A DNA stretch of 64,000 nt from Paracoccus aminophilus JCM 7686 (GTDB lineage Bacteria > Pseudomonadota > Alphaproteobacteria > Rhodobacterales > Rhodobacteraceae). Shown one piece after another: positions 1 through 64,000 of this stretch. Each line of letters begins with the position of its first letter. The first letter of the stretch is position 1. The position numbers and the translations under genes are program-made. The stretch lies in the NCBI RefSeq assembly GCF_000444995.1, contig NC_022049.1, positions 186,001 through 250,000 on the forward strand, given 5' to 3'. Under the pieces are notes generated by a model. The model was not told the origin of the DNA, did not search any database, and was given only the letters and a program-made list of their open reading frames with translations.

Positions 1-1
1 C

Positions 2-1393
<1,392 letters not shown>

Positions 1394-1411
1394 AGACCAC
1401 AGGAGCCTTGA

Positions 1412-3034
1412 ATGACGATCAAAATGACGCGGCGCCAGCTTGGCGCCGGGGGTTTCGCGCTGGCACTGCTGGCAAGCTATGGCCTGCCCTTGGCCGCCGA
1501 ACCCAAAGCGGGCGGCACGCTGACCTTCGGGCTGGAGAATGAGCCTCAGACGCTGAACCCGCATATCCACAACCTCGCCAAGACGAAAATGCTGATCCGC
1601 AACGTCTACGAGCCGCTGCTCTCGCGCACGGCGGAAGGCGACTATCTGCCCTGGCTCGCGACCGGCTATGAGATCAGCGCCGACGGCAAGACCTATCGCT
1701 TCACTCTGCGCAAGGGCGTGACCTTCAGCGATGGCACGCCGCTTGATGCCGAGGTCGTCGCGCTGAATTTCCGCCGCTTTGGTGACGCCGATTACACCGC
1801 CGCGCTCAGCACCGGCCCGATTGCCTATCTGAAAGAGGCCCGCGCCGCCGCCCCCGATGTGGTCGAGCTGGAACTGACCGAGCCCTATGCGGCCTTCCTT
1901 TCCTTCGCCGCCGCGCTCGAGCTGATCTCGGCGCCCTCCTTCGACGCCGAGGAGCTGAAAGCGGGCGGAAAAGCGGTTGCAGGGACCGGGCCGTTTCTTC
2001 TGGAAAACTACGTCAAAGGGCAGGAAATCAGCTATACGCGCCGCCCCGATTACAACTGGGCGCCCGAAAACGCCGCCCATCAGGGCCCGGCGCATCTCGA
2101 GCGCGTGGTCTACCGCTTCCTGCCCGAATCCTCGGTCCGGGTCGGCGCGCTGCAATCGGGGCAGGTCGATGCGATCGAGGGGATTTCCGGCAATGACGCG
2201 GAGCTTTTCGACGGTCAGCCGGGGTTCCTTTACCTCTCGGCGCTGAACGGCGGCACGCCCTATACGCTCTTCTTCAACGTCGCCCATCAGGACACCGCCG
2301 ATCTCGGTCTGCGTCAGGCCTTGGTCGCGGCGATTGATCTCGATGCGGTGCTGGCCTCGGTCTATCGCGGGCGGCGCACGCGGGCCTGGGGGATCGCGAG
2401 CCCGGTCGACCGGCTGGTTTACGACGCCTCGATCGAGGGGACATATGGCAATGATCCCGAGAAGGCGGGCAAGCTGCTCGATGCGGCGGGGTGGAGCGCG
2501 CGTGACGCCGAGGGCTACCGCATCAAGGACGGGCGGCGGCTGGTGCTGGAGCTGATCCAGAACCAGACCACGCTGCGCGATCAGCGCGACGTGCTGATTC
2601 AGGCGCTGCAAGCGCAGTTGCGCCAGAAGGCCGGGGTCGAGCTGCAGATCCGCTCGCTTGATGCGGGGAGTTACGCGAATATCCGTAAAACGAACGAATA
2701 CAATGCCTTGGCGAATTCGAACATCTCGGCCGAGGGTTACGGTTTCGACATCCATTACCTGCCCTACGACAAGGGCGGGCGCAACAATGCCTCGAATTCC
2801 GACGATGCCGAGATCATCGCTTTGCTGGCCGAGGCGCGCGGCGAAAGCGATGCGAAAAAGCGCTTCGAGATCTATGCGAAGCTGCAACACCGCGCCCTGA
2901 TCGAGCAGAGCTACAACCTGCCGCTCTATATCTCGGAGGACCAGATCGGCGCGGGCGATCATGTGCAGGGGCTGGGCTTTCGGCCCTATCACCAGCTGAT
3001 CGAGAGCGCCTATGACACTTGGCTCGACCGCTAA
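1412..3034 (+). CDS. ABC transporter substrate-binding protein, family 5 (SBP_bac_5)
   Basis: Periplasmic binding protein of 540 residues, usual for the dipeptide/oligopeptide/opine class. The N-terminus has a twin-arginine-like TRRQLG and a hydrophobic stretch ending near LAAEPK, so Tat export is possible. The start is supported by AGGAG at 1401-1405. Family hallmarks include GGTLTFGLENEPQTLNPH at the mature N-terminus and the FTLRKGVTFSDGTPLDA block. It is clearly paralogous to the binding protein at 10816-12432 (shared LRN.YE.LL.RTA, GISGNDA and TRAWGI segments). It is probably the binding protein of the upstream double ATPase. A rho-independent terminator follows at once, so this gene ends the forward operon. 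Confidence 0.93.
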   Translation: MTIKMTRRQLGAGGFALALLASYGLPLAAEPKAGGTLTFGLENEPQTLNPHIHNLAKTKMLIRNVYEPLLSRTAEGDYLPWLATGYEISADGKTYRFTLRKGVTFSDGTPLDAEVVALNFRRFGDADYTAALSTGPIAYLKEARAAAPDVVELELTEPYAAFLSFAAALELISAPSFDAEELKAGGKAVAGTGPFLLENYVKGQEISYTRRPDYNWAPENAAHQGPAHLERVVYRFLPESSVRVGALQSGQVDAIEGISGNDAELFDGQPGFLYLSALNGGTPYTLFFNVAHQDTADLGLRQALVAAIDLDAVLASVYRGRRTRAWGIASPVDRLVYDASIEGTYGNDPEKAGKLLDAAGWSARDAEGYRIKDGRRLVLELIQNQTTLRDQRDVLIQALQAQLRQKAGVELQIRSLDAGSYANIRKTNEYNALANSNISAEGYGFDIHYLPYDKGGRNNASNSDDAEIIALLAEARGESDAKKRFEIYAKLQHRALIEQSYNLPLYISEDQIGAGDHVQGLGFRPYHQLIESAYDTWLDR

Positions 3035-3054
3035 GAGGGTCGGCAAAACCAGAA

Positions 3055-3081
3055 GGGCCCGGTCGAATCCGGGCCCTTTTT
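3055..3081 (+). terminator. Rho-independent terminator after the ABC operon
   Basis: Perfect 8-bp stem GGGCCCGG/CCGGGCCC with loop TCGAAT, followed by TTTTT. It lies 21 bp after the binding-protein stop codon and before the convergent LLM gene that ends at 3095. The upstream A-run is short, so it should act mainly on forward transcripts. Confidence 0.9.
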
Positions 3082-3094
3082 CGTGTCGCGGGGG

Positions 3095-4375
3095 TCAGGC
3101 GACCAAAGGCAGCGGGTCGCGCAGGCCCAGATTGCCGCGCAGCGTCGGCTCGGCGTAATCGCGGCGGAAGACGCCCCAATCCTGCAGGATCGGGATGACC
3201 TGATCGACGAAATCGTCAAAGCCGCCCGGCGTGTAATGGGGCGCGAAAACGAAGCCGTCGCTGGCGTCTTTCTGGACGTAATCATTGATCTCGCGCGCGA
3301 CGCTTTCCGGCGTGCCGACGAAATGCTGGCGGGCGGTCACGCGAATGACCAGCTCGCGGATCGAGAGCCCCTCGGCCTCGGCCAAGGCGCGCCATTGCCG
3401 CACGGTCTCGCGTGCATCGTCATGCTGGCGCGTGCGGCCCTGCGAGAGCTTGTCGCCCTCGAAATCAGGCTCGATCTCGGGCAGCGGGCCTTCGGCGTCA
3501 TAGGCGGACAGATCGCGGTTCCAGGTCTGTTCGAGCAGCGCAATCGCCGCGCGCGGGCTGACCTGGGCAAGCCGGATCTGGCGCAGATTATAGCGCGCCT
3601 CGTCCTCGGTGCCGCCCAGAATGACATTGGCGCCGGGAAGGATTTTCAGCGCGCCCGCCTCGCGGCCGTTTTTCAAAACGCGGGCCTTCACATCGCGGTA
3701 AAAGGCCTGCCCCTCGGCCAGAGTGCCGTGGCGCGAATAGATCACATCGGCATGGCTCGCGGCGAAATCGCGGCCCGCATCGGAATCGCCTGCCTGCGCG
3801 ATGACCGGACGGTAATCATGGTCTTTGGGCAGGCCGAAATGGCCGCGACCATAGGGGCCGAGATCGTAATCCTGCCCCGGACTGGCCCAAAGCTCCCTAG
3901 CTGCCTCGACAAAGCCGCGCGCGCGATCGTAGCGATCAGCATAGGGCAAAAACCCGCCGCGCCGGAAATTCGCGCCGGTGAAATCATTGGGCGAGGTGAC
4001 GACGTTCCAGCCGACGCGCCCGCCGGACAGATAGTCGAAGCTCGCCAGTTCACGCGCCAGAATGGCGGGCTCGTTGAAGGTGCTTGAGAGCGTGTTGATA
4101 AAGCCCAGACCCTCGGTCACCCCCGCGAGCGCGGCCAAGATCGCCAGCGTATTCGGCCGCCCCGCGACATCATTTTCATAGATCCGGCCCTTCTGCTCGC
4201 GCAGGCGCAGGCCCTCGGCCAGAAACATGAAGTCGAACTTGCCGCGTTCAAGCGTCTTGGCGAAATGCAGAAAGCTCTCGATCGCGATCTGGCTGCCCGC
4301 CTGCGGATGGCTCCAGACGGTGAAATTGTTCACGCCCGGAAATTGGGCGCCGAGAATGACCTGTTTCTTGCTCAT
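3095..4375 (-). CDS. LLM-class flavin monooxygenase (NtaA/SnaA/DszA family), copy 1
   Basis: 426 residues, the usual size of FMNH2-dependent two-component monooxygenases such as nitrilotriacetate monooxygenase A, SnaA and DszA. Characteristic blocks are present: FDFMFLAEGL near the N-terminus, LSSTFNEPAILARELASFDYLSGGR in two adjoining conserved stretches, GWNVVTSP, and the C-terminal TLRGNLGL. Reduced flavin must come from a reductase, and none is encoded in the window. A strong ribosome site (AAGGAG) precedes the ATG. It is the last gene of the reverse operon, 12 bp after copy 2. The substrate is unknown; C-S or C-N oxidative cleavage is typical of the family. Confidence 0.92.
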   Translation of the reverse strand: MSKKQVILGAQFPGVNNFTVWSHPQAGSQIAIESFLHFAKTLERGKFDFMFLAEGLRLREQKGRIYENDVAGRPNTLAILAALAGVTEGLGFINTLSSTFNEPAILARELASFDYLSGGRVGWNVVTSPNDFTGANFRRGGFLPYADRYDRARGFVEAARELWASPGQDYDLGPYGRGHFGLPKDHDYRPVIAQAGDSDAGRDFAASHADVIYSRHGTLAEGQAFYRDVKARVLKNGREAGALKILPGANVILGGTEDEARYNLRQIRLAQVSPRAAIALLEQTWNRDLSAYDAEGPLPEIEPDFEGDKLSQGRTRQHDDARETVRQWRALAEAEGLSIRELVIRVTARQHFVGTPESVAREINDYVQKDASDGFVFAPHYTPGGFDDFVDQVIPILQDWGVFRRDYAEPTLRGNLGLRDPLPLVA

Positions 4376-4387
4376 CTTGCGGCTCCT

Positions 4388-5386
4388 TCAAGCAACCAGA
4401 GGGGAGGCGTAGCGGTTCGGGGCAGGCGCAAAGCCAAGGCGGCTACGCAAATCGCCAGAGCGTGGCGCGGCGATCAGACCGGCCTCGCGCAAAGCGGGCA
4501 GCTCGGCCAGCAACGGCGTCAGATCGCGGGCGGGGTCGGCGGGCGAGAGCCGCCAACCTTTGAGCCCCGCGTGATGCAGCTCGCGCAGATGGGCGGTCAA
4601 CTGCCCCGGCGCGCCCTGCCATTGGCCGGGGCGGCTCGCAGCCTCGCCGCCATAAGCCACGGTGAGATCGCCCCAGATCACGCCCTCGGCGGGTGCATTC
4701 AGCCCCGAGGGCAGGAACAAGAGATCCGCCCCGACCGCGGCTGCCGGATCATCCGCGCCGCGCGCGGCCAGCGCGACCAAAGGCTGGCCCTGCGGCGGGC
4801 GCGGCGTGATCGAGGGGCCCGCAATCGAGAAATGCTTGCCCGCGAAATGGATGTGATGCAGCCGGTCGGCGTCGAGATAGCGATGCTCGGGGACATTGCG
4901 GATGACGGCATCGTCTTGCCAACTGTCCCACAGCGCGCGGATCGCGGTGAGGCTGTCGGCGAGATCGTCGCGCAGATCGTCGCCCTCGGGCGTCGGGTAG
5001 TGCTGGGACTGGCCGATGGCGGCCAGCGCCTCGGTGGCGAGATCGGAGTCCGCCGCTTGCAGCAGCAACCCGGCGCGGCCCTTGGTGATGAAATCGAGCG
5101 TCGCAATCGCGGTCGAAATATGGAAGGGCTCGTGAAAATTCGCGAAACTCCCGGGCAGGATGCCAAGGTTGCGCGTCTGCGCGCCCAGCCAATTGGCGAG
5201 CAAGATCGCATCCGGGCCCTGCAGGCCGGGGGCGGCGAAGGCATCCGCAATCGTCACAAACTCCGCCGCCTCATCCAGCCGCGCAATCAATTTGCGCCAG
5301 TCGGCGGGGGTCAGCGGCTGGCCAGACGCGGTCTGATCTGTCGTCAGGCCAATGGCGAGCGGAACCGGGGCATGGGTCTGGGTCAT
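4388..5386 (-). CDS. Divergent, short LLM-class flavin oxidoreductase, copy 2
   Basis: 332 residues and clearly the outlier of the six LLM proteins. It keeps recognisable pieces (GILPGSFANFHEPFHISTAIATLDFITKGRAG split over the conserved substrate/flavin region, and LLLQAADSD where relatives have WNLVTS). It is about 100 residues shorter than copies 1, 3 and 4, and the central region is reduced. The ATG at 5386 was chosen over an in-frame GTG two codons upstream because AGAGG then sits about 5 bp away. It could be a partner subunit or a degenerate monooxygenase, and catalytic competence is doubtful. Confidence 0.8.
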   Translation of the reverse strand: MTQTHAPVPLAIGLTTDQTASGQPLTPADWRKLIARLDEAAEFVTIADAFAAPGLQGPDAILLANWLGAQTRNLGILPGSFANFHEPFHISTAIATLDFITKGRAGLLLQAADSDLATEALAAIGQSQHYPTPEGDDLRDDLADSLTAIRALWDSWQDDAVIRNVPEHRYLDADRLHHIHFAGKHFSIAGPSITPRPPQGQPLVALAARGADDPAAAVGADLLFLPSGLNAPAEGVIWGDLTVAYGGEAASRPGQWQGAPGQLTAHLRELHHAGLKGWRLSPADPARDLTPLLAELPALREAGLIAAPRSGDLRSRLGFAPAPNRYASPLVA

Positions 5387-5399
5387 GGGCACCTCTGGG

Positions 5400-6728
5400 T
5401 CAGGAAAGCGCCGCGAGGCCCAGATGGCCGCGCAGCGTCGTGGTGTCGTAGCCGTCGCGGAAGAGCCCGCGCCGACGCAATTCGGGGACGACCAGCGTGG
5501 TGAAATCGCGCAGGCCCTCGGGCATCAGCGGCGGCATGATGTTGAACCCATCCGCGCCGCGCCCCTCGAAACGCTCCTGGATCGCATCGGCGATGTCTTC
5601 GGGCGTGCCGACCACCTGCCAATGGCCGCGCGCGCCCGCGACTTTCAGGTAAAGCTCGCGCAGGCTCAGCCCCTCGCGGCGCGCCTTGTCGAACAACAGC
5701 TGGACCCGGCTTTGGCTGCCATTTCCGGCAAAGGGCAGATCGGGCGGCGGGCCGTCGGGATCGGCCTTGGCCAAAGCCTCGCGCATCCAGCCGCCGGTCA
5801 GAAGATCGAGCCCGATCGCCGGATGGATCAGCTCTTGCAGGGTCGCGAGCTTTTCCTGCGCCGCGTCGCGCGAGGGCGCGACCACGGGAAAAAGCCCCGG
5901 CAGGATGCGGATCGAACCCGGCGCGCGGCCGAAGGCTTCGGCGCGGGCGTTCATATCGGCGTAAAAGGCCTGCGCTTCTTCGAGCGTTTGCTGGGCGGTG
6001 AAGACCAGATCGGCGGTGCGTGCGGCCAGAGCGCGCCCGGCCTCCGACGCGCCCGCCTGCACCGTCACCGGGCGTCCCTGCGGCGGGCGCGGGACGTTGA
6101 GCGGGCCCTGCACCTTGAAGAATTCGCCCGCGTGATCGGTCACATGGCGCTTTGCCGGGTCGAAAAAGCGGCCGTCTTCCTTGTCGTAAAGGAAGGCATC
6201 GGCGTCCCAACTGTCCCAGAGCTTATGGACGACATCGACGAATTCCTCGGCCCGGGCATAGCGGTCGGCATGGAGGAAATGCGCCTCGCGGTTGAAGTTG
6301 CGCGCCTCGTGATCCGAGGCTGAGGTGACCAGATTCCAGCCCGCGCGCCCGCCGCTCAGATGATCGAGCGAGGCGATCTTGCGCGCGACATGGAAGGGCT
6401 CGTTGAAGCTGCTCGATTGGGTGAAGACCAGACCGATGCGCTCGGTGACCGCAGCCAGTGCCGAGATCAGCGTCACCGGCTCGAATTGCGCGACATAGCT
6501 ATGCGCGGTGCGCGAAAGCACCTCGGGATCGTCGCTGCGCGCGCCCGCGCCATCGGCGATGAAGATCAGGTCAAAGGCCGCCGCCTCGGCCTCGCGGGCC
6601 AAGTCGCGATACCAGCCGAAATCCACCCCCGCCCCGGCATTCGCGGCAGGGTGACGCCAAGCCGCGATATGGTGCCCTGCCGGAAACAGGAAGAGGCCGA
6701 GGCTCAGGCGGTCCGGGCGGCGTGCCAT
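5400..6728 (-). CDS. LLM-class flavin monooxygenase (NtaA/SnaA/DszA family), copy 3
   Basis: 442 residues, full family length. It has FDLIFIADGAG, the FTQSSSFNEPFHVARKIASL block, LSGGRAGWNLVTS, a central VQAGASEAGRALAA segment and the C-terminal TLRGHLGL. Predicted cytosolic FMNH2-dependent oxygenase. Its first 25 bp overlap the 3' end of copy 4, which suggests coupled translation inside one transcript. Copies 1, 3 and 4 are close enough to have arisen by tandem duplication, yet differ enough that they probably have different substrates or act in sequence. Confidence 0.92.
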   Translation of the reverse strand: MARRPDRLSLGLFLFPAGHHIAAWRHPAANAGAGVDFGWYRDLAREAEAAAFDLIFIADGAGARSDDPEVLSRTAHSYVAQFEPVTLISALAAVTERIGLVFTQSSSFNEPFHVARKIASLDHLSGGRAGWNLVTSASDHEARNFNREAHFLHADRYARAEEFVDVVHKLWDSWDADAFLYDKEDGRFFDPAKRHVTDHAGEFFKVQGPLNVPRPPQGRPVTVQAGASEAGRALAARTADLVFTAQQTLEEAQAFYADMNARAEAFGRAPGSIRILPGLFPVVAPSRDAAQEKLATLQELIHPAIGLDLLTGGWMREALAKADPDGPPPDLPFAGNGSQSRVQLLFDKARREGLSLRELYLKVAGARGHWQVVGTPEDIADAIQERFEGRGADGFNIMPPLMPEGLRDFTTLVVPELRRRGLFRDGYDTTTLRGHLGLAALS

Positions 6729-8026
6729 GTCTGAGCGTCCTGAAGGGCCGGAAGGCCAAGATTGGCGCGGAAACCGCCCTCGATATAGTCATCGTCCAAG
6801 AGGTTGCGCTTGCGCAGTTCCGGGATCAGACCATTGACCAGCAGATCCTCTTGATCGGGATTGCCAAGGCCGTGCAGCGTCAGAACATTGACGACGCCCG
6901 CGTTGAAGCGTTCCTCGACCTTGGCCGCAATCTGTTCGGGCGTGCCCGCGACATGCCAATGGCCGGTGTCCTCGGCGCGCTGGATGAGCTCGCGCAAGGT
7001 CAGCCCCTGTTTGGCGAAACCGAGGAAAATTTCGACGCGACCGCGCCGACGGTTGACCTCGTCAAGCTCGGGCAAAAGGCTCGCGGGCAGGGGCCGATCG
7101 AGCGGCAGACCCTGCAGATCGACGCCGCCGCCCAGCATATCGGCCAGACGCAAACGGCCTCGGTCATAGTCGAGCCGTTCGGCACGCTCGCGCAGGCGGC
7201 GCGCGGTATCAGCCTCGCTCTCGCCAATGACGGAATGGAGCGAGTTCATGATGAAGGGCGCGCCCTCGACCCGACCGGCCGCGCGGGCCAGACTGCGCAG
7301 GCGGGTGACAAAGGCAATCGCCTGTTCGAGCGTCGGCTGCGAGGTATAGACGACCTCGGCCAGCTCCGCGCCAAGGCGAATCCCGGCCTCGGACTGGCCC
7401 GCCTGCCATTGCACGGGGCGGCCCTGCGGCAAAGGCGCGATGTTCAAAGGCCCGGCGACGTTGAAATATTTCCCTTTGTAATCAATCCGCCCGAGCTTCT
7501 TCGGATCGACCACGACCGAGCCCGAAGCCGTGCGGCGCGCGACCGAGCCCGGGTTCGCGTCATAAAGCGCGTTCAGGATCTCGATGAATTCGCGGGCACG
7601 TTCATACCGCGCCTCGGGGCTCGGGAGATCGGTGCCGAAATTCTCCTCGCCGACCGAAGAGGTCACCGCATTCCAAGCCGCGCGCCCGCCCGAGACGTGG
7701 TCAAGCGTGCCGACCAGACGCGCGATGTTGAACGGATCGTAAAAGGTCGTCGAAAGCGTCGCGACCAGCCCGATATGCTGCGTGTGCTGGCTCAGCGCGG
7801 CCAGCGTGATGAGCGGATCTTGGACCCCCGTGCTGCCCGCCAGCCCCTCGGGATCGGCCTGCAACAGATCGGCGGTGAAAAAGCCCGTGATCTTGAGCGC
7901 CTCGGCCTTGCGTGCGAGCTCGATGGCGCGGTCGATGCCGGTCCGGGGCGAGGGATCGGCCTCGGCATGGGTGAAACTGGGGGCGCCGAAAAGCGTCTTG
8001 AGCCGGTGCGGGCGTGTCAGGGTCAC
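6704..8026 (-). CDS. LLM-class flavin monooxygenase (NtaA/SnaA/DszA family), copy 4
   Basis: 440 residues from a GTG at 8026, chosen because AAGGAG lies 9 bp upstream and the longer frame would run into copy 5. Family blocks: ITGFFTADLLQ, ATLSTTFYDPFNIARLVGTL, VSGGRAAWNAVTS, WQAGQSEAGI and C-terminal GFRANLGL. It overlaps copy 3 by 25 bp at its end and starts 19 bp after copy 5. Predicted FMNH2-dependent monooxygenase of a C-S or C-N substrate; no closer identification is possible from the sequence. Confidence 0.91.
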   Translation of the reverse strand: MTLTRPHRLKTLFGAPSFTHAEADPSPRTGIDRAIELARKAEALKITGFFTADLLQADPEGLAGSTGVQDPLITLAALSQHTQHIGLVATLSTTFYDPFNIARLVGTLDHVSGGRAAWNAVTSSVGEENFGTDLPSPEARYERAREFIEILNALYDANPGSVARRTASGSVVVDPKKLGRIDYKGKYFNVAGPLNIAPLPQGRPVQWQAGQSEAGIRLGAELAEVVYTSQPTLEQAIAFVTRLRSLARAAGRVEGAPFIMNSLHSVIGESEADTARRLRERAERLDYDRGRLRLADMLGGGVDLQGLPLDRPLPASLLPELDEVNRRRGRVEIFLGFAKQGLTLRELIQRAEDTGHWHVAGTPEQIAAKVEERFNAGVVNVLTLHGLGNPDQEDLLVNGLIPELRKRNLLDDDYIEGGFRANLGLPALQDAQTWHAARTA

Positions 8027-8045
8027 GGGGTCTTCTCCTTTGAAA

Positions 8046-9062
8046 TCAAACCGTTTCGACGGAAGGGGCGGGCGCTTGGGCGGCATGGGCCTCGCCCAGC
8101 CGGATCACGGACTCGCGCCGCGCCTCGGCCGCGCTGACCGGGCAATCGACGATGAATTCCTCGATCCCATAACGACGGTTCAGATCGCCGAGATGGGCGT
8201 GGATGTCCTCGGCGGTGCCGAAAATCGCCTGCGGGGTCAGCTCCTCGATCTGGTAATCGCGCGCGCCAAGGGCGGCGGCCTGTTTCTTCGCCGCCTCGCG
8301 CGAGCCGAAGTTGAGCCGCTGGCGGCCCGGCACGATCAACCGGTAGCGCATCAGGTCGCCCGCAAGCGCGCGCGCCTTGGCCGCATCAGCGGCGGCAACG
8401 GCGGTCAAGGCAAGGATCGGCGCGCGCCCGCTCGCCTCGCGATAGCTGCGGGTGACGGCGGCAAAGCGCGCCTCGCCGCCGTCGATGTGGGCGGCATAGA
8501 CCAGCCGCCAGCCGTGGCGCGCGGCCAAAAGCGCGCTTTCCTCGCTCGCGCCCAGAAGATAGCGCTCGGGCGGTGTGGTCGGGATCGGACGGGCGAGCAG
8601 GCTGTCGTCCTCGCTCTCGCCCCGGTCCTGCAAATAGCGGCTGAGATCGGCGAGTTTCGCCGGGAAATCAGGCAGATCGGCCTCGTCGAGGTTCTGGCGA
8701 AGCGCGCGGCTGGCCTCGGCCCCGCCACCGGCGGCTTTGCCAACGCCCAGATCGACCCGACCCGGCGCGAGGGCGGCCAGAAGGCGGAAGACCTCGGCGA
8801 CCTTATAGGGGCTGTAATGGTTCAGCATGACCCCGCCCGAGCCGATGCGGATGCGGCTCGTCTGGGCCAGAAGATAGGCCACCAGCACCTCGGGCGCGGG
8901 GCCGGAAACGGTCGGGCTGTTGTGGTGCTCGGCCACCCAAAAGCGGCTATAGCCCAGCTTTTCGGCGGTTTTGGCCAGCGAGACGGTGCGCGCCAGCGCG
9001 GCCTCGGGCGCCTCGGCGCCGTCGAGCGGGGATTTATCGAGAAGTCCGATACGGTAGCTCAT
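8046..9062 (-). CDS. LLM-class oxidoreductase, MsnO8-like, copy 5
   Basis: 338 residues, the shorter branch of the luciferase-like family. Motifs: LGYSRFWVAEHHN, IRIGSGGVMLNHYSPYKVAE in the conserved flavin-site region, and LAPGRVDLGVGKAAGGG. Proteins of this type are usually single-domain LLM oxidoreductases of unknown substrate, some using F420 or FMN. The gene lies between copies 4 and 6 with short gaps and belongs to the same operon. Its presence beside the NtaA-type copies makes the cluster chemically diverse rather than simply amplified. Confidence 0.9.
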   Translation of the reverse strand: MSYRIGLLDKSPLDGAEAPEAALARTVSLAKTAEKLGYSRFWVAEHHNSPTVSGPAPEVLVAYLLAQTSRIRIGSGGVMLNHYSPYKVAEVFRLLAALAPGRVDLGVGKAAGGGAEASRALRQNLDEADLPDFPAKLADLSRYLQDRGESEDDSLLARPIPTTPPERYLLGASEESALLAARHGWRLVYAAHIDGGEARFAAVTRSYREASGRAPILALTAVAAADAAKARALAGDLMRYRLIVPGRQRLNFGSREAAKKQAAALGARDYQIEELTPQAIFGTAEDIHAHLGDLNRRYGIEEFIVDCPVSAAEARRESVIRLGEAHAAQAPAPSVETV

Positions 9063-9071
9063 GTCACAGCC

Positions 9072-10115
9072 TCAATTCGCGGCTAGGGCCGGGGTGGCGA
9101 GAAGATGGCGCAGCGCCAAAGCGTCCTTGAGGATCTGGCGGTAATCCTCGGGCGGGAAGGCATAGGGCAGCTCGAGACGCAGCTCGCTGACCTCGGCCAA
9201 AGCGGCATCCTCGCGCAGCCGCGCCGCGATCACCTCGACCGGGCCGACGAGATCGGGCAGGTAGAGCGTGCGTCGGGCGTTCTGCGCGGGTTGGTGGGTG
9301 CGCGCATCGCGGGCGGCGGCGAACTCGCGGTAGCGCGCGGCGGTTTCGGGCGTGGCGCTGTCGGTCGGCAGGATCACCCGGCCCAAAGCGACGCGCGGCT
9401 TTGCGATCCCCGCGCCCCCCGGCGTGGTCGCGCTTTGCCAGATCGTGCGAAACTGCCGGATCAGCCCGGCCTGCACGGTGCGGAAATCATCGCCGGTCTC
9501 GCCCGAGACGATATTGCCGGTGAGCAGATTGAACCCCGCTTTCGCCGCCCAAGTGACAGAGCCGGTCGAGCCGCCGCCATACCAGAGCCGCTGCAAAAGC
9601 CCCGGCGATTGCGGCTGAAGGCGCGGGATCTGGCTGCCCGCCGCATTTCCCGCGACCGCCTCTTGCGCCAGAATATCGCTCGACAGCGCCTGTTTCAGCC
9701 TCTCGGCCTGCGCATAGCGCGGCCCCGGCGCGGGCGCTGCCAGCAGATCGCCCAGAAGCCCCGCGAACGGCGCGCTGCCGGTGCTGACGCCGACATGAAT
9801 GCGCCCGCCTGAAAGCTGATCGGCCAGCGCCAGATCCTCGGCCAGACGGAAGGGGCTTTCATAATCAAGCTGGATCACCGCGCTGCCAAGCCCGATGCGC
9901 GAGGTCCGTTGCGAGGCCGCCGCGAGAAAGACCGCCGCCGAAGAGACCCCGCTTTCGAGATGGCGCTGGCGCACCCAGGCGCTGTCATAGCCAAGCTCTT
10001 CGGCATAGGCGAAGAGGCGCAGGGTTTCTTCAAGCCCCGCCGCTGGGGATTCCGGGCGGAAGGAGCCGGGGATCAGAAAGGCGAGATGGTTGATCCCGCC
10101 AAGGTGGCGGGTCAT
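9072..10115 (-). CDS. LLM-class flavin-dependent oxidoreductase, copy 6
   Basis: 347 residues, LLM fold: LGYDSAWVRQRH, IGLGSAVIQLDYESPFRLAEDL, LSGGRIHVGVSTG. A strong ribosome site (AAAGGAGA) precedes the ATG, and the start overlaps the GNAT stop codon as ATGA, a classic sign of translational coupling. The pairing acetyltransferase then flavin monooxygenase recalls the snaA/yxe-type routes, in which S-substituted cysteines are N-acetylated before oxygenation. Here that is only an analogy. Confidence 0.9.
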   Translation of the reverse strand: MTRHLGGINHLAFLIPGSFRPESPAAGLEETLRLFAYAEELGYDSAWVRQRHLESGVSSAAVFLAAASQRTSRIGLGSAVIQLDYESPFRLAEDLALADQLSGGRIHVGVSTGSAPFAGLLGDLLAAPAPGPRYAQAERLKQALSSDILAQEAVAGNAAGSQIPRLQPQSPGLLQRLWYGGGSTGSVTWAAKAGFNLLTGNIVSGETGDDFRTVQAGLIRQFRTIWQSATTPGGAGIAKPRVALGRVILPTDSATPETAARYREFAAARDARTHQPAQNARRTLYLPDLVGPVEVIAARLREDAALAEVSELRLELPYAFPPEDYRQILKDALALRHLLATPALAAN

Positions 10116-10744
10116 GCCGATCTCCTTTCCTGATGGCGCGCGAGCCGGGCAAAGATCAGCTCGGCCTGCGCGGCCTTGATCGCGGTCACGACTTCGGCGG
10201 CATCTTCGGGGCTGGCCGAGGGGATGCGGCGCGCGCGCTCGGGCACTTGCCCCGCCGCGCGGCCAATGCGCTTTTCAAAGGGCAGCGAGCCGTAAAGCGA
10301 CAGATCATCCGAAAGCCCGAAAAAGGCGTGATAGCCGTGGCTGAGGTAAAGCTTCTGCGCCTCGGGCTGGCGGTGGCCGGTGGTCAGATAGGCGCGGGTA
10401 TAGCCAAGCTCTGCCGCGCGGTCTTCGAGCGCGGCCATGATCCGGCGCGAGAGGCCCTGACGGCGCAGACCGGGATGGGTCCAGATCCGCTTGATCTCGA
10501 CCGTCTCGTCGTCATGGCTCATGAAAGCGCCACCGGCGATGGTCTCGCCATCCCGTTGCAGGATCAGGAAATCACCGAGCGGCGGGTGAAAGAGCGCGGG
10601 CGGATAGGCCGCGATCTCGGATTCCACGCTGCGCGGCGGGCCGCCGTCCTTGTTGTAACGCTTGCCATATTCCTCGACCAGCCCGGCGAAAACCGGACGG
10701 GCCTCGGGCGAGTCAGAGGGGACGCTCAGAAGAATGTCAGTCAT
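10112..10744 (-). CDS. GNAT-family N-acetyltransferase
   Basis: 210 residues from MTDILLSV; the longer upstream frame is antisense to the binding-protein gene and rejected. The GNAT acetyl-CoA motif appears as IWTHPGLRRQGLSRRIMAAL, followed by YTRAYLTTG and LYLSHGYHAFF. Predicted acetyl transfer from acetyl-CoA to an amine. It sits directly between the binding protein and the LLM genes and overlaps copy 6 by 4 bp, so it is probably part of the pathway, either activating or protecting the imported compound or detoxifying an amino product. No clear Shine-Dalgarno is visible. Confidence 0.85.
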   Translation of the reverse strand: MTDILLSVPSDSPEARPVFAGLVEEYGKRYNKDGGPPRSVESEIAAYPPALFHPPLGDFLILQRDGETIAGGAFMSHDDETVEIKRIWTHPGLRRQGLSRRIMAALEDRAAELGYTRAYLTTGHRQPEAQKLYLSHGYHAFFGLSDDLSLYGSLPFEKRIGRAAGQVPERARRIPSASPEDAAEVVTAIKAAQAELIFARLARHQERRSA

Positions 10745-10774
10745 CGAAATACCAGCCAGCGGATGATCCAGAAC

Positions 10775-10794
10775 GCGGCCCCGTGCGGGGCCGC
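10775..10794 (-). other. Intercistronic hairpin between binding protein and GNAT genes
   Basis: Perfect 8-bp inverted repeat GCGGCCCC/GGGGCCGC with a 4-base loop in the 71-bp gap. No T-run follows on the reverse strand, so it is more likely a 3' mRNA-stabilising or attenuating hairpin that keeps binding-protein mRNA abundant than a full terminator. Confidence 0.6.
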
Positions 10795-10815
10795 AAAGTC
10801 GCGTCACTTGGGGAA

Positions 10816-12432
10816 TTACTTGTCCAGCCAGATGCCTTGCGCGTTTTCGGGCAGTTGCTTGAACGGGCGGAAGCTGATGCCTTGGACATAGCTTGCGGCG
10901 GCGACCTGATCCTCGGGGACGTAAAGCGGCAGGGCCAGAGCGCGGTCCTTCAGCGCGAAATCCTGCAATTTCGAGTAAAGCGCGAAGCGTTCCTTCTGGT
11001 CGAGCGTGCCCGAGGCCTTGACCAGCCACTCCTTGAGTTCCGGGTCCGAGGCGCGGCTATAGTTGATCGTGCCGCCTTCGCTGAGCGGCAGGTAGTGATA
11101 TTCGATATCCACCGCATCGGTCGGCGTGTTCGAATTGGCGATGCCGCCGAAGACGCCGGTCTTGCGCCGCTCGGTATAGGTGCCCGCATCGACATAGACG
11201 ATGGCGAGATCAATCCCGGCATTCTGCTTGGCCTGCGCCTGCAAAGCCTGCAGCAGCACGTCGCGCTGGTCGCGCACGGTGGCTTGGGCCTGAATGACCT
11301 CGATCGTCAGGCGCTTGCCGTCCTTGGTGCGGTAGCCCTCGGCGTCGCGCGCGGTCCAGCCCGCCTCGTCGAGCAGTTGATTGGCGCGCGCCGGGTCAAA
11401 GCCGTAGCTGCCTTCGATCTTGGCGTCATAGAACTGCGAGTCGATCGGCGTGGTGATGCCCCAAGCGCGCGTGCGCTCGCCGCGATAGACCGAGGGAATG
11501 ACGCTGGCGAGATCAATCGCCGCCTGCACCGCTTGGCGCACTTTCACGTCCTGCGTCGGGCCGTGTTCGACATTGAGAAACAGCGAATAGGGCGTGCCGG
11601 TGTTGAAGGCGGTTTGATAGGTGAATTGAGGATCGTCGCGGAAGATGCTGGCATCATTGCCGGAAATCCCCTCGATCACGTCAAGCTGGCCCGATTGCAG
11701 CGCGCCGGAACGCACCGCCGATTCCGGCAGGATGCGGTAAGTCACCTCGTCGAGATAGGCCGGGCCCTGGTTCGCGGCGGTCGCCGGCGGCCAGTGATAA
11801 TCGGGGTTGCGGACGTAATGGAGCTGCTGGCCCTTCTGGTAATCCTTCAGGATAAACGGCCCGGTCCCGGCGATCTTCGGCCCGCCTGCCTGCAGCTCCT
11901 CCGAGGCGAAGGCTTGCGGCGACAGGATATCGAGGCTGCCCGCGAAATCGAGGAAGGGCGCGTAGATCTGCTTGAGCTTCAGCTCGACCGTATGCTCGTC
12001 AAGCGCGCGGACCGAGGCGAGTTTCGCGGCGGGGCCTTGAGCGATGCTGGGCGCATAGGCCGGGTCTTGCACGGCCTCGAAATTCTTGACCACGGCCTCG
12101 GCGTTCAGCGCCTCGCCATCGGTGAATTTCACGTCATCGCGCAGGGTGAACGTATAGGTTAGGCCGTCCGGGCTGACGGTATAGGATTTCGCGAGCCACG
12201 GCACATAGCCCGCATCCGCCGTGCGATAAAGGAGCGATTCATAGGTGTTGCGCAGGTAAAGCTTGGTCTTGTCCTGCCCGTTGCGATGGGGGTTCAGCGT
12301 CGCGGCCTCGGTCTCGATCCCCCAGGTGAGCGAGCCTCCGGTCTTGGGTTCCTGCGCGGCGGCGGGGTCGAGATGCAGGCCAAGCGCCAGAAGCGCGGCC
12401 AAAGCGGTCAGGTGGAAATCTCTGCGTTTCAT
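10816..12432 (-). CDS. ABC transporter substrate-binding protein, family 5 (paralogue)
   Basis: 538 residues, N-terminus MKRRDFHLTALAALLALGL (twin-arginine-like, then a hydrophobic core and AAAQE cleavage region), so periplasmic. Family 5 features: GGSLTWGIETEAATLNPH, FTLRDDVKFTDGEALNAEAV, GIVDVIEG-type region (LDVIEGISGNDA) and TRAWGITTPIDS. It is a close paralogue of the protein at 1412-3034. It is the first gene of the reverse operon leading to the GNAT and six LLM enzymes, but no second set of permeases or ATPases is present. It probably shares the importer whose ATPase opens the window. Confidence 0.93.
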   Translation of the reverse strand: MKRRDFHLTALAALLALGLHLDPAAAQEPKTGGSLTWGIETEAATLNPHRNGQDKTKLYLRNTYESLLYRTADAGYVPWLAKSYTVSPDGLTYTFTLRDDVKFTDGEALNAEAVVKNFEAVQDPAYAPSIAQGPAAKLASVRALDEHTVELKLKQIYAPFLDFAGSLDILSPQAFASEELQAGGPKIAGTGPFILKDYQKGQQLHYVRNPDYHWPPATAANQGPAYLDEVTYRILPESAVRSGALQSGQLDVIEGISGNDASIFRDDPQFTYQTAFNTGTPYSLFLNVEHGPTQDVKVRQAVQAAIDLASVIPSVYRGERTRAWGITTPIDSQFYDAKIEGSYGFDPARANQLLDEAGWTARDAEGYRTKDGKRLTIEVIQAQATVRDQRDVLLQALQAQAKQNAGIDLAIVYVDAGTYTERRKTGVFGGIANSNTPTDAVDIEYHYLPLSEGGTINYSRASDPELKEWLVKASGTLDQKERFALYSKLQDFALKDRALALPLYVPEDQVAAASYVQGISFRPFKQLPENAQGIWLDK

Positions 12433-12891
12433 GTCGTCGTGGGCCTTGGCTCTGATGCGGAGGGCATGGGATCTCCGGTCGCATCCAAGGGGATGCGGGG
12501 AGGGGCCTTCGCCGTGTCCGGGGTTTATTGTCTACTTATTGAGTGTATGATTGACAGGAAGCCGCAAGCGGTCAACGGCTTTGAAAGCGGTCCGCGATAT
12601 TTGGTCAATCCAGCCGCTCGCGCGGCGTGGCGAGAGAAAAAATTCTTCGCGCCACCGGAGGAAACGTGATTTTGCACAGCGGCGCTTTGCGCGGTCCGGT
12701 CGCCGCAAGCCAAGCGCGAGCGGGCAGGGTTCCGCGTCTTCCGAGTCGCGCCCGGCTCGCGGCTGATTTGGCCGTCGGATCAAGGCTCAGACCAAAGGCG
12801 GAGGCCGGGCGGCCCCCAAAAGCCGCGGGCCGAGGTCTCCCCCGGCCCGGCAAATGTTCCGGCAGATGTTCCGGTCGATTTACGGCAGATG
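12433..12891 (-). promoter_or_regulatory. Intergenic region with possible promoter of the binding protein-LLM operon
   Basis: 459 bp without a convincing gene. An AT-richer island near 12530-12580 holds, on the reverse strand, TTGACC (12575-12570) and AATCAT (12552-12547) with a 17-bp spacer, a candidate sigma70 promoter, leaving a leader of about 110 nt. Near 12861-12898 a 15-mer GGCAGATGTTCCGGT recurs 8 bp further on with one mismatch; the second copy overlaps the end of the lyase gene. The remainder is GC-rich and featureless. Confidence 0.4.
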
Positions 12892-14388
12892 TTACGGTCT
12901 GGGCAGCGAGACCACGGCGGCGATGCGGGTGATGTCGCTCGAGACCTCGCGATCCTCGTCCAGAGGCGCGGACAAGATGCGGATCGCCTCATAGCTTTTG
13001 CGCGGACCTTCGCCCAGTTGATCGACCACGCCGCGCAATTCGACCGCGGTCGCCGCCGCCATCAGCTCGATCGCGACGAGATAGCGGAAGCGTTCGACGA
13101 TCTCGGCGGTTTTGGCGACGACGCGCGGCGCCATCGAGGATTGATCCTCGATCCCGTCCGAAACCGCCATCGGGCTCAAGGAAATCGGATTGGCGAGGTG
13201 GCGGATCTCGGCCTCCAGCGCGGCAATCGGCTTTTGCACCACCGCGAAACCGGCCTGATGCTGGCCCTTGGCCGACAGAAAGCGCGGCAGATCCGAGACC
13301 GAGGCCGACATCAGCTTCATCGTCCGGCTCGCCGTCGCCGCCGCCGCATGGGCCAGGGCCTGACCCAGACGCTCCCAGGACAACACGAAAGCGGTCATGT
13401 CGAAATTGCCATGCGAGACGATCTTGTCGCGGTCAGGCAGGATCACCGGATTGTCGCCGGAATGGGTCAGCTCGATCTCGGTCGCAAGCGTCGCCTCGTT
13501 CAGCGCATGAAGCAGCGCGCCCCAGACCTGCGGCACGCAGCGATAGCTCAGCGGATCTTGCAAGCGCCGCGCAGCGCCCGGCTGCCACAGCCCGCTGCCC
13601 TTGAGTTCCTCGCGCAGCCGCGCGCCGATCTCCTGCTGGCCAAAGGCCGGGCGCGCCGCCAAAGCATCGGCGTCGAGCGCGGTGGTCGTGGCGCGAAACG
13701 CCTCGTAATTCAGCGCGACCGCCGCCAGCGACCAATCGAGCGCGTTCTTGGTGTCCTCGGCACAAAGGCAGGCCGTGCCGGTCGAGAGGCTGTTGGCGAC
13801 GACCAAGGCATGGCCGTCCTTTTCGCGGATGTCCAAGGGTTCGAGCCCCGCGAGCAGCAGCGCGCTCGCGGCTGGCATGACCTTGCCGCCGATTTCCGCC
13901 ATGCCGTCGCCGCGCAGCGCCTTTGCCATATGGGCCAGCGGCGCAAGATCGGCCGCGCCAATCGAGCCCCAGGACGGGATTTGCGGATGAAGCCCGGCAT
14001 TGAGCGCCGCAACCAGCCCGCGCACCACGGTTTCCGACACGCCCGCGCCGCCCGCAGCCATGCCCGAAATGCGCGAGACCATCAGCGCGCGCACGGCATC
14101 GGTCGGCAGCATCGGGCCAAGCGCCACCGAATGGCTATGAGTCACCCGGCGCTGGAAGTCGATCATATCGGCGGCGCTCAAGGGCGTGTCCACGCTCGCG
14201 CCAAGCCCGGTGTTCAGCCCGTAGACCGGGCGGGATTCCGCGGCAAACCGCTCGACCAGCGCGCGGCTCGCGCGGATGCGGGCCACGGCGGTCTCGTCGA
14301 GAACCAGCTCTGCGCGATCGCGCGCAATGGCCGAGACATCGCTGGCGCGCAGCGGGCTTTTGCCAAGAAAGACTTTGTGCGAATTCAT
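12892..14388 (-). CDS. Histidine ammonia-lyase superfamily protein lacking the MIO triad; candidate ergothionase
   Basis: 498 residues, aromatic amino acid lyase fold. Conserved family features: Tyr56 in YGLNTGLG (aligns with the catalytic HAL tyrosine), QDPLSYRCVPQVWGA, SGDNPVI, Lys386 in VVQKPIA and Glu414 in GIEDQSSM. The prosthetic-group motif Ala-Ser-Gly, normally in GS.GASGDLAPL, is replaced by GSIGAADLAPL (A145-A146-D147): no serine and one residue fewer, so the MIO electrophile cannot form. Established knowledge: ergothionase is a MIO-less HAL-superfamily enzyme that eliminates trimethylamine from ergothioneine by acid/base chemistry. The nearby urocanase, hydantoinase and carbamoylase homologues fit that route. 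It is last in the CoA-transferase operon. An alternative is a lyase for another betaine or amino acid. Confidence 0.85.
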   Translation of the reverse strand: MNSHKVFLGKSPLRASDVSAIARDRAELVLDETAVARIRASRALVERFAAESRPVYGLNTGLGASVDTPLSAADMIDFQRRVTHSHSVALGPMLPTDAVRALMVSRISGMAAGGAGVSETVVRGLVAALNAGLHPQIPSWGSIGAADLAPLAHMAKALRGDGMAEIGGKVMPAASALLLAGLEPLDIREKDGHALVVANSLSTGTACLCAEDTKNALDWSLAAVALNYEAFRATTTALDADALAARPAFGQQEIGARLREELKGSGLWQPGAARRLQDPLSYRCVPQVWGALLHALNEATLATEIELTHSGDNPVILPDRDKIVSHGNFDMTAFVLSWERLGQALAHAAAATASRTMKLMSASVSDLPRFLSAKGQHQAGFAVVQKPIAALEAEIRHLANPISLSPMAVSDGIEDQSSMAPRVVAKTAEIVERFRYLVAIELMAAATAVELRGVVDQLGEGPRKSYEAIRILSAPLDEDREVSSDITRIAAVVSLPRP

Positions 14389-14419
14389 CGCGGGGATACT
14401 CCAGAGTGACGCCCGGACA

Positions 14420-15247
14420 TCAGTCGAGCCGGACAAGGCCGCGATCAAGCGCGGTGACAGAGCGGGCGGGAACGCGCAAACGGAAGCGGACCTCTTGCGC
14501 GTCGCGCCACAGATCCAGCTCGAGCGCCTCGCCCGGATAGACGACGGCGGTAAAGCGCGCGGCGATCTCGCGCAAGCGGCCCGCATGGGCGCGGGTGATC
14601 GCGCGGGCGGCATGGCCGAAGCTGCACAGCCCATGCAGGATCGGCGCGTCAAAGCCCGAGGCGCGCGCGACCTCTGGGTCGGAATGGAGCGGATTGGTGT
14701 CGCCGTTGAGCTGATAAAGCAGCGCCGCGCGTTCGGGGATCTGGATCGCCAGCGTCTGATCGGGCGCGCGCTCGGGCAGGGGGGCCAAAGCCTCGGGCGG
14801 CGTGCCCGCTTGGCCCGTGCCGCCGTCAAAGCGGCAGGCATCGGTCTGGCTGACCGTGACCAGCGCCGCGCCGTCGCTTTCGCGCCGGATCTCGCGCGCA
14901 AAGGTCGTGAACATGCCACGCCCCTCGCCTTTATCGACCACCGCCGTCGCCCGCGTCCGCGCGATCAGGGGCGTGTTCAGGGTCAGGTGGTCGTGAAAAG
15001 TGACGCGCTGCTCGGCATGAACGACGCCCGCCCAAGTCGCGCCGACCGCCTGCATGAAAAAGCCGGGATGGCACAGGACATTCGCCATATCCGGCGCGAT
15101 CCGAGGCGTGGGGCCTGCGACAAAGGGCAGGTCATCCGTGCCGTAACCCACGGAAAGCGCGTAAAGAATGGCGTCGCGCGGGGTGATCTCCTGACGGATC
15201 TCCTCGCCCTCATGCGCCATGATCGCCTGTGCCGTCAGCGCCATCAT
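14420..15247 (-). CDS. MaoC-type (R)-specific enoyl-CoA hydratase
   Basis: 275 residues, matching a double hot-dog (hydratase 2) architecture: a degenerate N-terminal half and a C-terminal half with the hydratase signature LNGDTNPLHSDPEVARASGF, in which the Asp/His pair is catalytic, followed by APILHGLC. Predicted hydration of a 2-enoyl-CoA to a 3-hydroxyacyl-CoA in the cytosol. The start codon overlaps the stop of the SDR gene (ATGA), so both are translated together. In context it would work between the acyl-CoA dehydrogenase pair and the SDR. Confidence 0.9.
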   Translation of the reverse strand: MMALTAQAIMAHEGEEIRQEITPRDAILYALSVGYGTDDLPFVAGPTPRIAPDMANVLCHPGFFMQAVGATWAGVVHAEQRVTFHDHLTLNTPLIARTRATAVVDKGEGRGMFTTFAREIRRESDGAALVTVSQTDACRFDGGTGQAGTPPEALAPLPERAPDQTLAIQIPERAALLYQLNGDTNPLHSDPEVARASGFDAPILHGLCSFGHAARAITRAHAGRLREIAARFTAVVYPGEALELDLWRDAQEVRFRLRVPARSVTALDRGLVRLD

Positions 15248-16035
15248 GCGGCCCCGGCGGGCTTGCGCGCGCCCATCAACTGGACGCCGCCGTCGATGGA
15301 AATCAGCTCTCCGGTGACGAAATTCGCGCCCTCGGCGAGCCAGAGGATCGCGCTTGCGATATCTTCCGGCGTGGCGATGCGGCCAAGCGGCGTCTTGCCT
15401 GCGGCCTCTGTGGCGAAGGCGGTATAGGCCGCGTCACCCATGGCGCGGCTCATCCAGCGCGTGTCGATCAGACCCGGACAGACCGCATTGACCCGCACCT
15501 CGGGCGCGCAGGTCCGCGCCAGCGCCTTGGTCAGCGCATTCACCGCGCCTTTCGAGGCGGTATAGGCCAAGGACGAGCCACCGCCGGTAAAGGCGACATG
15601 CGAGGAGACATTGACGATCGCGCCCTGACCGCTTTCCCGCAGATGCGGCAGCGCCGCGCGGCACATCTGGTAAAGCCCCACGACATTGACGCCAAAGACA
15701 TTCTGGAAATCCTGCGCCGACAGCGTTTCGAGATCGAACGGGTCCGACGAGACCGTCATCGCCGCATTGTTGACCAGAAGATCGAGCCGCCCCCATTTGG
15801 CGACCGCCGCCGCGACCATCTCGCGGCAGGCGGCGTCATCGGCGACATCGGCGCGAAAGACCAAAGCCTCGGCGCCCGTGGCGCGGCAGGCCTCGGCGGT
15901 GGCATGGGCCTCGGCCTCGCTGCGGGTGTAGTTGATGACGACGCGCGCGCCTTTTTCGGCGAGCATCTGCGCGCAAGAGGCGCCGACGCCGGTGGCCGAG
16001 CCGGTCACGATTGCCACGGATCCGTCGAGTTTCAT
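15244..16035 (-). CDS. Short-chain dehydrogenase/reductase
   Basis: 263 residues, classical SDR: cofactor motif TGSATGVG, NNA, catalytic serine in NVSSH, YTASK (Tyr and Lys), then CPGLIDTRW and SIDGG at the C-terminus. Probably NAD(P)-dependent oxidation of a 3-hydroxyacyl-CoA made by the MaoC protein, though other alcohol substrates are possible. It overlaps the hydratase gene by 4 bp and starts 14 bp after the CoA-transferase gene, all in one reverse-strand operon. Confidence 0.92.
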   Translation of the reverse strand: MKLDGSVAIVTGSATGVGASCAQMLAEKGARVVINYTRSEAEAHATAEACRATGAEALVFRADVADDAACREMVAAAVAKWGRLDLLVNNAAMTVSSDPFDLETLSAQDFQNVFGVNVVGLYQMCRAALPHLRESGQGAIVNVSSHVAFTGGGSSLAYTASKGAVNALTKALARTCAPEVRVNAVCPGLIDTRWMSRAMGDAAYTAFATEAAGKTPLGRIATPEDIASAILWLAEGANFVTGELISIDGGVQLMGARKPAGAA

Positions 16036-16049
16036 CGCATGCGTCCTTC

Positions 16050-17261
16050 TCAGATGATCTTGCCTGCGCGCAGGCGGGAAATGTCGTCGGGGGAAAGCCC
16101 CAGCACCTCGCCCAAGACCCCGGCGCTATCCGCGCCCAAATCAGGGGCCGGGCCGCTTTGCCCGCGGGCGAGTCCCGCGAAATGGGCGGGCTGTTCGGGC
16201 ACGCGCAGGGTGCCGAGCCGGGGATGGGTGATCTCGGTCAGAAGGCCGCGCGCGCGGGCCTGCTCGCTATTGGCGGCCTCATCCACCGCCCAGATGCGCG
16301 AGACCGGCACGCCCGCTGCGGTCAGCACCGCGACGACCTCGGCGGCCGAGCGCGCGCGGGTCCAGCCTTCCAATTCGTCACGAAGCGCGCGGCGGTTCTG
16401 GCTGCGCAGCTCATCGGTGAGGAAACGCGCGTCCTCGGCCAGCTCTGGCCGACCAATCGCGGCGGTCAGCGTCGCGAACAAAGGCTTGCTCGCGACCGCG
16501 ATCATCACCGGCTCGTCGGCCGCATCATAAGAGCCGAAGGGGGCCGACAGCGGATGCTCATTGCCGCAGCGCAAAGGCCGCTCGCCGGTTTTCTGCCAGC
16601 TTGCCAGCACCGTCGGCAGCAGGCTGAAGAGCACGTCGAACATCGCCAGATCAATCACCGTGCCGCGCCCGGTCAGGCCCTTTTGCACCAGCCCTGCCGT
16701 GATCGCCTGCGCCGCAGAGATGCCCGAGACGATATCGCCCACGGAATCGCCCACCAAGGTCGGCGCGCCGTCGGGCATCCCGGTCACGCTCATCAACCCC
16801 GAGAGCGCTTGGGCCACCACGTCATAGCTCGGCGCTTCCGCCATCGGGCTGATCTGACCAAAGCCCGAGATCGAGCAATAGACGAGGCCGGGATGCGCGG
16901 CGCGCAGAGTTTCGGCGTCGATGCCAAGGCGCTTGGCGACACCGGGGCGGAAATTCTCGACCACGAAATCGGCCTTCGCAGCGAGCTCTTGCGCGATGCG
17001 CCGCCCCTCGGGCTGGCGCATGTCGAGCGTCACGCTTTCCTTGCCGCGGTTGAGGAAGTGGAAATTCAGACTTTCCCCTTCGCGGAACGCGCCGACATAG
17101 CGCTGGTCATCGCCATGCAACGCCTCGACCTTGATAACGCGCGCGCCCTGATCGGCCAGCATCGCCGTGCAATAGGGCCCGGCCAGCATCCGCGAGAAAT
17201 CAAGGACGGTGATGCCATGCAGCGGACCCTTTGTGGCGGTTTCGGGCGAGGATGAGGTCAT
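16050..17261 (-). CDS. Family III CoA-transferase (CaiB/Frc type), copy 1
   Basis: 403 residues, start chosen at an ATG with AGAAGGAAG 5-10 bp upstream. Family III hallmarks: VLDFSRMLAGPYCTAMLADQGARV, VIKVE, FLNRGKESVTLD, NFRPGVAKRLG, and GDSVGD, which contains the acyl-accepting aspartate. Predicted to move CoA between a donor and the carboxylate substrate, the entry step of a CoA pathway. It is first gene of the operon ending with the MIO-less lyase and is divergent from the amino-acid ABC importer. It is strongly similar to the transferase at 24463-25668, including a shared LRA..II C-terminus. Confidence 0.93.
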   Translation of the reverse strand: MTSSSPETATKGPLHGITVLDFSRMLAGPYCTAMLADQGARVIKVEALHGDDQRYVGAFREGESLNFHFLNRGKESVTLDMRQPEGRRIAQELAAKADFVVENFRPGVAKRLGIDAETLRAAHPGLVYCSISGFGQISPMAEAPSYDVVAQALSGLMSVTGMPDGAPTLVGDSVGDIVSGISAAQAITAGLVQKGLTGRGTVIDLAMFDVLFSLLPTVLASWQKTGERPLRCGNEHPLSAPFGSYDAADEPVMIAVASKPLFATLTAAIGRPELAEDARFLTDELRSQNRRALRDELEGWTRARSAAEVVAVLTAAGVPVSRIWAVDEAANSEQARARGLLTEITHPRLGTLRVPEQPAHFAGLARGQSGPAPDLGADSAGVLGEVLGLSPDDISRLRAGKII

Positions 17262-17648
17262 GGGAGCTTCCTTCTGCGAGGCGGTTTTGTCGCGCGCATG
17301 CGGCATTTTGAGAGAGCCTAGCACTTTGCGGGCAAGCCTGCGCATATCCGATTTCATGGACCCGTGATGCAGGTTGCCGCACAGCGCCCGCACAGCACCC
17401 ACACAGCGTGCTTTAGGGAATATTCCCGCAGATCCCACGCCGAAAAGAGAAAAAAGCCATTGCGCGACTCACGTCCCTGAATTGCAATCCTCTGTTCGCG
17501 TTATGTGATATATCCAGAGCCAGACAGGGCTATCATTGTCCTTGGACACGAAACCGTCATCTGGGGCTTTTCCGGGCCGGTTTTGGCAATGCGCATGGGG
17601 AAAACCATGCCAAACTCACCGCAGTTTTCTCCAGCACGGAGCTTTGAC
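17262..17648. promoter_or_regulatory. Divergent promoter region, CoA-transferase operon / amino-acid ABC importer
   Basis: 387 bp between two divergently read operons. It contains a perfect 12-bp palindrome GGGAATATTCCC (17416-17427) and TGATATATCC (17506-17515). The same 10-mer occurs at 25778-25787 in the other divergent control region of this block, so it may be a shared regulator site. The region is AT-richer than its surroundings. No convincing small gene is present; an in-frame extension of the binding protein to 17505 lacks coding character. Confidence 0.5.
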
Positions 17649-18503
17649 ATGTCTTACCGCCGCACCTTCCTGAGCAAGACCCTCGCCGGGGTTGCAGCCC
17701 TTGCCCTGACCGCGCTGCCGGTTCTGGCCGAAGATGCCAAGCCGCTGCGTTCGGCCATCGACAGCACCTTCGCCCCCCATGCGATGCCCAAGATCGAGGG
17801 CGGGCTCGAAGGCTTCAACATCGACGTGGTGCAGGAAATCTCCAAGCGCATCGGCCAGCCGATCGAGGTCGAGGGCGCGCAATTCGCGGGCCTGATCCCG
17901 GCGCTGCAAGCGGGCACCTATGACTTCCTGACCGCCGTGGTCACGATCACCCCCGAACGCGCCGAGCAGCTTTTGTTCATGGAGGGCTTCGTTGACGCCG
18001 ATTACGCTTTCGTCACGCTGAAAGATGCAGCCCCGATCACCTCGCTCGATGATCTCAAGGGCAAGAAGATCGCAGTGCAGAAGGGCTCGATCTACGAGAA
18101 ATTCCTCAATGACAAAGCCGCCGAGATGGGCTGGGAAGTGACTTCGTTTGCGACCTCGACCGATGGCATTCAGGCGGTGATCGCGGGCCGCGCCGACGCC
18201 TCGATCTCGGCGAATACGGTGGTGGCTTGGGCGGTCAAGAACAACCCGCGCCTCACGAATGCCTATGTCTATGAGACCGGCATGGTCTGGTCGATGCCTT
18301 TCCGCCACGACAGCGTGGCGCTGCGCGACAAGATGGAAGGCGCGCTCGAATGCATGAAGCACGACGGCACGCTCACCAAGATCTATGAGCATTGGTTCGG
18401 GGTGCCGCCGAAAGCGGGTTCGTCCACCGTCACCATCTTCCCGGGCTATGGCGCCCCCGGCACGCCCGGCTATGACGCCACCCCGCACGAGCTGAAATGC
18501 TGA
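17649..18503 (+). CDS. Polar amino acid-type ABC transporter substrate-binding protein (SBP family 3)
   Basis: 284 residues. N-terminal YRRTFLSK is a very good twin-arginine motif, followed by a hydrophobic core and ALA-type cleavage (VLAED). GGAG lies 8 bp before the ATG, so the upstream extension was not used. Family 3 features: GGLEGFNIDVVQEISKRIG, LQAGTYDFLTAVVTITPERAE, DLKGKKIAVQKGS, and the final ECMKHDGTLTKIYEHWFG. The four following genes form a complete PAAT importer with stop-start overlaps. The ligand is unknown; quaternary or imidazole-bearing amino acids would suit the neighbouring lyase but this is inference. Confidence 0.92.
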   Translation: MSYRRTFLSKTLAGVAALALTALPVLAEDAKPLRSAIDSTFAPHAMPKIEGGLEGFNIDVVQEISKRIGQPIEVEGAQFAGLIPALQAGTYDFLTAVVTITPERAEQLLFMEGFVDADYAFVTLKDAAPITSLDDLKGKKIAVQKGSIYEKFLNDKAAEMGWEVTSFATSTDGIQAVIAGRADASISANTVVAWAVKNNPRLTNAYVYETGMVWSMPFRHDSVALRDKMEGALECMKHDGTLTKIYEHWFGVPPKAGSSTVTIFPGYGAPGTPGYDATPHELKC

Positions 18504-19252
18504 GCGGGGCCGATCCGGCGCGCCCGCTGATCGAGGCGCGCGGCATCCGCAAAAGCTACGGCGATCTTGAGATCCTCAAGGGCGTCGATCTGACCGTCCA
18601 TCAGCGCGAGCTGGTCTTTCTGCTTGGCCCTTCGGGGTCAGGCAAATCGACCCTTTTGCGCTGCTGCAACCTCTTGGAACAGCCGACCGGCGGCAGTCTC
18701 AAGGTCGAGGGCGTCGATATGCTTTCGCCCGCGACCGACATCAACAAGATGCGTCAGCGCATCGGCATGGTCTTTCAAAGCTTCAACCTCTACCCGCATC
18801 TGACGGTCAGCGGGAATGTCACTTTGGCTCTGCGCAAGGTGCTGAAAATGAGCCGCGACGAGGCCGAGGCGCGCGCGCTGGCCAACCTCAAGCTCGTCGG
18901 CATGGACCATAAGGCCGACAGCTTCCCAAGCCAGCTTTCGGGCGGCCAGCAGCAGCGCGTCGGCATCGCGCGATCCTTGGCTTTGGAGCCGAGCGTGATC
19001 CTGATGGACGAGCCGACCTCGGCGCTGGACCCTGAACTGGTTGGTTCAGTTCTGGCCGTCATCAAGGAGCTGCGCGACCGTGGCATGACCATGGTCATCG
19101 CCAGCCACGAGATGAACTTTGCCCGCGAAGCTGCTGACAAGGTTCTCTTTCTCGACGGCGGCGTCATTGTCGAGGAAGGCACGGCCGAGCAGATTTTCAC
19201 CAATGCCCGCGAAGAGCGCACGCGGCGTTTCCTCAGTCAGGTGAGGCACTGA
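18497..19252 (+). CDS. PAAT-family ABC transporter ATP-binding protein
   Basis: 251 residues, GlnQ/HisP type. Walker A GPSGSGKS, Q-loop MVFQSFNLYPHLTV, signature QLSGGQQQRVGIARSLA, Walker B VILMDEPTSALDPE, H-loop IASHEMNFA. The ATG overlaps the binding-protein stop (ATGCTGA), consistent with coupled translation. It energises the two permeases that follow. Confidence 0.95.
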   Translation: MLSGADPARPLIEARGIRKSYGDLEILKGVDLTVHQRELVFLLGPSGSGKSTLLRCCNLLEQPTGGSLKVEGVDMLSPATDINKMRQRIGMVFQSFNLYPHLTVSGNVTLALRKVLKMSRDEAEARALANLKLVGMDHKADSFPSQLSGGQQQRVGIARSLALEPSVILMDEPTSALDPELVGSVLAVIKELRDRGMTMVIASHEMNFAREAADKVLFLDGGVIVEEGTAEQIFTNAREERTRRFLSQVRH

Positions 19253-19253
19253 G

Positions 19254-19970
19254 ATGGAGCAGATCACCGCGCCCCTCTCGGCGCCGATGTCGGGCTGGGA
19301 CCGTTTCGTCTTCACCTTTCTGAACGCCGATGTCGCCTCGCGCTATTGGGTGGAAATCGCCAGCGGTCTGGGCGTCACTTTGCTTGCCGGGGGCGCGGTG
19401 GTCGTGACCGGGATCGGCGGCGGCGCGGCTTTGGCTGCCGTGCGGTCGCTCGAACGCAAATGGCTGAATGTCCCGATCATGATCTATGTGGACATTTTCC
19501 GCGCGATCCCGCCGCTCGCGCTGATCCTCGTTCTCTTCTTCGGCCTGCCGAATATCGGGATCATGCTGCCGAGTTTCGTCGTCTTGTGGCTCTCGCTCAG
19601 CCTCGTGCTCGCGGCCTTTTGCGAAGAGGTCTTCTGGGCGGGGATCACCGCAGTCAACAAGGGGCAATGGCAGGCGGCGCGCTCGACCGGGCTGACCTTC
19701 GGGCAGACGCTCTTCTGGGTGATCTTTCCCCAAGCCGTGCGGCTCGCGATCCCGCCTTTGACCAATCGCACGATCTCGATCACGAAGAACCTCGCGCTCG
19801 GCAGCGCCATCGGCATGAACGAGATCCTTGGCCGCGCCAATGCCGCTTTGTCGATGTCGTCGAATGCGACGCCCTTGACCATCGGGGCCGCACTTTACGT
19901 GCTGATCTTCATCCCGCTCATCATCGCCTCGCGCCGGCTGGAGCGCCGCTATGCCTGGGGAGGTCACTGA
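19254..19970 (+). CDS. PAAT-family ABC transporter permease 1
   Basis: 238 residues, inner-membrane protein with several hydrophobic helices. The EAA-type coupling loop appears as EEVFWAGITAVNKGQWQAARSTGLT, and the IDIFRAIPPLALIL-type segment (VDIFRAIPPL) is typical of His/Glu/Gln permeases. It starts one base after the ATPase stop codon region and its own stop overlaps the next ATG (TGATG). Forms a heterodimer with permease 2. Confidence 0.94.
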   Translation: MEQITAPLSAPMSGWDRFVFTFLNADVASRYWVEIASGLGVTLLAGGAVVVTGIGGGAALAAVRSLERKWLNVPIMIYVDIFRAIPPLALILVLFFGLPNIGIMLPSFVVLWLSLSLVLAAFCEEVFWAGITAVNKGQWQAARSTGLTFGQTLFWVIFPQAVRLAIPPLTNRTISITKNLALGSAIGMNEILGRANAALSMSSNATPLTIGAALYVLIFIPLIIASRRLERRYAWGGH

Positions 19971-20632
19971 TGGAGACGCTCTATCAGGAATTCTTCAACC
20001 TCGAGATCATGCGCAAAGTCCTGCCCATGATCCTCGCCGGGCTGAAGCAGACCGCGTTTCTCTGCGTGATGCTGATCCCGATCGGCCTCATCAGCGGGAT
20101 TTTCTCGATGCTCGGCGCCACGTCCGAACGGCGCTGGATCCGCTGGCCCTCGATCGTCTTCATCGACTTTTTCCGCGCCTTCCCGCCCTTGGTGCTGATC
20201 ATTTTCGTCTATTCCGGCATTCCCTTTCTCGGGCTGCAGGTTCCGGCGATGGCGGCGATTGCTGTGGCGTTTTTGCTCAATTCCGCGAGCTATTACGGCG
20301 AGATCTACCGCGCGGGGATGAAATCCGTGCCCAAGGGCCAGCGCGAAGCGGCACGCTCGACCGGGCTGTCGGCGTTCCAAACCTTCATTTACGTCACCTT
20401 CCCGCAAGCAGTGCGAAACGTCCTGCCCGATCTGTTGTCGAATACGGTCGAGCTGGTGAAGCTCACGACTTTGGCCAGCGTGATCTCGGTCCCCGAGCTC
20501 TTGCATTCCGCCGATCTGGCGCGTTCGCTGACCTATAACACCTCGCCGCTGATCCTCGCCGCAGCGATCTATCTGGTCGTGCTCTGGCCGGTGATGCGTC
20601 TGGTCTCGCGGCTGCAAAACCGCCTGAGCTGA
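19970..20632 (+). CDS. PAAT-family ABC transporter permease 2
   Basis: 220 residues from METLYQEFF; a longer frame beginning inside permease 1 is an artefact. Typical features: IDFFRAFPPLVLI, SASYYGEIYRAGMKSVPKGQREAARSTGLS split across the EAA loop, and FPQAVRNVLPDLLSNTVELVK. Second half of the importer's membrane channel. A LysR-type gene follows after only 4 bp, so regulator and transporter are probably co-transcribed. Confidence 0.94.
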   Translation: METLYQEFFNLEIMRKVLPMILAGLKQTAFLCVMLIPIGLISGIFSMLGATSERRWIRWPSIVFIDFFRAFPPLVLIIFVYSGIPFLGLQVPAMAAIAVAFLLNSASYYGEIYRAGMKSVPKGQREAARSTGLSAFQTFIYVTFPQAVRNVLPDLLSNTVELVKLTTLASVISVPELLHSADLARSLTYNTSPLILAAAIYLVVLWPVMRLVSRLQNRLS

Positions 20633-20636
20633 GGCG

Positions 20637-22337
20637 ATGGAGGCCCGCCAGCTTGCGCAATTCCTGATGGCTTGCCAATGCGCGAGCCATCAAGAGGCGG
20701 CGCTAGCGGCGGGCGTCTCGCGCTCAACCCTCAGCGAGGCGATTGCCGGGCTTGAGGCCGAGCTCGGCCTCACGCTTTTTCGCCGGAGTGGCCGCGCGAT
20801 CCTGCCCGGCCCGGCGGGGCGCTGGCTTTTCCAGGAGGCCGCCGATCTGCTCGGCCTGATCGAGGCCTTGGCGCGTTTCCCGGGCGCGGCGCAGCCCCTG
20901 CGCATCGTCTCGCCTTTGCGCTTCATGTTCGGGCGGCTCTACCGCGCCTCGGTGCCTGCGGCGCGCGCGCTGAATGCGCAATCCCCCGCGATCCTGCCGC
21001 GCATCCGCTTTGCCTCGCCCTATGCGGCGGGGCTCGATGTCGCGGGGGGCTATGACGATGCCGATCTGCGGCTCGCCTATGCCGATCTGACCGCGCCGGG
21101 CGATGTGTTTCTCTTCGATGACGACTGGGTCGCAGTCGAGGGCGGCACCGGCGACGGCCCGCCCGAGATCTGGCTGCCGCCCTTGCCCGAGGGCGAAAGC
21201 GCGCGCATCCGCGATTATTGCCGCGCGAACGGGTTGCCCGATCCCGCCCCGGTCGAGGAGGACGTCGGCGTTCTCGCGCGGCTCGGCCAAGCGCGGGCGC
21301 GGACATGGTTGCTCGCGCCCTATAGTCTGGTGGCGCATGGCGTCGCGGGGGGCGCGCTGCCGGTTCACCGCCTGACGCCGCCTTTGACGAGCCCAGTCAT
21401 GGCGCAGGTGCTGAGCCGCGAGCCCGCGACCATGGCCGCCGCTGAGGCCTTCATCGCCCTGATCCGCGCCCGCATCGACCTGCCGCCCGAGCCGCAGCTT
21501 TTCGCCCCCGCCTTTACCCTGCGCGATCTGGTTGCGGTGGATCGGCTTGCGAAAACCGGCAACACCACCCGCGCCGCGCGCCATCTCAACATCACCCAGC
21601 CCGCGCTCTCGGCCGCCTTGGCGCGGGTCGAAGAAACGCTTGGCCGCCCGCTCTTCCGCCGCCACAGTCGTGGCGTCACCCCCGTTGATCCCGCGCTTGA
21701 TCTGATCGCCGAGATCGCCGCGCGCATTGCGGGCATCACGCAAGAGGCGCGCCATGTTGCCTTGCAAGAGCGCCAGGAGGTGGTGATCGGCCATAGCGCC
21801 GCGGCGATGCTCTGCCCTGAAATCGCAGGGAAAATGGCGGATGGGCTCGCCGAATGGCAGCGGCTTTTGCCCGGCGTCAAGCTGCGGCTGATCGAGGCCC
21901 CGGCGCGCAGGCTCGATCTGATGCTGCGCGCGGGCGAGCTGGGCATTGCGATCTTTGACGCGCCCGAAGGCGCCGGGCCGGGGCAAAGGCTTTGCGCTTT
22001 GGGGCGGCTTTGCCAGATCGGCACCGGCGCGCTGGTCCTGCCCGCCGAGGATGAGGGCATCGCGATGCTTTCCGGTCTGCGCAGTGGGGTTCAGGGCGCG
22101 AGCCTGCCGCTGTGCGCGGCACTGGCGCGCGCGGGCGGCGCGACGCTTTTGCCCGAACGGCTGGCGCGCGCCTTGGCCCCGGATCTGCCCGCGCATGCGC
22201 TTCAGCCCGCGCGCGCGATGATCCTGCGGACCTCTGTGACCACCGACCGCAGTCTCGGCGAGGCAGAGCAGCTTTTGCTGTCCTGCCTGCGGCGCGCTTT
22301 TGCTGGCGATGACGCGTCCGATCAGGCGGCGCGATAA
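20637..22337 (+). CDS. Tandem LysR-type regulator: two HTH plus two effector-like domains in one chain
   Basis: 566 residues, almost twice the usual LysR length of about 300. Residues 1-60 form a first LysR helix-turn-helix (QEAALAAGVSRSTLSEAIAGLEAELGLTLFRR), followed by a diverged effector-binding-like region. Residues 293-352 hold a second one (TTRAARHLNITQPALSAALARVEETLGRPLFRR), followed by a second effector-binding region. The frame is continuous across both with no sign of a stop or frameshift. It begins 4 bp after the permease gene and its last 16 bp overlap the convergent acyl-CoA dehydrogenase gene. It probably regulates this catabolic block. The double architecture could create a built-in dimer. 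Confidence 0.88.
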   Translation: MEARQLAQFLMACQCASHQEAALAAGVSRSTLSEAIAGLEAELGLTLFRRSGRAILPGPAGRWLFQEAADLLGLIEALARFPGAAQPLRIVSPLRFMFGRLYRASVPAARALNAQSPAILPRIRFASPYAAGLDVAGGYDDADLRLAYADLTAPGDVFLFDDDWVAVEGGTGDGPPEIWLPPLPEGESARIRDYCRANGLPDPAPVEEDVGVLARLGQARARTWLLAPYSLVAHGVAGGALPVHRLTPPLTSPVMAQVLSREPATMAAAEAFIALIRARIDLPPEPQLFAPAFTLRDLVAVDRLAKTGNTTRAARHLNITQPALSAALARVEETLGRPLFRRHSRGVTPVDPALDLIAEIAARIAGITQEARHVALQERQEVVIGHSAAAMLCPEIAGKMADGLAEWQRLLPGVKLRLIEAPARRLDLMLRAGELGIAIFDAPEGAGPGQRLCALGRLCQIGTGALVLPAEDEGIAMLSGLRSGVQGASLPLCAALARAGGATLLPERLARALAPDLPAHALQPARAMILRTSVTTDRSLGEAEQLLLSCLRRAFAGDDASDQAAR

Positions 22338-23275
22338 CGCCCGAGATGCGCCTCGACGCCGCCGAACACCTGCTCATCCACGGTCAGCCGCTTGACCAAA
22401 GGGGCGGTCGCGCTTTCCTCGGTCATGCCGATGCCGCCGTGAAGCTGAACCGCCTCGCGCGCGATCAGCCCGCCCGAAGTCACCGCCTGCACCCAAGCCG
22501 CATGAGCGAGCTGCGCCGCGCGCGGGTCTTGGGCATCGAGCGCGCGGGCGGCGGCACCGGATAGCGCGCGCGCCTCTTCCAGCGCGATCGAGAGATCCAC
22601 CATGCGGAACTGGATCGTCTGGAAGGACCCTAAAGCCTGCCCGAACTGCCGCCGCTCGCGCATATAGGCCAAAGTCATCTCGTAAAGCGCGCCCATCGCG
22701 CCGGTCGCATCGGCGGCGGCGGCGGAAAGCGCGCGGGCGAGCGCCAAGGGCAGGGCCTCGGCCCCGCCCGCGATCACCGTGCCCGCATCGACCGGCGGCA
22801 CGGTCCAGATGGCGCGGCCATCGATCATCTGGCGCGCCGGGCCGGGCAGGGGGGCGAGACGCAGCGCGCCCGAGCCGTCAAGCATCAGCACCTGAGTGGC
22901 GCCCTCGGGACCAAACGCGGTAAAGGGCAGGCCCGCGTGATCGGGGCGGGCATCGAGCAGATTGCCCGAAACCGCGACCCGCGCCGCGCCCGCACTCACC
23001 TGCGTGCCCAGATCGGTCCCGGCGAGCAGCAAGGGCACCAGAACGCACTCAAGCGCCGGGGTGGCTTGAAGCCCCGCGCGGCCAATCTCAGTCGCAATCG
23101 CGGCCTCGCCCTGCGCGCCAGCTTCCGCCCCTCCTTGGGCCTCAGAGAGCCCCGCGCCGATCAGCCCCAGTTCGGCGAGACCCGGCAGCGGATCGGTGCC
23201 CTTGGCCTCATCGGCAAAGCGCGCCACGGATCGGGCCAGCACCTCGAGATCGCTTTTTTCCATCATCGCGGCCAT
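22322..23275 (-). CDS. Acyl-CoA dehydrogenase, short subunit of a probable heteromeric pair
   Basis: 317 residues, shorter than the usual 380-400. The C-terminal half is recognisable (MTLAYMRERRQFGQALGSFQTIQFRMVD over two conserved stretches, REAVQLHGGIGMTEE). The N-terminal and middle domains are reduced and lack the usual flavin-binding middle-domain signature. It lies 2 bp after a full-length dehydrogenase. Paired genes of this kind encode alpha2-beta2 enzymes, as in steroid side-chain degradation, where each subunit supplies part of the FAD or substrate site. Two ATGs are possible; the first is given. Confidence 0.88.
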   Translation of the reverse strand: MAAMMEKSDLEVLARSVARFADEAKGTDPLPGLAELGLIGAGLSEAQGGAEAGAQGEAAIATEIGRAGLQATPALECVLVPLLLAGTDLGTQVSAGAARVAVSGNLLDARPDHAGLPFTAFGPEGATQVLMLDGSGALRLAPLPGPARQMIDGRAIWTVPPVDAGTVIAGGAEALPLALARALSAAAADATGAMGALYEMTLAYMRERRQFGQALGSFQTIQFRMVDLSIALEEARALSGAAARALDAQDPRAAQLAHAAWVQAVTSGGLIAREAVQLHGGIGMTEESATAPLVKRLTVDEQVFGGVEAHLGRYRAA

Positions 23276-23277
23276 CC

Positions 23278-24453
23278 CTATCTCAGCCCCAAAACCTGTT
23301 TCGACAAGATCATGCGCTGCACCTCATTCGAGCCGCCCCAGATCGTCACTTTGCGCAGATTGAGCCAAGCGGCCATTGCGCCCTGCGCTTGGGCGTCCTC
23401 ACCCGGAGCCTCGCCCTCAAGGAAAGCCTCGTCATGGACGAGCGCGCGCCGCCCGAAGAGATCGAGCCGCAGCCGCGACAGATCCTGCGCGATTTCGGTG
23501 CCCCGGATCTTGAGCCGCGAGGCTTCCGGCCCGGGTTTTCCGCCTGCTTCTGAGGCGGCAAGCAGCGCCAGTTCCATCTCCTCCAAAGCCAGCAGCGCGA
23601 TCTCGATCCGGGTCAGGCGGTTCAGGAAGGTGATGTCGTCAAGCCGCCCCATTGCCGCCGCATCCTCGCGGATCTCGCCCAAAATCCGGCGCGAGCGCGC
23701 TGCGCCCGACATCGAAAACCGCTCATATTCCAGCAGGAACTTGCCGTAGCCCCAGCCCGCGCCTTCGGTACCGACCAGATTTTCGACCGGCACGCGCACC
23801 TCGTCGAAAAAGACCTCGTTGAATTCGGCCTCGCCGTCCAAGGTCTTGATCGGGCGCACGGTGATGCCCGGCGTCTTCATGTCGATCAGAAGGAAACTGA
23901 TGCCCTCCTGCGGACGCGCGCCCTTGGCGGTGCGCACCAGCGCGAACATCCAATCGGCCCAATGCGCCCAGGTCGTCCAGATCTTCTGGCCGTTGACGAC
24001 GTAATGATCGCCCTCGCGCCGGGCCGAGGTGCTGAGGCTCGCCAGATCCGAGCCCGCGCCCGGCTCGGAATAGCCCTGACACCAGAAGGTCCGGTTCTCG
24101 CGGATATCGGGCAGGAAGCGCGCGCGTTGGGCGTCATTGCCGAAGGCATGAATGACCGGCCCCGCCATGCTGATCCCGAACTGACAGGGATGGGGGGCCG
24201 GGATCGCGCCATATTCGCGCTCGAAGAGATAGCGCTGCACCGGGGTCAGACCGGGGCCGCCCATCTCGCGGCTCCAGCCGATCGCGTAGAAATTGCGCGC
24301 GGCCAGCACCTCCTGCCAGCCGGTCAGATCGTCGCGGGTCAGGCGGATGTTTTGGCGCACTTTCTGGGCGAGATCCGCCGGCAGGCGCGCGCGCAGCCAC
24401 GCGCCCGCCTCTGCGGCAAAGGCGCGATCGGCCTCGGTGATGGTCAGGGTCAT
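23278..24453 (-). CDS. Acyl-CoA dehydrogenase, full-length subunit
   Basis: 391 residues. Family signatures: CQGYSEPGAGSDLASL (FAD/substrate loop), WTTWAHWADWMF, FNEVFFDEVRVPVENLVG, and C-terminal IWGGSNEVQRMILSKQVLGL. Predicted FAD-dependent alpha,beta-desaturation of an acyl-CoA, passing electrons to ETF. It lies 9 bp after the second CoA-transferase and 2 bp before the short subunit, so all three are one operon: activate, then desaturate. The MaoC and SDR proteins of the neighbouring operon could take the next two steps. Confidence 0.94.
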   Translation of the reverse strand: MTLTITEADRAFAAEAGAWLRARLPADLAQKVRQNIRLTRDDLTGWQEVLAARNFYAIGWSREMGGPGLTPVQRYLFEREYGAIPAPHPCQFGISMAGPVIHAFGNDAQRARFLPDIRENRTFWCQGYSEPGAGSDLASLSTSARREGDHYVVNGQKIWTTWAHWADWMFALVRTAKGARPQEGISFLLIDMKTPGITVRPIKTLDGEAEFNEVFFDEVRVPVENLVGTEGAGWGYGKFLLEYERFSMSGAARSRRILGEIREDAAAMGRLDDITFLNRLTRIEIALLALEEMELALLAASEAGGKPGPEASRLKIRGTEIAQDLSRLRLDLFGRRALVHDEAFLEGEAPGEDAQAQGAMAAWLNLRKVTIWGGSNEVQRMILSKQVLGLR

Positions 24454-24462
24454 CGTCTCTCC

Positions 24463-25668
24463 TCAGATGATGTTTTGCGCGCGAAGGCGGGTGATGTCGG
24501 CGGCGGACAGGCCCAGAAGATCGGCCAGAACCGCAGGCCCATCCGCGCCGAGATCGGGCGCGGGCGCGGTCTCTCCCCGCGCGAGACCGGCGAAATGGGC
24601 GGGCTGTTCGGGGATGAGCAGGGGGCCGAGCCGGGGATGGTCGTGCCGGGTCAGAAGGCCGCGGTGCTGCGCCTGCGGGCTGAGGGCGGCCTCATCGACG
24701 CCAAGAATGCGCGCGGCGGGCACGCCTTTCGCGCTCAGATGGGCCACGACCTCGGCGGCGGGGCGGGCGCGGGTCCAGCCCTCGATCTCGAGGCGCAGCG
24801 CCTCGGCATGGTGGCGGCGCAGGGCATCCGAGGCAAAGCGCGGGTCGTCCAGCAGCGCGGGGCGCGCGATCGCATGGGCAAGGGTTTGAAAAAGCGCGCG
24901 ATTGGCGACCGCGATCATCACCTTTTCGTCGCGCGCCCGATAGGCGCCGAAAGGAGCCGAGAGCGGATGGGCATCGCCGCTTGGCTGCGGGCGCTGCCCG
25001 CTTTGCTGCCAGCCCGCAAGCGCGGTCGGCAACAGGCTGAAAAGCGCGTCAAACATCGCAATGTCGATCGCCGCCCCCGCGCCGGTGCGGGCGCGGCGCA
25101 AAAGCGCCGCCGTAATCGCCTGCGCCGCATAAAGCCCCGCAACGGTGTCGCCGATGGAATCGCCCACCAGCACCGGATCGCGGCCCGGCTCTCCGGTGAC
25201 GCTCATCAGCCCGGACATCGCCTGCGCGATCACATCATAAGAGGGCAGGGCCGAGAGCGGCCCGCTTTGGCCAAAGCCCGAGATCGCGCAATGGATCAGC
25301 CGGGGGTTCTCGGCGCAGAGCCGCGCGGCGTCGATGCCCAGACGCGCAGCGACGCCGGGGCGGAAATTCTCGATCACCACATCGGCGCGCCGCGCCAGCG
25401 CCTGCGCCAGATCGCGCCCTTCGGGCTGGCGCAGATCGAGCATCAGGCTTTCCTTGCCGCGGTTGAGCATGTGGAAATTCACGCTTTCGCCCGCCCGCGC
25501 CGCGCCCATCTGGCGCTGGTCATCGCCCTCGGGCGGCTCGATCTTGATGATGCGCGCGCCCTGATCGGCAAGCAGCGCGGTGCAAAACGGCCCCGCCACC
25601 ACCCGCGAGAAATCGAGGATGGTAATCCCGGCAAAGGGGCGCGGATCAGAGGCGGTCTCGCTGGTCAT
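24463..25668 (-). CDS. Family III CoA-transferase (CaiB/Frc type), copy 2
   Basis: 401 residues, close paralogue of the copy at 16050-17261. It shows ILDFSRVVAGPFCTALLADQGARI, FRPGVAARLG, GFGQSGPLSALPSYD and GDSIGD with the catalytic aspartate. Two such enzymes in one block suggest either two substrates, or one enzyme loading the substrate and the other recycling CoA from a product. It heads the reverse operon with both acyl-CoA dehydrogenase subunits and is divergent from the second dual-HTH LysR gene. Confidence 0.93.
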   Translation of the reverse strand: MTSETASDPRPFAGITILDFSRVVAGPFCTALLADQGARIIKIEPPEGDDQRQMGAARAGESVNFHMLNRGKESLMLDLRQPEGRDLAQALARRADVVIENFRPGVAARLGIDAARLCAENPRLIHCAISGFGQSGPLSALPSYDVIAQAMSGLMSVTGEPGRDPVLVGDSIGDTVAGLYAAQAITAALLRRARTGAGAAIDIAMFDALFSLLPTALAGWQQSGQRPQPSGDAHPLSAPFGAYRARDEKVMIAVANRALFQTLAHAIARPALLDDPRFASDALRRHHAEALRLEIEGWTRARPAAEVVAHLSAKGVPAARILGVDEAALSPQAQHRGLLTRHDHPRLGPLLIPEQPAHFAGLARGETAPAPDLGADGPAVLADLLGLSAADITRLRAQNII

Positions 25669-25809
25669 GGGCTAAGACTGTCCCAATTTCGCGCGCGCGT
25701 GAAATCGCGACTTCCGAATAAAGTGATAAATATTTCCGAACATCAGATGAGCTCTTGCGCCGCCCCTGTTCGGGCCATGATATATCCCGATCAACCATTG
25801 CGGCAGTTC
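25669..25809. promoter_or_regulatory. Divergent promoter/operator, CoA-transferase 2 / LysR
   Basis: AT-rich 141 bp. TTCCGAA occurs at 25712-25718 and again at 25734-25740, a direct repeat 22 bp (two helical turns) apart around ATAAATATT. TGATATATCC at 25778-25787 matches 17506-17515 upstream of the amino-acid importer. It covers an alternative ATG at 25777, which is one reason for choosing the later LysR start. Confidence 0.45.
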
Positions 25810-27015
25810 ATGGATATCCTGACCCTTACCCTCGTCGATGCGATCTTCCGCAACCGTGGCGTGCGCCAAGCCGCGCGGGCCGAGGGGCGTTCGCCTTCGA
25901 CCGTCAGCTCGGCGCTCTCGCGGCTCGAGGCGGCGATTGCCGTGCCGCTGATCCGCCGACAGGGCACGACCTTCATCCTGACGCTTGAGGCGGAACGCCG
26001 CGCGCCGATGCTGGCCCAGACCGTCGCGAGCATTCAGGCGCTGCTGGAAACCGCCGCGCCGGGTCGGGCCGAAGTGCCGCAGATCAGCATCGAGGCGCTG
26101 ACCCGCTTTTCGGTGACCGCGCATCGCGGCAGCATCCGGGGCGCGGCGCGCTCTTTGGGGATCGGCCAGCCACAGCTCACGCGGCAATTGGGCGATTTCG
26201 AGCGGCGGCTCGGGGCCGAGCTTTTGGCGCGCACGGCCTCTGGCGTCACCCTGACCGCGACGGGGCGCGCGCTTTTGCCCCATGCCGAGGCGGTGGTGAC
26301 GGGGTGGGAGACGATGGCGCGCGCCGCCTCGGACCGCTTCAAGCGCGACATCAGCACCTGGCGTCTGGGCACGGTGATGCCTTTGGGTCATGAAAGCTCG
26401 ATCGCGCGGATGCTGTCCAATCTCACCGCGCATTGGGCGCGCGAACAGGCGCGCCACCCGCTGCTGATCTCCAGCCATACCGCCGATGAGCTGATGCTGG
26501 GGCTGAAGACGCGGCGCTTTGATCTCGTCGTCATCGACCATGTGAAGATCCCGCGCGATTTCTTCTGGGCCGAGATTTCCAGCGCGCCTTTGGCCTTGGT
26601 CGGCGACGCCGGGGTGATGGCGTCCGAGCCCTCGATCCCAGAGCTCTTGCGGAAATATCCGCTGGCTCTGCCCAGCCTGCAAAGCGGCATCCGCCAAGAG
26701 GCGATGCGGTTTTTGGAAGCGACGCTTGGCCCCGAGGCCGCGAATATCCCGATCATCGAGGTCGATTCGATCCCCGTGATCATCAATCTCGTGGCCGATC
26801 ACCGTTATATCTCGATCCTGCCGCAGCCCTCGCTGGTGCGGCTGCCGTTTTCCTTCCGCCACATCAGCCTTGCGCCCGACCATCTCCAGCGGCTGGTGCT
26901 GGCCTGGCGGCGCAGCGGCCTGCCCGATGGGCTGATCGAGGCGGTGCGCCATTCGGTGCTGACCGATGAGGCGACGAGCAAGGCGACCGAGGCCGAGAAC
27001 CCGCCCGCGCGATAG
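25810..27015 (+). CDS. LysR-type regulator with two adjacent HTH domains
   Basis: 401 residues from MDILTLTLVDAIF. A first LysR HTH covers about residues 1-50 (RQAARAEGRSPSTVSSALSRLE). A 40-residue helical linker leads to a second HTH at about 92-150 (GSIRGAARSLGIGQPQLTRQLGDFERRLGAELLAR), then a single LysR effector-binding domain. The arrangement differs from the protein at 20637-22337, where each HTH has its own effector-like domain. No clear ribosome site is visible, so the start could be 33 bp upstream. It is divergent from the CoA-transferase operon and precedes the hydantoinase operon by 95 bp; either may be its target. Confidence 0.85.
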   Translation: MDILTLTLVDAIFRNRGVRQAARAEGRSPSTVSSALSRLEAAIAVPLIRRQGTTFILTLEAERRAPMLAQTVASIQALLETAAPGRAEVPQISIEALTRFSVTAHRGSIRGAARSLGIGQPQLTRQLGDFERRLGAELLARTASGVTLTATGRALLPHAEAVVTGWETMARAASDRFKRDISTWRLGTVMPLGHESSIARMLSNLTAHWAREQARHPLLISSHTADELMLGLKTRRFDLVVIDHVKIPRDFFWAEISSAPLALVGDAGVMASEPSIPELLRKYPLALPSLQSGIRQEAMRFLEATLGPEAANIPIIEVDSIPVIINLVADHRYISILPQPSLVRLPFSFRHISLAPDHLQRLVLAWRRSGLPDGLIEAVRHSVLTDEATSKATEAENPPAR

Positions 27016-27110
27016 CCCGCGAGACGGTGTTCGGCACTTGGGATATGCCTGAGAGACAGGGCCGGGATTATCGTTTTCCCATCCGGCCCGCCTTGGAGGC
27101 CGCAAAAGCG

Positions 27111-28502
27111 ATGGATGCCATGTCAGATTTCGATCTCGTCCTTTCCGGAACTGTCGTGCTGCCCGAGCGGCAAATCGAAAACGGCCATGTCTGCGTGCGC
27201 GACGGCAAGGTCGCTTTGGTCGCGCAGGGCTCTGCCCCCGCCGCGCGCGAGCGCCATGACTTGGGCGAGGCGCTGATCCTGCCCGGCGCGATTGACGCGC
27301 AGGTCCATTCGCTGAGCCAGAAGGGCACCGAGGATTTCATCTGGTCGACCCGCGCCGCAGCCGCAGGCGGCGTCACCACCATCGTCGATATGCCCTATGA
27401 CGAGGGCAATCTGGTGTGCTCGGCCGAAGCCGTGCGCCGCAAGGCCGATCACGCCGGCGCGCAGGCCCGCGTCGATTTCGCGCTTTACGGCACGATCGAC
27501 CCCGAGGAAGGCCCGACCCGCATCGCCGAACAGGCGCAAGCCGGGGTCGCGGGCTTCAAATTCTCGACCTTCGGCACCGATCCCAAACGCTTCCCGCGCA
27601 TCCCCGCGCCGCTGATGGCCGCGTGCTTTGCCGAAGTCGCCAAGACCGGGCTGGCCGCTGGCGTGCATAATGAAAACGACGAATATGTGCGTTGGGCGAT
27701 GGATCAGGTGAAGGCCTCGGGCGTCACCGATTACCGCGCGCATGGCATGTCGCGCCCGCCGCTGACCGAGCTGCTCGCGATGGCCGAGATCTATGAGATC
27801 GGCGCCCATACCGGCTGCCCGGCCCATGTCGTTCACTGCTCGCTGCCACGCGGCTATGAGATCGCGGCGAGCTACCGCGCGCAGGGCTATCAGGCGACGG
27901 TCGAATGTCTGATCCATTATCTGATGCTCGACGAGGAGGTGGACGCCAAGCGCCTTGGCGGGCGCTCGAAATGCAACCCGCCCTTGCGCCCGCGCGCCGA
28001 GGTCGAGGGGCTCTGGCGTCAGATCACCGAGGGCAATGTCACGCTTCTCTCGACCGATCACGTCAGCTGGTCTCTGGACCGCAAGACCGATCCCGACATG
28101 CTGAAAAACGCCTCGGGCCTGCCGGGGCTGGAAACCATGATCCCGCTTTTCGTCAAAGGCGCGCTTGAACGCGGCGTGCCGCTGACCTGGGCCGCGCGTC
28201 TGATGGCTGCCAATCCCGCGCGCCATTTCCGCATTGACCACGTCAAGGGCGCGCTGACCGTCGGGCGCGACGCCGATATCGTCGTGCTGACGCCCGAGCC
28301 CTTCACCGTCGATACCGCCAAGACCGGCAACAGCGTCTCGGGCTGGTCGCCTTTCGACGGGATGGAGCTGCCCTGGCGCGTCGCCGCGACCTATTCGCGC
28401 GGCGATCTGGTCTTTGACGGCAGCCGCGTCGTCGCCGAGCCCGGTCGCGGCCAATGGATCCGCCCCGACCGCGCCATCCCCTTCGACGCAGGCCGCCCGT
28501 GA
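27111..28502 (+). CDS. Hydantoinase/dihydropyrimidinase-type cyclic amidohydrolase
   Basis: 463 residues, allantoinase-hydantoinase-dihydroorotase family. Metal-site elements: IDAQVHS (Gln64 where the first His of H-x-H is usual, His66 kept), carbamylatable Lys in GFKFSTFG, His in VHNEND, His in HVVHCS, Asp in LLSTDHVSW. Predicted ring opening of a cyclic ureide to an N-carbamoyl amino acid, which the next gene would hydrolyse. In the proposed ergothioneine route the substrate would be hydantoin-5-propionate. The start is set by GGAGG at 27095-27099. Stop overlaps the following GTG. Confidence 0.9.
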   Translation: MDAMSDFDLVLSGTVVLPERQIENGHVCVRDGKVALVAQGSAPAARERHDLGEALILPGAIDAQVHSLSQKGTEDFIWSTRAAAAGGVTTIVDMPYDEGNLVCSAEAVRRKADHAGAQARVDFALYGTIDPEEGPTRIAEQAQAGVAGFKFSTFGTDPKRFPRIPAPLMAACFAEVAKTGLAAGVHNENDEYVRWAMDQVKASGVTDYRAHGMSRPPLTELLAMAEIYEIGAHTGCPAHVVHCSLPRGYEIAASYRAQGYQATVECLIHYLMLDEEVDAKRLGGRSKCNPPLRPRAEVEGLWRQITEGNVTLLSTDHVSWSLDRKTDPDMLKNASGLPGLETMIPLFVKGALERGVPLTWAARLMAANPARHFRIDHVKGALTVGRDADIVVLTPEPFTVDTAKTGNSVSGWSPFDGMELPWRVAATYSRGDLVFDGSRVVAEPGRGQWIRPDRAIPFDAGRP

Positions 28503-29755
28503 GCGCGCCGGTGAGTGGCGCGGCGCTCAGCAATCTGCGCATCGACACCGCCCGCCTTGGCGCAGATCTCGCGGCTTTGGCCGAGATCACCGAGCCGGGC
28601 CGTCCGTGGACGCGCCGCGCCTTCACGCCGAAATTCCTCGAAGGCCGCGCTTGGCTTGAGGGCCGGATGCAGGCGGCGGGGTTGACCACGCGCATTGATG
28701 CGGCGGGCAATCTCATCGGGCGGCTGGCGGGCAAGACCTCGGGCGCGGGCGTCTTGATGGTCGGCTCGCATTCCGACACCGTGCCCGATGGCGGCCGCTT
28801 TGACGGGATCGCGGGGGTTCTCGCCGGTCTCGAGATCGCGCGTGCGGTGCAGGATCAGGGCATTACCTTCGCGCATGACCTTGAAATCGTGGATTTTCTG
28901 GCCGAAGAGGTCTCGATCTTCGGCGTGTCTTGCGTCGGCAGCCGCGGGCTCTCGGGGCAGCTTCCCGAGGATTGGCTGAGCCGTATCGCGGACGGTCGCG
29001 ATCTGAAAGCCGCGATTGCCGAGGCGGGCGGCGCGATTGAAGAGGCCACGCCCCGCGCCGATGTGAAGGGCTTTCTCGAGCTGCATATCGAGCAAGGTCC
29101 GGTCCTTGAGGCCGAGGGCCTGCCGATTGGCGTTGTCACCGCGATTGCCGGGATCACCCGCGTTCTGGTGACCGTCGCGGGCCGCCCCGATCATGCGGGC
29201 ACGACGCCGATGAACGCGCGCCAAGATGCGCTGATCCCCGCCGCCGAGCTGGTGCTGGCGATCCGCGCCAAGGCCGATGCCTTGGCCGCAGGTCCGGGCC
29301 ATTTCACCGCCACGGTGGGCGAGTTCCGCATGGAGCCCAATGCCGCCAATGTCGTCCCCGCGCGGGTCGAGATGCTGATTGACGCGCGGGCATCCGAGCG
29401 CGCCGATATGGAGGCGTTTCTGGACTGGCTCGGCACCGAGGGCGCGCGCCACGGCGCCGAGGTCAAGGTGCTTTCCGACAATCCCCCGAAACCCAGCCAT
29501 CCGGCGGTCTGCGATCTGCTGGAAGCGGCGGCGGAAAAGCTTGGGGCTGGACATCGCCGCATGGTATCCGGGGCAGGGCATGACGCCGCCTGGATGGGGC
29601 GGATCGCGCCGACCGCGATGGTCTTTGTGCCCTGCGCGGGCGGGCGCAGCCATTGCCCCGAGGAATGGGCCGAGACCGGGGATATCGCCCTTGGCGCGGC
29701 TGTGATGCTGGAAACGCTGATCGAAATGGACCGTCTGGTCCCGGTAATCGCTTAA
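28499..29755 (+). CDS. N-carbamoyl amino acid amidohydrolase (Zn-dependent M20/hydantoinase-carbamoylase family)
   Basis: 418 residues from a GTG that overlaps the previous stop (GTGA). Dinuclear metal ligands are visible: VGSHSDTVPDGGRFDG (His, Asp), FLAEEVSIFG (Glu pair), ELHIEQGPVLE (His) and SHCPEEW (C-terminal His). GAGHDAAWM is the usual substrate-side motif. Predicted to split N-carbamoyl amino acid into amino acid, CO2 and ammonia. Next to the hydantoinase it completes a hydantoin-to-amino-acid pair; N-carbamoyl-glutamate is the expected substrate if the ergothioneine model is right. Confidence 0.92.
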   Translation: MSAPVSGAALSNLRIDTARLGADLAALAEITEPGRPWTRRAFTPKFLEGRAWLEGRMQAAGLTTRIDAAGNLIGRLAGKTSGAGVLMVGSHSDTVPDGGRFDGIAGVLAGLEIARAVQDQGITFAHDLEIVDFLAEEVSIFGVSCVGSRGLSGQLPEDWLSRIADGRDLKAAIAEAGGAIEEATPRADVKGFLELHIEQGPVLEAEGLPIGVVTAIAGITRVLVTVAGRPDHAGTTPMNARQDALIPAAELVLAIRAKADALAAGPGHFTATVGEFRMEPNAANVVPARVEMLIDARASERADMEAFLDWLGTEGARHGAEVKVLSDNPPKPSHPAVCDLLEAAAEKLGAGHRRMVSGAGHDAAWMGRIAPTAMVFVPCAGGRSHCPEEWAETGDIALGAAVMLETLIEMDRLVPVIA

Positions 29756-29767
29756 AGGAGTTTGGCC

Positions 29768-30856
29768 ATGGGACGTATTCTGGTCGAAAAAGATGTCGAG
29801 GCTGCGGTCAAGGGCGGCTCGATCTATGCGGCGGGCGGCGGTGGCTGGTCGGATCATGGCCGGATGCTGGGCCTTGCGGCGGTGAATGCCGGTCAGCCCG
29901 AGCTGGTTTCCATCGACGAGCTGGACGAGCAGGACTGGGTCGCGACGGCGGCGGCGATTGGCGCGCCTGCCTCGACCACGCCTTGGGAGATGCGCGGCGT
30001 CGATTACATCAAGGCGGTGCAGATGCTGCAGGACGCTTTGGGCGAGCGCGTCGCGGGCCTGATCATCGGGCAGAACGGTAAAAGCTCGACCCTGAACGCC
30101 TGGCTGCCCTCGGCAATCCTTGGCACGAAAGTCGTCGATGCGGTCGGCGATATTCGCGCCCATCCGACCGGAGACATGGGCTCGATCGGGATGGCCGGTT
30201 CGCCCGAGCAGATGATCCAGACCGCCGTCGGCGGCAACCGCGCCGAGAACCGCTATATCGAGCTGGTGGTGCGCGGCGCGACCGCGAAGATCTCGCCGAT
30301 CCTGCGCACGGCCTCCGATATGTCGGGCGGCTTTATCGCCTCCTGCCGCAATCCGCTGCGCGCCTCTTATGTGCGCCAGAATGCGGCGCTTGGCGGGATT
30401 TCGATGGCGCTGGCTTTGGGCGAGGCGATCATTCAGGCCGAAAAATCCGGCGGTCACGCGGTCATTGACGCGATCTGCAAGACCACCGGCGGCCATATTC
30501 TGGCCGAGGGCGTCATCACCCGCAAAGCCGTCGTCTATACGCCCGAGGCGTTCGACGTGGGCACCGTCACCATCGGTTCGGGCGACAGCGCGAAAGTGCT
30601 GCATGTGATGAACGAATATATGGCCGTCGACAGCGCCGAGGGCACGCGCCTTGCGACCTTCCCCTCGGTGATCACCACGCTCTCGCCCGAGGGCGAGGCG
30701 CTGAGCGTCGGCCAGCTGCAAGAAGGCATGAAGATCTTCGTGCTGCATGTCCCGAAAGAGATCATCCCGCTCTCGGCCTCGGTGCGCGACGCCTCGGTCT
30801 ATCCGCCGGTCGAAAAGGCCATGGGGATCGAGATCGCCCGTTACGCGCTCGACTGA
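29768..30856 (+). CDS. DUF917 family protein
   Basis: 362 residues; AAGGAG six bases before the ATG sets the start. The length and the GGGGWSDHGR N-terminal region, AVGDIRAHPTGDMGSIG centre and PLSASVRDASVYPPVEKAMG C-terminal signature agree with DUF917, a family repeatedly found beside hydantoinases and related amidohydrolases but without a settled activity known to me. It lies between the carbamoylase and the urocanase homologue in one operon. In the proposed pathway the unassigned step is removal of sulfur from the thiohydantoin-propionate, so this protein is a candidate; that assignment is inference. Confidence 0.85.
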   Translation: MGRILVEKDVEAAVKGGSIYAAGGGGWSDHGRMLGLAAVNAGQPELVSIDELDEQDWVATAAAIGAPASTTPWEMRGVDYIKAVQMLQDALGERVAGLIIGQNGKSSTLNAWLPSAILGTKVVDAVGDIRAHPTGDMGSIGMAGSPEQMIQTAVGGNRAENRYIELVVRGATAKISPILRTASDMSGGFIASCRNPLRASYVRQNAALGGISMALALGEAIIQAEKSGGHAVIDAICKTTGGHILAEGVITRKAVVYTPEAFDVGTVTIGSGDSAKVLHVMNEYMAVDSAEGTRLATFPSVITTLSPEGEALSVGQLQEGMKIFVLHVPKEIIPLSASVRDASVYPPVEKAMGIEIARYALD

Positions 30857-30913
30857 GCCACCCTTCCGGGCGGTCGCATCAGGCCGCCCCCCGTTTTCGT
30901 GAAAGGAACCGCC

Positions 30914-32572
30914 ATGCCGCGTCCCAATCCGCGCCACCCGAATTTCCCGATCCCCTCGGGCCCCGAACTCCGCGCCAAAGGCTGGCGGCAAGAGGCGCTG
31001 CTGCGCCTCTTGGAAAACGTCCTCGCCGTGGGCGAAGACCCCGAAAATCTCGTGGTCTATGCCGCCCTTGGCCGCGCCGCCCGCAACTGGGAGGCCCATG
31101 CCGGGATCGTCAAGGCGCTAACCGAAATGGGCGAGGATCAGACGCTGCTTGTCCAGTCGGGCAAGCCGGTCGGTCTTTTGAAAACCCATGCCAAAGCGCC
31201 TTTGGTCATCATGGCCAATTGCAACTTGGTCGGCCAATGGGCCAAGGCCGAATATTTCTATGACCTGCAAAAGAAGGGCCTGATCTGCTGGGGCGGGCTG
31301 ACGGCGGGCTGCTGGCAATATATCGGCAGCCAAGGCGTCATTCAGGGCACCTATGAGATCTTCATGCGCATCGCCGAAAAGCGCTTCAATGGCTCGCTCG
31401 CCGGGCGCTTCATCCTGACCGCAGGCATGGGCGGCATGGGCGGCGCGCAGCCTTTGGCCGGGCGCATGGGCGGGGCGGCGACCTTGGTTGTCGATATCGA
31501 CCCCGAGCGCGCCAAGATGCGCAAGGAGATCGGCTATCTCGAGACCATCGCCAGCGATCTCGACGAGGCTTTGGCGCTGATCGCCAAGGCGGTCGAGGAA
31601 AAGCGCGCGACCTCGGTCGGGCTGGTTGCCAATGCGGCGGACGTTTACCCCGAGATCCTGCGTCGCGGCGTGATCCCCGATATCGTGACCGACCAGACCT
31701 CGGCCCATGATCTGGTTTACGGCTATGTCCCGCGCGGCCTTAGCCTCGAGGAAGTGCGCCGGATGCGCGAAGAGGATCCGACCGCGCTGATGGCGCTGTC
31801 GCGCGCCTCGATCGTGCCGCATGTCGAGGCGATGCTCGGCTTTCAGAAGGCCGGGGCAGAGGTCTTCGACAACGGCAACCTCATCCGTACGCAGGCCAAA
31901 GAGGGCGGCGTCACGAACGCCTTCGACATCCCGATCTTCACCGAGGCCTATCTGCGCCCGCTCTTCTGCCGTGCGATCGGCCCCTTCCGCTGGATGGCGC
32001 TGTCGGGCGAGGAAAGCGACATTGCCCGCATCGACGACCTGCTGCTCGAAATGTTCGCCGACAACAAGATCGTCACGAACTGGATCAGCCTTGCCCGCCA
32101 GAACGTGCCGTTTGAGGGCCTGCCCTCGCGCATTGCTTGGCTGGGTCATGGCGAGCGCACGCGGCTTGCGCTTCGCGTCAACGAGCTCGTGGCCAGCGGC
32201 GAGCTGAAAGGCCCGGTCGCCTTCTCGCGCGATCACCTCGACGCGGGCGGCATGGCGCATCCGAATATCATGACCGAGAATATGAAGGACGGCTCGGATG
32301 CGATTGCGGACTGGCCGCTTCTCGATGCGATGCTGATGTGCTCGTCGATGGCCGATCTCGTGACGATCCATTCGGGCGGCGGCGGCTATGCCGGCTATAT
32401 GACGAGCTGCGGCGTGACCATCGTCGCCGATGGCACCGAAGAGGCCGCGGCGCGCATTGACCACGCGATCACCAATGACACCTCGATCGGCGTGATCCGC
32501 TATGCCGATGCGGGCTATGAGGAGGCGCTGGACGAGGCAGAGAAGGCCAAGATCGGCCATATCAAGCTGTAA
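30914..32572 (+). CDS. Diverged urocanase-family hydratase; candidate thiourocanate hydratase
   Basis: 552 residues, full HutU length, with AAGGAA before the ATG. NAD-binding core is conserved: TAGCWQYIGSQG, GTYEIF, LTAGMGGMGGAQP, DQTSAHD. Tyr in VVYAALGRAARNWE and His in KTHAKAP match known urocanase active-site residues. However, the active-site cysteine of urocanases, in SRICW.GYGER, is Ala408 here (SRIAWLGHGER), and the HHGGGVG motif is HSGGGGY. WGG replaces the usual YGQ before LTAG. No hutH with MIO, hutI or hutG is nearby. These changes and the hydantoinase context suggest a modified urocanate such as thiourocanate as substrate. Confidence 0.85.
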   Translation: MPRPNPRHPNFPIPSGPELRAKGWRQEALLRLLENVLAVGEDPENLVVYAALGRAARNWEAHAGIVKALTEMGEDQTLLVQSGKPVGLLKTHAKAPLVIMANCNLVGQWAKAEYFYDLQKKGLICWGGLTAGCWQYIGSQGVIQGTYEIFMRIAEKRFNGSLAGRFILTAGMGGMGGAQPLAGRMGGAATLVVDIDPERAKMRKEIGYLETIASDLDEALALIAKAVEEKRATSVGLVANAADVYPEILRRGVIPDIVTDQTSAHDLVYGYVPRGLSLEEVRRMREEDPTALMALSRASIVPHVEAMLGFQKAGAEVFDNGNLIRTQAKEGGVTNAFDIPIFTEAYLRPLFCRAIGPFRWMALSGEESDIARIDDLLLEMFADNKIVTNWISLARQNVPFEGLPSRIAWLGHGERTRLALRVNELVASGELKGPVAFSRDHLDAGGMAHPNIMTENMKDGSDAIADWPLLDAMLMCSSMADLVTIHSGGGGYAGYMTSCGVTIVADGTEEAAARIDHAITNDTSIGVIRYADAGYEEALDEAEKAKIGHIKL

Positions 32573-32604
32573 GCGGCCCGCGCCTCAGCCGATCCGCAAG
32601 ACCG

Positions 32605-32633
32605 AAAGACCGCGCCCTCAGGCGCGGTCTTTT
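32605..32633. terminator. Bidirectional terminator between urocanase and gntR genes
   Basis: Perfect 12-bp stem AAAGACCGCGCC/GGCGCGGTCTTT with loop CTCA, A-run on one side and TTTT on the other. It ends the hydantoinase-urocanase operon 33 bp after its stop. The convergent gntR stop codon lies within the loop and stem, so it also terminates that gene. Confidence 0.93.
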
Positions 32634-33283
32634 CCGGTGATGCGATGGGCATCGGGCACGGTATGGCGGCGCGCGATCTCATGGGCGCGCCCGGCATCGC
32701 CCGCGCAGATCGCGGCGAGCAAGGGCTCGTGCAGGTCGATGATTGCCTGCGGCTCGTCATAGAAATCATCGGCCATGCGCAGGAACAACAGCGCCGGACC
32801 CTCGAGCCTGCGATAAAGATCCTGCAAGCGCCGACTGCCCGACAAAGCAATGACCGTGCGGTGAAAAAGCAGGTCGAGCTCCAGAAGCTTGCGGCGCTGA
32901 CGCGCGGCTGCCGCCTGCCGCATCTGTTCCATCACCCCTGAAAGCCGCGCCTTGCCCGCCTCGTCAATGCGCTGCGCCGCAAGCTCTGCGCCAAGCGATT
33001 CCAGCGTGTCGCGCAGGATGGAAATATCGCTGATGTCTTCCTCGGTGACCGAGATCACGAAATTCCCGCGCCGGGGCCGGTGCTCGACCAGACCATCGGC
33101 CTGCAGATATTTCAGCGCGCCGCGGATCGTGCCCTGAGACACGCCAAAGCGCTCGGCCAGCTCCATTTCCACCAAACGCTCGCCCGGTTTGAACACCCCG
33201 GTCAGGATCGCATCCTGCAAGGTGGCGGCGGCCTCTGCTTCGAGGCTGGGGCGGGTGAGACTGAAGCCCTCATCTGACAGCAT
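32618..33283 (-). CDS. GntR-family (FCD) transcriptional regulator
   Basis: 221 residues from the second of two close ATGs, because AAGGA is then 6 bp upstream, whereas it abuts the first. N-terminal winged helix: GVFKPGERLVEMELAERFGVSQGTIRGALKYLQADGLVEHRPRRG in consecutive conserved stretches. C-terminal all-helical FCD domain with metal/ligand residues such as D...H in DLLFHRTVI and LHEPLLAAI. Likely a ligand-responsive repressor of either the hydantoinase operon or, more probably by its upstream position, the divergent aminotransferase-TRAP genes. Its 3' end lies inside a terminator. Confidence 0.92.
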   Translation of the reverse strand: MLSDEGFSLTRPSLEAEAAATLQDAILTGVFKPGERLVEMELAERFGVSQGTIRGALKYLQADGLVEHRPRRGNFVISVTEEDISDISILRDTLESLGAELAAQRIDEAGKARLSGVMEQMRQAAAARQRRKLLELDLLFHRTVIALSGSRRLQDLYRRLEGPALLFLRMADDFYDEPQAIIDLHEPLLAAICAGDAGRAHEIARRHTVPDAHRITGKDRA

Positions 33284-33294
33284 CGGCATTCCTT

Positions 33295-33354
33295 GTTCTA
33301 ATCTGGCCTTGTTCTGATCCGGCCGTGTTCTGATCCGGCCGTGTTCTGATCCGG
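33295..33354. repeat. 16-bp tandem repeat, four units, upstream of gntR
   Basis: Units GTTCTGATCCGGCCGT at 33311-33326 and 33327-33342 are identical; a partial unit follows (33343-33354) and a degenerate one precedes (33295-33310, with AAT and TGG changes). The array begins 12 bp upstream of the chosen gntR ATG, so it occupies the gntR leader or promoter. Confidence 0.9.
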
Positions 33355-33541
33355 GCTTCTGGTGGCCCAGCCTTCTTGTGGTCCGGCGCCTGATTAGAGC
33401 CAGCCGCCCGGGCTGTCACTTGGCACCGAGATGAATTTTCTTGCGAAGTCGGGGCTCCAAACGAACAGAAAGGACCCGTTGCATTTATTATTGATAATCA
33501 TTAATCGAGAAAAGAACAACTGACGACCCGAGGAGACGGAA
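33355..33541. promoter_or_regulatory. Control region of the aminotransferase-TRAP genes
   Basis: 187 bp. The most distinctive element is the AT-rich TTATTATTGATAATCATTAAT at 33485-33505, with the symmetrical core TGATAATCA. It resembles a GntR operator or a degenerate FNR-type box (TTGAT-N4-ATTAA, one mismatch). No gene is seen. GAGGAGACGGAA directly precedes the aminotransferase ATG. Confidence 0.45.
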
Positions 33542-34888
33542 ATGAGCGGTGTGTTTTCCAGAGATTTCGCGGCCGAGATGCCGCTGGTGGATCATGCCGA
33601 GGGCGTCTGGATCCAGACCGTGGACGGGCAGCGCTATCTCGACGGGATGGGCAGCGCCGGGGTGATCGGGATCGGTCATGGCCGCACCGAGATCTATGAG
33701 GCGCTGGCCGGGCAGGGCACCAAAGTATCCTATGTCTATACCGCCTCTTTCACCCATCCCTGGCAGGAAGAGCTGTCGAAATCCATGCTCTCGGTCGCGC
33801 CCGAGGGCATGTCGGCGGTCTATTTCGTCTCGGGCGGCTCTGAGGCCAATGAAACCGCGCTCAAGCTCGCCCGCCAGTATCACGTCGAGCGCGGCGAGCC
33901 GACGCGCCACAAGATGCTGGCGCGCTGGCAGAGCTATCATGGTGTGACGATTGCGACATTGTCGCTGTCGGGGCGGACCTCGTGGCGCGCGCCCTATGAC
34001 CCCTATATGCTGCCGGTGGTCCATGTCTCGCCGCCCTATAATTACCGCTGCACGATCTGCGGCGGCGAGGGCGATTGCACCGATCATTGCATCGAGGAAC
34101 TCGAGCGCACCATCCTGCTCGAAGGGCCGGAAACCATCTCGTGCTTCTTTGCCGAAACCATCATCGGCACCACCGCCTCGGGCGTGACGCCGGGGCCGGA
34201 CTATTACCGCCGCGTGCGCGAGCTTTGCGACCGCTACGGCATCCTCTTCATCTGCGACGAGGTGCTGATGGGCTATGGCCGGGTCGGGCGGCCCTTTGCC
34301 ATCGAGGATTGGGGCATCACCCCCGATATGATCACCTGCGGCAAGGCGATCGGCTCGGGCTATGCGCCTTTGGGCGCGGTCATCGTCTCGGAAAAGATCG
34401 CGGGCTTTTTCCGCGAGGGCCGGCGCCGCTTCGTCCATGGCTTCACCTATAGCGGCCATGCGATGTCGTGTTTCGTCGGCCAGAAGGTCTTTGAGATCAT
34501 GAAGCGCGAGGATCTCTTCCGCCGCCCCGGCCGCATCGGCGCCTATCTGCACGAGCGTCTGGGCGCGCTGCAACAGCGCCATGAGATGATCGGTGATCTG
34601 CGCGGGCGCGGCCTTTATGCGGGGCTCGAATTCGTCGCCGATCGCCAAAGCCGCGCGCCTTTCGCCCCCGAGCAACAGATCACCACGCGGCTCGTCTCTA
34701 TGATGCGCGAGCGGGGCGTGATCGTCGGTGGCGGCGTGCCGGGCGCCAATTACGGCAAGGGCGGCGATCACATCCAGATCAGCCCGCCCTTCATCATTAC
34801 CGAGGCCGAGATCGACACGCTGACCGGCGCTCTTGACGAGGTTCTGACTGTTCTTGGACAAGAGCCGCGGATGCTGGCCGCCGAATAA
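33542..34888 (+). CDS. Class III PLP-dependent aminotransferase
   Basis: 448 residues. Motifs: FVSGGSEANETALKLARQY (phosphate/aldimine region), ICDEVLMGYGRVG with the PLP-contacting Asp, and Lys268 in TCGKAIGSGYAPLG forming the Schiff base. A cysteine-rich stretch RCTICGGEGDCTDHC lies around residues 170-183; related omega-aminotransferases often carry a YRC-type cysteine segment at this place. Substrates of this class are omega-amino or beta-amino acids. A TRAP transporter follows after 98 bp, so it probably deaminates the compound imported by that system. The exact substrate is not readable. Confidence 0.92.
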   Translation: MSGVFSRDFAAEMPLVDHAEGVWIQTVDGQRYLDGMGSAGVIGIGHGRTEIYEALAGQGTKVSYVYTASFTHPWQEELSKSMLSVAPEGMSAVYFVSGGSEANETALKLARQYHVERGEPTRHKMLARWQSYHGVTIATLSLSGRTSWRAPYDPYMLPVVHVSPPYNYRCTICGGEGDCTDHCIEELERTILLEGPETISCFFAETIIGTTASGVTPGPDYYRRVRELCDRYGILFICDEVLMGYGRVGRPFAIEDWGITPDMITCGKAIGSGYAPLGAVIVSEKIAGFFREGRRRFVHGFTYSGHAMSCFVGQKVFEIMKREDLFRRPGRIGAYLHERLGALQQRHEMIGDLRGRGLYAGLEFVADRQSRAPFAPEQQITTRLVSMMRERGVIVGGGVPGANYGKGGDHIQISPPFIITEAEIDTLTGALDEVLTVLGQEPRMLAAE

Positions 34889-34986
34889 GCGGCCCGCACC
34901 CTGACGCTGACGAAAGACCCTAGAAAGACCCCGAGACCACTCTCGACAAACCACTTAAAAAACACTGACCAACAGGAGATGCAGCA

Positions 34987-35940
34987 ATGAAAAAAATACT
35001 CACCGCATCGCTTTTCGCTTTTCTCGCCGCCGGAGCGGCTCAGGCGGAGGTGACCATGCGCATTGGCGGCGCGGGCTCGGATGCGAGCCCCGACACCAAG
35101 GCGATGGAGGTCTTTGCCGATAAGCTGAAAGAGCGCGTGGGCGACAAGATCACGGTCGAGCTCTTCCCGAATTCGCATCTGGGCACCGTCGACGAGATGG
35201 TCGAGCAGGTGAAGGGCGGCGTGCTCGAATGCATGTATGAAAGCGTGGGCGTGCTCGGCTCGTTCCACCCGGCGGCGAATATCGAAGGCGTCGCCTATGT
35301 CTACCGCGACGAGGACCATTTCTTCCGCATCTGGCGCGGCCCGGTCGGCAAGGAGATCCTCGATTCCATCGCCAATGACGCCGGTTTCCGCGTGATCGGC
35401 CCGGCCTTCCACGGCTTCCGCGACATGCTGACGAATGCGCCGATCACCAAGGTCGAAGATCTCGAAGGGCTGAAAATCCGCGCGCCGGGCATTCCGGCCT
35501 ATATCGAATCGATCCGCGCGCTTGGCGCAAACCCGGCGACCGTGGCCTTTGAAGAGGTCTATGCCGCGCTGCAAAGCCATGTCGTTGACGGGGTCGAGCA
35601 GCCGCTGACCGCGATCAAGGACAAGCGTTTCTATGAGGTGGTGAAAAACCTCGCGCTGACCAATCACATGGCCGAAACCATGGGCTTCATGTGCAATGCC
35701 GATTGGTTCAACGGGCTGGACGAGGCCGACCGGGGCGCGATCGAGGCTGCCGCGACCGACAGCGCCGATTGGTATCGCGGCTATACCGCCGACAGCCAGT
35801 CGAAGCTTCTGGCCGAGTTCGAGGCCGAAGGCGTGACCGTCACCCGTCCCGATCTTGCGCCCTTCATCGCCAAGGCGGCGACGGCCTCTTATGATCCGGC
35901 GCTGCAGCCGATCATCGACAAGGTCCGTGCGGTCGAGTGA
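34987..35940 (+). CDS. dctP: TRAP transporter solute-binding protein (DctP)
   Basis: 317 residues with a Sec signal peptide (MKKILTASLFAFLAAGAAQA). DctP features: KLKERVGDKITVELFPNSHLG, GLKIRAPGIPAYIESIRALGANP, VYAALQSHVVDGVEQPL and the conserved Arg in KIRAP that usually salt-bridges a substrate carboxylate. Ribosome site CAGGAGA precedes the ATG. A hairpin just after its stop probably protects its mRNA, giving more binding protein than permease. The ligand is probably an amino or keto carboxylate used by the upstream aminotransferase. Confidence 0.94.
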   Translation: MKKILTASLFAFLAAGAAQAEVTMRIGGAGSDASPDTKAMEVFADKLKERVGDKITVELFPNSHLGTVDEMVEQVKGGVLECMYESVGVLGSFHPAANIEGVAYVYRDEDHFFRIWRGPVGKEILDSIANDAGFRVIGPAFHGFRDMLTNAPITKVEDLEGLKIRAPGIPAYIESIRALGANPATVAFEEVYAALQSHVVDGVEQPLTAIKDKRFYEVVKNLALTNHMAETMGFMCNADWFNGLDEADRGAIEAAATDSADWYRGYTADSQSKLLAEFEAEGVTVTRPDLAPFIAKAATASYDPALQPIIDKVRAVE

Positions 35941-35950
35941 ACCGCCTCGC

Positions 35951-35972
35951 GCGCCTCCGCCCCCGGAGGCGC
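35951..35972 (+). other. Intercistronic hairpin between dctP and dctQ
   Basis: 9-bp perfect stem GCGCCTCCG/CGGAGGCGC with a 4-base loop, 11 bp after the dctP stop, without a T-run. Position and form fit a transcript-stabilising or processing hairpin that raises binding-protein expression over the membrane subunits. Confidence 0.65.
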
Positions 35973-35996
35973 AACCCTTTCCGCCGGAGAACTCCC

Positions 35997-36506
35997 TTGT
36001 CCAAAGCCCTGACCCTTATCGGCAGCGCCTTGCGCGGACTTTTGGCCGCGATCGTCATCTGCGCATTGTTTTTCATCGTCGTGCTCGTCTTCTATCAGGT
36101 CGTCACCCGCTATGTGACCGGCACCGCGACGCCCGAGCTGGCCGAGATTGCCCGCTTCCTCTTCATCTGGCTGGTCTTTGCCGGATCGGCCTGGCTCATC
36201 AGCCGCGGCGATCTGATCGCCATCGACTTCTTTTCCGCGCAGGCGGGCAGGGGCGGCAAGCGCACCCTGCGCATCTTCGCCGATCTGTGCACCGCAGCCT
36301 TTCTGGTCGCGCTGATCAGCTATTCGGGAAAGCTGCTTGATGTGGTCGCGATCAAACACGCGCCCGCAACCGGCATTCCCTACCGCTGGGTCTATCTGGC
36401 GCTGCCGGTCTTTGCCGTCTCGGGCATCTTTTTCGTGATCGAGCGGCTGGTGACCACCGGCTTTTTCGCGCGTCCCAGCGCCATCTCAGACAAAGCCGGA
36501 GACTGA
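35997..36506 (+). CDS. dctQ: TRAP transporter small permease (DctQ)
   Basis: 169 residues with four predicted membrane helices (for example LLAAIVICALFFIVVLVFYQ and FLFIWLVFAGSAWLI). DctQ signature: FYQVVTRYV, then AEIARFLFIW, then RGDLIAIDFF. A TTG start at 35997 was chosen because CGGAGA lies 8 bp upstream and the longer GTG start would translate through the hairpin into an arginine-rich, non-membrane leader. It couples to DctM in a sodium-driven importer. Confidence 0.88.
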   Translation: MSKALTLIGSALRGLLAAIVICALFFIVVLVFYQVVTRYVTGTATPELAEIARFLFIWLVFAGSAWLISRGDLIAIDFFSAQAGRGGKRTLRIFADLCTAAFLVALISYSGKLLDVVAIKHAPATGIPYRWVYLALPVFAVSGIFFVIERLVTTGFFARPSAISDKAGD

Positions 36507-36509
36507 TCC

Positions 36510-37790
36510 ATGTTGATGCTTCTGACACTTGCGATCATTCTTTTTGCGCTGATGTTTCTGGCGGTGCCGATCGCCATCGCGCTTGGCATTGCCTCGGTCG
36601 CGATCATCCTGATCTGGGGCACGCCGGGCTTTGTGCTGGCCCAGAAGATGGTGAACGGGATCGATTCCTTCCCGCTTCTCGCGGTGCCTTTCTTCATCCT
36701 GGCCGCCGCGATCATGAATTCGGGCGGGATCACCACGCGGATCGTCGATCTCTTGGGCTCGCTCATGGGGCGGCTGCGCGGCAGCTCTGGCACCGTCAAC
36801 GTCGGCACGAATATCTTCCTCGCGGGGATTTCGGGCTCGTCGGTTGCCGATGCCTCGGCCACCGGCGCGCTGATGATCCCCGAGATGAAGAAAGAGGGCT
36901 ATAGCGGCGCTTTCGCCGCCGCTTTGACCGCGACCGCCGCGCTTTTGGGTCCGATCCTGCCGCCCTCGATCCCCTTGGTGATCTATGGCGTGATTGCCGA
37001 TGTCTCGATCATGAAGCTCTTCGTCGGCGGCTATCTGCCCGCGCTGATGGTGGCTTTCGCGCTGATCTTCTACGTCAATCTCTATGCCGCGAAAAAGGGT
37101 CTGCCGCGCCGTGGCCGTCAGGGCGGTGCCGAGATCTGGCGCAAGTTCAAAGGCGCGGTCTGGGCGATGTCGATGCCGATCCTGCTGCTGGTCGGCGCGC
37201 GCGGTGGCTTTTTCACCATCACCGAGATCGGCGCGGTTCTTGTCGTCTATGCGCTCTTCGTCGGCTGGGTGATCCACCGCGAGTTTCGCTGGAGCAAGCT
37301 GCCCGCGATCTTGCTCGATGCCGGAATGCAGACCGCCAATATCATGCTCGTGGTCGCGACCTCGTCTTTCGTGGCCTATCTCATGGTGGTCCATGGCGTG
37401 CCGAAGGATCTGTCGCGCTGGATCCAGGAGGCGCATCTCTCGCCGGTGGTCTTCCTGCTGCTGATCAACGTGATCCTGCTTCTGGCCGGCGCCTTCCTCG
37501 ACTCGACGCCCGCGACGATCATCATCGTCCCGATCGTGCTGCCCTCAGCCATGGCGCTTGGCATCGACCCAGTCCATTTCGGCCTGATCGTTGTCGTCAA
37601 CCTGATGATCGGCCTGATCCATCCGCCGATGGGGCTGAACCTCTTGATCACGCAGGCCATCGCCAAAGAGCCAATGGGCGCGATCCTGAAAGAGAGCATT
37701 CCTCTGCTCGGGATCATGCTGGCCATCCTGCTGCTGATCACCTTCGTCCCGGCAACCGTGCTCTGGCTGCCAAGCGTGATGGGGCTCTGA
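36510..37790 (+). CDS. dctM: TRAP transporter large permease (DctM)
   Basis: 426 residues, highly hydrophobic with about 12 helices. Family signatures: PIAIALGIASVAI, FPLLAVPFFILAAAIMNSGGIT over adjoining stretches, GTNIFLAGISGSSVADASATG, LPPSIPLVIYG and GLIHPPMGLNLLI. Third and last gene of the TRAP set, with GGAGA ahead of its ATG. Followed by a stem-loop terminator candidate. Confidence 0.95.
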   Translation: MLMLLTLAIILFALMFLAVPIAIALGIASVAIILIWGTPGFVLAQKMVNGIDSFPLLAVPFFILAAAIMNSGGITTRIVDLLGSLMGRLRGSSGTVNVGTNIFLAGISGSSVADASATGALMIPEMKKEGYSGAFAAALTATAALLGPILPPSIPLVIYGVIADVSIMKLFVGGYLPALMVAFALIFYVNLYAAKKGLPRRGRQGGAEIWRKFKGAVWAMSMPILLLVGARGGFFTITEIGAVLVVYALFVGWVIHREFRWSKLPAILLDAGMQTANIMLVVATSSFVAYLMVVHGVPKDLSRWIQEAHLSPVVFLLLINVILLLAGAFLDSTPATIIIVPIVLPSAMALGIDPVHFGLIVVVNLMIGLIHPPMGLNLLITQAIAKEPMGAILKESIPLLGIMLAILLLITFVPATVLWLPSVMGL

Positions 37791-37823
37791 GCCCCGCAGA
37801 GCCGACAACCAAAGCCACAACCA

Positions 37824-37852
37824 ACCCCCCGGCGACATCCTCGTCGGGGGGT
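37824..37852 (+). terminator. Probable terminator after the TRAP operon
   Basis: 12-bp stem ACCCCCCGGCGA/TCGTCGGGGGGT with one G-T wobble and loop CATCC, 34 bp after the dctM stop. It is followed by ATATTCAT instead of a clean T-run, so termination strength is uncertain. Confidence 0.6.
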
Positions 37853-37903
37853 ATATTCATGACATAACTCGGATTATCCATCTCTGATAGCTCGGCCCGG
37901 GGC

Positions 37904-38296
37904 TCAGATGTCCTCGTCGGGATAGGGCAAATCCTCGGCGGCGACATTGATGAAATCGGGCGTGGGCGTGACCGCAAAGCGGATCGCGGAGATCTGGGTT
38001 TTCCCGTCCAGCAGGGCTTTGACCAGCCGGTGCATCCCGTCCATCACCCGGCCCTCTGCGCACAGCAGGATCGGAAAAGCGAGATCGGCTTGCGCCACCA
38101 GCGCCATATGGGCCGCGAGCGCGCGCGGCGTCGGCAGCGCCCCATCGCGAAACCACCAGTTTTCGTCGAGCTCGGCGATCGCGCGCAGATCGACCGGCGC
38201 GGGCGGGATGGATTTCGACAGCCGGATCAGCCGATGCGCGTCCCAGACAAGCACATCCGGCCCGACGGTGCGAAAGTGATATTGCTTCCTCAGCAC
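37904..38296 (-). CDS. Small ParB/sulfiredoxin-fold protein
   Basis: 130 residues from a GTG with GGGAGGGC upstream. The segment ILLCAEGRVMDGMHRLVKALLDG is the DG.HR core of the ParB N-terminal/sulfiredoxin-like fold, a nucleotide-binding motif. The rest (VWDAHRLIRLSKSIP, DENWWF near the middle) has no motif I recognise. It stands alone between the TRAP operon and katG, on the katG strand. Without a DNA-binding domain it is not a partition protein. Function unknown; a nucleotide-dependent enzyme is possible. Confidence 0.75.
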   Translation of the reverse strand: MLRKQYHFRTVGPDVLVWDAHRLIRLSKSIPPAPVDLRAIAELDENWWFRDGALPTPRALAAHMALVAQADLAFPILLCAEGRVMDGMHRLVKALLDGKTQISAIRFAVTPTPDFINVAAEDLPYPDEDI

Positions 38297-38375
38297 GCCC
38301 TGCCCTCCCTCGCGCCGCAATTCCGAAAACCGCCCCCGGTCGGGGACGGTCCGGCGCGATGCTTTGCGCTTTCTC

Positions 38376-40739
<2,364 letters not shown>

Positions 40740-41702
40740 ATGCGCAACCTCACCCTCCGCCAGATCCGCTATTTCGACGCCCTCGCCCGGCTTGGCACCT
40801 TCAGCGCCGCCGCCGATGCTTGCGCAGTGACTCAGCCCGCCTTGTCCATGCAGATCAAAGAGCTCGAAGAAAGCGCGGGCCATGCGCTTTTGGAGCGCAG
40901 CCCGCGCGGCATCCGGCTGACCGCTTTTGGCGAGATGGTGCATCAGCGCGCCCAAGCCATGCTGGCGATTGTCGATGATCTCGATGCGCTGGCGCGAGCG
41001 GCGGGACGCGAGCCTGCGGGCAAGCTGCGCCTTGGCGTCATCCCGACGATTGCGCCCTATCTGCTGCCCGCCGTCGTCACCCGGTTGGCACAGGATTTCC
41101 CCGATCTCAGCCCGATCCTGCGCGAAAGCACGACCTCGCGCCTGATGGGCGAGCTGCTGGACGGGCGGCTCGATGCGGCCATCCTCGCCCTGCCCCTCTC
41201 TGAACCCGCGCTGACCGAGATCGCGCTCTTCACCGAGCGGTTCGTCCTGATCCGCCCGGCCGAGGATGCGGGCAAGCCCGTGCCGAATCGCGACCGGCTG
41301 CGCGAGATGCGGCTTTTGCTGCTCGAAGAGGGCCATTGCTTCCGCTCGCAGGCGCTGTCCTTTTGCGACATGCCGACCAGCCAGCCGCGCGACATGCTGG
41401 ACGGCAGCTCGCTCTCGACGCTGGTCCAGATGGTCGGGGTCGGCATGGGCGTCACGCTCATCCCCGAGATGGCGGTGCCGATCGAGACGCGCTCGGCCCG
41501 GGTCGCGGTCTCGCGCTTTCGCGACCCCCAGCCGCTGCGCTCGATCGGCATGGTCTGGCGCAAATCCAGTGCATTGGAGGCCCAGCTCATGCAGATTTCC
41601 GAGGTGGTGCGCGACTGCGGTCTGGGCCTGCGCGACGCCAGCGGCCTGACCAGCCTGCCGGGCTGGCGCCGCGCACCCGCGCCGCTTCCTGAACTGCCCT
41701 GA
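40740..41702 (+). CDS. oxyR: Hydrogen peroxide-sensing LysR regulator OxyR
   Basis: 320 residues. LysR HTH at residues 1-60 (GTFSAAADACAVTQPALSMQIKELE). The peroxidatic/resolving cysteine pair of OxyR is present in EEGHCFRSQALSFCD, matching the usual EEGHCLRDQAL.FC. Divergent orientation with katG is the standard arrangement. Oxidation to the disulfide form would activate katG. Single HTH and usual length, unlike the two dual-HTH LysR proteins earlier in the window. Confidence 0.95.
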   Translation: MRNLTLRQIRYFDALARLGTFSAAADACAVTQPALSMQIKELEESAGHALLERSPRGIRLTAFGEMVHQRAQAMLAIVDDLDALARAAGREPAGKLRLGVIPTIAPYLLPAVVTRLAQDFPDLSPILRESTTSRLMGELLDGRLDAAILALPLSEPALTEIALFTERFVLIRPAEDAGKPVPNRDRLREMRLLLLEEGHCFRSQALSFCDMPTSQPRDMLDGSSLSTLVQMVGVGMGVTLIPEMAVPIETRSARVAVSRFRDPQPLRSIGMVWRKSSALEAQLMQISEVVRDCGLGLRDASGLTSLPGWRRAPAPLPELP

Positions 41703-41918
41703 CCAAGTCTTCCGTCAAAGGCCCCGGTCCCCCGCCCTGCGGAATTTCTTGATAAAAGATGGATCTTGATTGTAGCGTAAGGGCTCAGAAGCGGCGGCGG
41801 GGCATCCCGGCGACCCAGAAGAACAACGAGGCGACGTTGCGGCCAGCGGGGAGGCTGGCGCGGTGTAAGCCTTGGTCGCGACACAGAAAACGGATCACTG
41901 GACATTGGGAGGATGACC

Positions 41919-42413
41919 ATGGTCGATATCATTTCAAAACGTGACGGACCCCGGCGCGAGGATGAGCGCGCGAGACGCCTCATCAAAGCGAATCAGGGGG
42001 CGATCACCCAGATCGCAGACCATTTGACCCAAGGCGGCTATAGCGCCTCGAAGCGCGCGCAGGCGCAGGCCGCGCAGATGCCGCCCGGGCCCGAAGGTCG
42101 GCGCATCTATGCGGTATCCTCGGGCGCGGCGGTCAGCACCGACAGCGCCGAGATTCGGATCAAGATCAGCGTGAACAACCGCGTCGTCGCCTATGACAGC
42201 GGCTCGGGACGGCAGCTTCACCTGCTGGGCGAGATCCGCCGTCAGGACGGGCTCAGCTATTTCGCACTGGCCTCGCGCGAGAATGGCTTCTTTGCGGGCC
42301 TGCCCGATGAAGTGAACGCCCCGATCGCCGAGCTTGATGGTCAGATCATCGACCAGAATTGCCCGGAAAGCCTGCTCACGCGCGAAATCTCGGACCGTCT
42401 CGGCTTCAGCTAA
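41919..42413 (+). CDS. Hypothetical protein upstream of the sigma54 activator
   Basis: 164 residues from an ATG 6 bp after GGGAGG; an ATG two codons earlier would touch that site. No family recognised. The first 60 residues are charged and helical (RREDERARRLIKANQGAITQIADHL). The middle looks beta-rich (IRIKISVNNRVVAYDSG, QLHLLGEIRR). No signal peptide or membrane helix. It is 196 bp upstream of the activator on the same strand, so a role in sensing or regulating the monooxygenase is possible but unproven. The 216 bp before it hold nothing else that I can identify. Confidence 0.7.
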   Translation: MVDIISKRDGPRREDERARRLIKANQGAITQIADHLTQGGYSASKRAQAQAAQMPPGPEGRRIYAVSSGAAVSTDSAEIRIKISVNNRVVAYDSGSGRQLHLLGEIRRQDGLSYFALASRENGFFAGLPDEVNAPIAELDGQIIDQNCPESLLTREISDRLGFS

Positions 42414-42493
42414 TCTGGCGCGACCGCGGCAAGCGGCGCGCCCTGCGCGGCGTCGCTTGCCCCGATGTCGCACCCCGATTGGCGGCCAAACGA

Positions 42494-42532
42494 CCGGACC
42501 CAACTGCCGGACCCAACCGCCGGACCTGACAG
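42494..42532. repeat. 13-bp tandem repeat, three units, upstream of the activator
   Basis: CCGGACCCAACTG, CCGGACCCAACCG and CCGGACCTGACAG lie head to tail at 42494-42532, between the hypothetical gene and the activator. They may have arisen by slippage or may serve as a protein-binding array. Confidence 0.75.
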
Positions 42533-42609
42533 ACCCGCGTCCCGACCCGCCTCACCGGCTTACCCTAGCAAGGGCGACAGCCTCGCCCCAGCCCCTTGGG
42601 AGGACTTGC

Positions 42610-44643
42610 ATGACCGATCTGCTTTCGGGCTTTCACACCCGGACCGGCATGTTCGACGACTGGCTCGACCAGCGCGCCACCATGCGCGCCTGGGAGGATT
42701 TCCTGACCTATCGCGATATCGACCACAGCCGCACCTCTGGCGTGCGCCGCGAGATCCTTGAATCCTGGTCGCGCAGCCTCGAATCCGGCATTGATGCCAC
42801 CGCCGAGCTTGCCCCGCTCGATGAAACCGAGGAATTGCTGGAGGATGCGCGCCAGAAGAACGCCGATCTGCGCGCCGCCGCCCATGCGCCTTTCGAGAAG
42901 ATGGGGCCGCTTCTGGCCGGGACCAATGCGCTGCTGATCCTGACCGATGCCGAGGGGCTCGTGCTTGAACAGACCGGCGATCTGCGCACCCATAGCGCGG
43001 CGCGCGGCATCCATCTGGTGCAGGGCGGGAAATGGGACGAGGCCGCGATCGGCACCAATGGGATCGGCACCGCGATCCGCTCGGGGCGGCCGACCGTGGT
43101 CCATGCGTCCGAGCATTTCTGCCAGGGGATCAAGGCCTGGACCTGCGCGGCGGCCCCGGTGCGCGATTCGGTCGATCAGCGCATCATCGGCGTGGTCGAT
43201 CTCTCGGGCCCCTCCTCGATCTTCCGGCCCCATAATGTCGCGATGATCGCCGCCGTCGCGCGCGAGATCGAGGCGGCTTTGGCCGAGCGTCAGGAGATGC
43301 GGCGCACGCGGCTTCTCGAGGTTTTCCTCGACAGCGGCCCGGCGCGCAGCAGCCGCGACGCGGTGGTCATCCTCGATCACATCGGCCGGGTGATGTATCA
43401 CCGCCAGCCCTCGGTCAGCGAGGGCGCCGAGCCCGATGCGCCGAAGCTGCTGCTTGGCCAGCAATTCATCCCGCTGACCTGCTCGATGAGCGATCACGAG
43501 ATCGCTCAGGCGGTCCCGGCCCATCTGCGCCCAAGCGGCATCAGCCGGCTGTTTGTCGATGGCCAGTTCAGCGGCGCCGCGCTGATCCTGCCGCCGCGCG
43601 GCGCAATGACGGCGGCCTCTGCGCCCAAAGCCATCGCGCCCGTCCGCATCCCGCCCCGCGCCGGGGCCGAGCGCGACGAGCTGTTGATGATCGGCCAATC
43701 GCCGAAATTCGTGGGCGCGGTCGATATCGCGAAACGCTCGGCGGCGGCGGCCTCGGTCGTGCTGGTCCAAGGCGAAACCGGGGTCGGCAAGGAGCTTTTC
43801 GCGCGGCTGATCCATGCCTCGGGCGGCCATCAGGGGCGCGGGCCGTTCGTCACGCTGAACTGCGGCGCGATCTCGCCCGAGCTTTTCGGTGCCGAGCTTT
43901 TCGGCCATGCCCCGGGTGCCTTCACCGGCGCGACCCGCGAGGGCAAGCCCGGCAAGTTCGAGCAGGCCGATGGCGGGGTGCTCTGCCTCGACGAGATCGG
44001 GGAAATGCCGCTCGAGTTGCAGCCCTACCTGCTGCGCGTGCTTGAACAGCGCGCGGTTTATCGCATCGGCTGCGCCAAGCGGCGTCAGGTCGATGTCCAA
44101 TTGGTCGCCATGACCAACCGCGACCTGATCGCCGAGGTCGAGGCCGGGCGCTTCCGGCGCGATCTCTACTATCGGCTGGGCGCGATCACCATCGAGGTGC
44201 CGCCTTTGCGTGAGCGCCCTTGCGACATTCCCGCGCTCGCCGATCACTTCAACCGCGCGGTCGCGACGCGGCTTGGCCGCGCGCCGCTGGTCCTGTCGGA
44301 TGAGGCGGCGACCTTGATGTCGGTCTATGGCTGGCCGGGCAATGTCCGCGAGATGCGCAACCTCTTCGAGCGGCTGCATCTGATGGTCACGGGCGCGATG
44401 GTCACCGCCGAGGATCTGCCGATGGCGCTGCGCACCGCGCCGGGCGCGCTGGCGCTGGCCGCCGCCCTGCCCGTCGAAGAGCCCGCCCCGGCCAATCTCA
44501 CCGAGATGGAGGAACAGGCGATCCGGCGCGCGCTGATCTCTGAGGCGGGCAATCTGACGCGCGTGGCGCTTGTCCTTGGGATCTCGCGCCCGACGCTTTA
44601 CCGCAAGCTGAAGACCTACGGCATCCGCCGCACCTATGAATAG
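42610..44643 (+). CDS. Sigma54-dependent transcriptional activator, AcoR type
   Basis: 677 residues, GGAGG before the ATG. N-terminal AcoR-like sensory part with a GAF domain at about 70-220 (AIGTNGIGTAIRSGRPTVVHASEHFC), central AAA+ domain with Walker A GETGVGKE, GAFTGA starting at residue 436 (sigma54 contact loop), Walker B LCLDEIGEMP and the arginine finger region YYRLGAITIEVPPLRER. C-terminal Fis-type HTH LTRVALVLGISRPTLYRKL. Predicted to activate the monooxygenase operon from distant sites when its inducer (alkane, alcohol or ketone) binds. It is convergent with that operon's last gene, with a shared terminator. MimR-type activators of actinobacterial propane monooxygenases belong to the same AcoR group. 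Confidence 0.93.
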   Translation: MTDLLSGFHTRTGMFDDWLDQRATMRAWEDFLTYRDIDHSRTSGVRREILESWSRSLESGIDATAELAPLDETEELLEDARQKNADLRAAAHAPFEKMGPLLAGTNALLILTDAEGLVLEQTGDLRTHSAARGIHLVQGGKWDEAAIGTNGIGTAIRSGRPTVVHASEHFCQGIKAWTCAAAPVRDSVDQRIIGVVDLSGPSSIFRPHNVAMIAAVAREIEAALAERQEMRRTRLLEVFLDSGPARSSRDAVVILDHIGRVMYHRQPSVSEGAEPDAPKLLLGQQFIPLTCSMSDHEIAQAVPAHLRPSGISRLFVDGQFSGAALILPPRGAMTAASAPKAIAPVRIPPRAGAERDELLMIGQSPKFVGAVDIAKRSAAAASVVLVQGETGVGKELFARLIHASGGHQGRGPFVTLNCGAISPELFGAELFGHAPGAFTGATREGKPGKFEQADGGVLCLDEIGEMPLELQPYLLRVLEQRAVYRIGCAKRRQVDVQLVAMTNRDLIAEVEAGRFRRDLYYRLGAITIEVPPLRERPCDIPALADHFNRAVATRLGRAPLVLSDEAATLMSVYGWPGNVREMRNLFERLHLMVTGAMVTAEDLPMALRTAPGALALAAALPVEEPAPANLTEMEEQAIRRALISEAGNLTRVALVLGISRPTLYRKLKTYGIRRTYE

Positions 44644-44687
44644 GCGCTGATCACGACCGACAGCACCGCGCAAGACGCAGCCATAGA

Positions 44688-44721
44688 AAAAGGCGCCACC
44701 TGGAGGAGTATGGCGCCTTTT
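44688..44721. terminator. Bidirectional terminator, activator / alcohol dehydrogenase
   Basis: 11-bp perfect inverted repeat AAAAGGCGCCA/TGGCGCCTTTT with a 12-base loop between the convergent activator and dehydrogenase genes. A- and T-runs on both sides make it functional in both directions. Confidence 0.9.
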
Positions 44722-44751
44722 CCCAGATGATTTCAATTAGATCGCCCCATC

Positions 44752-45795
44752 TCAGGGCACGATCACGCCTCTCCCGGTGAAGCGCCGGTTCTTGAAATCG
44801 TCTATCGCGGTGTTGATGTCATCGAGCTTATAGGCGGTGTAATGCATCTTCACCTTGCCGTCGGAATTCAGCTCCATCAGCTCGACGAGCTCGGTGTAAT
44901 CGCCGACGAGACTGCCGCCGATCTTGATCTCATTGGCAACCAGCTCCAGCGTCGGCACCTCGATCTGGCCGCCGTAGCCGACGACGATGCATTCGCCGCC
45001 CTTGCGCAGAAGCTTCCAGCAGATGTTTTCCACGCCGAGCTCGCCGACGAAATCAATCACGACATGGGCGCCGCCGCCGGTGATCTCTTTCAGCTCCTCG
45101 ATGAGATTGGGCCCGCCATCGAGGATCACATCCGCGCCGAGCTCGCGGGCAAGGACCTGCGCGCCCGGCTCACGGTCAATCGCGATCAGCCGCGCGCCGC
45201 AAAGCTCGCGCAAAGATTGCAGCGCGATATGGCCGAGCCCGCCGACGCCCAGAACCGCGCACCAGCTGCCCGGCGGCAGCATCTTCGCGGCACGCTTGGC
45301 CGCGCGATAGGCGGTGATCCCGGCATCGGCCATCGGCGCGACATCCAAGGGCGCGATATTGGTGTTGAGCTTGATGAGTGAGCGTTCGTTCGTCTTGAAA
45401 TATTCGGCAAACCCGCCGTCGAGCCCCAGCCCCGGAAACAGGCCATGGTCGCAATACATGTCATGGCCGTGATGGCAGCTCAGGCAAACGCCGCAGGTGC
45501 GCAACGGATGGCAGATCACCGCATCTCCGGGCTTCACCGTGCGGACATTGCTGCCGACATCCTCGACCCAGCCCGCATTCTCATGGCCCATGACATAGGG
45601 CAAAAGCGTGTTGTGCGGGTCCATGATCGGCTTCCACACGCCCTCGATGATATGCAGATCGGTGCGGCAGAGCCCCGCCGCGCCGACGCGCACGATCACC
45701 TCGTCGGGCGCGGTGATCGTCGGCGCGGGAATGTCTTCGAGCACCAGCTTCACATTCATCGCCGGATCATATTCGTAAAGTCTTGCAGCCTTCAT
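44752..45795 (-). CDS. Zinc-dependent NAD alcohol dehydrogenase of the monooxygenase operon
   Basis: 347 residues, medium-chain dehydrogenase. Catalytic zinc ligands in AGLCRTDLH and MGHEN; structural zinc cysteines in CGVCLSCHHGHDMYC; cofactor motif GVGGLG, with IDRE after beta2 suggesting NAD. AAGGAGC precedes the ATG. Last gene of the propane-type monooxygenase operon; it would oxidise the product alcohol (2-propanol to acetone, or similar). An adh gene at this position is standard in propane monooxygenase clusters of Gordonia and Rhodococcus. Confidence 0.94.
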   Translation of the reverse strand: MKAARLYEYDPAMNVKLVLEDIPAPTITAPDEVIVRVGAAGLCRTDLHIIEGVWKPIMDPHNTLLPYVMGHENAGWVEDVGSNVRTVKPGDAVICHPLRTCGVCLSCHHGHDMYCDHGLFPGLGLDGGFAEYFKTNERSLIKLNTNIAPLDVAPMADAGITAYRAAKRAAKMLPPGSWCAVLGVGGLGHIALQSLRELCGARLIAIDREPGAQVLARELGADVILDGGPNLIEELKEITGGGAHVVIDFVGELGVENICWKLLRKGGECIVVGYGGQIEVPTLELVANEIKIGGSLVGDYTELVELMELNSDGKVKMHYTAYKLDDINTAIDDFKNRRFTGRGVIVP

Positions 45796-45876
45796 GGCCT
45801 GCTCCTTCGGTCAAAGCGATCGCCGAGGGGCGGGCGGTCCCTGCCGCCAGCCCCGGCCTTTCATCGTCAGGGGGTC

Positions 45877-47511
45877 TTATTGGCGGCCCAGCCGCTCTGA
45901 CCCGCCACCAAGCGCGGGACCGGCGGTCGGATCGACATAATCTTCGGCATGACCGATCAGGGTTTCCGTGGTCAGGATCAGGCAGGCAACCGAGGCCGCA
46001 TTGGCCAAGGCCGAGCAAGTCACCCGCACCGGATCGACAATCCCCGCCTCGATCATGTCGCGGAAACGCCCTTCCGAGGCGTCAAAGCCCATGCCCGCCG
46101 CCGAGCGCACCACCTCCGAGATCACCGCATTCGGGTCCGAGCCGGCATTGAGCGCAATCCGCGCTAAGGGCCGGGTCAGGACCGAGCGCACCAGCTCGAC
46201 CCCCGCTGCGACATCGCCCGAGGCACCCGCAACGACCTGATCCAGAAGCGGCGCAGTATGGGCGAGCGCCGAGCCGCCGCCCGGAACCACGCCCTCTTCA
46301 ACCGCAGCGCGGATCGCGTAAAGCGAGTCCTCGATGAGCTGGATCTTGCGCTTTTGCTCGACCGGGGTCAGCCCGCCCGCATGGATCACCGCCGTGCCGC
46401 CCGAGAGCTTGGCCAGCCGCTCGCGCAGCTTGTCCTGCTCGATATTCGGCGGCGCGATGTCATATTGGCGCTGGACCTGCAAGCGGCGCGCGGCAATCGC
46501 GGTGGGATCACCTGCCCCGCCGATCACGGTGGTCTGTGCCGCCGACGCCCGCACCTGCCGCGCTGCGCCGAGTTGCGCGCGGGTGACGTTTTCGATCTTC
46601 TTGCCGAGATCGCGCGCGAGCACCTCGCCCCCGGTCAGGATCGCCAGATCGTCCATCAAAGCCTTGCGCCAATGGCCATATTCCGGCGGATGGACGATCA
46701 GATATTTGCCCGCAGGCGCGGCTTCCAAGAGCGTGACCACGACCTCGGGCGCAATCTCCTCGGCGACGATCAGCAGCGCGCGGCCTTCCGCATCGGCGAT
46801 CTTGCGCGCGCCATCGAGCGCGGAGGGATCGAGGATCTTCTGATCGGTGAGCAGGATCAGCGGCTTTTCCAGCACCGCCTCCATCTCGTCCTGATCGGTC
46901 ACCATGTGATGCGAGATATAGCCGCGCTCGAGCGACATGCCCTCGATCACCTCGAGCGTGGTCTCGACCGTGACCGAGAAATCGGCGGTGATAATGCCAT
47001 CCTCGCCAACGCGGGCATGGGCTTCGGCGACGATCTCGCCCAGACGCGGATCGGTCGCGGCAATATTGGCGACCGAGCGCAGCAGGCGCGGATTGTCCTT
47101 GACCGGCACCGCCTGCGCGCGCAGCGCCTCGACGACTTTGGCGACGCCGAGCTCAATGCCGCGGCAGAGATCAACCGTGCGCGCGCCGCGCTCGGCCTGG
47201 GTGACGCCCTGCTGGATCATCGCATTGGCCAGAACGATGGCGGTGGTGGTGCCGTCGCCCGCGACCTCATTGGTCTGCATCGAGACCTCGCGCACCACCT
47301 GCGCGCCCATGTTCTCGAAACGGTCGGGCAGCTCGATTTCGGTGGCGATCGAGACCCCGTCGCGGGTGATCAGCGGCGTGCCGACCGGGCGGTCGATCAT
47401 CGCATTCAGCCCCTTCGGGCCAAGCGTCGGCTCGACGGCGGCGGCAAGGCGGGCCACGCCGCGCGCCAGGGCACGACGGGCTTCGAGCGCGTGAAGCAGG
47501 AAATTCGGCAT
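45877..47511 (-). CDS. Divergent GroEL-like chaperonin dedicated to the monooxygenase
   Basis: 544 residues. ATPase motifs of group I chaperonins remain: TLGPKG, DGVSIATEI, VAGDGTTTA and the catalytic acidic position in EDSLYAIRAAVEEGVVPGGG. The apical domain is diverged, and the C-terminus lacks the usual GGM-rich tail, ending GGGSERLGRQ. No groES is near, so it is not the housekeeping chaperonin. Established knowledge: related binuclear iron monooxygenases of mycobacteria need a specific chaperonin-like protein (MimG) to fold the large subunit. The conserved operon place supports that role here. GGGAGG precedes the ATG. Confidence 0.92.
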   Translation of the reverse strand: MPNFLLHALEARRALARGVARLAAAVEPTLGPKGLNAMIDRPVGTPLITRDGVSIATEIELPDRFENMGAQVVREVSMQTNEVAGDGTTTAIVLANAMIQQGVTQAERGARTVDLCRGIELGVAKVVEALRAQAVPVKDNPRLLRSVANIAATDPRLGEIVAEAHARVGEDGIITADFSVTVETTLEVIEGMSLERGYISHHMVTDQDEMEAVLEKPLILLTDQKILDPSALDGARKIADAEGRALLIVAEEIAPEVVVTLLEAAPAGKYLIVHPPEYGHWRKALMDDLAILTGGEVLARDLGKKIENVTRAQLGAARQVRASAAQTTVIGGAGDPTAIAARRLQVQRQYDIAPPNIEQDKLRERLAKLSGGTAVIHAGGLTPVEQKRKIQLIEDSLYAIRAAVEEGVVPGGGSALAHTAPLLDQVVAGASGDVAAGVELVRSVLTRPLARIALNAGSDPNAVISEVVRSAAGMGFDASEGRFRDMIEAGIVDPVRVTCSALANAASVACLILTTETLIGHAEDYVDPTAGPALGGGSERLGRQ

Positions 47512-47583
47512 CGGGTATCCTCCCTTGTGACCGGACGCGCGCTGGCGCGCCGGTTTCCCTTCATGGTGGTGGGTTGACGTGGC

Positions 47584-48396
47584 TCAGCGCGCGGTATCGG
47601 GGCTGGCCGTGCGGTCCGGGGGCGGCATCCGCCCCAGAATGAAGTCGATCAGCTCGGGCTCCTCTCCCGAACGGTCAACCTCCTTGTAGCGCGTGGCGGC
47701 AAGGCCACGGCACATGGCGCCGTTGAACTCCATATTGATGCGGATCGAGCGCAGGCGCGTCAGATGCTCGGCAAAGCTCTCGACGCAAAGCGCATCGCCG
47801 CCCCAGGTCACGAAAGCCGGGTCGTCGGGCATGAGCGCCAGCCCATCGCCGACCAGAATTTCGCGGTAACGCGGTTTTTGCGCGGCGGCCTCGGGTGCCT
47901 CGGAAAGATCGAGCCGGTCGAAGCCCGCAAGCGTCAGCGCGGTGATCTTTTCCGCGCTCCAACCCAAAGCCTTGAGCCCAAGCAGCACCGCTTCCTGACG
48001 GCGCAGGAAGGCCTTTTCGCGAAAGGTCTCGCGCACTTCCGAGAGGTTCGCGCCGTCGTTCATCTCGGCAAAGACCGCATCGAAAGAGCGATCGCCATTG
48101 ACCGCCTCATTGACGCGCTCGGCGTAGCAATGATCCATCAGCGTGACGCGGACCTCCTGCACCCAATCGGGCGCCAAAGCCGCGCGGCGGATGCCATCGG
48201 CCATCAGAAAGGCGAAGTTTGGCGAGCACCAATAGGTCGGCAGCCGGAAAGCGATCTCGACCGCGCCGCGCCGGATCTCCATCCGTTCGACGAAGCCCAT
48301 GTTGGTGATCGGTTCGTCAAGCTCGGGGTCGGTGACGGCGCCAAGGCGCCGCCACAGGTCCCGCGCCTGCGCACCACGAATATGCGGCACGCCCAT
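47584..48396 (-). CDS. DUF59/MIP18-type iron-sulfur assembly-like protein of the monooxygenase operon
   Basis: 270 residues. The N-terminal 90 residues resemble the DUF59 (PaaD/SufT/MIP18) fold: LWRRLGAVTDPELDEPITNMGFV, then an RLPTYWCSPNFAFLM segment with the conserved cysteine position. The remaining 180 residues are a domain I do not recognise, with several Cys (MDHCYAE, DALCVES, GAMCRG). Proteins of this type recur between the amidohydrolase and groEL genes in propane monooxygenase clusters. A role in delivering iron to the diiron hydroxylase or Fe-S to the reductase is plausible inference. It starts 3 bp after the amidohydrolase gene. Confidence 0.82.
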   Translation of the reverse strand: MGVPHIRGAQARDLWRRLGAVTDPELDEPITNMGFVERMEIRRGAVEIAFRLPTYWCSPNFAFLMADGIRRAALAPDWVQEVRVTLMDHCYAERVNEAVNGDRSFDAVFAEMNDGANLSEVRETFREKAFLRRQEAVLLGLKALGWSAEKITALTLAGFDRLDLSEAPEAAAQKPRYREILVGDGLALMPDDPAFVTWGGDALCVESFAEHLTRLRSIRINMEFNGAMCRGLAATRYKEVDRSGEEPELIDFILGRMPPPDRTASPDTAR

Positions 48397-48399
48397 GGC

Positions 48400-49422
48400 T
48401 CACTCCGCCGCGATGCGGACGGGGGTCTGCGCCAGTTCTGCGCGCTTCGCCGCCACGTCGATGTCGTAAAGCCGCGCCGCATTGAGCCCGAGGATCTTCT
48501 CCTTGATCTCATCGGTCAGCTGCACGCCGCGTTCTTGCGCGATATCCTCGGGGATCTGATAGGCCCAGAGCTGCTCGACCAGCCATTGCGGCGTCCAGAT
48601 CGCATAATCCGAACCGAAGAGGATTTTATCCGGGCCAAGCCAGAACAAAAGCTCCGAGATGATTTCGCCGAAATAGCGCGGGCGCGAATGGATGAAGGGT
48701 AAAGCCACGGCAAGACCGCCGTAAACATTGCTCTCTTGCGTCGCAATCCAGCAGAAATCATCAAGCCGCGGCAGGCCGCAATGTTCGATGATCCAGTTGA
48801 GCTCGAGAAAATCGGTCGCGGCATCATCGACATCGCCGACGGCAAAGGCGTCTTTCGACAAAGGCCGGATGGTCGGGCCCTTGTGGACATGGATATTTTT
48901 GATCCCGAGCTTCTGGCACAGCTCAAAGCAGCGATAGGCCGAAGGATCGGTCAGTTTCCAGCCTTTGGAATCGCCATTCCATTCGGCCGTATACATCTTG
49001 ACGCCTTTGATGTCGAAAGTCTCTTTCATATAATGAATATATTCCAGAGCCTTTTCGCCATCACGCGGATCAAACGAGCCATTGACGATGAAGCGGCCAG
49101 GATTGACATCGGCCAATTGCGTCGAACGCTCGATCGAACTGAAGCCTTCCTTGTAGAAATCCTTGAGATAGGTCGATTGGATAATCGCCATATCATCCGG
49201 CCCGTCGATGAAGAGATCGCGGTAAACCTGATCCACGGTCTGTTTCTCGAACCGCGCCTTTTCCCAAAGCTCCTCTTTCGGGCTTAAGGCGGCGTGATAG
49301 GCATAGAAGCAGTCGATGAATTGCTTGCCATGCACATTGCGCTGGTTCTCCGGGCTGCCGTCCCAAAAATGGGTGTGGCAATCAAGCACGAAGACCTCTT
49401 TTCCGTCTGGCGTCTTATACAT
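48400..49422 (-). CDS. Amidohydrolase-family protein (PF04909 type) of the monooxygenase operon
   Basis: 340 residues from an ATG with GGGAGA upstream. TIM-barrel metal-dependent hydrolase features: LDCHTHFWDG near the N-terminus (His-x-His), NIHVHKG in the middle, IIEHCGLPRLDDF, and ILFGSDYAIWTP with the C-terminal Asp. This group includes decarboxylases and hydratases as well as hydrolases. It is a constant member of propane monooxygenase operons but its reaction is not established to my knowledge. It is separated from the coupling-protein gene by a hairpin. Confidence 0.88.
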   Translation of the reverse strand: MYKTPDGKEVFVLDCHTHFWDGSPENQRNVHGKQFIDCFYAYHAALSPKEELWEKARFEKQTVDQVYRDLFIDGPDDMAIIQSTYLKDFYKEGFSSIERSTQLADVNPGRFIVNGSFDPRDGEKALEYIHYMKETFDIKGVKMYTAEWNGDSKGWKLTDPSAYRCFELCQKLGIKNIHVHKGPTIRPLSKDAFAVGDVDDAATDFLELNWIIEHCGLPRLDDFCWIATQESNVYGGLAVALPFIHSRPRYFGEIISELLFWLGPDKILFGSDYAIWTPQWLVEQLWAYQIPEDIAQERGVQLTDEIKEKILGLNAARLYDIDVAAKRAELAQTPVRIAAE

Positions 49423-49488
49423 GATGTTTCTCCCTGATCCCTGATGCACGCCCCGATGTGGCGGGCTGCTTCCCTGTCGGTCATCCTT

Positions 49489-49517
49489 GGTCAGAGGCAC
49501 GGCGCGCGCCTCTGACC
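49489..49517 (-). other. Intercistronic hairpin after prmD
   Basis: Perfect 10-bp inverted repeat GGTCAGAGGC/GCCTCTGACC with a 9-base loop, in the gap between prmD and the amidohydrolase gene. No T-run follows in the direction of transcription, so RNA stabilisation of the structural genes or partial attenuation of the accessory genes is likelier than full termination. Confidence 0.65.
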
Positions 49518-49525
49518 GTTGTGGC

Positions 49526-49894
49526 TCAGATATATTCGAAGACCTCGTCCATATTGCCGAAGAGGATCACGGTATTGTCGTCGATCCGCACCATCCGGCC
49601 ATAATGGGTCGAGGTATTGACCTCGAAAATCTCAGCAGTCATTTCGCGGCCGAGATATTCGCTGATATCGTCCATTTTGAAGATCAGCTTGCCCTCACCA
49701 TCAATCCGGATCGTCGCCGGATTATAGGTCACAGTGACTTTCGGGTCCTGATCCATATATTCGGCAATGGCGCGCGCCTCGACCGAATCGTTCATGGTGA
49801 CGCCGCATTGATGCGAGATCGTTTGCTCAAAGGTGATATCTTTCATGGACTTGAAGATATTGCTCTTCGTGCTGTCGCGTGCTGTGGTTGACAT
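49526..49894 (-). CDS. prmD: Propane-type diiron monooxygenase, coupling/effector protein
   Basis: 122 residues, MmoB/DmpM-like effector of soluble diiron monooxygenases: SHQCGVTMNDSVEARAIAEYM at the N-terminal core and VTYNPATIRIDGEGKLIF in the middle. It has no cofactor; such proteins bind the hydroxylase and gate substrate and oxygen access. An ATG at 49894 is used, with GAGGAGAG upstream. It follows the beta-subunit gene by 13 bp, so these two stay linked although the IS lies further upstream. Confidence 0.92.
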   Translation of the reverse strand: MSTTARDSTKSNIFKSMKDITFEQTISHQCGVTMNDSVEARAIAEYMDQDPKVTVTYNPATIRIDGEGKLIFKMDDISEYLGREMTAEIFEVNTSTHYGRMVRIDDNTVILFGNMDEVFEYI

Positions 49895-49907
49895 CAAATC
49901 TCTCCTC

Positions 49908-50966
49908 TTAGCGGCTCATGCCGATTTCGCTCAGGATATGCGCCAGCCGTTCATGCGAGGCGGCCTGAGCATCGGCGAAAGACACGGGTTTCGAATGGGG
50001 CTGCGACCAGATCGGCTGAAGCGCGGCGGCGGCTTTATCGGCCAGATCGCCGTATTTCTTGACCCAACCGTGGAACAGCGCACGATTGTGCTCGCCATGC
50101 TTTTCGTCATGGGCAAGCAGCCAGATCAGGTCGATCGTATTCGCGAGATTGCGCTCGTAATCCGCTTCGGCGGCCGAAATCACCGGAGGCGTGATAAAGT
50201 CGCTATTCGCCGCCGCCGCCTGCATCAAGAAGCCCGAGCGGAACAATTCGCCGACCAGCGGTTCAAAGATCAGGTTGATCGCGAAATATTGCTCGAGATA
50301 ATCTTCCGCGCCCATGATGGTTTCAATCGCCAGACGGCAAGGCTGCCAGATCGGATCTTCAAGCCAGGCGCGTTTGCCAAGCTCATCGTCCCAGCCCTCG
50401 ATATCCATGCCGATCTCGGCGAGATACAGCGTGATATCCTGCGTCAGCCGCATCTTATAGGAGGAATTGGTCAGCGTCGCATTGTTGATCATCTGGGTAT
50501 AGCCATAGCGCTGCGCTTGCATCAGCGAGGTGCCAAGGCCGAATTCCACATGTTTCCACGCGCCGAGATGCTGCTGCAACACGCGCTGCCAGACTTTATC
50601 GAAAACCAGGTGACCGCCGGCTTTACGCGCATTGGCAATCACCGCTTGCACCATCGATTCAATTTTCGACTGGCGCTGATAATGGGTGCGCTCCCATTCC
50701 TGATCCGGGGCGCGGAAGGCGTGCCAATTCGACGACAGCGCCCGCGTGCTTTCCTTGACATAGGCGCCTTTGCCATCGCCAAAGCTGATGATCCAATCCT
50801 GAATCAGATAGCGTTCGGGATCGGGTTGCACGTCAACCGTCACATCCTCGTAATGGGTCGCGCGTTTGCCGCGCGGCTCGAAGTAATTGTATTTCCGGCT
50901 GGTCGAGCTTGCAAAGCTCGCCGCGCCTGCGGCGCCGGATGCGACTTGATTGGCGGTTGCTGCCAT
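49908..50966 (-). CDS. prmC: Propane-type diiron monooxygenase, hydroxylase small (beta) subunit
   Basis: 352 residues, helical beta subunit of the soluble diiron hydroxylase. Features: KYNYFEPRGKRATHYEDVTVDVQPDPERYL near the N-terminus (seen as several consecutive conserved pieces), VFDKVWQRVLQQHLGAWKHVEFGL, and W..LAHDEKHGEHNR near the C-terminus. It carries no iron ligands. Naming follows the Gordonia and Mycobacterium convention (A large subunit, B reductase, C small subunit, D coupling protein). GGGAGA precedes the ATG. An IS element is inserted only 33 bp upstream of its start codon, cutting it from the operon promoter. Confidence 0.93.
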   Translation of the reverse strand: MAATANQVASGAAGAASFASSTSRKYNYFEPRGKRATHYEDVTVDVQPDPERYLIQDWIISFGDGKGAYVKESTRALSSNWHAFRAPDQEWERTHYQRQSKIESMVQAVIANARKAGGHLVFDKVWQRVLQQHLGAWKHVEFGLGTSLMQAQRYGYTQMINNATLTNSSYKMRLTQDITLYLAEIGMDIEGWDDELGKRAWLEDPIWQPCRLAIETIMGAEDYLEQYFAINLIFEPLVGELFRSGFLMQAAAANSDFITPPVISAAEADYERNLANTIDLIWLLAHDEKHGEHNRALFHGWVKKYGDLADKAAAALQPIWSQPHSKPVSFADAQAASHERLAHILSEIGMSR

Positions 50967-50990
50967 TGGTCTTTCTCCCTTGGTTTTTTG

Positions 50991-50999
50991 GTGTCACGC
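50991..50999. repeat. IS target-site duplication, copy 1
   Basis: GTGTCACGC, identical to 52050-52058 on the other side of the IS. A 9-bp duplication is what IS903-group elements of the IS5 family generate. Confidence 0.93.
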
Positions 51000-52049
51000 G
51001 GCTTTGTTGCGCTACTCGGCTCGAGGCCGCACGTATCCCTTTCCCAGATATCTTCAGTGCATGCGGAAGGTCTCGGGCGTGCCGAGTGAAGTGAAGCGGT
51101 TCATGAGTGCGATGCGGATTTGAACCTCTGCATCCTGCCTGTCGAAGTCTCTGGCCATGATGCGCTCGCCCAGAAGTTTGAGGCATCGCATCTTGGCCTC
51201 GACGCGACTTCGTCGGTGATATCCGGACCATTTCTTCCAGTTCGCCCGACCGAACCGTTTGCAGGCACGTAGCGCCTCATTTCGCGCCTGCAGGCCGGGA
51301 TCATGGCCCTTCCAGTCCCTGGCATTTCGTCGCGGAGGTATGATCGCATCGGCACCTCGGGCTGCGATGGCGGTGTGACACCCTTTGGTGTCATAGATGC
51401 CGTCGGCGGTGACGCTGCCGATCCGCTCTTGCATCGGGATCTGCGCCAGCAAGTCGGGCAGAACGGGCGCATCGCCGATACGGTTGCTGGTCATCTCGAC
51501 GGCTCGCACTTCCAGCGTATCAGCGTCGATACCTATGTGGATCTTGCGCCATTGCCTGCGGCGGCTGGCTCCATGTTTACGAACCTGCCACTCGCCTTCC
51601 CCTGAGAACTTGATCCCGGTGCTGTCCACCAGCAGATGCAGCGGCCCGGACGCCGCACGATATGGGATCTGCACCTTCAGGTGCTTCTGCCTGCGACAGA
51701 GCGTCGTGTAATCCGGCACCGGCCAGTCAAACCCGCTCAGAGCAAGAAGGCTCTCCACAAACCCAGTCGTCTGCCGCAGCGGCAGCCCGAACAGCACCTT
51801 GATCGACAGGCAGAATTGTATGGCCGCTGCCGAAAACCTCTCAGGATGACCCGCCTTGCCGCTCGGCACCGCAAACCATGCCATCTCCGGGTCAAACCAC
51901 ACCATCAGGGAGCCGCGACGCTTCAGAGCCTGACTGTAGCTGGACCAGTTCGTCGTGCGGAAAAGGGGGACAGGCTTGCTCATACGGTCAATCTAACCCG
52001 CTGACTCACAAACATGAACCGCCGACCCGAGGGATAGCGCAACAAAGCC
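51000..52049 (-). mobile_element. IS5-family element, IS903 group, 1050 bp, complete
   Basis: Terminal inverted repeats GGCTTTGTTGCGCTA at 51000-51014 and, inverted, at 52035-52049 (15 of 15 identical). The first ten bases, GGCTTTGTTG, agree with the IS903 end. One intact transposase gene. Flanked by perfect 9-bp duplications GTGTCACGC, so insertion was simple and probably recent. It lies between the reductase and beta-subunit genes of the propane-type monooxygenase operon; removing it with one duplication restores a 52-bp intergenic gap. The transposase is read in the same direction as the operon. Confidence 0.95.
51054..51983 (-). CDS. IS5-family (IS903-type) DDE transposase
   Basis: 309 residues, uninterrupted. 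DDE residues: Asp in LHLLVDSTGIK, Asp in VTADGIYDTKG, Glu in RRSRVEAKM (the Y-R-E-K signature appears as HRRSRVEAKM). N-terminal region with FSAAAIQFCLSIKVLFGLPLRQTTGF is typical of the IS5/IS903 DNA-binding part. It fills almost the whole element and should be active, since the frame, both ends and the target duplication are intact. Confidence 0.95.
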   Translation of the reverse strand: MSKPVPLFRTTNWSSYSQALKRRGSLMVWFDPEMAWFAVPSGKAGHPERFSAAAIQFCLSIKVLFGLPLRQTTGFVESLLALSGFDWPVPDYTTLCRRQKHLKVQIPYRAASGPLHLLVDSTGIKFSGEGEWQVRKHGASRRRQWRKIHIGIDADTLEVRAVEMTSNRIGDAPVLPDLLAQIPMQERIGSVTADGIYDTKGCHTAIAARGADAIIPPRRNARDWKGHDPGLQARNEALRACKRFGRANWKKWSGYHRRSRVEAKMRCLKLLGERIMARDFDRQDAEVQIRIALMNRFTSLGTPETFRMH

Positions 52050-52058
52050 GTGTCACGC
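52050..52058. repeat. IS target-site duplication, copy 2
   Basis: GTGTCACGC, partner of the copy at 50991-50999. Confidence 0.93.
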
Positions 52059-52077
52059 AGAAAGCGGTCAGGCCGGG

Positions 52078-53136
52078 TCAATGGCCGGAGGCGCCCGAAG
52101 TCGTGGTGAACTTGTCGTAGAAAATCCGCTCGCTTTCGAAATCGAGCATGAAGAGCGTCGGCGTCAGCGCGTCGATCATCGGCGGCGGGCCGCAGGCATA
52201 GACATCGCCCTGCCCCTCGAGCCCGAGCGCCTTCAGCTTGCGATCGACCGCCTCATGGACAAAGCCGCGCTCGCCGCTCCAGCCGCCGTCTTCGGGGGCG
52301 TGGGAGAGGACCGGGATGAACTCGACCGACGGGTTGTCGGCCACGATCCGGGCCAGCTCGTCGAGGTGGAAGAGATCGTCTTCCGTCCGCGCGCCGTAGA
52401 AGAAATAGACCGGACGATCCTCGCCGCTGGTCAGATGGTCGTGCAGGATCGACCAGACCGGCGACATGCCCGAGCCCGCGCCGACCAGCACCACCGGCCC
52501 CGCGCGCCCCTCGCGGCGAAAGCACATGCCATAGGGGCCAACGACGCTCACTTTTGCTCCGGCCCGGATTCCTCCGTTGTCGAGCTCGTTGGAGAACTTT
52601 CCTTCGGGGTATTTTTTGATGATGAAGGAGAGCTTCTGGGTTTCGCTCGGCGGATTTGCCATGGAGAACGAACGCGTGATCGTCTCCCCTTCTTCCGTGG
52701 TGACTGTGATGTCGACATACTGACCCGCCCAGAACTTGAGCGGCGCGTTCAGCTCGATCTCGACGCCGCGAATGTCATGCGTGAGCTTGCGGAAATCCGT
52801 GATCTGCCCGTCGAACTGCTTGACGGGGATGGATTTCGACAGGACCTCCTCGTCATAGTTCAGCAGGTCGATCGTCAGATTGTCGAAAGCCTTGGCCCGG
52901 CACATCAGGATCTGGCCGCTGTCGCGGTCGCCGTCATTCAGCGCGAAGGTGGAATATTTGAGCATCTCGACCTCGCCGTCGAGAAGGACGCATTTGCAGG
53001 CCGAGCATTGCCCCTCCTTGCATCCGTGGGGCAACGCGATCCCTTGGCGGAAGGCGGCGTCGAGGACGGTTTCATCCTCATCGACCTCGAATTCCACACC
53101 CACAGGTTCCAGCCTTACGGTGTAAACCTCTCCCAT
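52078..53136 (-). CDS. prmB: Propane-type diiron monooxygenase, NADH reductase
   Basis: 352 residues from an ATG with GAGGAGG upstream. N-terminal plant-type [2Fe-2S] ferredoxin domain with Cys39, Cys44, Cys47 and Cys79; FAD domain with RSFSMANPP; NAD domain with VGAGSGMSP, FFYGARTEDDLF and CGPPPM. Transfers electrons from NADH through FAD and the cluster to the hydroxylase. It is second in the operon, 112 bp after the large-subunit gene. The IS follows 28 bp after its stop codon, so the reductase should still be made with the large subunit. Confidence 0.95.
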   Translation of the reverse strand: MGEVYTVRLEPVGVEFEVDEDETVLDAAFRQGIALPHGCKEGQCSACKCVLLDGEVEMLKYSTFALNDGDRDSGQILMCRAKAFDNLTIDLLNYDEEVLSKSIPVKQFDGQITDFRKLTHDIRGVEIELNAPLKFWAGQYVDITVTTEEGETITRSFSMANPPSETQKLSFIIKKYPEGKFSNELDNGGIRAGAKVSVVGPYGMCFRREGRAGPVVLVGAGSGMSPVWSILHDHLTSGEDRPVYFFYGARTEDDLFHLDELARIVADNPSVEFIPVLSHAPEDGGWSGERGFVHEAVDRKLKALGLEGQGDVYACGPPPMIDALTPTLFMLDFESERIFYDKFTTTSGASGH

Positions 53137-53248
53137 TCTGTCCGGCCTCCTCGCCGTCAGTTCGGCAGCCCGAGGGCCGCCCCAGTCTTTGCTGGTCACA
53201 GTCAATTCAGGTGAAGGACGGGGGCAGTCTGGCCCCCGCCGGGCCCGC

Positions 53249-54916
53249 TCAGTTGCAGGGGTTGATGGTGAAGCCCGCCTTGTATTCGGCGATGTGCTGG
53301 GCACGCGCCTCGGGGGTCATTTCGCGCAGCAAGGTCAGCGGCGACAGCAAGGTATGGCCGCGCACATCGTCGAGCGTCCACATATCCTTGTTGTCGAAAC
53401 GCAGATGCGGCTGCGGCACCAGGGTCTTGCCGTCGTCGCGCACGAAGTTCAGGTCCTTGATCGCATCGGCGAGATCCCAGCCGTGATAGAGCGATTCCCA
53501 TTCGCGCCGCCCCGAGAAGCGGCCCATCGCCGGGGTCGGACGGCCCTGATATTCGCCCGAGAAGGCCTCGACGGCGGTCCAGCGGTCGAGCTCATGGGCG
53601 AAGGTGTGGATCTGCCCGTCGATTTCGTCGACGACCATATCTTCGCGAATGACGCAGGGCACGAGGCACGACCAGCAGCGATGCGGATAGACATAGCCGG
53701 TTTCCTCGTTGAAGGTGATGACCTTCGAGCCCGGCTTCGAGAGCTTCGCATACCATTTCCAGAACTCGCCGAACTGCGCATACCAGCCGGGATATTTCTG
53801 CTCGAACCACTCGAAATCCTTGTCGGTCTGGGCCTCGATGCGCCAGAAGTTCACCGGCCAGCCAACCGCGAAGAATTGCGCGACCTTGTGGACGTAATGC
53901 TTCTGCGTGATGCGGTTCCAGGCTTCCTGGACATCGTCGTGATGGACTTTGATGCCGTATTTTTCGAGCGGAAGCATATAGGTGCGGTAATAATCCTCGA
54001 AAATCCAGCGGTGCCACATCTCCGCGTAGGATTCTTTCTCCTTGTCGCGGTTGGTGGTGCCATATTCGATCAGCGTGCCGATGGCGGCGTCGACGATGGC
54101 GTGGTTTTGCCAGAAGGCGTAACGCAGATCGCGCTCGAGAAGCTGGTGGTTTTCCGGCTCTTTCAGCGCGGCCATCAAGAGCGAGTGGCCGTTGCCGATA
54201 TGGCGGCTTTCGTCCGACTGCACCGAGAGGAACACGGTCGGCAGCGCATAGTCACCATTGCGCGCCGCTTCCGAGGGCATGGCCACGAAGAGCGTGTTGG
54301 TGAAGGCGGTTTCGGCGACGACGGTCAGATACATGCAGGCCGAGGTCATCACGTCTCCGGTGATGAAGCCCTCGCCGAACTGGCGCCCGATCGTGGTGGC
54401 ATAGCATTTTCCGAAGGCTTCTTCGGTGATGTCGAACCCGGCCGGGTCGATGTAGTTCTCCATATACCATTTCTTCAGGTTCATCTGAATCGTGGAATGG
54501 CGGAATTCATCGACCATCTGCATGGTAAAGCCGGTGCGCAGATCCTCGCCCGGCGCGATGCGGGCGACCATCGCCATGGCGCGCGCGGCCGAGATCTCCG
54601 GGAAGGGGATGATCGCCAGGAAGAGCTTCATCCATTCGACCCAGCGCGGCTCGACATTGCGGAACATATCGCCGCGCAGCGCCGCATCGAGCGCGCCATA
54701 AACGCGGTTGTCCTTTTCTTCCTGCATCGGGAAATAGGACCGCAGCACCTGTTTCATCGGATCGCGCGGGGCTTTGGCGATCTTGTAATCGGTCGGGAAG
54801 GTCGCGGCTTCCTGGACATAGCTGGGGTTCCAGCCAAGATCCGAGATCTTCTTCGTGGCTTCGCCGACCGAGATCCCGCGCTGCGCGGTGATCTTGTTGA
54901 GCGTGAGTTGCGTCAT
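53249..54916 (-). CDS. prmA: Propane-type diiron monooxygenase, hydroxylase large (alpha) subunit
   Basis: 555 residues from an ATG with AGGAG upstream. All six diiron ligands are present with exactly the spacing of methane monooxygenase: Glu107, Glu137 and His140 (DEFRH), Glu202, Glu236 and His239 (DESRH). Together with the operon order this places it among group-5 soluble diiron monooxygenases, which hydroxylate propane and, in mycobacterial relatives, acetone and phenols. First gene of the operon, about 245 nt downstream of the predicted start of transcription from a sigma54 promoter. The C-terminus ends FTINPCN. Confidence 0.95.
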   Translation of the reverse strand: MTQLTLNKITAQRGISVGEATKKISDLGWNPSYVQEAATFPTDYKIAKAPRDPMKQVLRSYFPMQEEKDNRVYGALDAALRGDMFRNVEPRWVEWMKLFLAIIPFPEISAARAMAMVARIAPGEDLRTGFTMQMVDEFRHSTIQMNLKKWYMENYIDPAGFDITEEAFGKCYATTIGRQFGEGFITGDVMTSACMYLTVVAETAFTNTLFVAMPSEAARNGDYALPTVFLSVQSDESRHIGNGHSLLMAALKEPENHQLLERDLRYAFWQNHAIVDAAIGTLIEYGTTNRDKEKESYAEMWHRWIFEDYYRTYMLPLEKYGIKVHHDDVQEAWNRITQKHYVHKVAQFFAVGWPVNFWRIEAQTDKDFEWFEQKYPGWYAQFGEFWKWYAKLSKPGSKVITFNEETGYVYPHRCWSCLVPCVIREDMVVDEIDGQIHTFAHELDRWTAVEAFSGEYQGRPTPAMGRFSGRREWESLYHGWDLADAIKDLNFVRDDGKTLVPQPHLRFDNKDMWTLDDVRGHTLLSPLTLLREMTPEARAQHIAEYKAGFTINPCN

Positions 54917-55170
54917 GCCATGAGTCTCCTGATGTTGACGGCAGGACGGGCGCGTCCGTGCCGGTGGGCGGGTCATCCGCCCGGGGTGTCAGGCCAGCAG
55001 GCCGGTTCAGGTCACGGCAAAGGTTGCGGGCATCGGGCGTCTCCGAAACCGACCGCATTCTGCCGCCGTCGTCAGAGGACCCCCGGGTCTCCTCCCAGTC
55101 CTTCGTTCTTGAGGCGCTCGCCCCGATCTGAAGGTGATCGGTGAGGCGCCATATTGTTGGAGGGGATACA

Positions 55171-55186
55171 TGCAGGACCTGTGCCA
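55171..55186 (-). promoter_or_regulatory. Sigma54 (-24/-12) promoter of the monooxygenase operon
   Basis: On the reverse strand TGGCACAGGTCCTGCA: the -24 element TGGCAC (55186-55181), five bases, and the -12 element CTGCA (55175-55171), with the obligatory GG-N10-GC spacing. It differs from consensus at one base. Transcription should begin near 55160, giving a leader of about 245 nt before prmA. It fits the GAFTGA activator at the other end of the cluster and the rpoN gene nearby. Confidence 0.85.
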
Positions 55187-55339
55187 AAGCGGCGAAAGCG
55201 CCCGAATATTTGCGCAAACGGTCCGCAATTTTCCGGTAATGGTTTGAAACGGAAAGGTTTATTTTTCGTTTATTTTTTCGCGGGGCCGGGGGGTGGGCCA
55301 AATCGGGCGAAGCGTCCGGGCGTTCCAGAATGATACAAG

Positions 55340-55536
55340 TGTTACACGTCGCACGGACAGTGTTGCGCGCAACTGTAACACCCCCCGCGATACCGCCGAT
55401 TCCGGGGTGATTCCGGACTGATTCGGGGCCTTTCCGCCGCGATTGAGACCGGCGCAGCAGGGTGAAAAATCCTGCTGCGCTGCGGCATGTAACTCTGGCT
55501 GAAAACTGTAATGGCCGAGCGGAACAAAACGTTACA
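55340..55536. promoter_or_regulatory. Upstream activator site cluster (TGTAAC half sites)
   Basis: Five related half sites: TGTTACA 55340-55346, TGTAACA 55374-55380, TGTAAC 55488-55493, TGTAAT 55507-55512 and CGTTACA 55530-55536, mostly in inverted pairs (TGTTACA with TGTAACA; TGTAAC with GTTACA). They lie about 155-365 bp upstream of the -24/-12 element, the usual distance for enhancer sites of sigma54 activators. Probable binding sites of the AcoR-type activator; the pairing is by eye. Confidence 0.6.
55452..55480. other. Perfect 10-bp inverted repeat within the activator region
   Basis: GCGCAGCAGG (55452-55461), 9-base A-rich loop, CCTGCTGCGC (55471-55480). It lies between the two groups of TGTAAC half sites and has no T-run on either side. 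It could bind an architectural protein such as IHF or a second regulator, or form a hairpin in an antisense or upstream RNA. Confidence 0.7.
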
Positions 55537-55755
55537 TTCGTAAGGCAAAATCCGATTTTTATCATTTATAATCATTGCCTTGTGCGGTTAATTTCTTTGC
55601 AGCCCCCGCCCCGCGCCTGTTAGGCTGAGAGGGTTCACCCGGCCCTTTTGCCGGCCCGTCAAAGGCGTTTTCAGATGTCCCCGCAACCGCAAGTCACCAA
55701 GGTCCGAGCCCGCAGCGCCGCAAGGGGCTCAGTGCTGGGCTCAGCAATGCTGGGC

Positions 55756-56031
55756 TCAGTGCCGCCCGCCTGCCTGAGCCGCGCCGGGCAGAAAGCTCCA
55801 GATCGCGGCCAGATCCTCGCGCATGGCGCGATGGGCCAAGGCCAGAACCGCCTCGCGCGTGGCGTCATCCAGCGCGGCCAAGGCCTCATGGACCTCGGCG
55901 GCCTTTTCGGGGCGCGCGCCGTCGCGCGCCGCGTCAGCGGCAAGGCTCAGCGCATGATCCGCGCCCAGATGCGCCGTGGCGGCATCGGCGACGGCGCGCA
56001 GAAAACGAAGCTCGGGGGACAGATCCTGCAT
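55756..56031 (-). CDS. Small hypothetical helical protein
   Basis: 91 residues from an ATG with CAGGAGAA upstream. Sequence is alanine-rich and probably all-helical (LRFLRAVADAATAHLGADHALSLAADAA). No known motif, no signal peptide. It is divergent from the rpoN-linked genes, whose first ATG is 48 bp away. A degenerate GGGCTCAG repeat (55725-55763) runs over its stop codon. Function unknown. Confidence 0.6.
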   Translation of the reverse strand: MQDLSPELRFLRAVADAATAHLGADHALSLAADAARDGARPEKAAEVHEALAALDDATREAVLALAHRAMREDLAAIWSFLPGAAQAGGRH

Positions 56032-56078
56032 CTGCTTCTCCTGTCGCGGGGACGGTTGGGCGGCGAATGGGGGGCACC

Positions 56079-56399
56079 ATGACAAACGCGCCGCGCAGCC
56101 CGCAAGAGATTCTTGCCGATCAGTTTCGCATCACCGCCGAGATTAGCGCCCAGACCGGCGAGTATCACCGCCTGCTGCAAAAATGCGCGGCCTGCGCCTT
56201 CGCGCGCCAGATGGCCGAGGACGGCCCCGCATCCGATCTGGCTGAAGCCGAGGCCGCCGAGGCCGAAGCCCACCGGATCGCCGAGATCTCCGCCGCGACC
56301 ATTGCCGGGCTCGAGGCCGAGCTCTCCGCCCTCGGGCGCGAGCTTGCCGCGCTCAACCCGGGCCACGCGCGCAACAACGACCACAGGAGGATGACATGA
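56079..56399 (+). CDS. Hypothetical coiled-coil protein, first gene of the rpoN operon
   Basis: 106 residues. Mostly glutamate/alanine helices with coiled-coil character (DLAEAEAAEAEAHRIAEISA, then ELSALGRELAALN) and a KCAAC cysteine pair near residue 38. Its stop overlaps the next ATG (ATGACATGA), with AGGAGG serving the second gene. Start codon at 56079 is tentative since the upstream G-rich site is poor. Family not recognised. Confidence 0.7.
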   Translation: MTNAPRSPQEILADQFRITAEISAQTGEYHRLLQKCAACAFARQMAEDGPASDLAEAEAAEAEAHRIAEISAATIAGLEAELSALGRELAALNPGHARNNDHRRMT

Positions 56400-57592
56400 C
56401 ACTCACCGAGGCGCCGCCCCGCGCCGTGCCCCCCCAAAATGCCCCCGCCCCGACCGGGCAATCCGCGCTGTTCGATCTTCTCGCGCGCAGCTGGTCGCTT
56501 GACGCCCCGATCCGCGCGGTCGCGCTCGACCGGCAAGGCAAGGCCGCAGCCTTCGCGCTTGCAGATGGCCGCATCGCGCTGATGGCGCTTGAGGACGAGG
56601 AATCCGCCCTCTCGCGGATGCGGGTCGAGGCCGATTCCGGGCGCAGCACCATCCGCCCGCGCGGAAAGCCGGTGGCCCAGCCGATCCTGACGCCCGCCCT
56701 GGCCGAGGGCGCGCCGCTGCTCGCAGTCTCGGGGCTGATCGGCTTCATCGCGGCCAGCGCCGACGGGCGGCTGCATCGGGTGACGCCGCGCGGCCAGATC
56801 ATCGCTTTGACCGATCGGCGCGACCCGATCTTCGCCATCGCCTCGGATCAGGCCGGGCGGCTTGCGCTGGCGCGGGCGGACCGGGTCGATCTTCATGCCG
56901 AAGAGGGCATGGTCCGGCAGGCCGATCTGGCCACACCCGATCCGGCGACCGCGCTGGCCTTTGCGCCCGGCGACGGCACGCTGGCGGTGATGAGCGCCGC
57001 CGGGCTGAGGCTGTTTTCTCTGGGAAAAATGCCCGAAGAGCGCCCTGAGAGCCTGCCGCTTGGCGGGCGCGGCGCGCTGGTCTTTTCCGGCGATGGCCAT
57101 TGGCTCGCGGGCGCGAATGGTCAGGACGGGATCTGGCTTCTCAGCCGTGCCGATGGCCGGATCGCGCGGATCGGCAAGTTCCGCGCCCCGCCCGCAAGCC
57201 TTGCCTTCGCCGCGACCCAAACCGCCAACACCGCCACCCCCACAGCAGGCGGCGCGGTCTTTGCCTCGGGTGCGTTTCGCGCGGCGGGCTGGGCGCTTGC
57301 CACACCGCCTTTCGAAAGCGAGACCACCGGCGCGCTGAAAACCGGCCGCCCGGGCCTTGTGCTGATCGAACAGATCGCCGCCCATCCGCGCCGCGACCTG
57401 ATTGCAATCGGCACCGCCGATGGCGCGGTCACGCTCGCCCGCGTCGGCCAGAGCGCGGATATGCCCCTGCGTCAGGCCGATGGCAGCGCGGTGACCGCGC
57501 TTTGCTGGTCGGCGGATGGGCTCCATCTGGTGATTGGCACCGCCTCGGGTCAGGCGGCGCTGGTGACTTTGCCCGAACAGATCTTCAAATGA
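56396..57592 (+). CDS. WD40-like beta-propeller protein
   Basis: 398 residues. Repeated blades of the form AVALDRQGKAAAFALADGRIALM, ASADGRLHRVTPRG, GDGHWLAGANGQDGIWLLSRADGRI and LCWSADGLHLVIGTASGQAALV, each with a hydrophobic strand and DG turn, point to a seven-bladed propeller. No signal peptide, so cytosolic scaffold. It is translationally coupled to the preceding coiled-coil gene and lies in the same run as rpoN. Its role is unknown; protein assembly is the general use of this fold. Confidence 0.8.
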   Translation: MTLTEAPPRAVPPQNAPAPTGQSALFDLLARSWSLDAPIRAVALDRQGKAAAFALADGRIALMALEDEESALSRMRVEADSGRSTIRPRGKPVAQPILTPALAEGAPLLAVSGLIGFIAASADGRLHRVTPRGQIIALTDRRDPIFAIASDQAGRLALARADRVDLHAEEGMVRQADLATPDPATALAFAPGDGTLAVMSAAGLRLFSLGKMPEERPESLPLGGRGALVFSGDGHWLAGANGQDGIWLLSRADGRIARIGKFRAPPASLAFAATQTANTATPTAGGAVFASGAFRAAGWALATPPFESETTGALKTGRPGLVLIEQIAAHPRRDLIAIGTADGAVTLARVGQSADMPLRQADGSAVTALCWSADGLHLVIGTASGQAALVTLPEQIFK

Positions 57593-57606
57593 GGAAAGGA
57601 CAGGAT

Positions 57607-57810
57607 ATGACCGAAGCCCAAAGAGAGCTCAGCCCCGAAGAGGCCAGCAAGGACGCGTTTTTCGGCCGGATCGCCGAGATCTCGCAAGAGATGATCGCGG
57701 CTCATGGCAAGGATTTCGCCATGGGAACGCTGGTGCTCGCGGCGCGCTGGATCGCCAGCGACCGGATCAACCCGGCGGGCGAGGCCTCTGGCGCGATGAG
57801 CCCGCATTAA
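57607..57810 (+). CDS. Small hypothetical protein between propeller and rpoN genes
   Basis: 67 residues, acidic N-terminus followed by helices (FFGRIAEISQEMIAAHGKDFAMGTLVLAARWIASDR seen as two helices). AGGAAAGGACAGG precedes the ATG. No motif recognised. It lies 14 bp after the propeller gene and 10 bp before rpoN, so it is almost certainly co-transcribed with them. Confidence 0.75.
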   Translation: MTEAQRELSPEEASKDAFFGRIAEISQEMIAAHGKDFAMGTLVLAARWIASDRINPAGEASGAMSPH

Positions 57811-57820
57811 GCCTGCCGCG

Positions 57821-59083
57821 ATGACGGTCCGCTCGCGCCTGATCCAAAGGCCGCAGCAGAGCCTTGGCTTTCGCCAGATTCAGGCGGTGAACCTGCTGCG
57901 GCTCTCGAATGAGGATCTGACCGCCGATCTGGCGCGGCGCGCGGCGGCGAACCCGTTTTTGCGCCTGCGCCTGCCCGCCGCGCCCGGTTTTGCCGGCGAC
58001 GAGCCCGCCAGCGCGGCGGAGGGGCTTTACGCCCATGTCCTCGCGCAACTGCGGCTGATCCGTGCTGCGCGCGAGGATGAGCCGCTTGCGCTCGCCTTCG
58101 TCGAGGCTTTGGACGGCAATGGCTGGCTCGACCGTCCGGTTGCGGCGATCGCGGCCGGGCTCGGGCGTTCGCTTGCGGCGGCCGAGGCGATGCTTGGCGC
58201 GCTGCAGCAGGCGGTCGAGCCGGTCGGGCTTTTTGCCCGCGATCTCGCCGATTGCCTGCGCCTTCAGGCGGTCGAGCGCGAGGTGCTGACCCCGGCGCTT
58301 GCGGCGGTTCTGGACCGTCTCGATTTGCTGGCCACGGGCGCCGCTGCGGCGGTGGCGGCGGCAAGCGGGTTTGCGGCGGGCGAGATCGCGCAGGCTTTGG
58401 CGCAGATCCGGCGGCTCGATCCGCGTCCGGGGCGGGCCTTCGCCAGCAGCGCGACGCCAATCCGCGCGCCCGATGTCATCGTTTCACGCGCGGGGCCGGA
58501 CTGGCGGATCGAGCTCAATCGCTCGACCCTGCCCGAGCTGCGCCTTGCCCCGGCCAATGTCACGGCCAATGTTACGGACAGGGAGATGGGCGGCGAGATG
58601 CGCGCCATCCGCGCCGAGGCCGAATGGCTTGCCAATCTGGTCGAGCGGCGCAACCGCACCGTGCTCGCGGTCTCGCGCGCGGTACTGATGCGGCAGCGCG
58701 GTTTTCTCGACCACGGGCCGCGCGGGCTTTTGTCGCTCACCCGCTTCGAGATCGCCGTGGCGCTTGGTCTGCATGACAGCACGGTCGGGCGGGTTGCGCG
58801 CGATCTGCTGGTCGAGACGCCGCATGGTCTGCGCAGCCTGTGCAGCCTCTTTTCCAGCCGCCCGGCTGGGACCGAAAAGACGCGCGATCTGCCCGCTGCC
58901 GAGGCTTTGCGGCTGCGGCTCGCGCAGCTGGTCGCGGCGGAAGATCCCCGCGCGCCGCTGGATGACGCCGCCTTGGCCGAGATTTTGGGCCGAGAGGGCG
59001 CAAGCCTTGCGCGGCGCACCATCGCCAAATATCGCGATCAATTGGGCATCGCGCCAAGCCATCAGCGCCGCGCCCGAAGCTGA
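57821..59083 (+). CDS. rpoN: RNA polymerase sigma54 factor (additional, locally linked copy)
   Basis: 420 residues, short like other Rhodobacteraceae RpoN proteins. N-terminal activator-interacting region QQSLGFRQIQAVNLLRLSNEDL; core-binding region in the middle; SRAVLMRQRGFLDHGPRGLLSLTRFEIAVALGLHDSTVGRV is the conserved HTH region, read in adjoining pieces; RpoN box ARRTIAKYRDQLG at about residues 397-409, close to the ARRTVAKYRE consensus. It lacks the usual flanking genes of the housekeeping rpoN (ABC ATPase lptB upstream, hpf downstream). Its position 1 kb from a sigma54-dependent operon suggests a dedicated factor. Confidence 0.93.
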   Translation: MTVRSRLIQRPQQSLGFRQIQAVNLLRLSNEDLTADLARRAAANPFLRLRLPAAPGFAGDEPASAAEGLYAHVLAQLRLIRAAREDEPLALAFVEALDGNGWLDRPVAAIAAGLGRSLAAAEAMLGALQQAVEPVGLFARDLADCLRLQAVEREVLTPALAAVLDRLDLLATGAAAAVAAASGFAAGEIAQALAQIRRLDPRPGRAFASSATPIRAPDVIVSRAGPDWRIELNRSTLPELRLAPANVTANVTDREMGGEMRAIRAEAEWLANLVERRNRTVLAVSRAVLMRQRGFLDHGPRGLLSLTRFEIAVALGLHDSTVGRVARDLLVETPHGLRSLCSLFSSRPAGTEKTRDLPAAEALRLRLAQLVAAEDPRAPLDDAALAEILGREGASLARRTIAKYRDQLGIAPSHQRRARS

Positions 59084-59125
59084 ACGCCCCCCGATCCGCC
59101 CCCGACCTGCCCCAGTAAAGAGGCC

Positions 59126-60793
59126 TCAGGCCAGCCCTTCGGGATCGTGCAGGATGCGCCCGCCGCAGATCGTCAGCGCAATGCCAAGATCGGCGATCCC
59201 GGCCGGGTCGGTCGCCTCGATATTGCCGCCCAAAAGCACGAGATCGGCGGCAAGGCCCGCCCGCAGGGTGCCGGTGACATGGTCGCGATGCGCGGCCCAG
59301 GCCCCGCCCGCCGTATAGGCATGCAGCGTTTCCATCAGCGAGAGGCGCTCATCGCGCGCGCCCTCATAGGGCTGGCGCGTCAGCGCGGCAGAGATCCCGC
59401 GCAGCACCGAGACATCGGCCACCGGCCAGTCGCTGGAAAAGGCAATCGGCGCGCCCGCCTCGGCCAGAGAGCGCCATTGATAGGCATCCGGCCAGCGCGC
59501 CGCGCCAATCCGCGACATCGTCGGTTGCAGCGGAAAGTCCATCGCGCCCGGCGCATGGGGCGGCTGGAGGCTCGCGGTGATGCCGAGCGCGCCAAGCCGG
59601 GGGCGGTCGGCGGGGTCAATCAGCTCGATATGTTCAATCCGGTGGCGACTGTCGCGCGCGCCATTGGCGGCGCGGGCGGCGTCGTAGCCGTCGATCACCA
59701 CGCGCACCGCGCCGTCGCCGATGGCATGGACCGCGATCTGCAAACCGCGCCGGTCGATCTCGGTCGCGAGCGCGTTGAAGCGCTCCGCCGGGAACAGAGG
59801 CTCCGAGCGGTGGCCGGGCGCGTCGGGATAGTCGTGCAGCAGATAGGCGGTGCCGCTGTCGATCACCCCGTCCATGAAGAGCTTCACGAAGCCCGAGCTG
59901 ATCCAGTCATCATCGTAATCCGCAGCCATCGCCGAGGCGCGTTCGAGCGCCTCGAGCGCCATATGCGGCTTGAAATGGAAGGGCACTTTCACGCGCAGCG
60001 GCAGCCTGTCCTCTGCCTGCATTTCTGCAAGCAGATCAAGCGTATAGCGGTTTCCGTCCATATTGACGAGGCTGGTCACGCCATGGGCCGCGCAATGCAT
60101 CATCCCCTTGGCGAGCAGCGCCTTATCGGCGGCACGCTCGGGCGCGGTGGGCCGGGGCTCGGGCTCTTCGCCGGTCGCGATGCCGAGATTGATCCGCCCC
60201 TCGCCCGCCACGGCGATCAGCGGCCCGAAGGCCTCGAATTCGCGCAGCTCGCCGGTCGCGAGCCCGTCTTCGCCCATCACCACCTCATGGCCATGCGGCA
60301 TCACCGCGCCATGCAAGAGGCCCGCCGCCTGAAGCGCGGCGGTATTGGCCCAGACCGTGTGCAGATCGGGCGACATCATCGCAATCGGGCGATCGGCGAT
60401 CATCGCGTCCAGATCGTGCCGCGTCGCGGGATGGCCCAGGATCGCATAATGCGCCTCTTGCGCCATCAGGACGGGCATCTCGGGGTTCTCGGCGGCGAAG
60501 GCGCGAAAGGCCGCGCCCACGGCCTCGGGCCCATGGAGATGCCCGATATGGAGATGGGTCAGATCGGCCCCGCCCAGCCCGACATGGAGATGACCCTCGA
60601 AAAAGCCGGGCAACAGCGTGCGGCCCTGCGCCGCGATGATCCGCGTCTCGGGGCCTGCGAAAGCCGCGATCTCGGCGGCGGTGCCGACCGCGAGGATCTT
60701 GCCCGCCGCCACCGCCACCGCCTCGGCGCGGGGCCGGTCGGGGTCCATGGTCAGGACGCGGGCATGGGTCAGGATCAGATCGGCGGTGGTCAT
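59126..60793 (-). CDS. Amidohydrolase family 3 protein (YtcJ-like)
   Basis: 555 residues from MTTADLIL with AAAGGA upstream. Metal-dependent hydrolase features: N-terminal ILTHARVLTMD, LPGFFEGHLHVGL (His-x-His), IAVHAIGDGAVRVVIDGY, RHRIEHIELI, and SSDWPV with the C-terminal Asp. Members of this group cleave amide bonds in varied small molecules; no specific substrate is evident. It lies 62 bp after a cupin gene on the same strand and converges with rpoN at 42 bp distance. Confidence 0.9.
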   Translation of the reverse strand: MTTADLILTHARVLTMDPDRPRAEAVAVAAGKILAVGTAAEIAAFAGPETRIIAAQGRTLLPGFFEGHLHVGLGGADLTHLHIGHLHGPEAVGAAFRAFAAENPEMPVLMAQEAHYAILGHPATRHDLDAMIADRPIAMMSPDLHTVWANTAALQAAGLLHGAVMPHGHEVVMGEDGLATGELREFEAFGPLIAVAGEGRINLGIATGEEPEPRPTAPERAADKALLAKGMMHCAAHGVTSLVNMDGNRYTLDLLAEMQAEDRLPLRVKVPFHFKPHMALEALERASAMAADYDDDWISSGFVKLFMDGVIDSGTAYLLHDYPDAPGHRSEPLFPAERFNALATEIDRRGLQIAVHAIGDGAVRVVIDGYDAARAANGARDSRHRIEHIELIDPADRPRLGALGITASLQPPHAPGAMDFPLQPTMSRIGAARWPDAYQWRSLAEAGAPIAFSSDWPVADVSVLRGISAALTRQPYEGARDERLSLMETLHAYTAGGAWAAHRDHVTGTLRAGLAADLVLLGGNIEATDPAGIADLGIALTICGGRILHDPEGLA

Positions 60794-60855
60794 CTGGGCA
60801 TCCTTTGGAAAGCACCCGGCGCGCGGGCACCGGACGGATATCGGGGCGGGGTCGC

Positions 60856-61209
60856 TTACTTCAGCTTGATCGCGAAATGCTTGCGCACCGGCGCTTCGAT
60901 GGTCCACGTGCCCTTGAACGTCGGCTCGACCACGAAAGCGTCGCCGGGGTTCAGCGTCACGGGCGCGCCCTCATCGGGGGTGATGGTGATGCGGCCCTCG
61001 ATCAGATGGACGAATTCGTAGAACTGATATTCGGCGCGCCAGGTCCCGGTCGTCGCCTCCCAGGTGCCCGAGATCATGCTGCCATCCGCCGAGGTATGCT
61101 GGATCCAGTAGCGCATCGTCGGATTGCCCTCGACCTTGGTCCAGCCGTCGAGGTCGGTGGTGATCGGCTCTGGGCCGGGGGCGGGGAAGCGGAAAACCGT
61201 GTCGCTCAT
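60856..61209 (-). CDS. Cupin-domain protein (cupin_3/DUF861 type)
   Basis: 117 residues, a single small beta-barrel: TSADGSMISGTWEATTGTWRAEY, then EFVHLIEGRITITPDEG, then NPGDAFVVEPTFKGTW. This matches (S)-ureidoglycine aminohydrolase/DUF861-like small cupins, which often accompany amine or ureide metabolism. The start MSDTVF follows GAGGATCACG. Probably co-transcribed with the amidohydrolase downstream. Activity unknown. Confidence 0.88.
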   Translation of the reverse strand: MSDTVFRFPAPGPEPITTDLDGWTKVEGNPTMRYWIQHTSADGSMISGTWEATTGTWRAEYQFYEFVHLIEGRITITPDEGAPVTLNPGDAFVVEPTFKGTWTIEAPVRKHFAIKLK

Positions 61210-61380
61210 CGTGATCCTCATCAGGGGCAGGGTTGATCTGGCTCTTGGTAGGCGGGCCCCGCGCCGCGCGCAAGCGTGACGAGCGCCGCGCTCTGCGATC
61301 TTTGAAAGGGCTGGCGCAAGCGCGGCAAATCGTCAAAAACAAGGCGGCGCGCCGGGCGCAGTCAGGAACGGGACAGGACC

Positions 61381-61962
61381 ATGGAGATCCGCAAGGCACA
61401 GGCATCGGATGCCGCTCATCTGGTGCGCTTCATCAATATGGCGGCGGATGACCTGCCGTTGCATTTCTGGAAAAAGACCGTCGGCCCCGAGGGCGATCCT
61501 TGGGCGCTTGGCCAGGAACGCGCGGCGCGCGAGACCGGGAATTTTTCCTATCACAACGCCTGGCTCGCGCTGAGCGAGGGCGAGATCGGGGCCTGTCTTC
61601 TGGGCTATGCCGCCGATGAGGAACCCGAGCCGATCGACCCCGACACGCCGCCGATCTTCGTGCCCCTGCTCGAGCTGGAGGCCTTGGCGCCGGGCTCGTG
61701 GTATCTCAATGTTCTCGCGACTTATGAGGCGTTTCGCGGCAAGGGTCTGGGCAGCGCGCTGCTGGCCGAGGCCGAGGTGATCGCAGCCAAGGGCGGTCAC
61801 AACACGATCAGCCTGATCGCCGCCGACACCCATCAGGACGCGTTGCGGCTTTACACCGCGAAGGGTTATCGCGAGGTCGCCCGCCGTCCCGTCGTCAAAG
61901 GCGATTGGGCGGTCGATGCGAATGAATGGATCTTGTTCACGAAGGCGGTCAGCGCCCGCTGA
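61381..61962 (+). CDS. GNAT-family N-acetyltransferase
   Basis: 193 residues, GGACAGGACC before the ATG. GNAT pattern: LNVLATYEAFRGKGLGSALLAEAE (acetyl-CoA loop R-G-K-G-L-G), NTISLIAAD, and LYTAKGYREVARRP at the C-terminal beta-bulge. Substrate unknown. Divergent from the cupin-amidohydrolase pair. Confidence 0.92.
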   Translation: MEIRKAQASDAAHLVRFINMAADDLPLHFWKKTVGPEGDPWALGQERAARETGNFSYHNAWLALSEGEIGACLLGYAADEEPEPIDPDTPPIFVPLLELEALAPGSWYLNVLATYEAFRGKGLGSALLAEAEVIAAKGGHNTISLIAADTHQDALRLYTAKGYREVARRPVVKGDWAVDANEWILFTKAVSAR

Positions 61963-62088
61963 TCGCTGCCGATGGGCGAAGAGCGTGCCGCGGCGGGGCG
62001 GGATGTGGGGCCTAATCTTCTGCGCCCCCCTGCCGGATTTCGCCTTGCCCCGGCGCGAGGCAATGCGATCCCGCCCGAGATGCAAGCG

Positions 62089-62123
62089 AAAGCGGGCCGG
62101 CCCTGAGCCGGCCAGCCCGCTTT
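62089..62123. terminator. Bidirectional terminator, GNAT / small secreted protein
   Basis: AAAGCGGGC (62089-62097) pairs with GCCCGCTTT (62115-62123); the inner GGCC/GGCC segments extend the stem with a one-base bulge. It lies between convergent genes ending at 61962 and 62128. Confidence 0.7.
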
Positions 62124-62127
62124 GGCC

Positions 62128-62454
62128 TCAGGCCTCGTCCAGACCCTGCTCGCAGGCCAGAATCATCTCGGCGGTGAAGTTCACCATCTGCTCTTCCGCC
62201 GCCGCCGCATCCTGCGACAGATCGAGCGCATAGGCCGCATCGACAATCGCGGTGATCATCTCGCTCAGATCCTGATCGTCGCTCTGATCGGCGAGCTTAC
62301 GGGCCTCTGCCGTCGGCACCCCGCTCGCGCGCGCCTCGAACACCGCTGCGGTGATTTCGCCCACGCCTTGACAGGTCGGGTCCAGCTCTGTCTCGGCAAA
62401 AGCCGCGCCAGAGCCAGCGAGCAAGAGCGCCGCTGCCGCCGAAAGAATCTTCAT
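62128..62454 (-). CDS. Small secreted protein of unknown function
   Basis: 108 residues from MKILSAAAALLLAGSGAAFAE, a clear Sec signal peptide with AFA-ET cleavage; an ATG eight codons earlier would spoil it. The mature part of about 85 residues is acidic and helical, with two cysteines (DPTCQGVGE and LACEQGL) that could form one disulfide. No family recognised. GAGGGA precedes the chosen start. Confidence 0.75.
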   Translation of the reverse strand: MKILSAAAALLLAGSGAAFAETELDPTCQGVGEITAAVFEARASGVPTAEARKLADQSDDQDLSEMITAIVDAAYALDLSQDAAAAEEQMVNFTAEMILACEQGLDEA

Positions 62455-62664
62455 CCGCCATCCCTCATTTTTCGTCATACCGCGATGCCGCGGCAGCTCA
62501 CGAAACCGTCATATAGCAGATAAGAAGCTGAAACCTATTGTTATTTCACGCCCATCAACAAAGGCGCTGGCCGGGACCGCGCCCGTTGTGCGAGCGGCGC
62601 GGGGCCACAGTTGCGCGGGCCAGAGCGGGCAACTGCGCCCCGCCTCCAGCCAGCCCATGCCGCG

Positions 62665-63429
62665 TCAGTAAAACCCGCGCGCCTTCTCCTCCAGCGCCGC
62701 GATCATGCTGCGATAGGGCGCGGGGCCAAGGCTGACGCGCCCGACGCCAAGCGCGGCCACCTCGCGCAGCCCCGCCGGATCATCCGGCATCATCACATTG
62801 ACCGGCAGTGCCAGCGCCGTGCAGATCTCGGCGATCAGCGCGCGGTCGGTCAGACCCGGCACGAAAATGCCATCCGCGCCCGCCTCGGCATAGGCTTTGC
62901 CGCGCGCGATCGCCTCATCGCGCAGCGCGGCGGGATCGGCCTCTGGCGCGGCTTTGAGAAAGACATCGGTGCGCGCATTCACAAAGGCCGGAACCCCCAA
63001 GGCATCGGCGGCCCGCCGCACCGCGCTGACCCGTGCGACCTGATCCGAGACACTGTGAAGGCCCGTGCCCGCGACGATCTGATCCTCGAAATTCAGCCCG
63101 ACGACGCCGAGTTCAAGCAGCCTGCGCACATTCTCGCCCACCGCTTGCGGATCTGCGGCATAGCCGCCCTCGAAATCCACCGTGACCGGCAGATCGACGC
63201 TGGCGACGATCCGCGCGGCGATCACCAGCGCCTCTTCCAGCGGCAGCGCCTGCCCGTCCTTATAGCCCTGCGCGCCCGCAACCGACCAACTGCCGGTCGC
63301 GATCGCCTTGGCGCCTGCCCGGGCAACCGCCGCCGCACTGCCCGCGTCCCAGATGTTGTAAAGGATCACCGGGTCGGAGGGTTTGTGCAGGCTGTGAAAC
63401 AGCTGCGCCTTGTCGCGATGTGAGCTCAT
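62665..63429 (-). CDS. Isocitrate lyase/phosphoenolpyruvate mutase-family protein
   Basis: 254 residues from an ATG with AAAGGA upstream. TIM-barrel features: LYNIWDAGSAAAVARAGAKAIATGSWS at the start, LPVTVDFEGGYA (Mg-binding Asp), GLNFEDQ, AFVNARTDVFL, and GADGIFVPGL. It lacks the KKCGH cysteine motif of true isocitrate lyases, so it belongs with the oxaloacetate decarboxylase, carboxyphosphonoenolpyruvate mutase or methylisocitrate lyase-like proteins. Genes of this type are common, and the exact reaction is unclear. The 210 bp after it hold only a CAGTTGC/GCAACTG inverted repeat (62608-62635). Confidence 0.92.
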   Translation of the reverse strand: MSSHRDKAQLFHSLHKPSDPVILYNIWDAGSAAAVARAGAKAIATGSWSVAGAQGYKDGQALPLEEALVIAARIVASVDLPVTVDFEGGYAADPQAVGENVRRLLELGVVGLNFEDQIVAGTGLHSVSDQVARVSAVRRAADALGVPAFVNARTDVFLKAAPEADPAALRDEAIARGKAYAEAGADGIFVPGLTDRALIAEICTALALPVNVMMPDDPAGLREVAALGVGRVSLGPAPYRSMIAALEEKARGFY

Positions 63430-63924
63430 GTCATCGGTCCTTTCTGCGGGTTGGCGAGGTCTCGTTCGATCTTGGCATGCGCGCCCGCTGAAACGGAAGT
63501 CGGGCAGATCGAACGACATGACGCGAGTCTAGCCTGAACCGCGCGCCAATGCCGCCGATTTTCGGGCGCCTCTTCTTTTTTTGACGACCGGACGGGGGTG
63601 GAGCGGGGATGCGGCTGGTCTGGCGGCGGACCCGGCGACCGCGCCGCCCTAAGGAAATGTTCTGCTCTCCCCGCCGCACACAGGCAACCGGAAGGCGCGG
63701 CGGCGCGGACAGAAGGCGCGGCAAAGCCAAACCCGCCGCCACGCCCAAGCGCAAATGAAAGTTACTGCCTGTGCCGCCAAACCCGCCATTATATTCCCTT
63801 GATAATTTTATCTTAATTTGCGATGGCGGCAGCAGAGGGGCGCGCGAAGGCCGACCCGTATCTCTCACGCGGATCACAGCTATGGGCGTCACATCGACAG
63901 GCGACAGAGCGCAAATCTCACCGA
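63430..63924. other. Intergenic region with an AT-rich island
   Basis: About 495 bp without a convincing gene. Open frames here are arginine/proline-rich and match no family. An AT-rich tract near 63785-63825 (around TTGATAATTTTATCTTAATT) stands out from the GC-rich surroundings and may hold a promoter for the reading frame that starts at 63925. Confidence 0.4.
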
Positions 63925-64000
63925 TGCTTGACCAAAGCGCGGCGCGCGCCGCGGCCTCGGTCAACCTTTTGTTCCGCTTGCCGCAACCCAGCGCGCTGCT
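63925..64000 (+). CDS. Possible start of a gene running off the window
   Basis: An open frame from ATG (MLDQSAARAAASVNLLFRLP) continues to the window end. Codon use resembles coding DNA, and it follows an AT-rich possible promoter. Only 25 codons are visible, no ribosome site is clear, and no function can be assigned. Confidence 0.25.

Follow-up and report, generated by a model that had tools for sequence, protein, structure and literature searches.

The operon at 27.1-32.6 kb of the window (the whole 64 kb stretch of Paracoccus aminophilus DNA that was analysed) very probably codes for the enzymes of the last four steps of ergothioneine catabolism, which would convert thiourocanate, derived from the dietary antioxidant ergothioneine, into L-glutamate. 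We tentatively propose, at somewhat less than an even chance, that a CoA-dependent dehydrogenation of 3-(2-thioimidazolyl)propionate supplies this thiourocanate, with two loci as the basis. The statement as a whole, late steps and CoA entry together, is held with the same reserve. The steps from thiourocanate to glutamate are already known, since the pathway has been published. Bacterial ergothioneine catabolism reportedly proceeds in five steps. The window shares all four late enzymes with that pathway at the NCBIfam equivalog level, but an ergothionase gene is found neither in nor directly beside the operon, and divergent CoA-transferase and acyl-CoA dehydrogenase genes are found instead.

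Functions were called by NCBIfam equivalog cut-offs, domains by Pfam, and nearest structures by PDB chains. The operon lies on the plus strand and begins with ertD (27111-28502), a predicted hydantoin-5-propionate amidohydrolase gene (PF01979) whose product scored 778 bits against NF058538 (cut-off 600); its open frame begins at 27027 and the model match at about 27129. The M20 hydrolase ErtE (28454-29755), a predicted N-carbamoyl-L-glutamate amidohydrolase, reached 583 bits against NF058540 (cut-off 520) and was also scored by the Zn-dependent hydrolase model (630, cut-off 486). The open frame of ertE overlaps ertD, and its exact start is uncertain. Then come a thiohydantoin desulfurase (THD; S-Me-THD, the former DUF917) at 29762-30856, with 597 bits against NF058529 (cut-off 440), and a thiourocanate hydratase (TUH), a urocanase homologue, at 30899-32572, with 1033 bits against NF058530 (cut-off 930) and 7ned as its best PDB chain (805 bits). 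TUH was above the general hutU cut-off as well (703 against 375), yet the thiourocanate model scored far higher. We infer these reactions from the enzyme families, which were themselves established by sequence. The original prediction had placed a hydantoinase, a carbamoylase, a DUF917 protein and a urocanase homologue in one operon leading from thiourocanate to glutamate; the order and strand were borne out, and the assignment was upheld by four of four genes above their equivalog cut-offs. It also stated that the window has no canonical hutI, hutG or MIO-type hutH; no hutI or hutG was present among the part of the window genes scanned by Pfam, and no MIO-type hutH in the window. The neighbours of the window urocanase are ert genes, with no HutI, HutG or MIO-type HutH beside it, and the canonical hutI-hutH-hutG-hutU set of this genome is located on C4, outside the window.

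The late genes have the same order as in the ert operons of Rhizobium and Ensifer (lyase-ertD-ertE-THD-TUH), with identities to the window of 83-86% for THD, 80-82% for TUH, 69-77% for ErtD and 57-64% for ErtE. Hydratase genes were carried by 80 of 80 fetched THD loci (the best 80 of 383 confirmed). A lyase gene precedes ertD in 78 of these, the other two (L013 and L069) being cut at that place, whereas the window has no lyase there: the site upstream of ertD is occupied by a LysR-type regulator gene (25747-27015, plus strand), whose product shows two HTH_1 stretches and LysR_substrate in Pfam and has relatives of 44-55% identity in 9 of the 80 loci. Among loci with both hydratase and desulfurase, a lyase of 80 bits was present in the fetched stretch (mostly 10 kb per flank) in 88 and absent in six. 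The 88 comprise the 78 above plus L155, L160, L165-L170, L173 and L174; the six are L156, L159, L171, L172, G768 and the window, where the lyase lies 12.7 kb off. L013 and L069, cut before the lyase place, and L157, which has no hydratase, were left out of the count.

On the minus strand, 78 bases from the LysR gene and divergent from it, lies CaiB2 (24463-25668), a class III CoA-transferase (PF02515, 402 bits; best PDB chain 4hl6, 268 bits). It is followed by two acyl-CoA dehydrogenase genes recognised by Pfam, also on the minus strand: ACAD2 (23278-24453), full-length and of the large-subunit type, and ACAD1 (22322-23275), with 317 aa and of the small-subunit type, for which Pfam gave no middle-domain match. 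The best structural match of ACAD2 was 4x28 (172 bits), then 6wy8_B (132 bits), both of which we take to be two-subunit steroid side-chain dehydrogenases. As in these and in PimC/PimD, large and small subunit genes stand in tandem, but the Pim cut-offs were missed (ACAD2, 367 against 624 for PimC; ACAD1, 100 against 653 for PimD) and the neighbour genes differ; ACAD1 also stayed under the cut-off of IpdE2 with 61 bits. The carnitine pair CaiB/CaiA likewise combines a class III CoA-transferase with an acyl-CoA dehydrogenase, and the recycling of CoA between an acid and its enoic acid would be alike, although CaiB2 reached only 121 bits against a cut-off of 413 for CaiB, and ACAD2 56 against 540 for crotonobetainyl-CoA dehydrogenase.

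Proteins of the ACAD2 type are common, with E<=1e-60 for 7687 of 7997 scored candidates, and the two plasmid contexts opened for them were both unrelated. CaiB2 has plasmid relatives in 39 records; the 10 contexts opened among the 25 matches listed comprised two hut operons, four CoA-transferase-ACAD pairs outside hut, and four clusters of lyase, CoA-transferase, hydroxyacyl-CoA dehydrogenase and hydratase. Seven close relatives of ACAD1 (45-50%) were found among 7994 scored candidates, and plasmids gave no match at 1e-30 and only partial matches at 1e-8. ACAD1 was rejected as a marker of ert clusters in the family, because some match at 1e-10 occurred in 310 of 345 genomes and the search did not discriminate.

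The proposed link between the CoA genes and the operon draws on a related genome, G114. THD was above its cut-off in only two of 345 sampled family genomes, that of P. aminophilus itself and G114, where the genes form a one-strand run of LysR-ertD-ertE-THD-TUH-DctP-DctQ-DctM-CaiB-ACAD-ACAD. The sole PF00221 match in G114 is a canonical MIO-type HutH. CaiB2 is 60% identical to its G114 counterpart (covering 94% of that protein) and ACAD2 57.5% over 99%. The second dehydrogenase of G114 was rejected as an ortholog of ACAD1: the 54-55% match spans only 30-40% of the protein and is no better than the matches of generic small subunits. With coverage of only 30% of the length, the ACAD pair is not proved orthologous. 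G114 has about 320 contigs and 3% contamination, so a lyase may have dropped out of the assembly, or the contig may be foreign DNA. Among the ert loci counted, the CoA module is restricted to these two; it occurs in two of the six lyase-less loci, with the other four devoid of it, and in none of the 88 lyase-bearing ones, counts for which no p-value is given since the loci are related to each other. No CaiB2- or ACAD2-like gene of at least 200 bits was found in the fetched stretch of the 80 ert loci.

CaiB moves CoA from product to substrate. In the proposed route, the divergent CaiB2-ACAD2-ACAD1 genes would feed the operon in place of ergothionase. CaiB2 would shift CoA from the product to the substrate, so that 3-(2-thioimidazol-4-yl)propionate becomes a CoA ester, the ACAD2/ACAD1 pair would oxidise this ester to thiourocanoyl-CoA, and the CoA-transferase would then free thiourocanate for the hydratase. 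Thiourocanate hydratase, thiohydantoin desulfurase (with release of sulfide), hydantoin-propionate hydrolase and N-carbamoylglutamate hydrolase would follow in turn, ending at L-glutamate. In anaerobic communities, 3-(2-thioimidazolyl)propionate presumably arises from thiourocanate as a reduced end product.

A parallel is found in the hut operon on C4, which reads hutI-hutH-hutG-CaiB-ACAD-hutU with tight spacing and may, with its single dehydrogenase, convert imidazolepropionate to urocanate by the same trick. At 1e-100, the hut-type dehydrogenase was found in nine of 238 sampled family genomes, P. aminophilus included; a CoA-transferase adjoins it in all nine, and the pair stands just before hutU in six. 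The hut operons of Paracoccus alcaliphilus, Thioclava and P. aminophilus resemble the window in having a CoA-transferase and a dehydrogenase beside a urocanase gene, but they have one dehydrogenase gene, of another subfamily, and their HutH and HutI are canonical. With nearly the same odds as for the window alone, a shade lower, such modules may be a general, so far unnamed entry to urocanase pathways, from imidazolepropionate to urocanate in hut operons and from 3-(2-thioimidazolyl)propionate to thiourocanate in lyase-less ert operons. Gut microbes produce imidazolepropionate, which has been linked to cardiometabolic disease, and our searches of open-access literature listings turned up no paper that names genes for breaking it down. 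The placement of such a module directly ahead of hutU, and of a counterpart next to the ert operon, leads to a prediction for both compounds that is concrete and inexpensive. If it is true, bacteria without ergothionase could still consume ergothioneine breakdown products, and surveys that look only for ergothionase would overlook them.

The first step could instead be catalysed by a lyase encoded at 12892-14439 (minus strand; PF00221, 445 bits), the sole PF00221 gene of the window, in which case this ergothionase would complete the pathway with the operon and the CoA genes would be unrelated neighbours. We consider this unlikely, although it is the best placed of the alternatives. The protein reads GSIGAADLAPL at the position where HutH has GSVGASGDLAPL, so that the Ala-Ser-Gly (MIO) triad is absent; its best PDB match is the ergothionase 6s7j (257 bits), Tyr, Lys and Glu are conserved where the solved ergothionase has them (the Lys and Glu presumably being catalytic), and it shares one 64 kb stretch with the operon. 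On the other hand, its gene belongs to an operon in tandem with MaoC dehydratase, SDR and CoA-transferase (CaiB1) genes (14420-17438, minus strand, by Pfam). In three of five opened loci with relatives of this lyase, SDR and MaoC also precede the lyase, and in the remaining two (L153 and L158) the lyase has no neighbour that matches the MaoC or SDR of the window. Identities of the three Rhizobium plasmid loci to the window were 70-72% for SDR, 46-52% for MaoC and 58-63% for the lyase, and a betaine-type ABC binding protein stands behind the lyase in L151, L152 and L154. The CoA-transferase of L151 was rejected as a homolog of CaiB1, as it is PF01144 and not PF02515, and the two are alike in logic only. 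L152 has no annotated gene where the CoA-transferase would stand; L153 and L154 are without annotation.

The chromosome of Rhizobium leguminosarum Norway carries an ert operon that includes a lyase, and its plasmid pRLN1 a lyase of the window type. Between the rhizobial operon lyases and the window lyase or its paralog, identity is only 25-30%, as against 57-86% for the late genes, and judged by sequence the window lyase is no ortholog of the operon lyases. In the tree, which has long branches, it forms one clade with the C1 lyase of the same genome (support 97/93), outside both the clade of the Treponema denticola ergothionase (97/94) and that of the rhizobial ErtA lyases (100/100). Such a position is weak evidence by itself, because ert-locus lyases are scattered over several places in the tree instead of gathering in a single clade, and those of Deinococcus and G101 belong to none of the other groups. 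The original prediction was right about an MIO-less lyase at a distance, 12.7 kb from ertD, but for the first step this protein is no more than a candidate.

The genome encodes four PF00221 proteins, three of them MIO-less and none of these three in the ErtA clade; all but the window lyase are encoded outside the window. The C5 lyase groups with the T. denticola clade, though its branch is long, and does not have the Lys of the solved ergothionase, which is also absent from the Deinococcus and G101 ert-locus lyases. An ergothionase encoded elsewhere, most likely at C1:1852241-1853701, might feed the window operon, which we regard as rather improbable. A distant first-step gene has a precedent in G768, a genome of the same genus as G114, where the ert operon stands bare and a lyase of the ErtA clade is encoded on a different contig. 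The C1 lyase is without MIO, retains Lys and Glu, and has as neighbours an ABC transporter of the glycine-betaine type and a LysR gene with a double HTH, whose product is 33-38% like the ert LysRs. Behind it are ABC genes with a binding protein nearest to OsmF (167 bits, under the cut-off of 400); related binding proteins occur in three lyase-bearing ert loci (L166, L167 and L169), but at 80 bits in 0 of the 80 Rhizobium/Ensifer-type loci within the fetched stretch. The C1 lyase also clades with the window lyase and not with ErtA, and the genes downstream of it match the Rhizobium loci with window-type lyases (OCD, 87-90%).

The operon might also serve the uptake of thiourocanate from other microbes, with no need of a lyase or CoA genes, but this seems quite improbable. 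Cross-feeding on thiourocanate is described in PMC13405746. Thalassospira, Neorhizobium and Rhizobium CC-CFT758 have ert operons with no adjoining lyase; a TRAP transporter accompanies the first, and an amino-acid type ABC transporter the other two. Against this, the searched plasmid records of Thalassospira and Neorhizobium each hold one distant PF00221 gene, and uptake offers no explanation for the CoA genes found in the window and in G114. The window encodes a polar amino-acid type (SBP3) ABC transporter at 17505-20632 on the plus strand (PF00497, PF00005, PF00528), and ABC genes related to it adjoin the lyase-less loci L157, L171 and L172. The TRAP genes of G114 are 36-53% identical to those adjoining the lyase-less Thalassospira operon. 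The TRAP set of the window (34987-37790) is not orthologous to that of G114, with a DctM identity of 26%, and stands behind GntR and aminotransferase genes; it was rejected as a proven importer of the operon, and for the earlier idea of a complete ergothioneine island with its own transporters, this set and the ABC set are no more than candidates. Finally, S-methyl thiourocanate as the substrate in place of thiourocanate is highly improbable and was rejected: S-methyl sister families exist for both hydratase and desulfurase, and S-Me-THD is the Pfam name of the desulfurase fold, but the S-methyl models gave 757 for the hydratase (cut-off 880) and 271 for the desulfurase (cut-off 450), and both proteins passed the unmethylated models.

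The four genes that the original prediction had read as a late ergothioneine operon were present as a single run on the plus strand (27111-32572). NCBIfam holds curated models specifically for the enzymes of ergothioneine catabolism, and all four proteins passed these pathway-specific cut-offs: ErtD scored 778 (cut-off 600), ErtE 583 (520), the thiohydantoin desulfurase 597 (440) and the thiourocanate hydratase 1033 (930). The sister models of the S-methyl branch were tried as well and stayed below cut-off (hydratase 757 vs. 880, desulfurase 271 vs. 450). The PDB sequence closest to the hydratase was 7ned (805 bits), which we take to be a solved thiourocanate hydratase; the next nine, 8q9u included, scored 581-627 bits. 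Because of these three results, the predicted conversion of thiourocanate to glutamate by this operon is well supported, as had been proposed. The route itself is already known and not new, and the ergothioneine catabolic pathway was reportedly reconstituted in vitro in a 2021 study. Behind the operon (32618-37790) lie genes of a GntR/FCD regulator, a class III aminotransferase and a TRAP transporter, with a putative link to it.

A desulfurase scan of species genomes confirmed 383 relatives. Among the best 80, mostly from Rhizobium and Ensifer so that close relatives are over-represented, the hydratase was present in 80 of 80 loci, and a lyase, which we label ErtA, stood directly before ertD in 78; in the other two the contig ended there. 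In the window a LysR gene (25747-27015), whose product has two HTH domains, occupies this position. The genome of P. aminophilus carries four PF00221 genes, namely hutH in the hut operon on C4, C1:1852262, the window lyase (12892-14439, minus strand) and C5:329382, and the Ala-Ser-Gly triad was absent from the last three. The MIO-less lyase encoded on C5 (329382-330884) is up to 640 aa long, and its N-terminus has a hydrophobic stretch resembling a signal peptide.

In a tree of 37 lyases, flagged by the software for its long branches, the window lyase grouped with four Rhizobium plasmid lyases and that of the sampled genome G128 (100/100), then with the C1 lyase (97/93). A second clade (97/94) united the T. 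denticola ergothionase with the ert-locus lyases of Burkholderia and Paracoccus denitrificans, and the C5 lyase fell with them on a long branch. A third clade (100/100) held the rhizobial ErtA lyases, those of G359, G383 and G603, and a distantly located lyase of G768, another Paracoccus. The ert-locus lyases of Deinococcus and G101 fell outside all three clades, so the lyases linked to ert genes do not form a single group. The original prediction had assigned the first step to the window lyase, some 13 kb away. The missing MIO triad agreed with this, but the place beside ertD is taken and the protein belongs to another clade than the ergothionase and ErtA. Since the Tyr, Lys and Glu of the solved ergothionase are kept in the window lyase, as in the C1 and ErtA lyases, it could well act on a betaine, perhaps ergothioneine, by eliminating trimethylamine. 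In the alignment used, the Lys was missing in HutH and in the C5, Deinococcus and G101 lyases.

The window lyase is followed on one strand by MaoC, SDR and CoA-transferase genes (12892-17438, minus strand), perhaps a CoA-type betaine-lyase module with its class III CoA-transferase. Its plasmid relatives comprised 783 records at 1e-40, with 57-63% identity among the 40 matches listed. Four plasmid loci and G128 were opened. Three plasmid loci (L151, L152 and L154) shared the row SDR, MaoC, lyase, betaine-type binding protein, ornithine cyclodeaminase and PhnD-like protein, and the C1 locus of P. aminophilus carries the transport half of this set. The fourth (L153) and G128 had the lyase, cyclodeaminase and PhnD-like genes, and neither an SDR nor a MaoC gene of the window type adjoined the lyase; a CoA-transferase was confirmed in L151 only. 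In Rhizobium leguminosarum Norway the chromosome carries an ert operon that includes a lyase (L089), and plasmid pRLN1 carries a window-type lyase. Given these neighbourhoods and the two lyase types in one strain, we read the window cluster as a putative separate route for some betaine, through lyase, CoA transfer, hydration and oxidation. A Rhizobium plasmid cluster follows a like logic with a non-homologous CoA-transferase (PF01144), and in another lyase-CoA version, on plasmids of Sodalis, Agrobacterium, Neorhizobium and Rhizobium, the partners are a hydroxyacyl-CoA dehydrogenase and an enoyl-CoA hydratase.

A nearly gapless set of minus-strand genes starts 78 bases from the LysR gene and points away from it: CaiB2, a class III CoA-transferase (24463-25668), and the acyl-CoA dehydrogenases ACAD2 (23278-24453) and ACAD1 (22322-23275). 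The best solved relatives of ACAD2 were 4x28 and 6wy8; its family is large, with members up to 84% identical. The Pfam middle domain was not matched in ACAD1, for which seven close relatives (45-50% identity, 324-337 aa) stood out among 7994 scored candidates. The nearest NCBIfam models for the two dehydrogenases, PimC and PimD, were both below cut-off.

The meaning of these genes was drawn from two comparisons. The first was with G114: when 345 genomes of the family were sampled, only this one and P. aminophilus had a desulfurase scoring above cut-off. Its run, on one strand, reads LysR, ertD, ertE, desulfurase, hydratase, TRAP P, Q and M, CoA-transferase and two dehydrogenases. CaiB2 shared 60% identity with the CoA-transferase of this run over 94%, and ACAD2 57.5% with its first dehydrogenase over 99%; the second dehydrogenase matched ACAD1 over 30% only. 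The sole PF00221 match in G114 was a MIO-type HutH. Its TRAP genes matched those at the Thalassospira ert operon, likewise without an adjoining lyase, at 36-53%.

The second comparison was with hut operons. On C4 (L011 9640-17236) the order is hutI, hutH, hutG, CoA-transferase, acyl-CoA dehydrogenase, hutU; it is similar in Paracoccus alcaliphilus, whose hut genes are 76-94% identical, and in Thioclava. The hut-type dehydrogenase was found at 1e-100 in 9 of 238 sampled family genomes, P. aminophilus counted; a CoA-transferase adjoined it in all nine, and the pair stood directly before hutU in six. In the C4 operon these two are candidate genes of imidazolepropionate oxidation; degradation of imidazolylpropionate was reportedly described in Pseudomonas testosteroni in 1973. 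By the proposed CoA entry, CaiB2 would move CoA from thiourocanoyl-CoA onto 3-(2-thioimidazolyl)propionate, ACAD2/ACAD1 would oxidise the resulting ester, and thiourocanate, once freed, would pass to the hydratase. From the observed gene content, families and neighbourhoods we infer the substrate, the direction, the pairing of the two dehydrogenases and the co-regulation of the modules.

Several results weighed against this CoA entry. No such CoA genes were found at the lyase-less ert loci of Thalassospira (TRAP and UbiD present), of Neorhizobium and Rhizobium CC-CFT758 (amino-acid type ABC transporter) or of G768. The latter and P. aminophilus were the only 2 of 61 genomes of the genus with a desulfurase over cut-off; in G768 the ert operon is bare and the lyase, of the ErtA clade, sits on a different contig, so a genome with no lyase beside its operon need not lack the function. 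ACAD2-type genes are common, and two opened plasmid contexts of ACAD2 relatives were unrelated. With two cut loci and one hydratase-less locus left out, the CoA module was present in 2 of 6 ert loci without an adjoining lyase, the window included, vs. 0 of 88 lyase-bearing ones, these loci not being independent.

On a Thalassospira marina plasmid (L156), a UbiD-type decarboxylase gene (14806-16224) lies right behind the lyase-less ert operon, before the TRAP transporter. On a Microvirga ossetica plasmid (L157, 7843-15834), genes of an amino-acid ABC transporter accompany desulfurase, ertD and ertE, and neither hydratase nor lyase was present within the fetched stretch; this locus is perhaps a thiohydantoin-only variant. 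Besides the ert-adjacent regulator (plus strand), LysR-type regulators with two HTH domains were seen at 20637-22337 (plus strand) and L008 10832-12016, and next to the ert genes of G114, Thalassospira and Neorhizobium. Elsewhere in the window, six consecutive luciferase-like (LLM) monooxygenase genes (3095-10115, minus strand) adjoin an SBP_bac_5 binding-protein gene (10816-12432). A soluble di-iron monooxygenase cluster (45877-54976, minus strand; two PF02332 subunits and a ferredoxin reductase) includes amidohydrolase, Fe-S assembly protein and chaperonin genes, and a DDE transposase gene (51054-51983) lies inside it.
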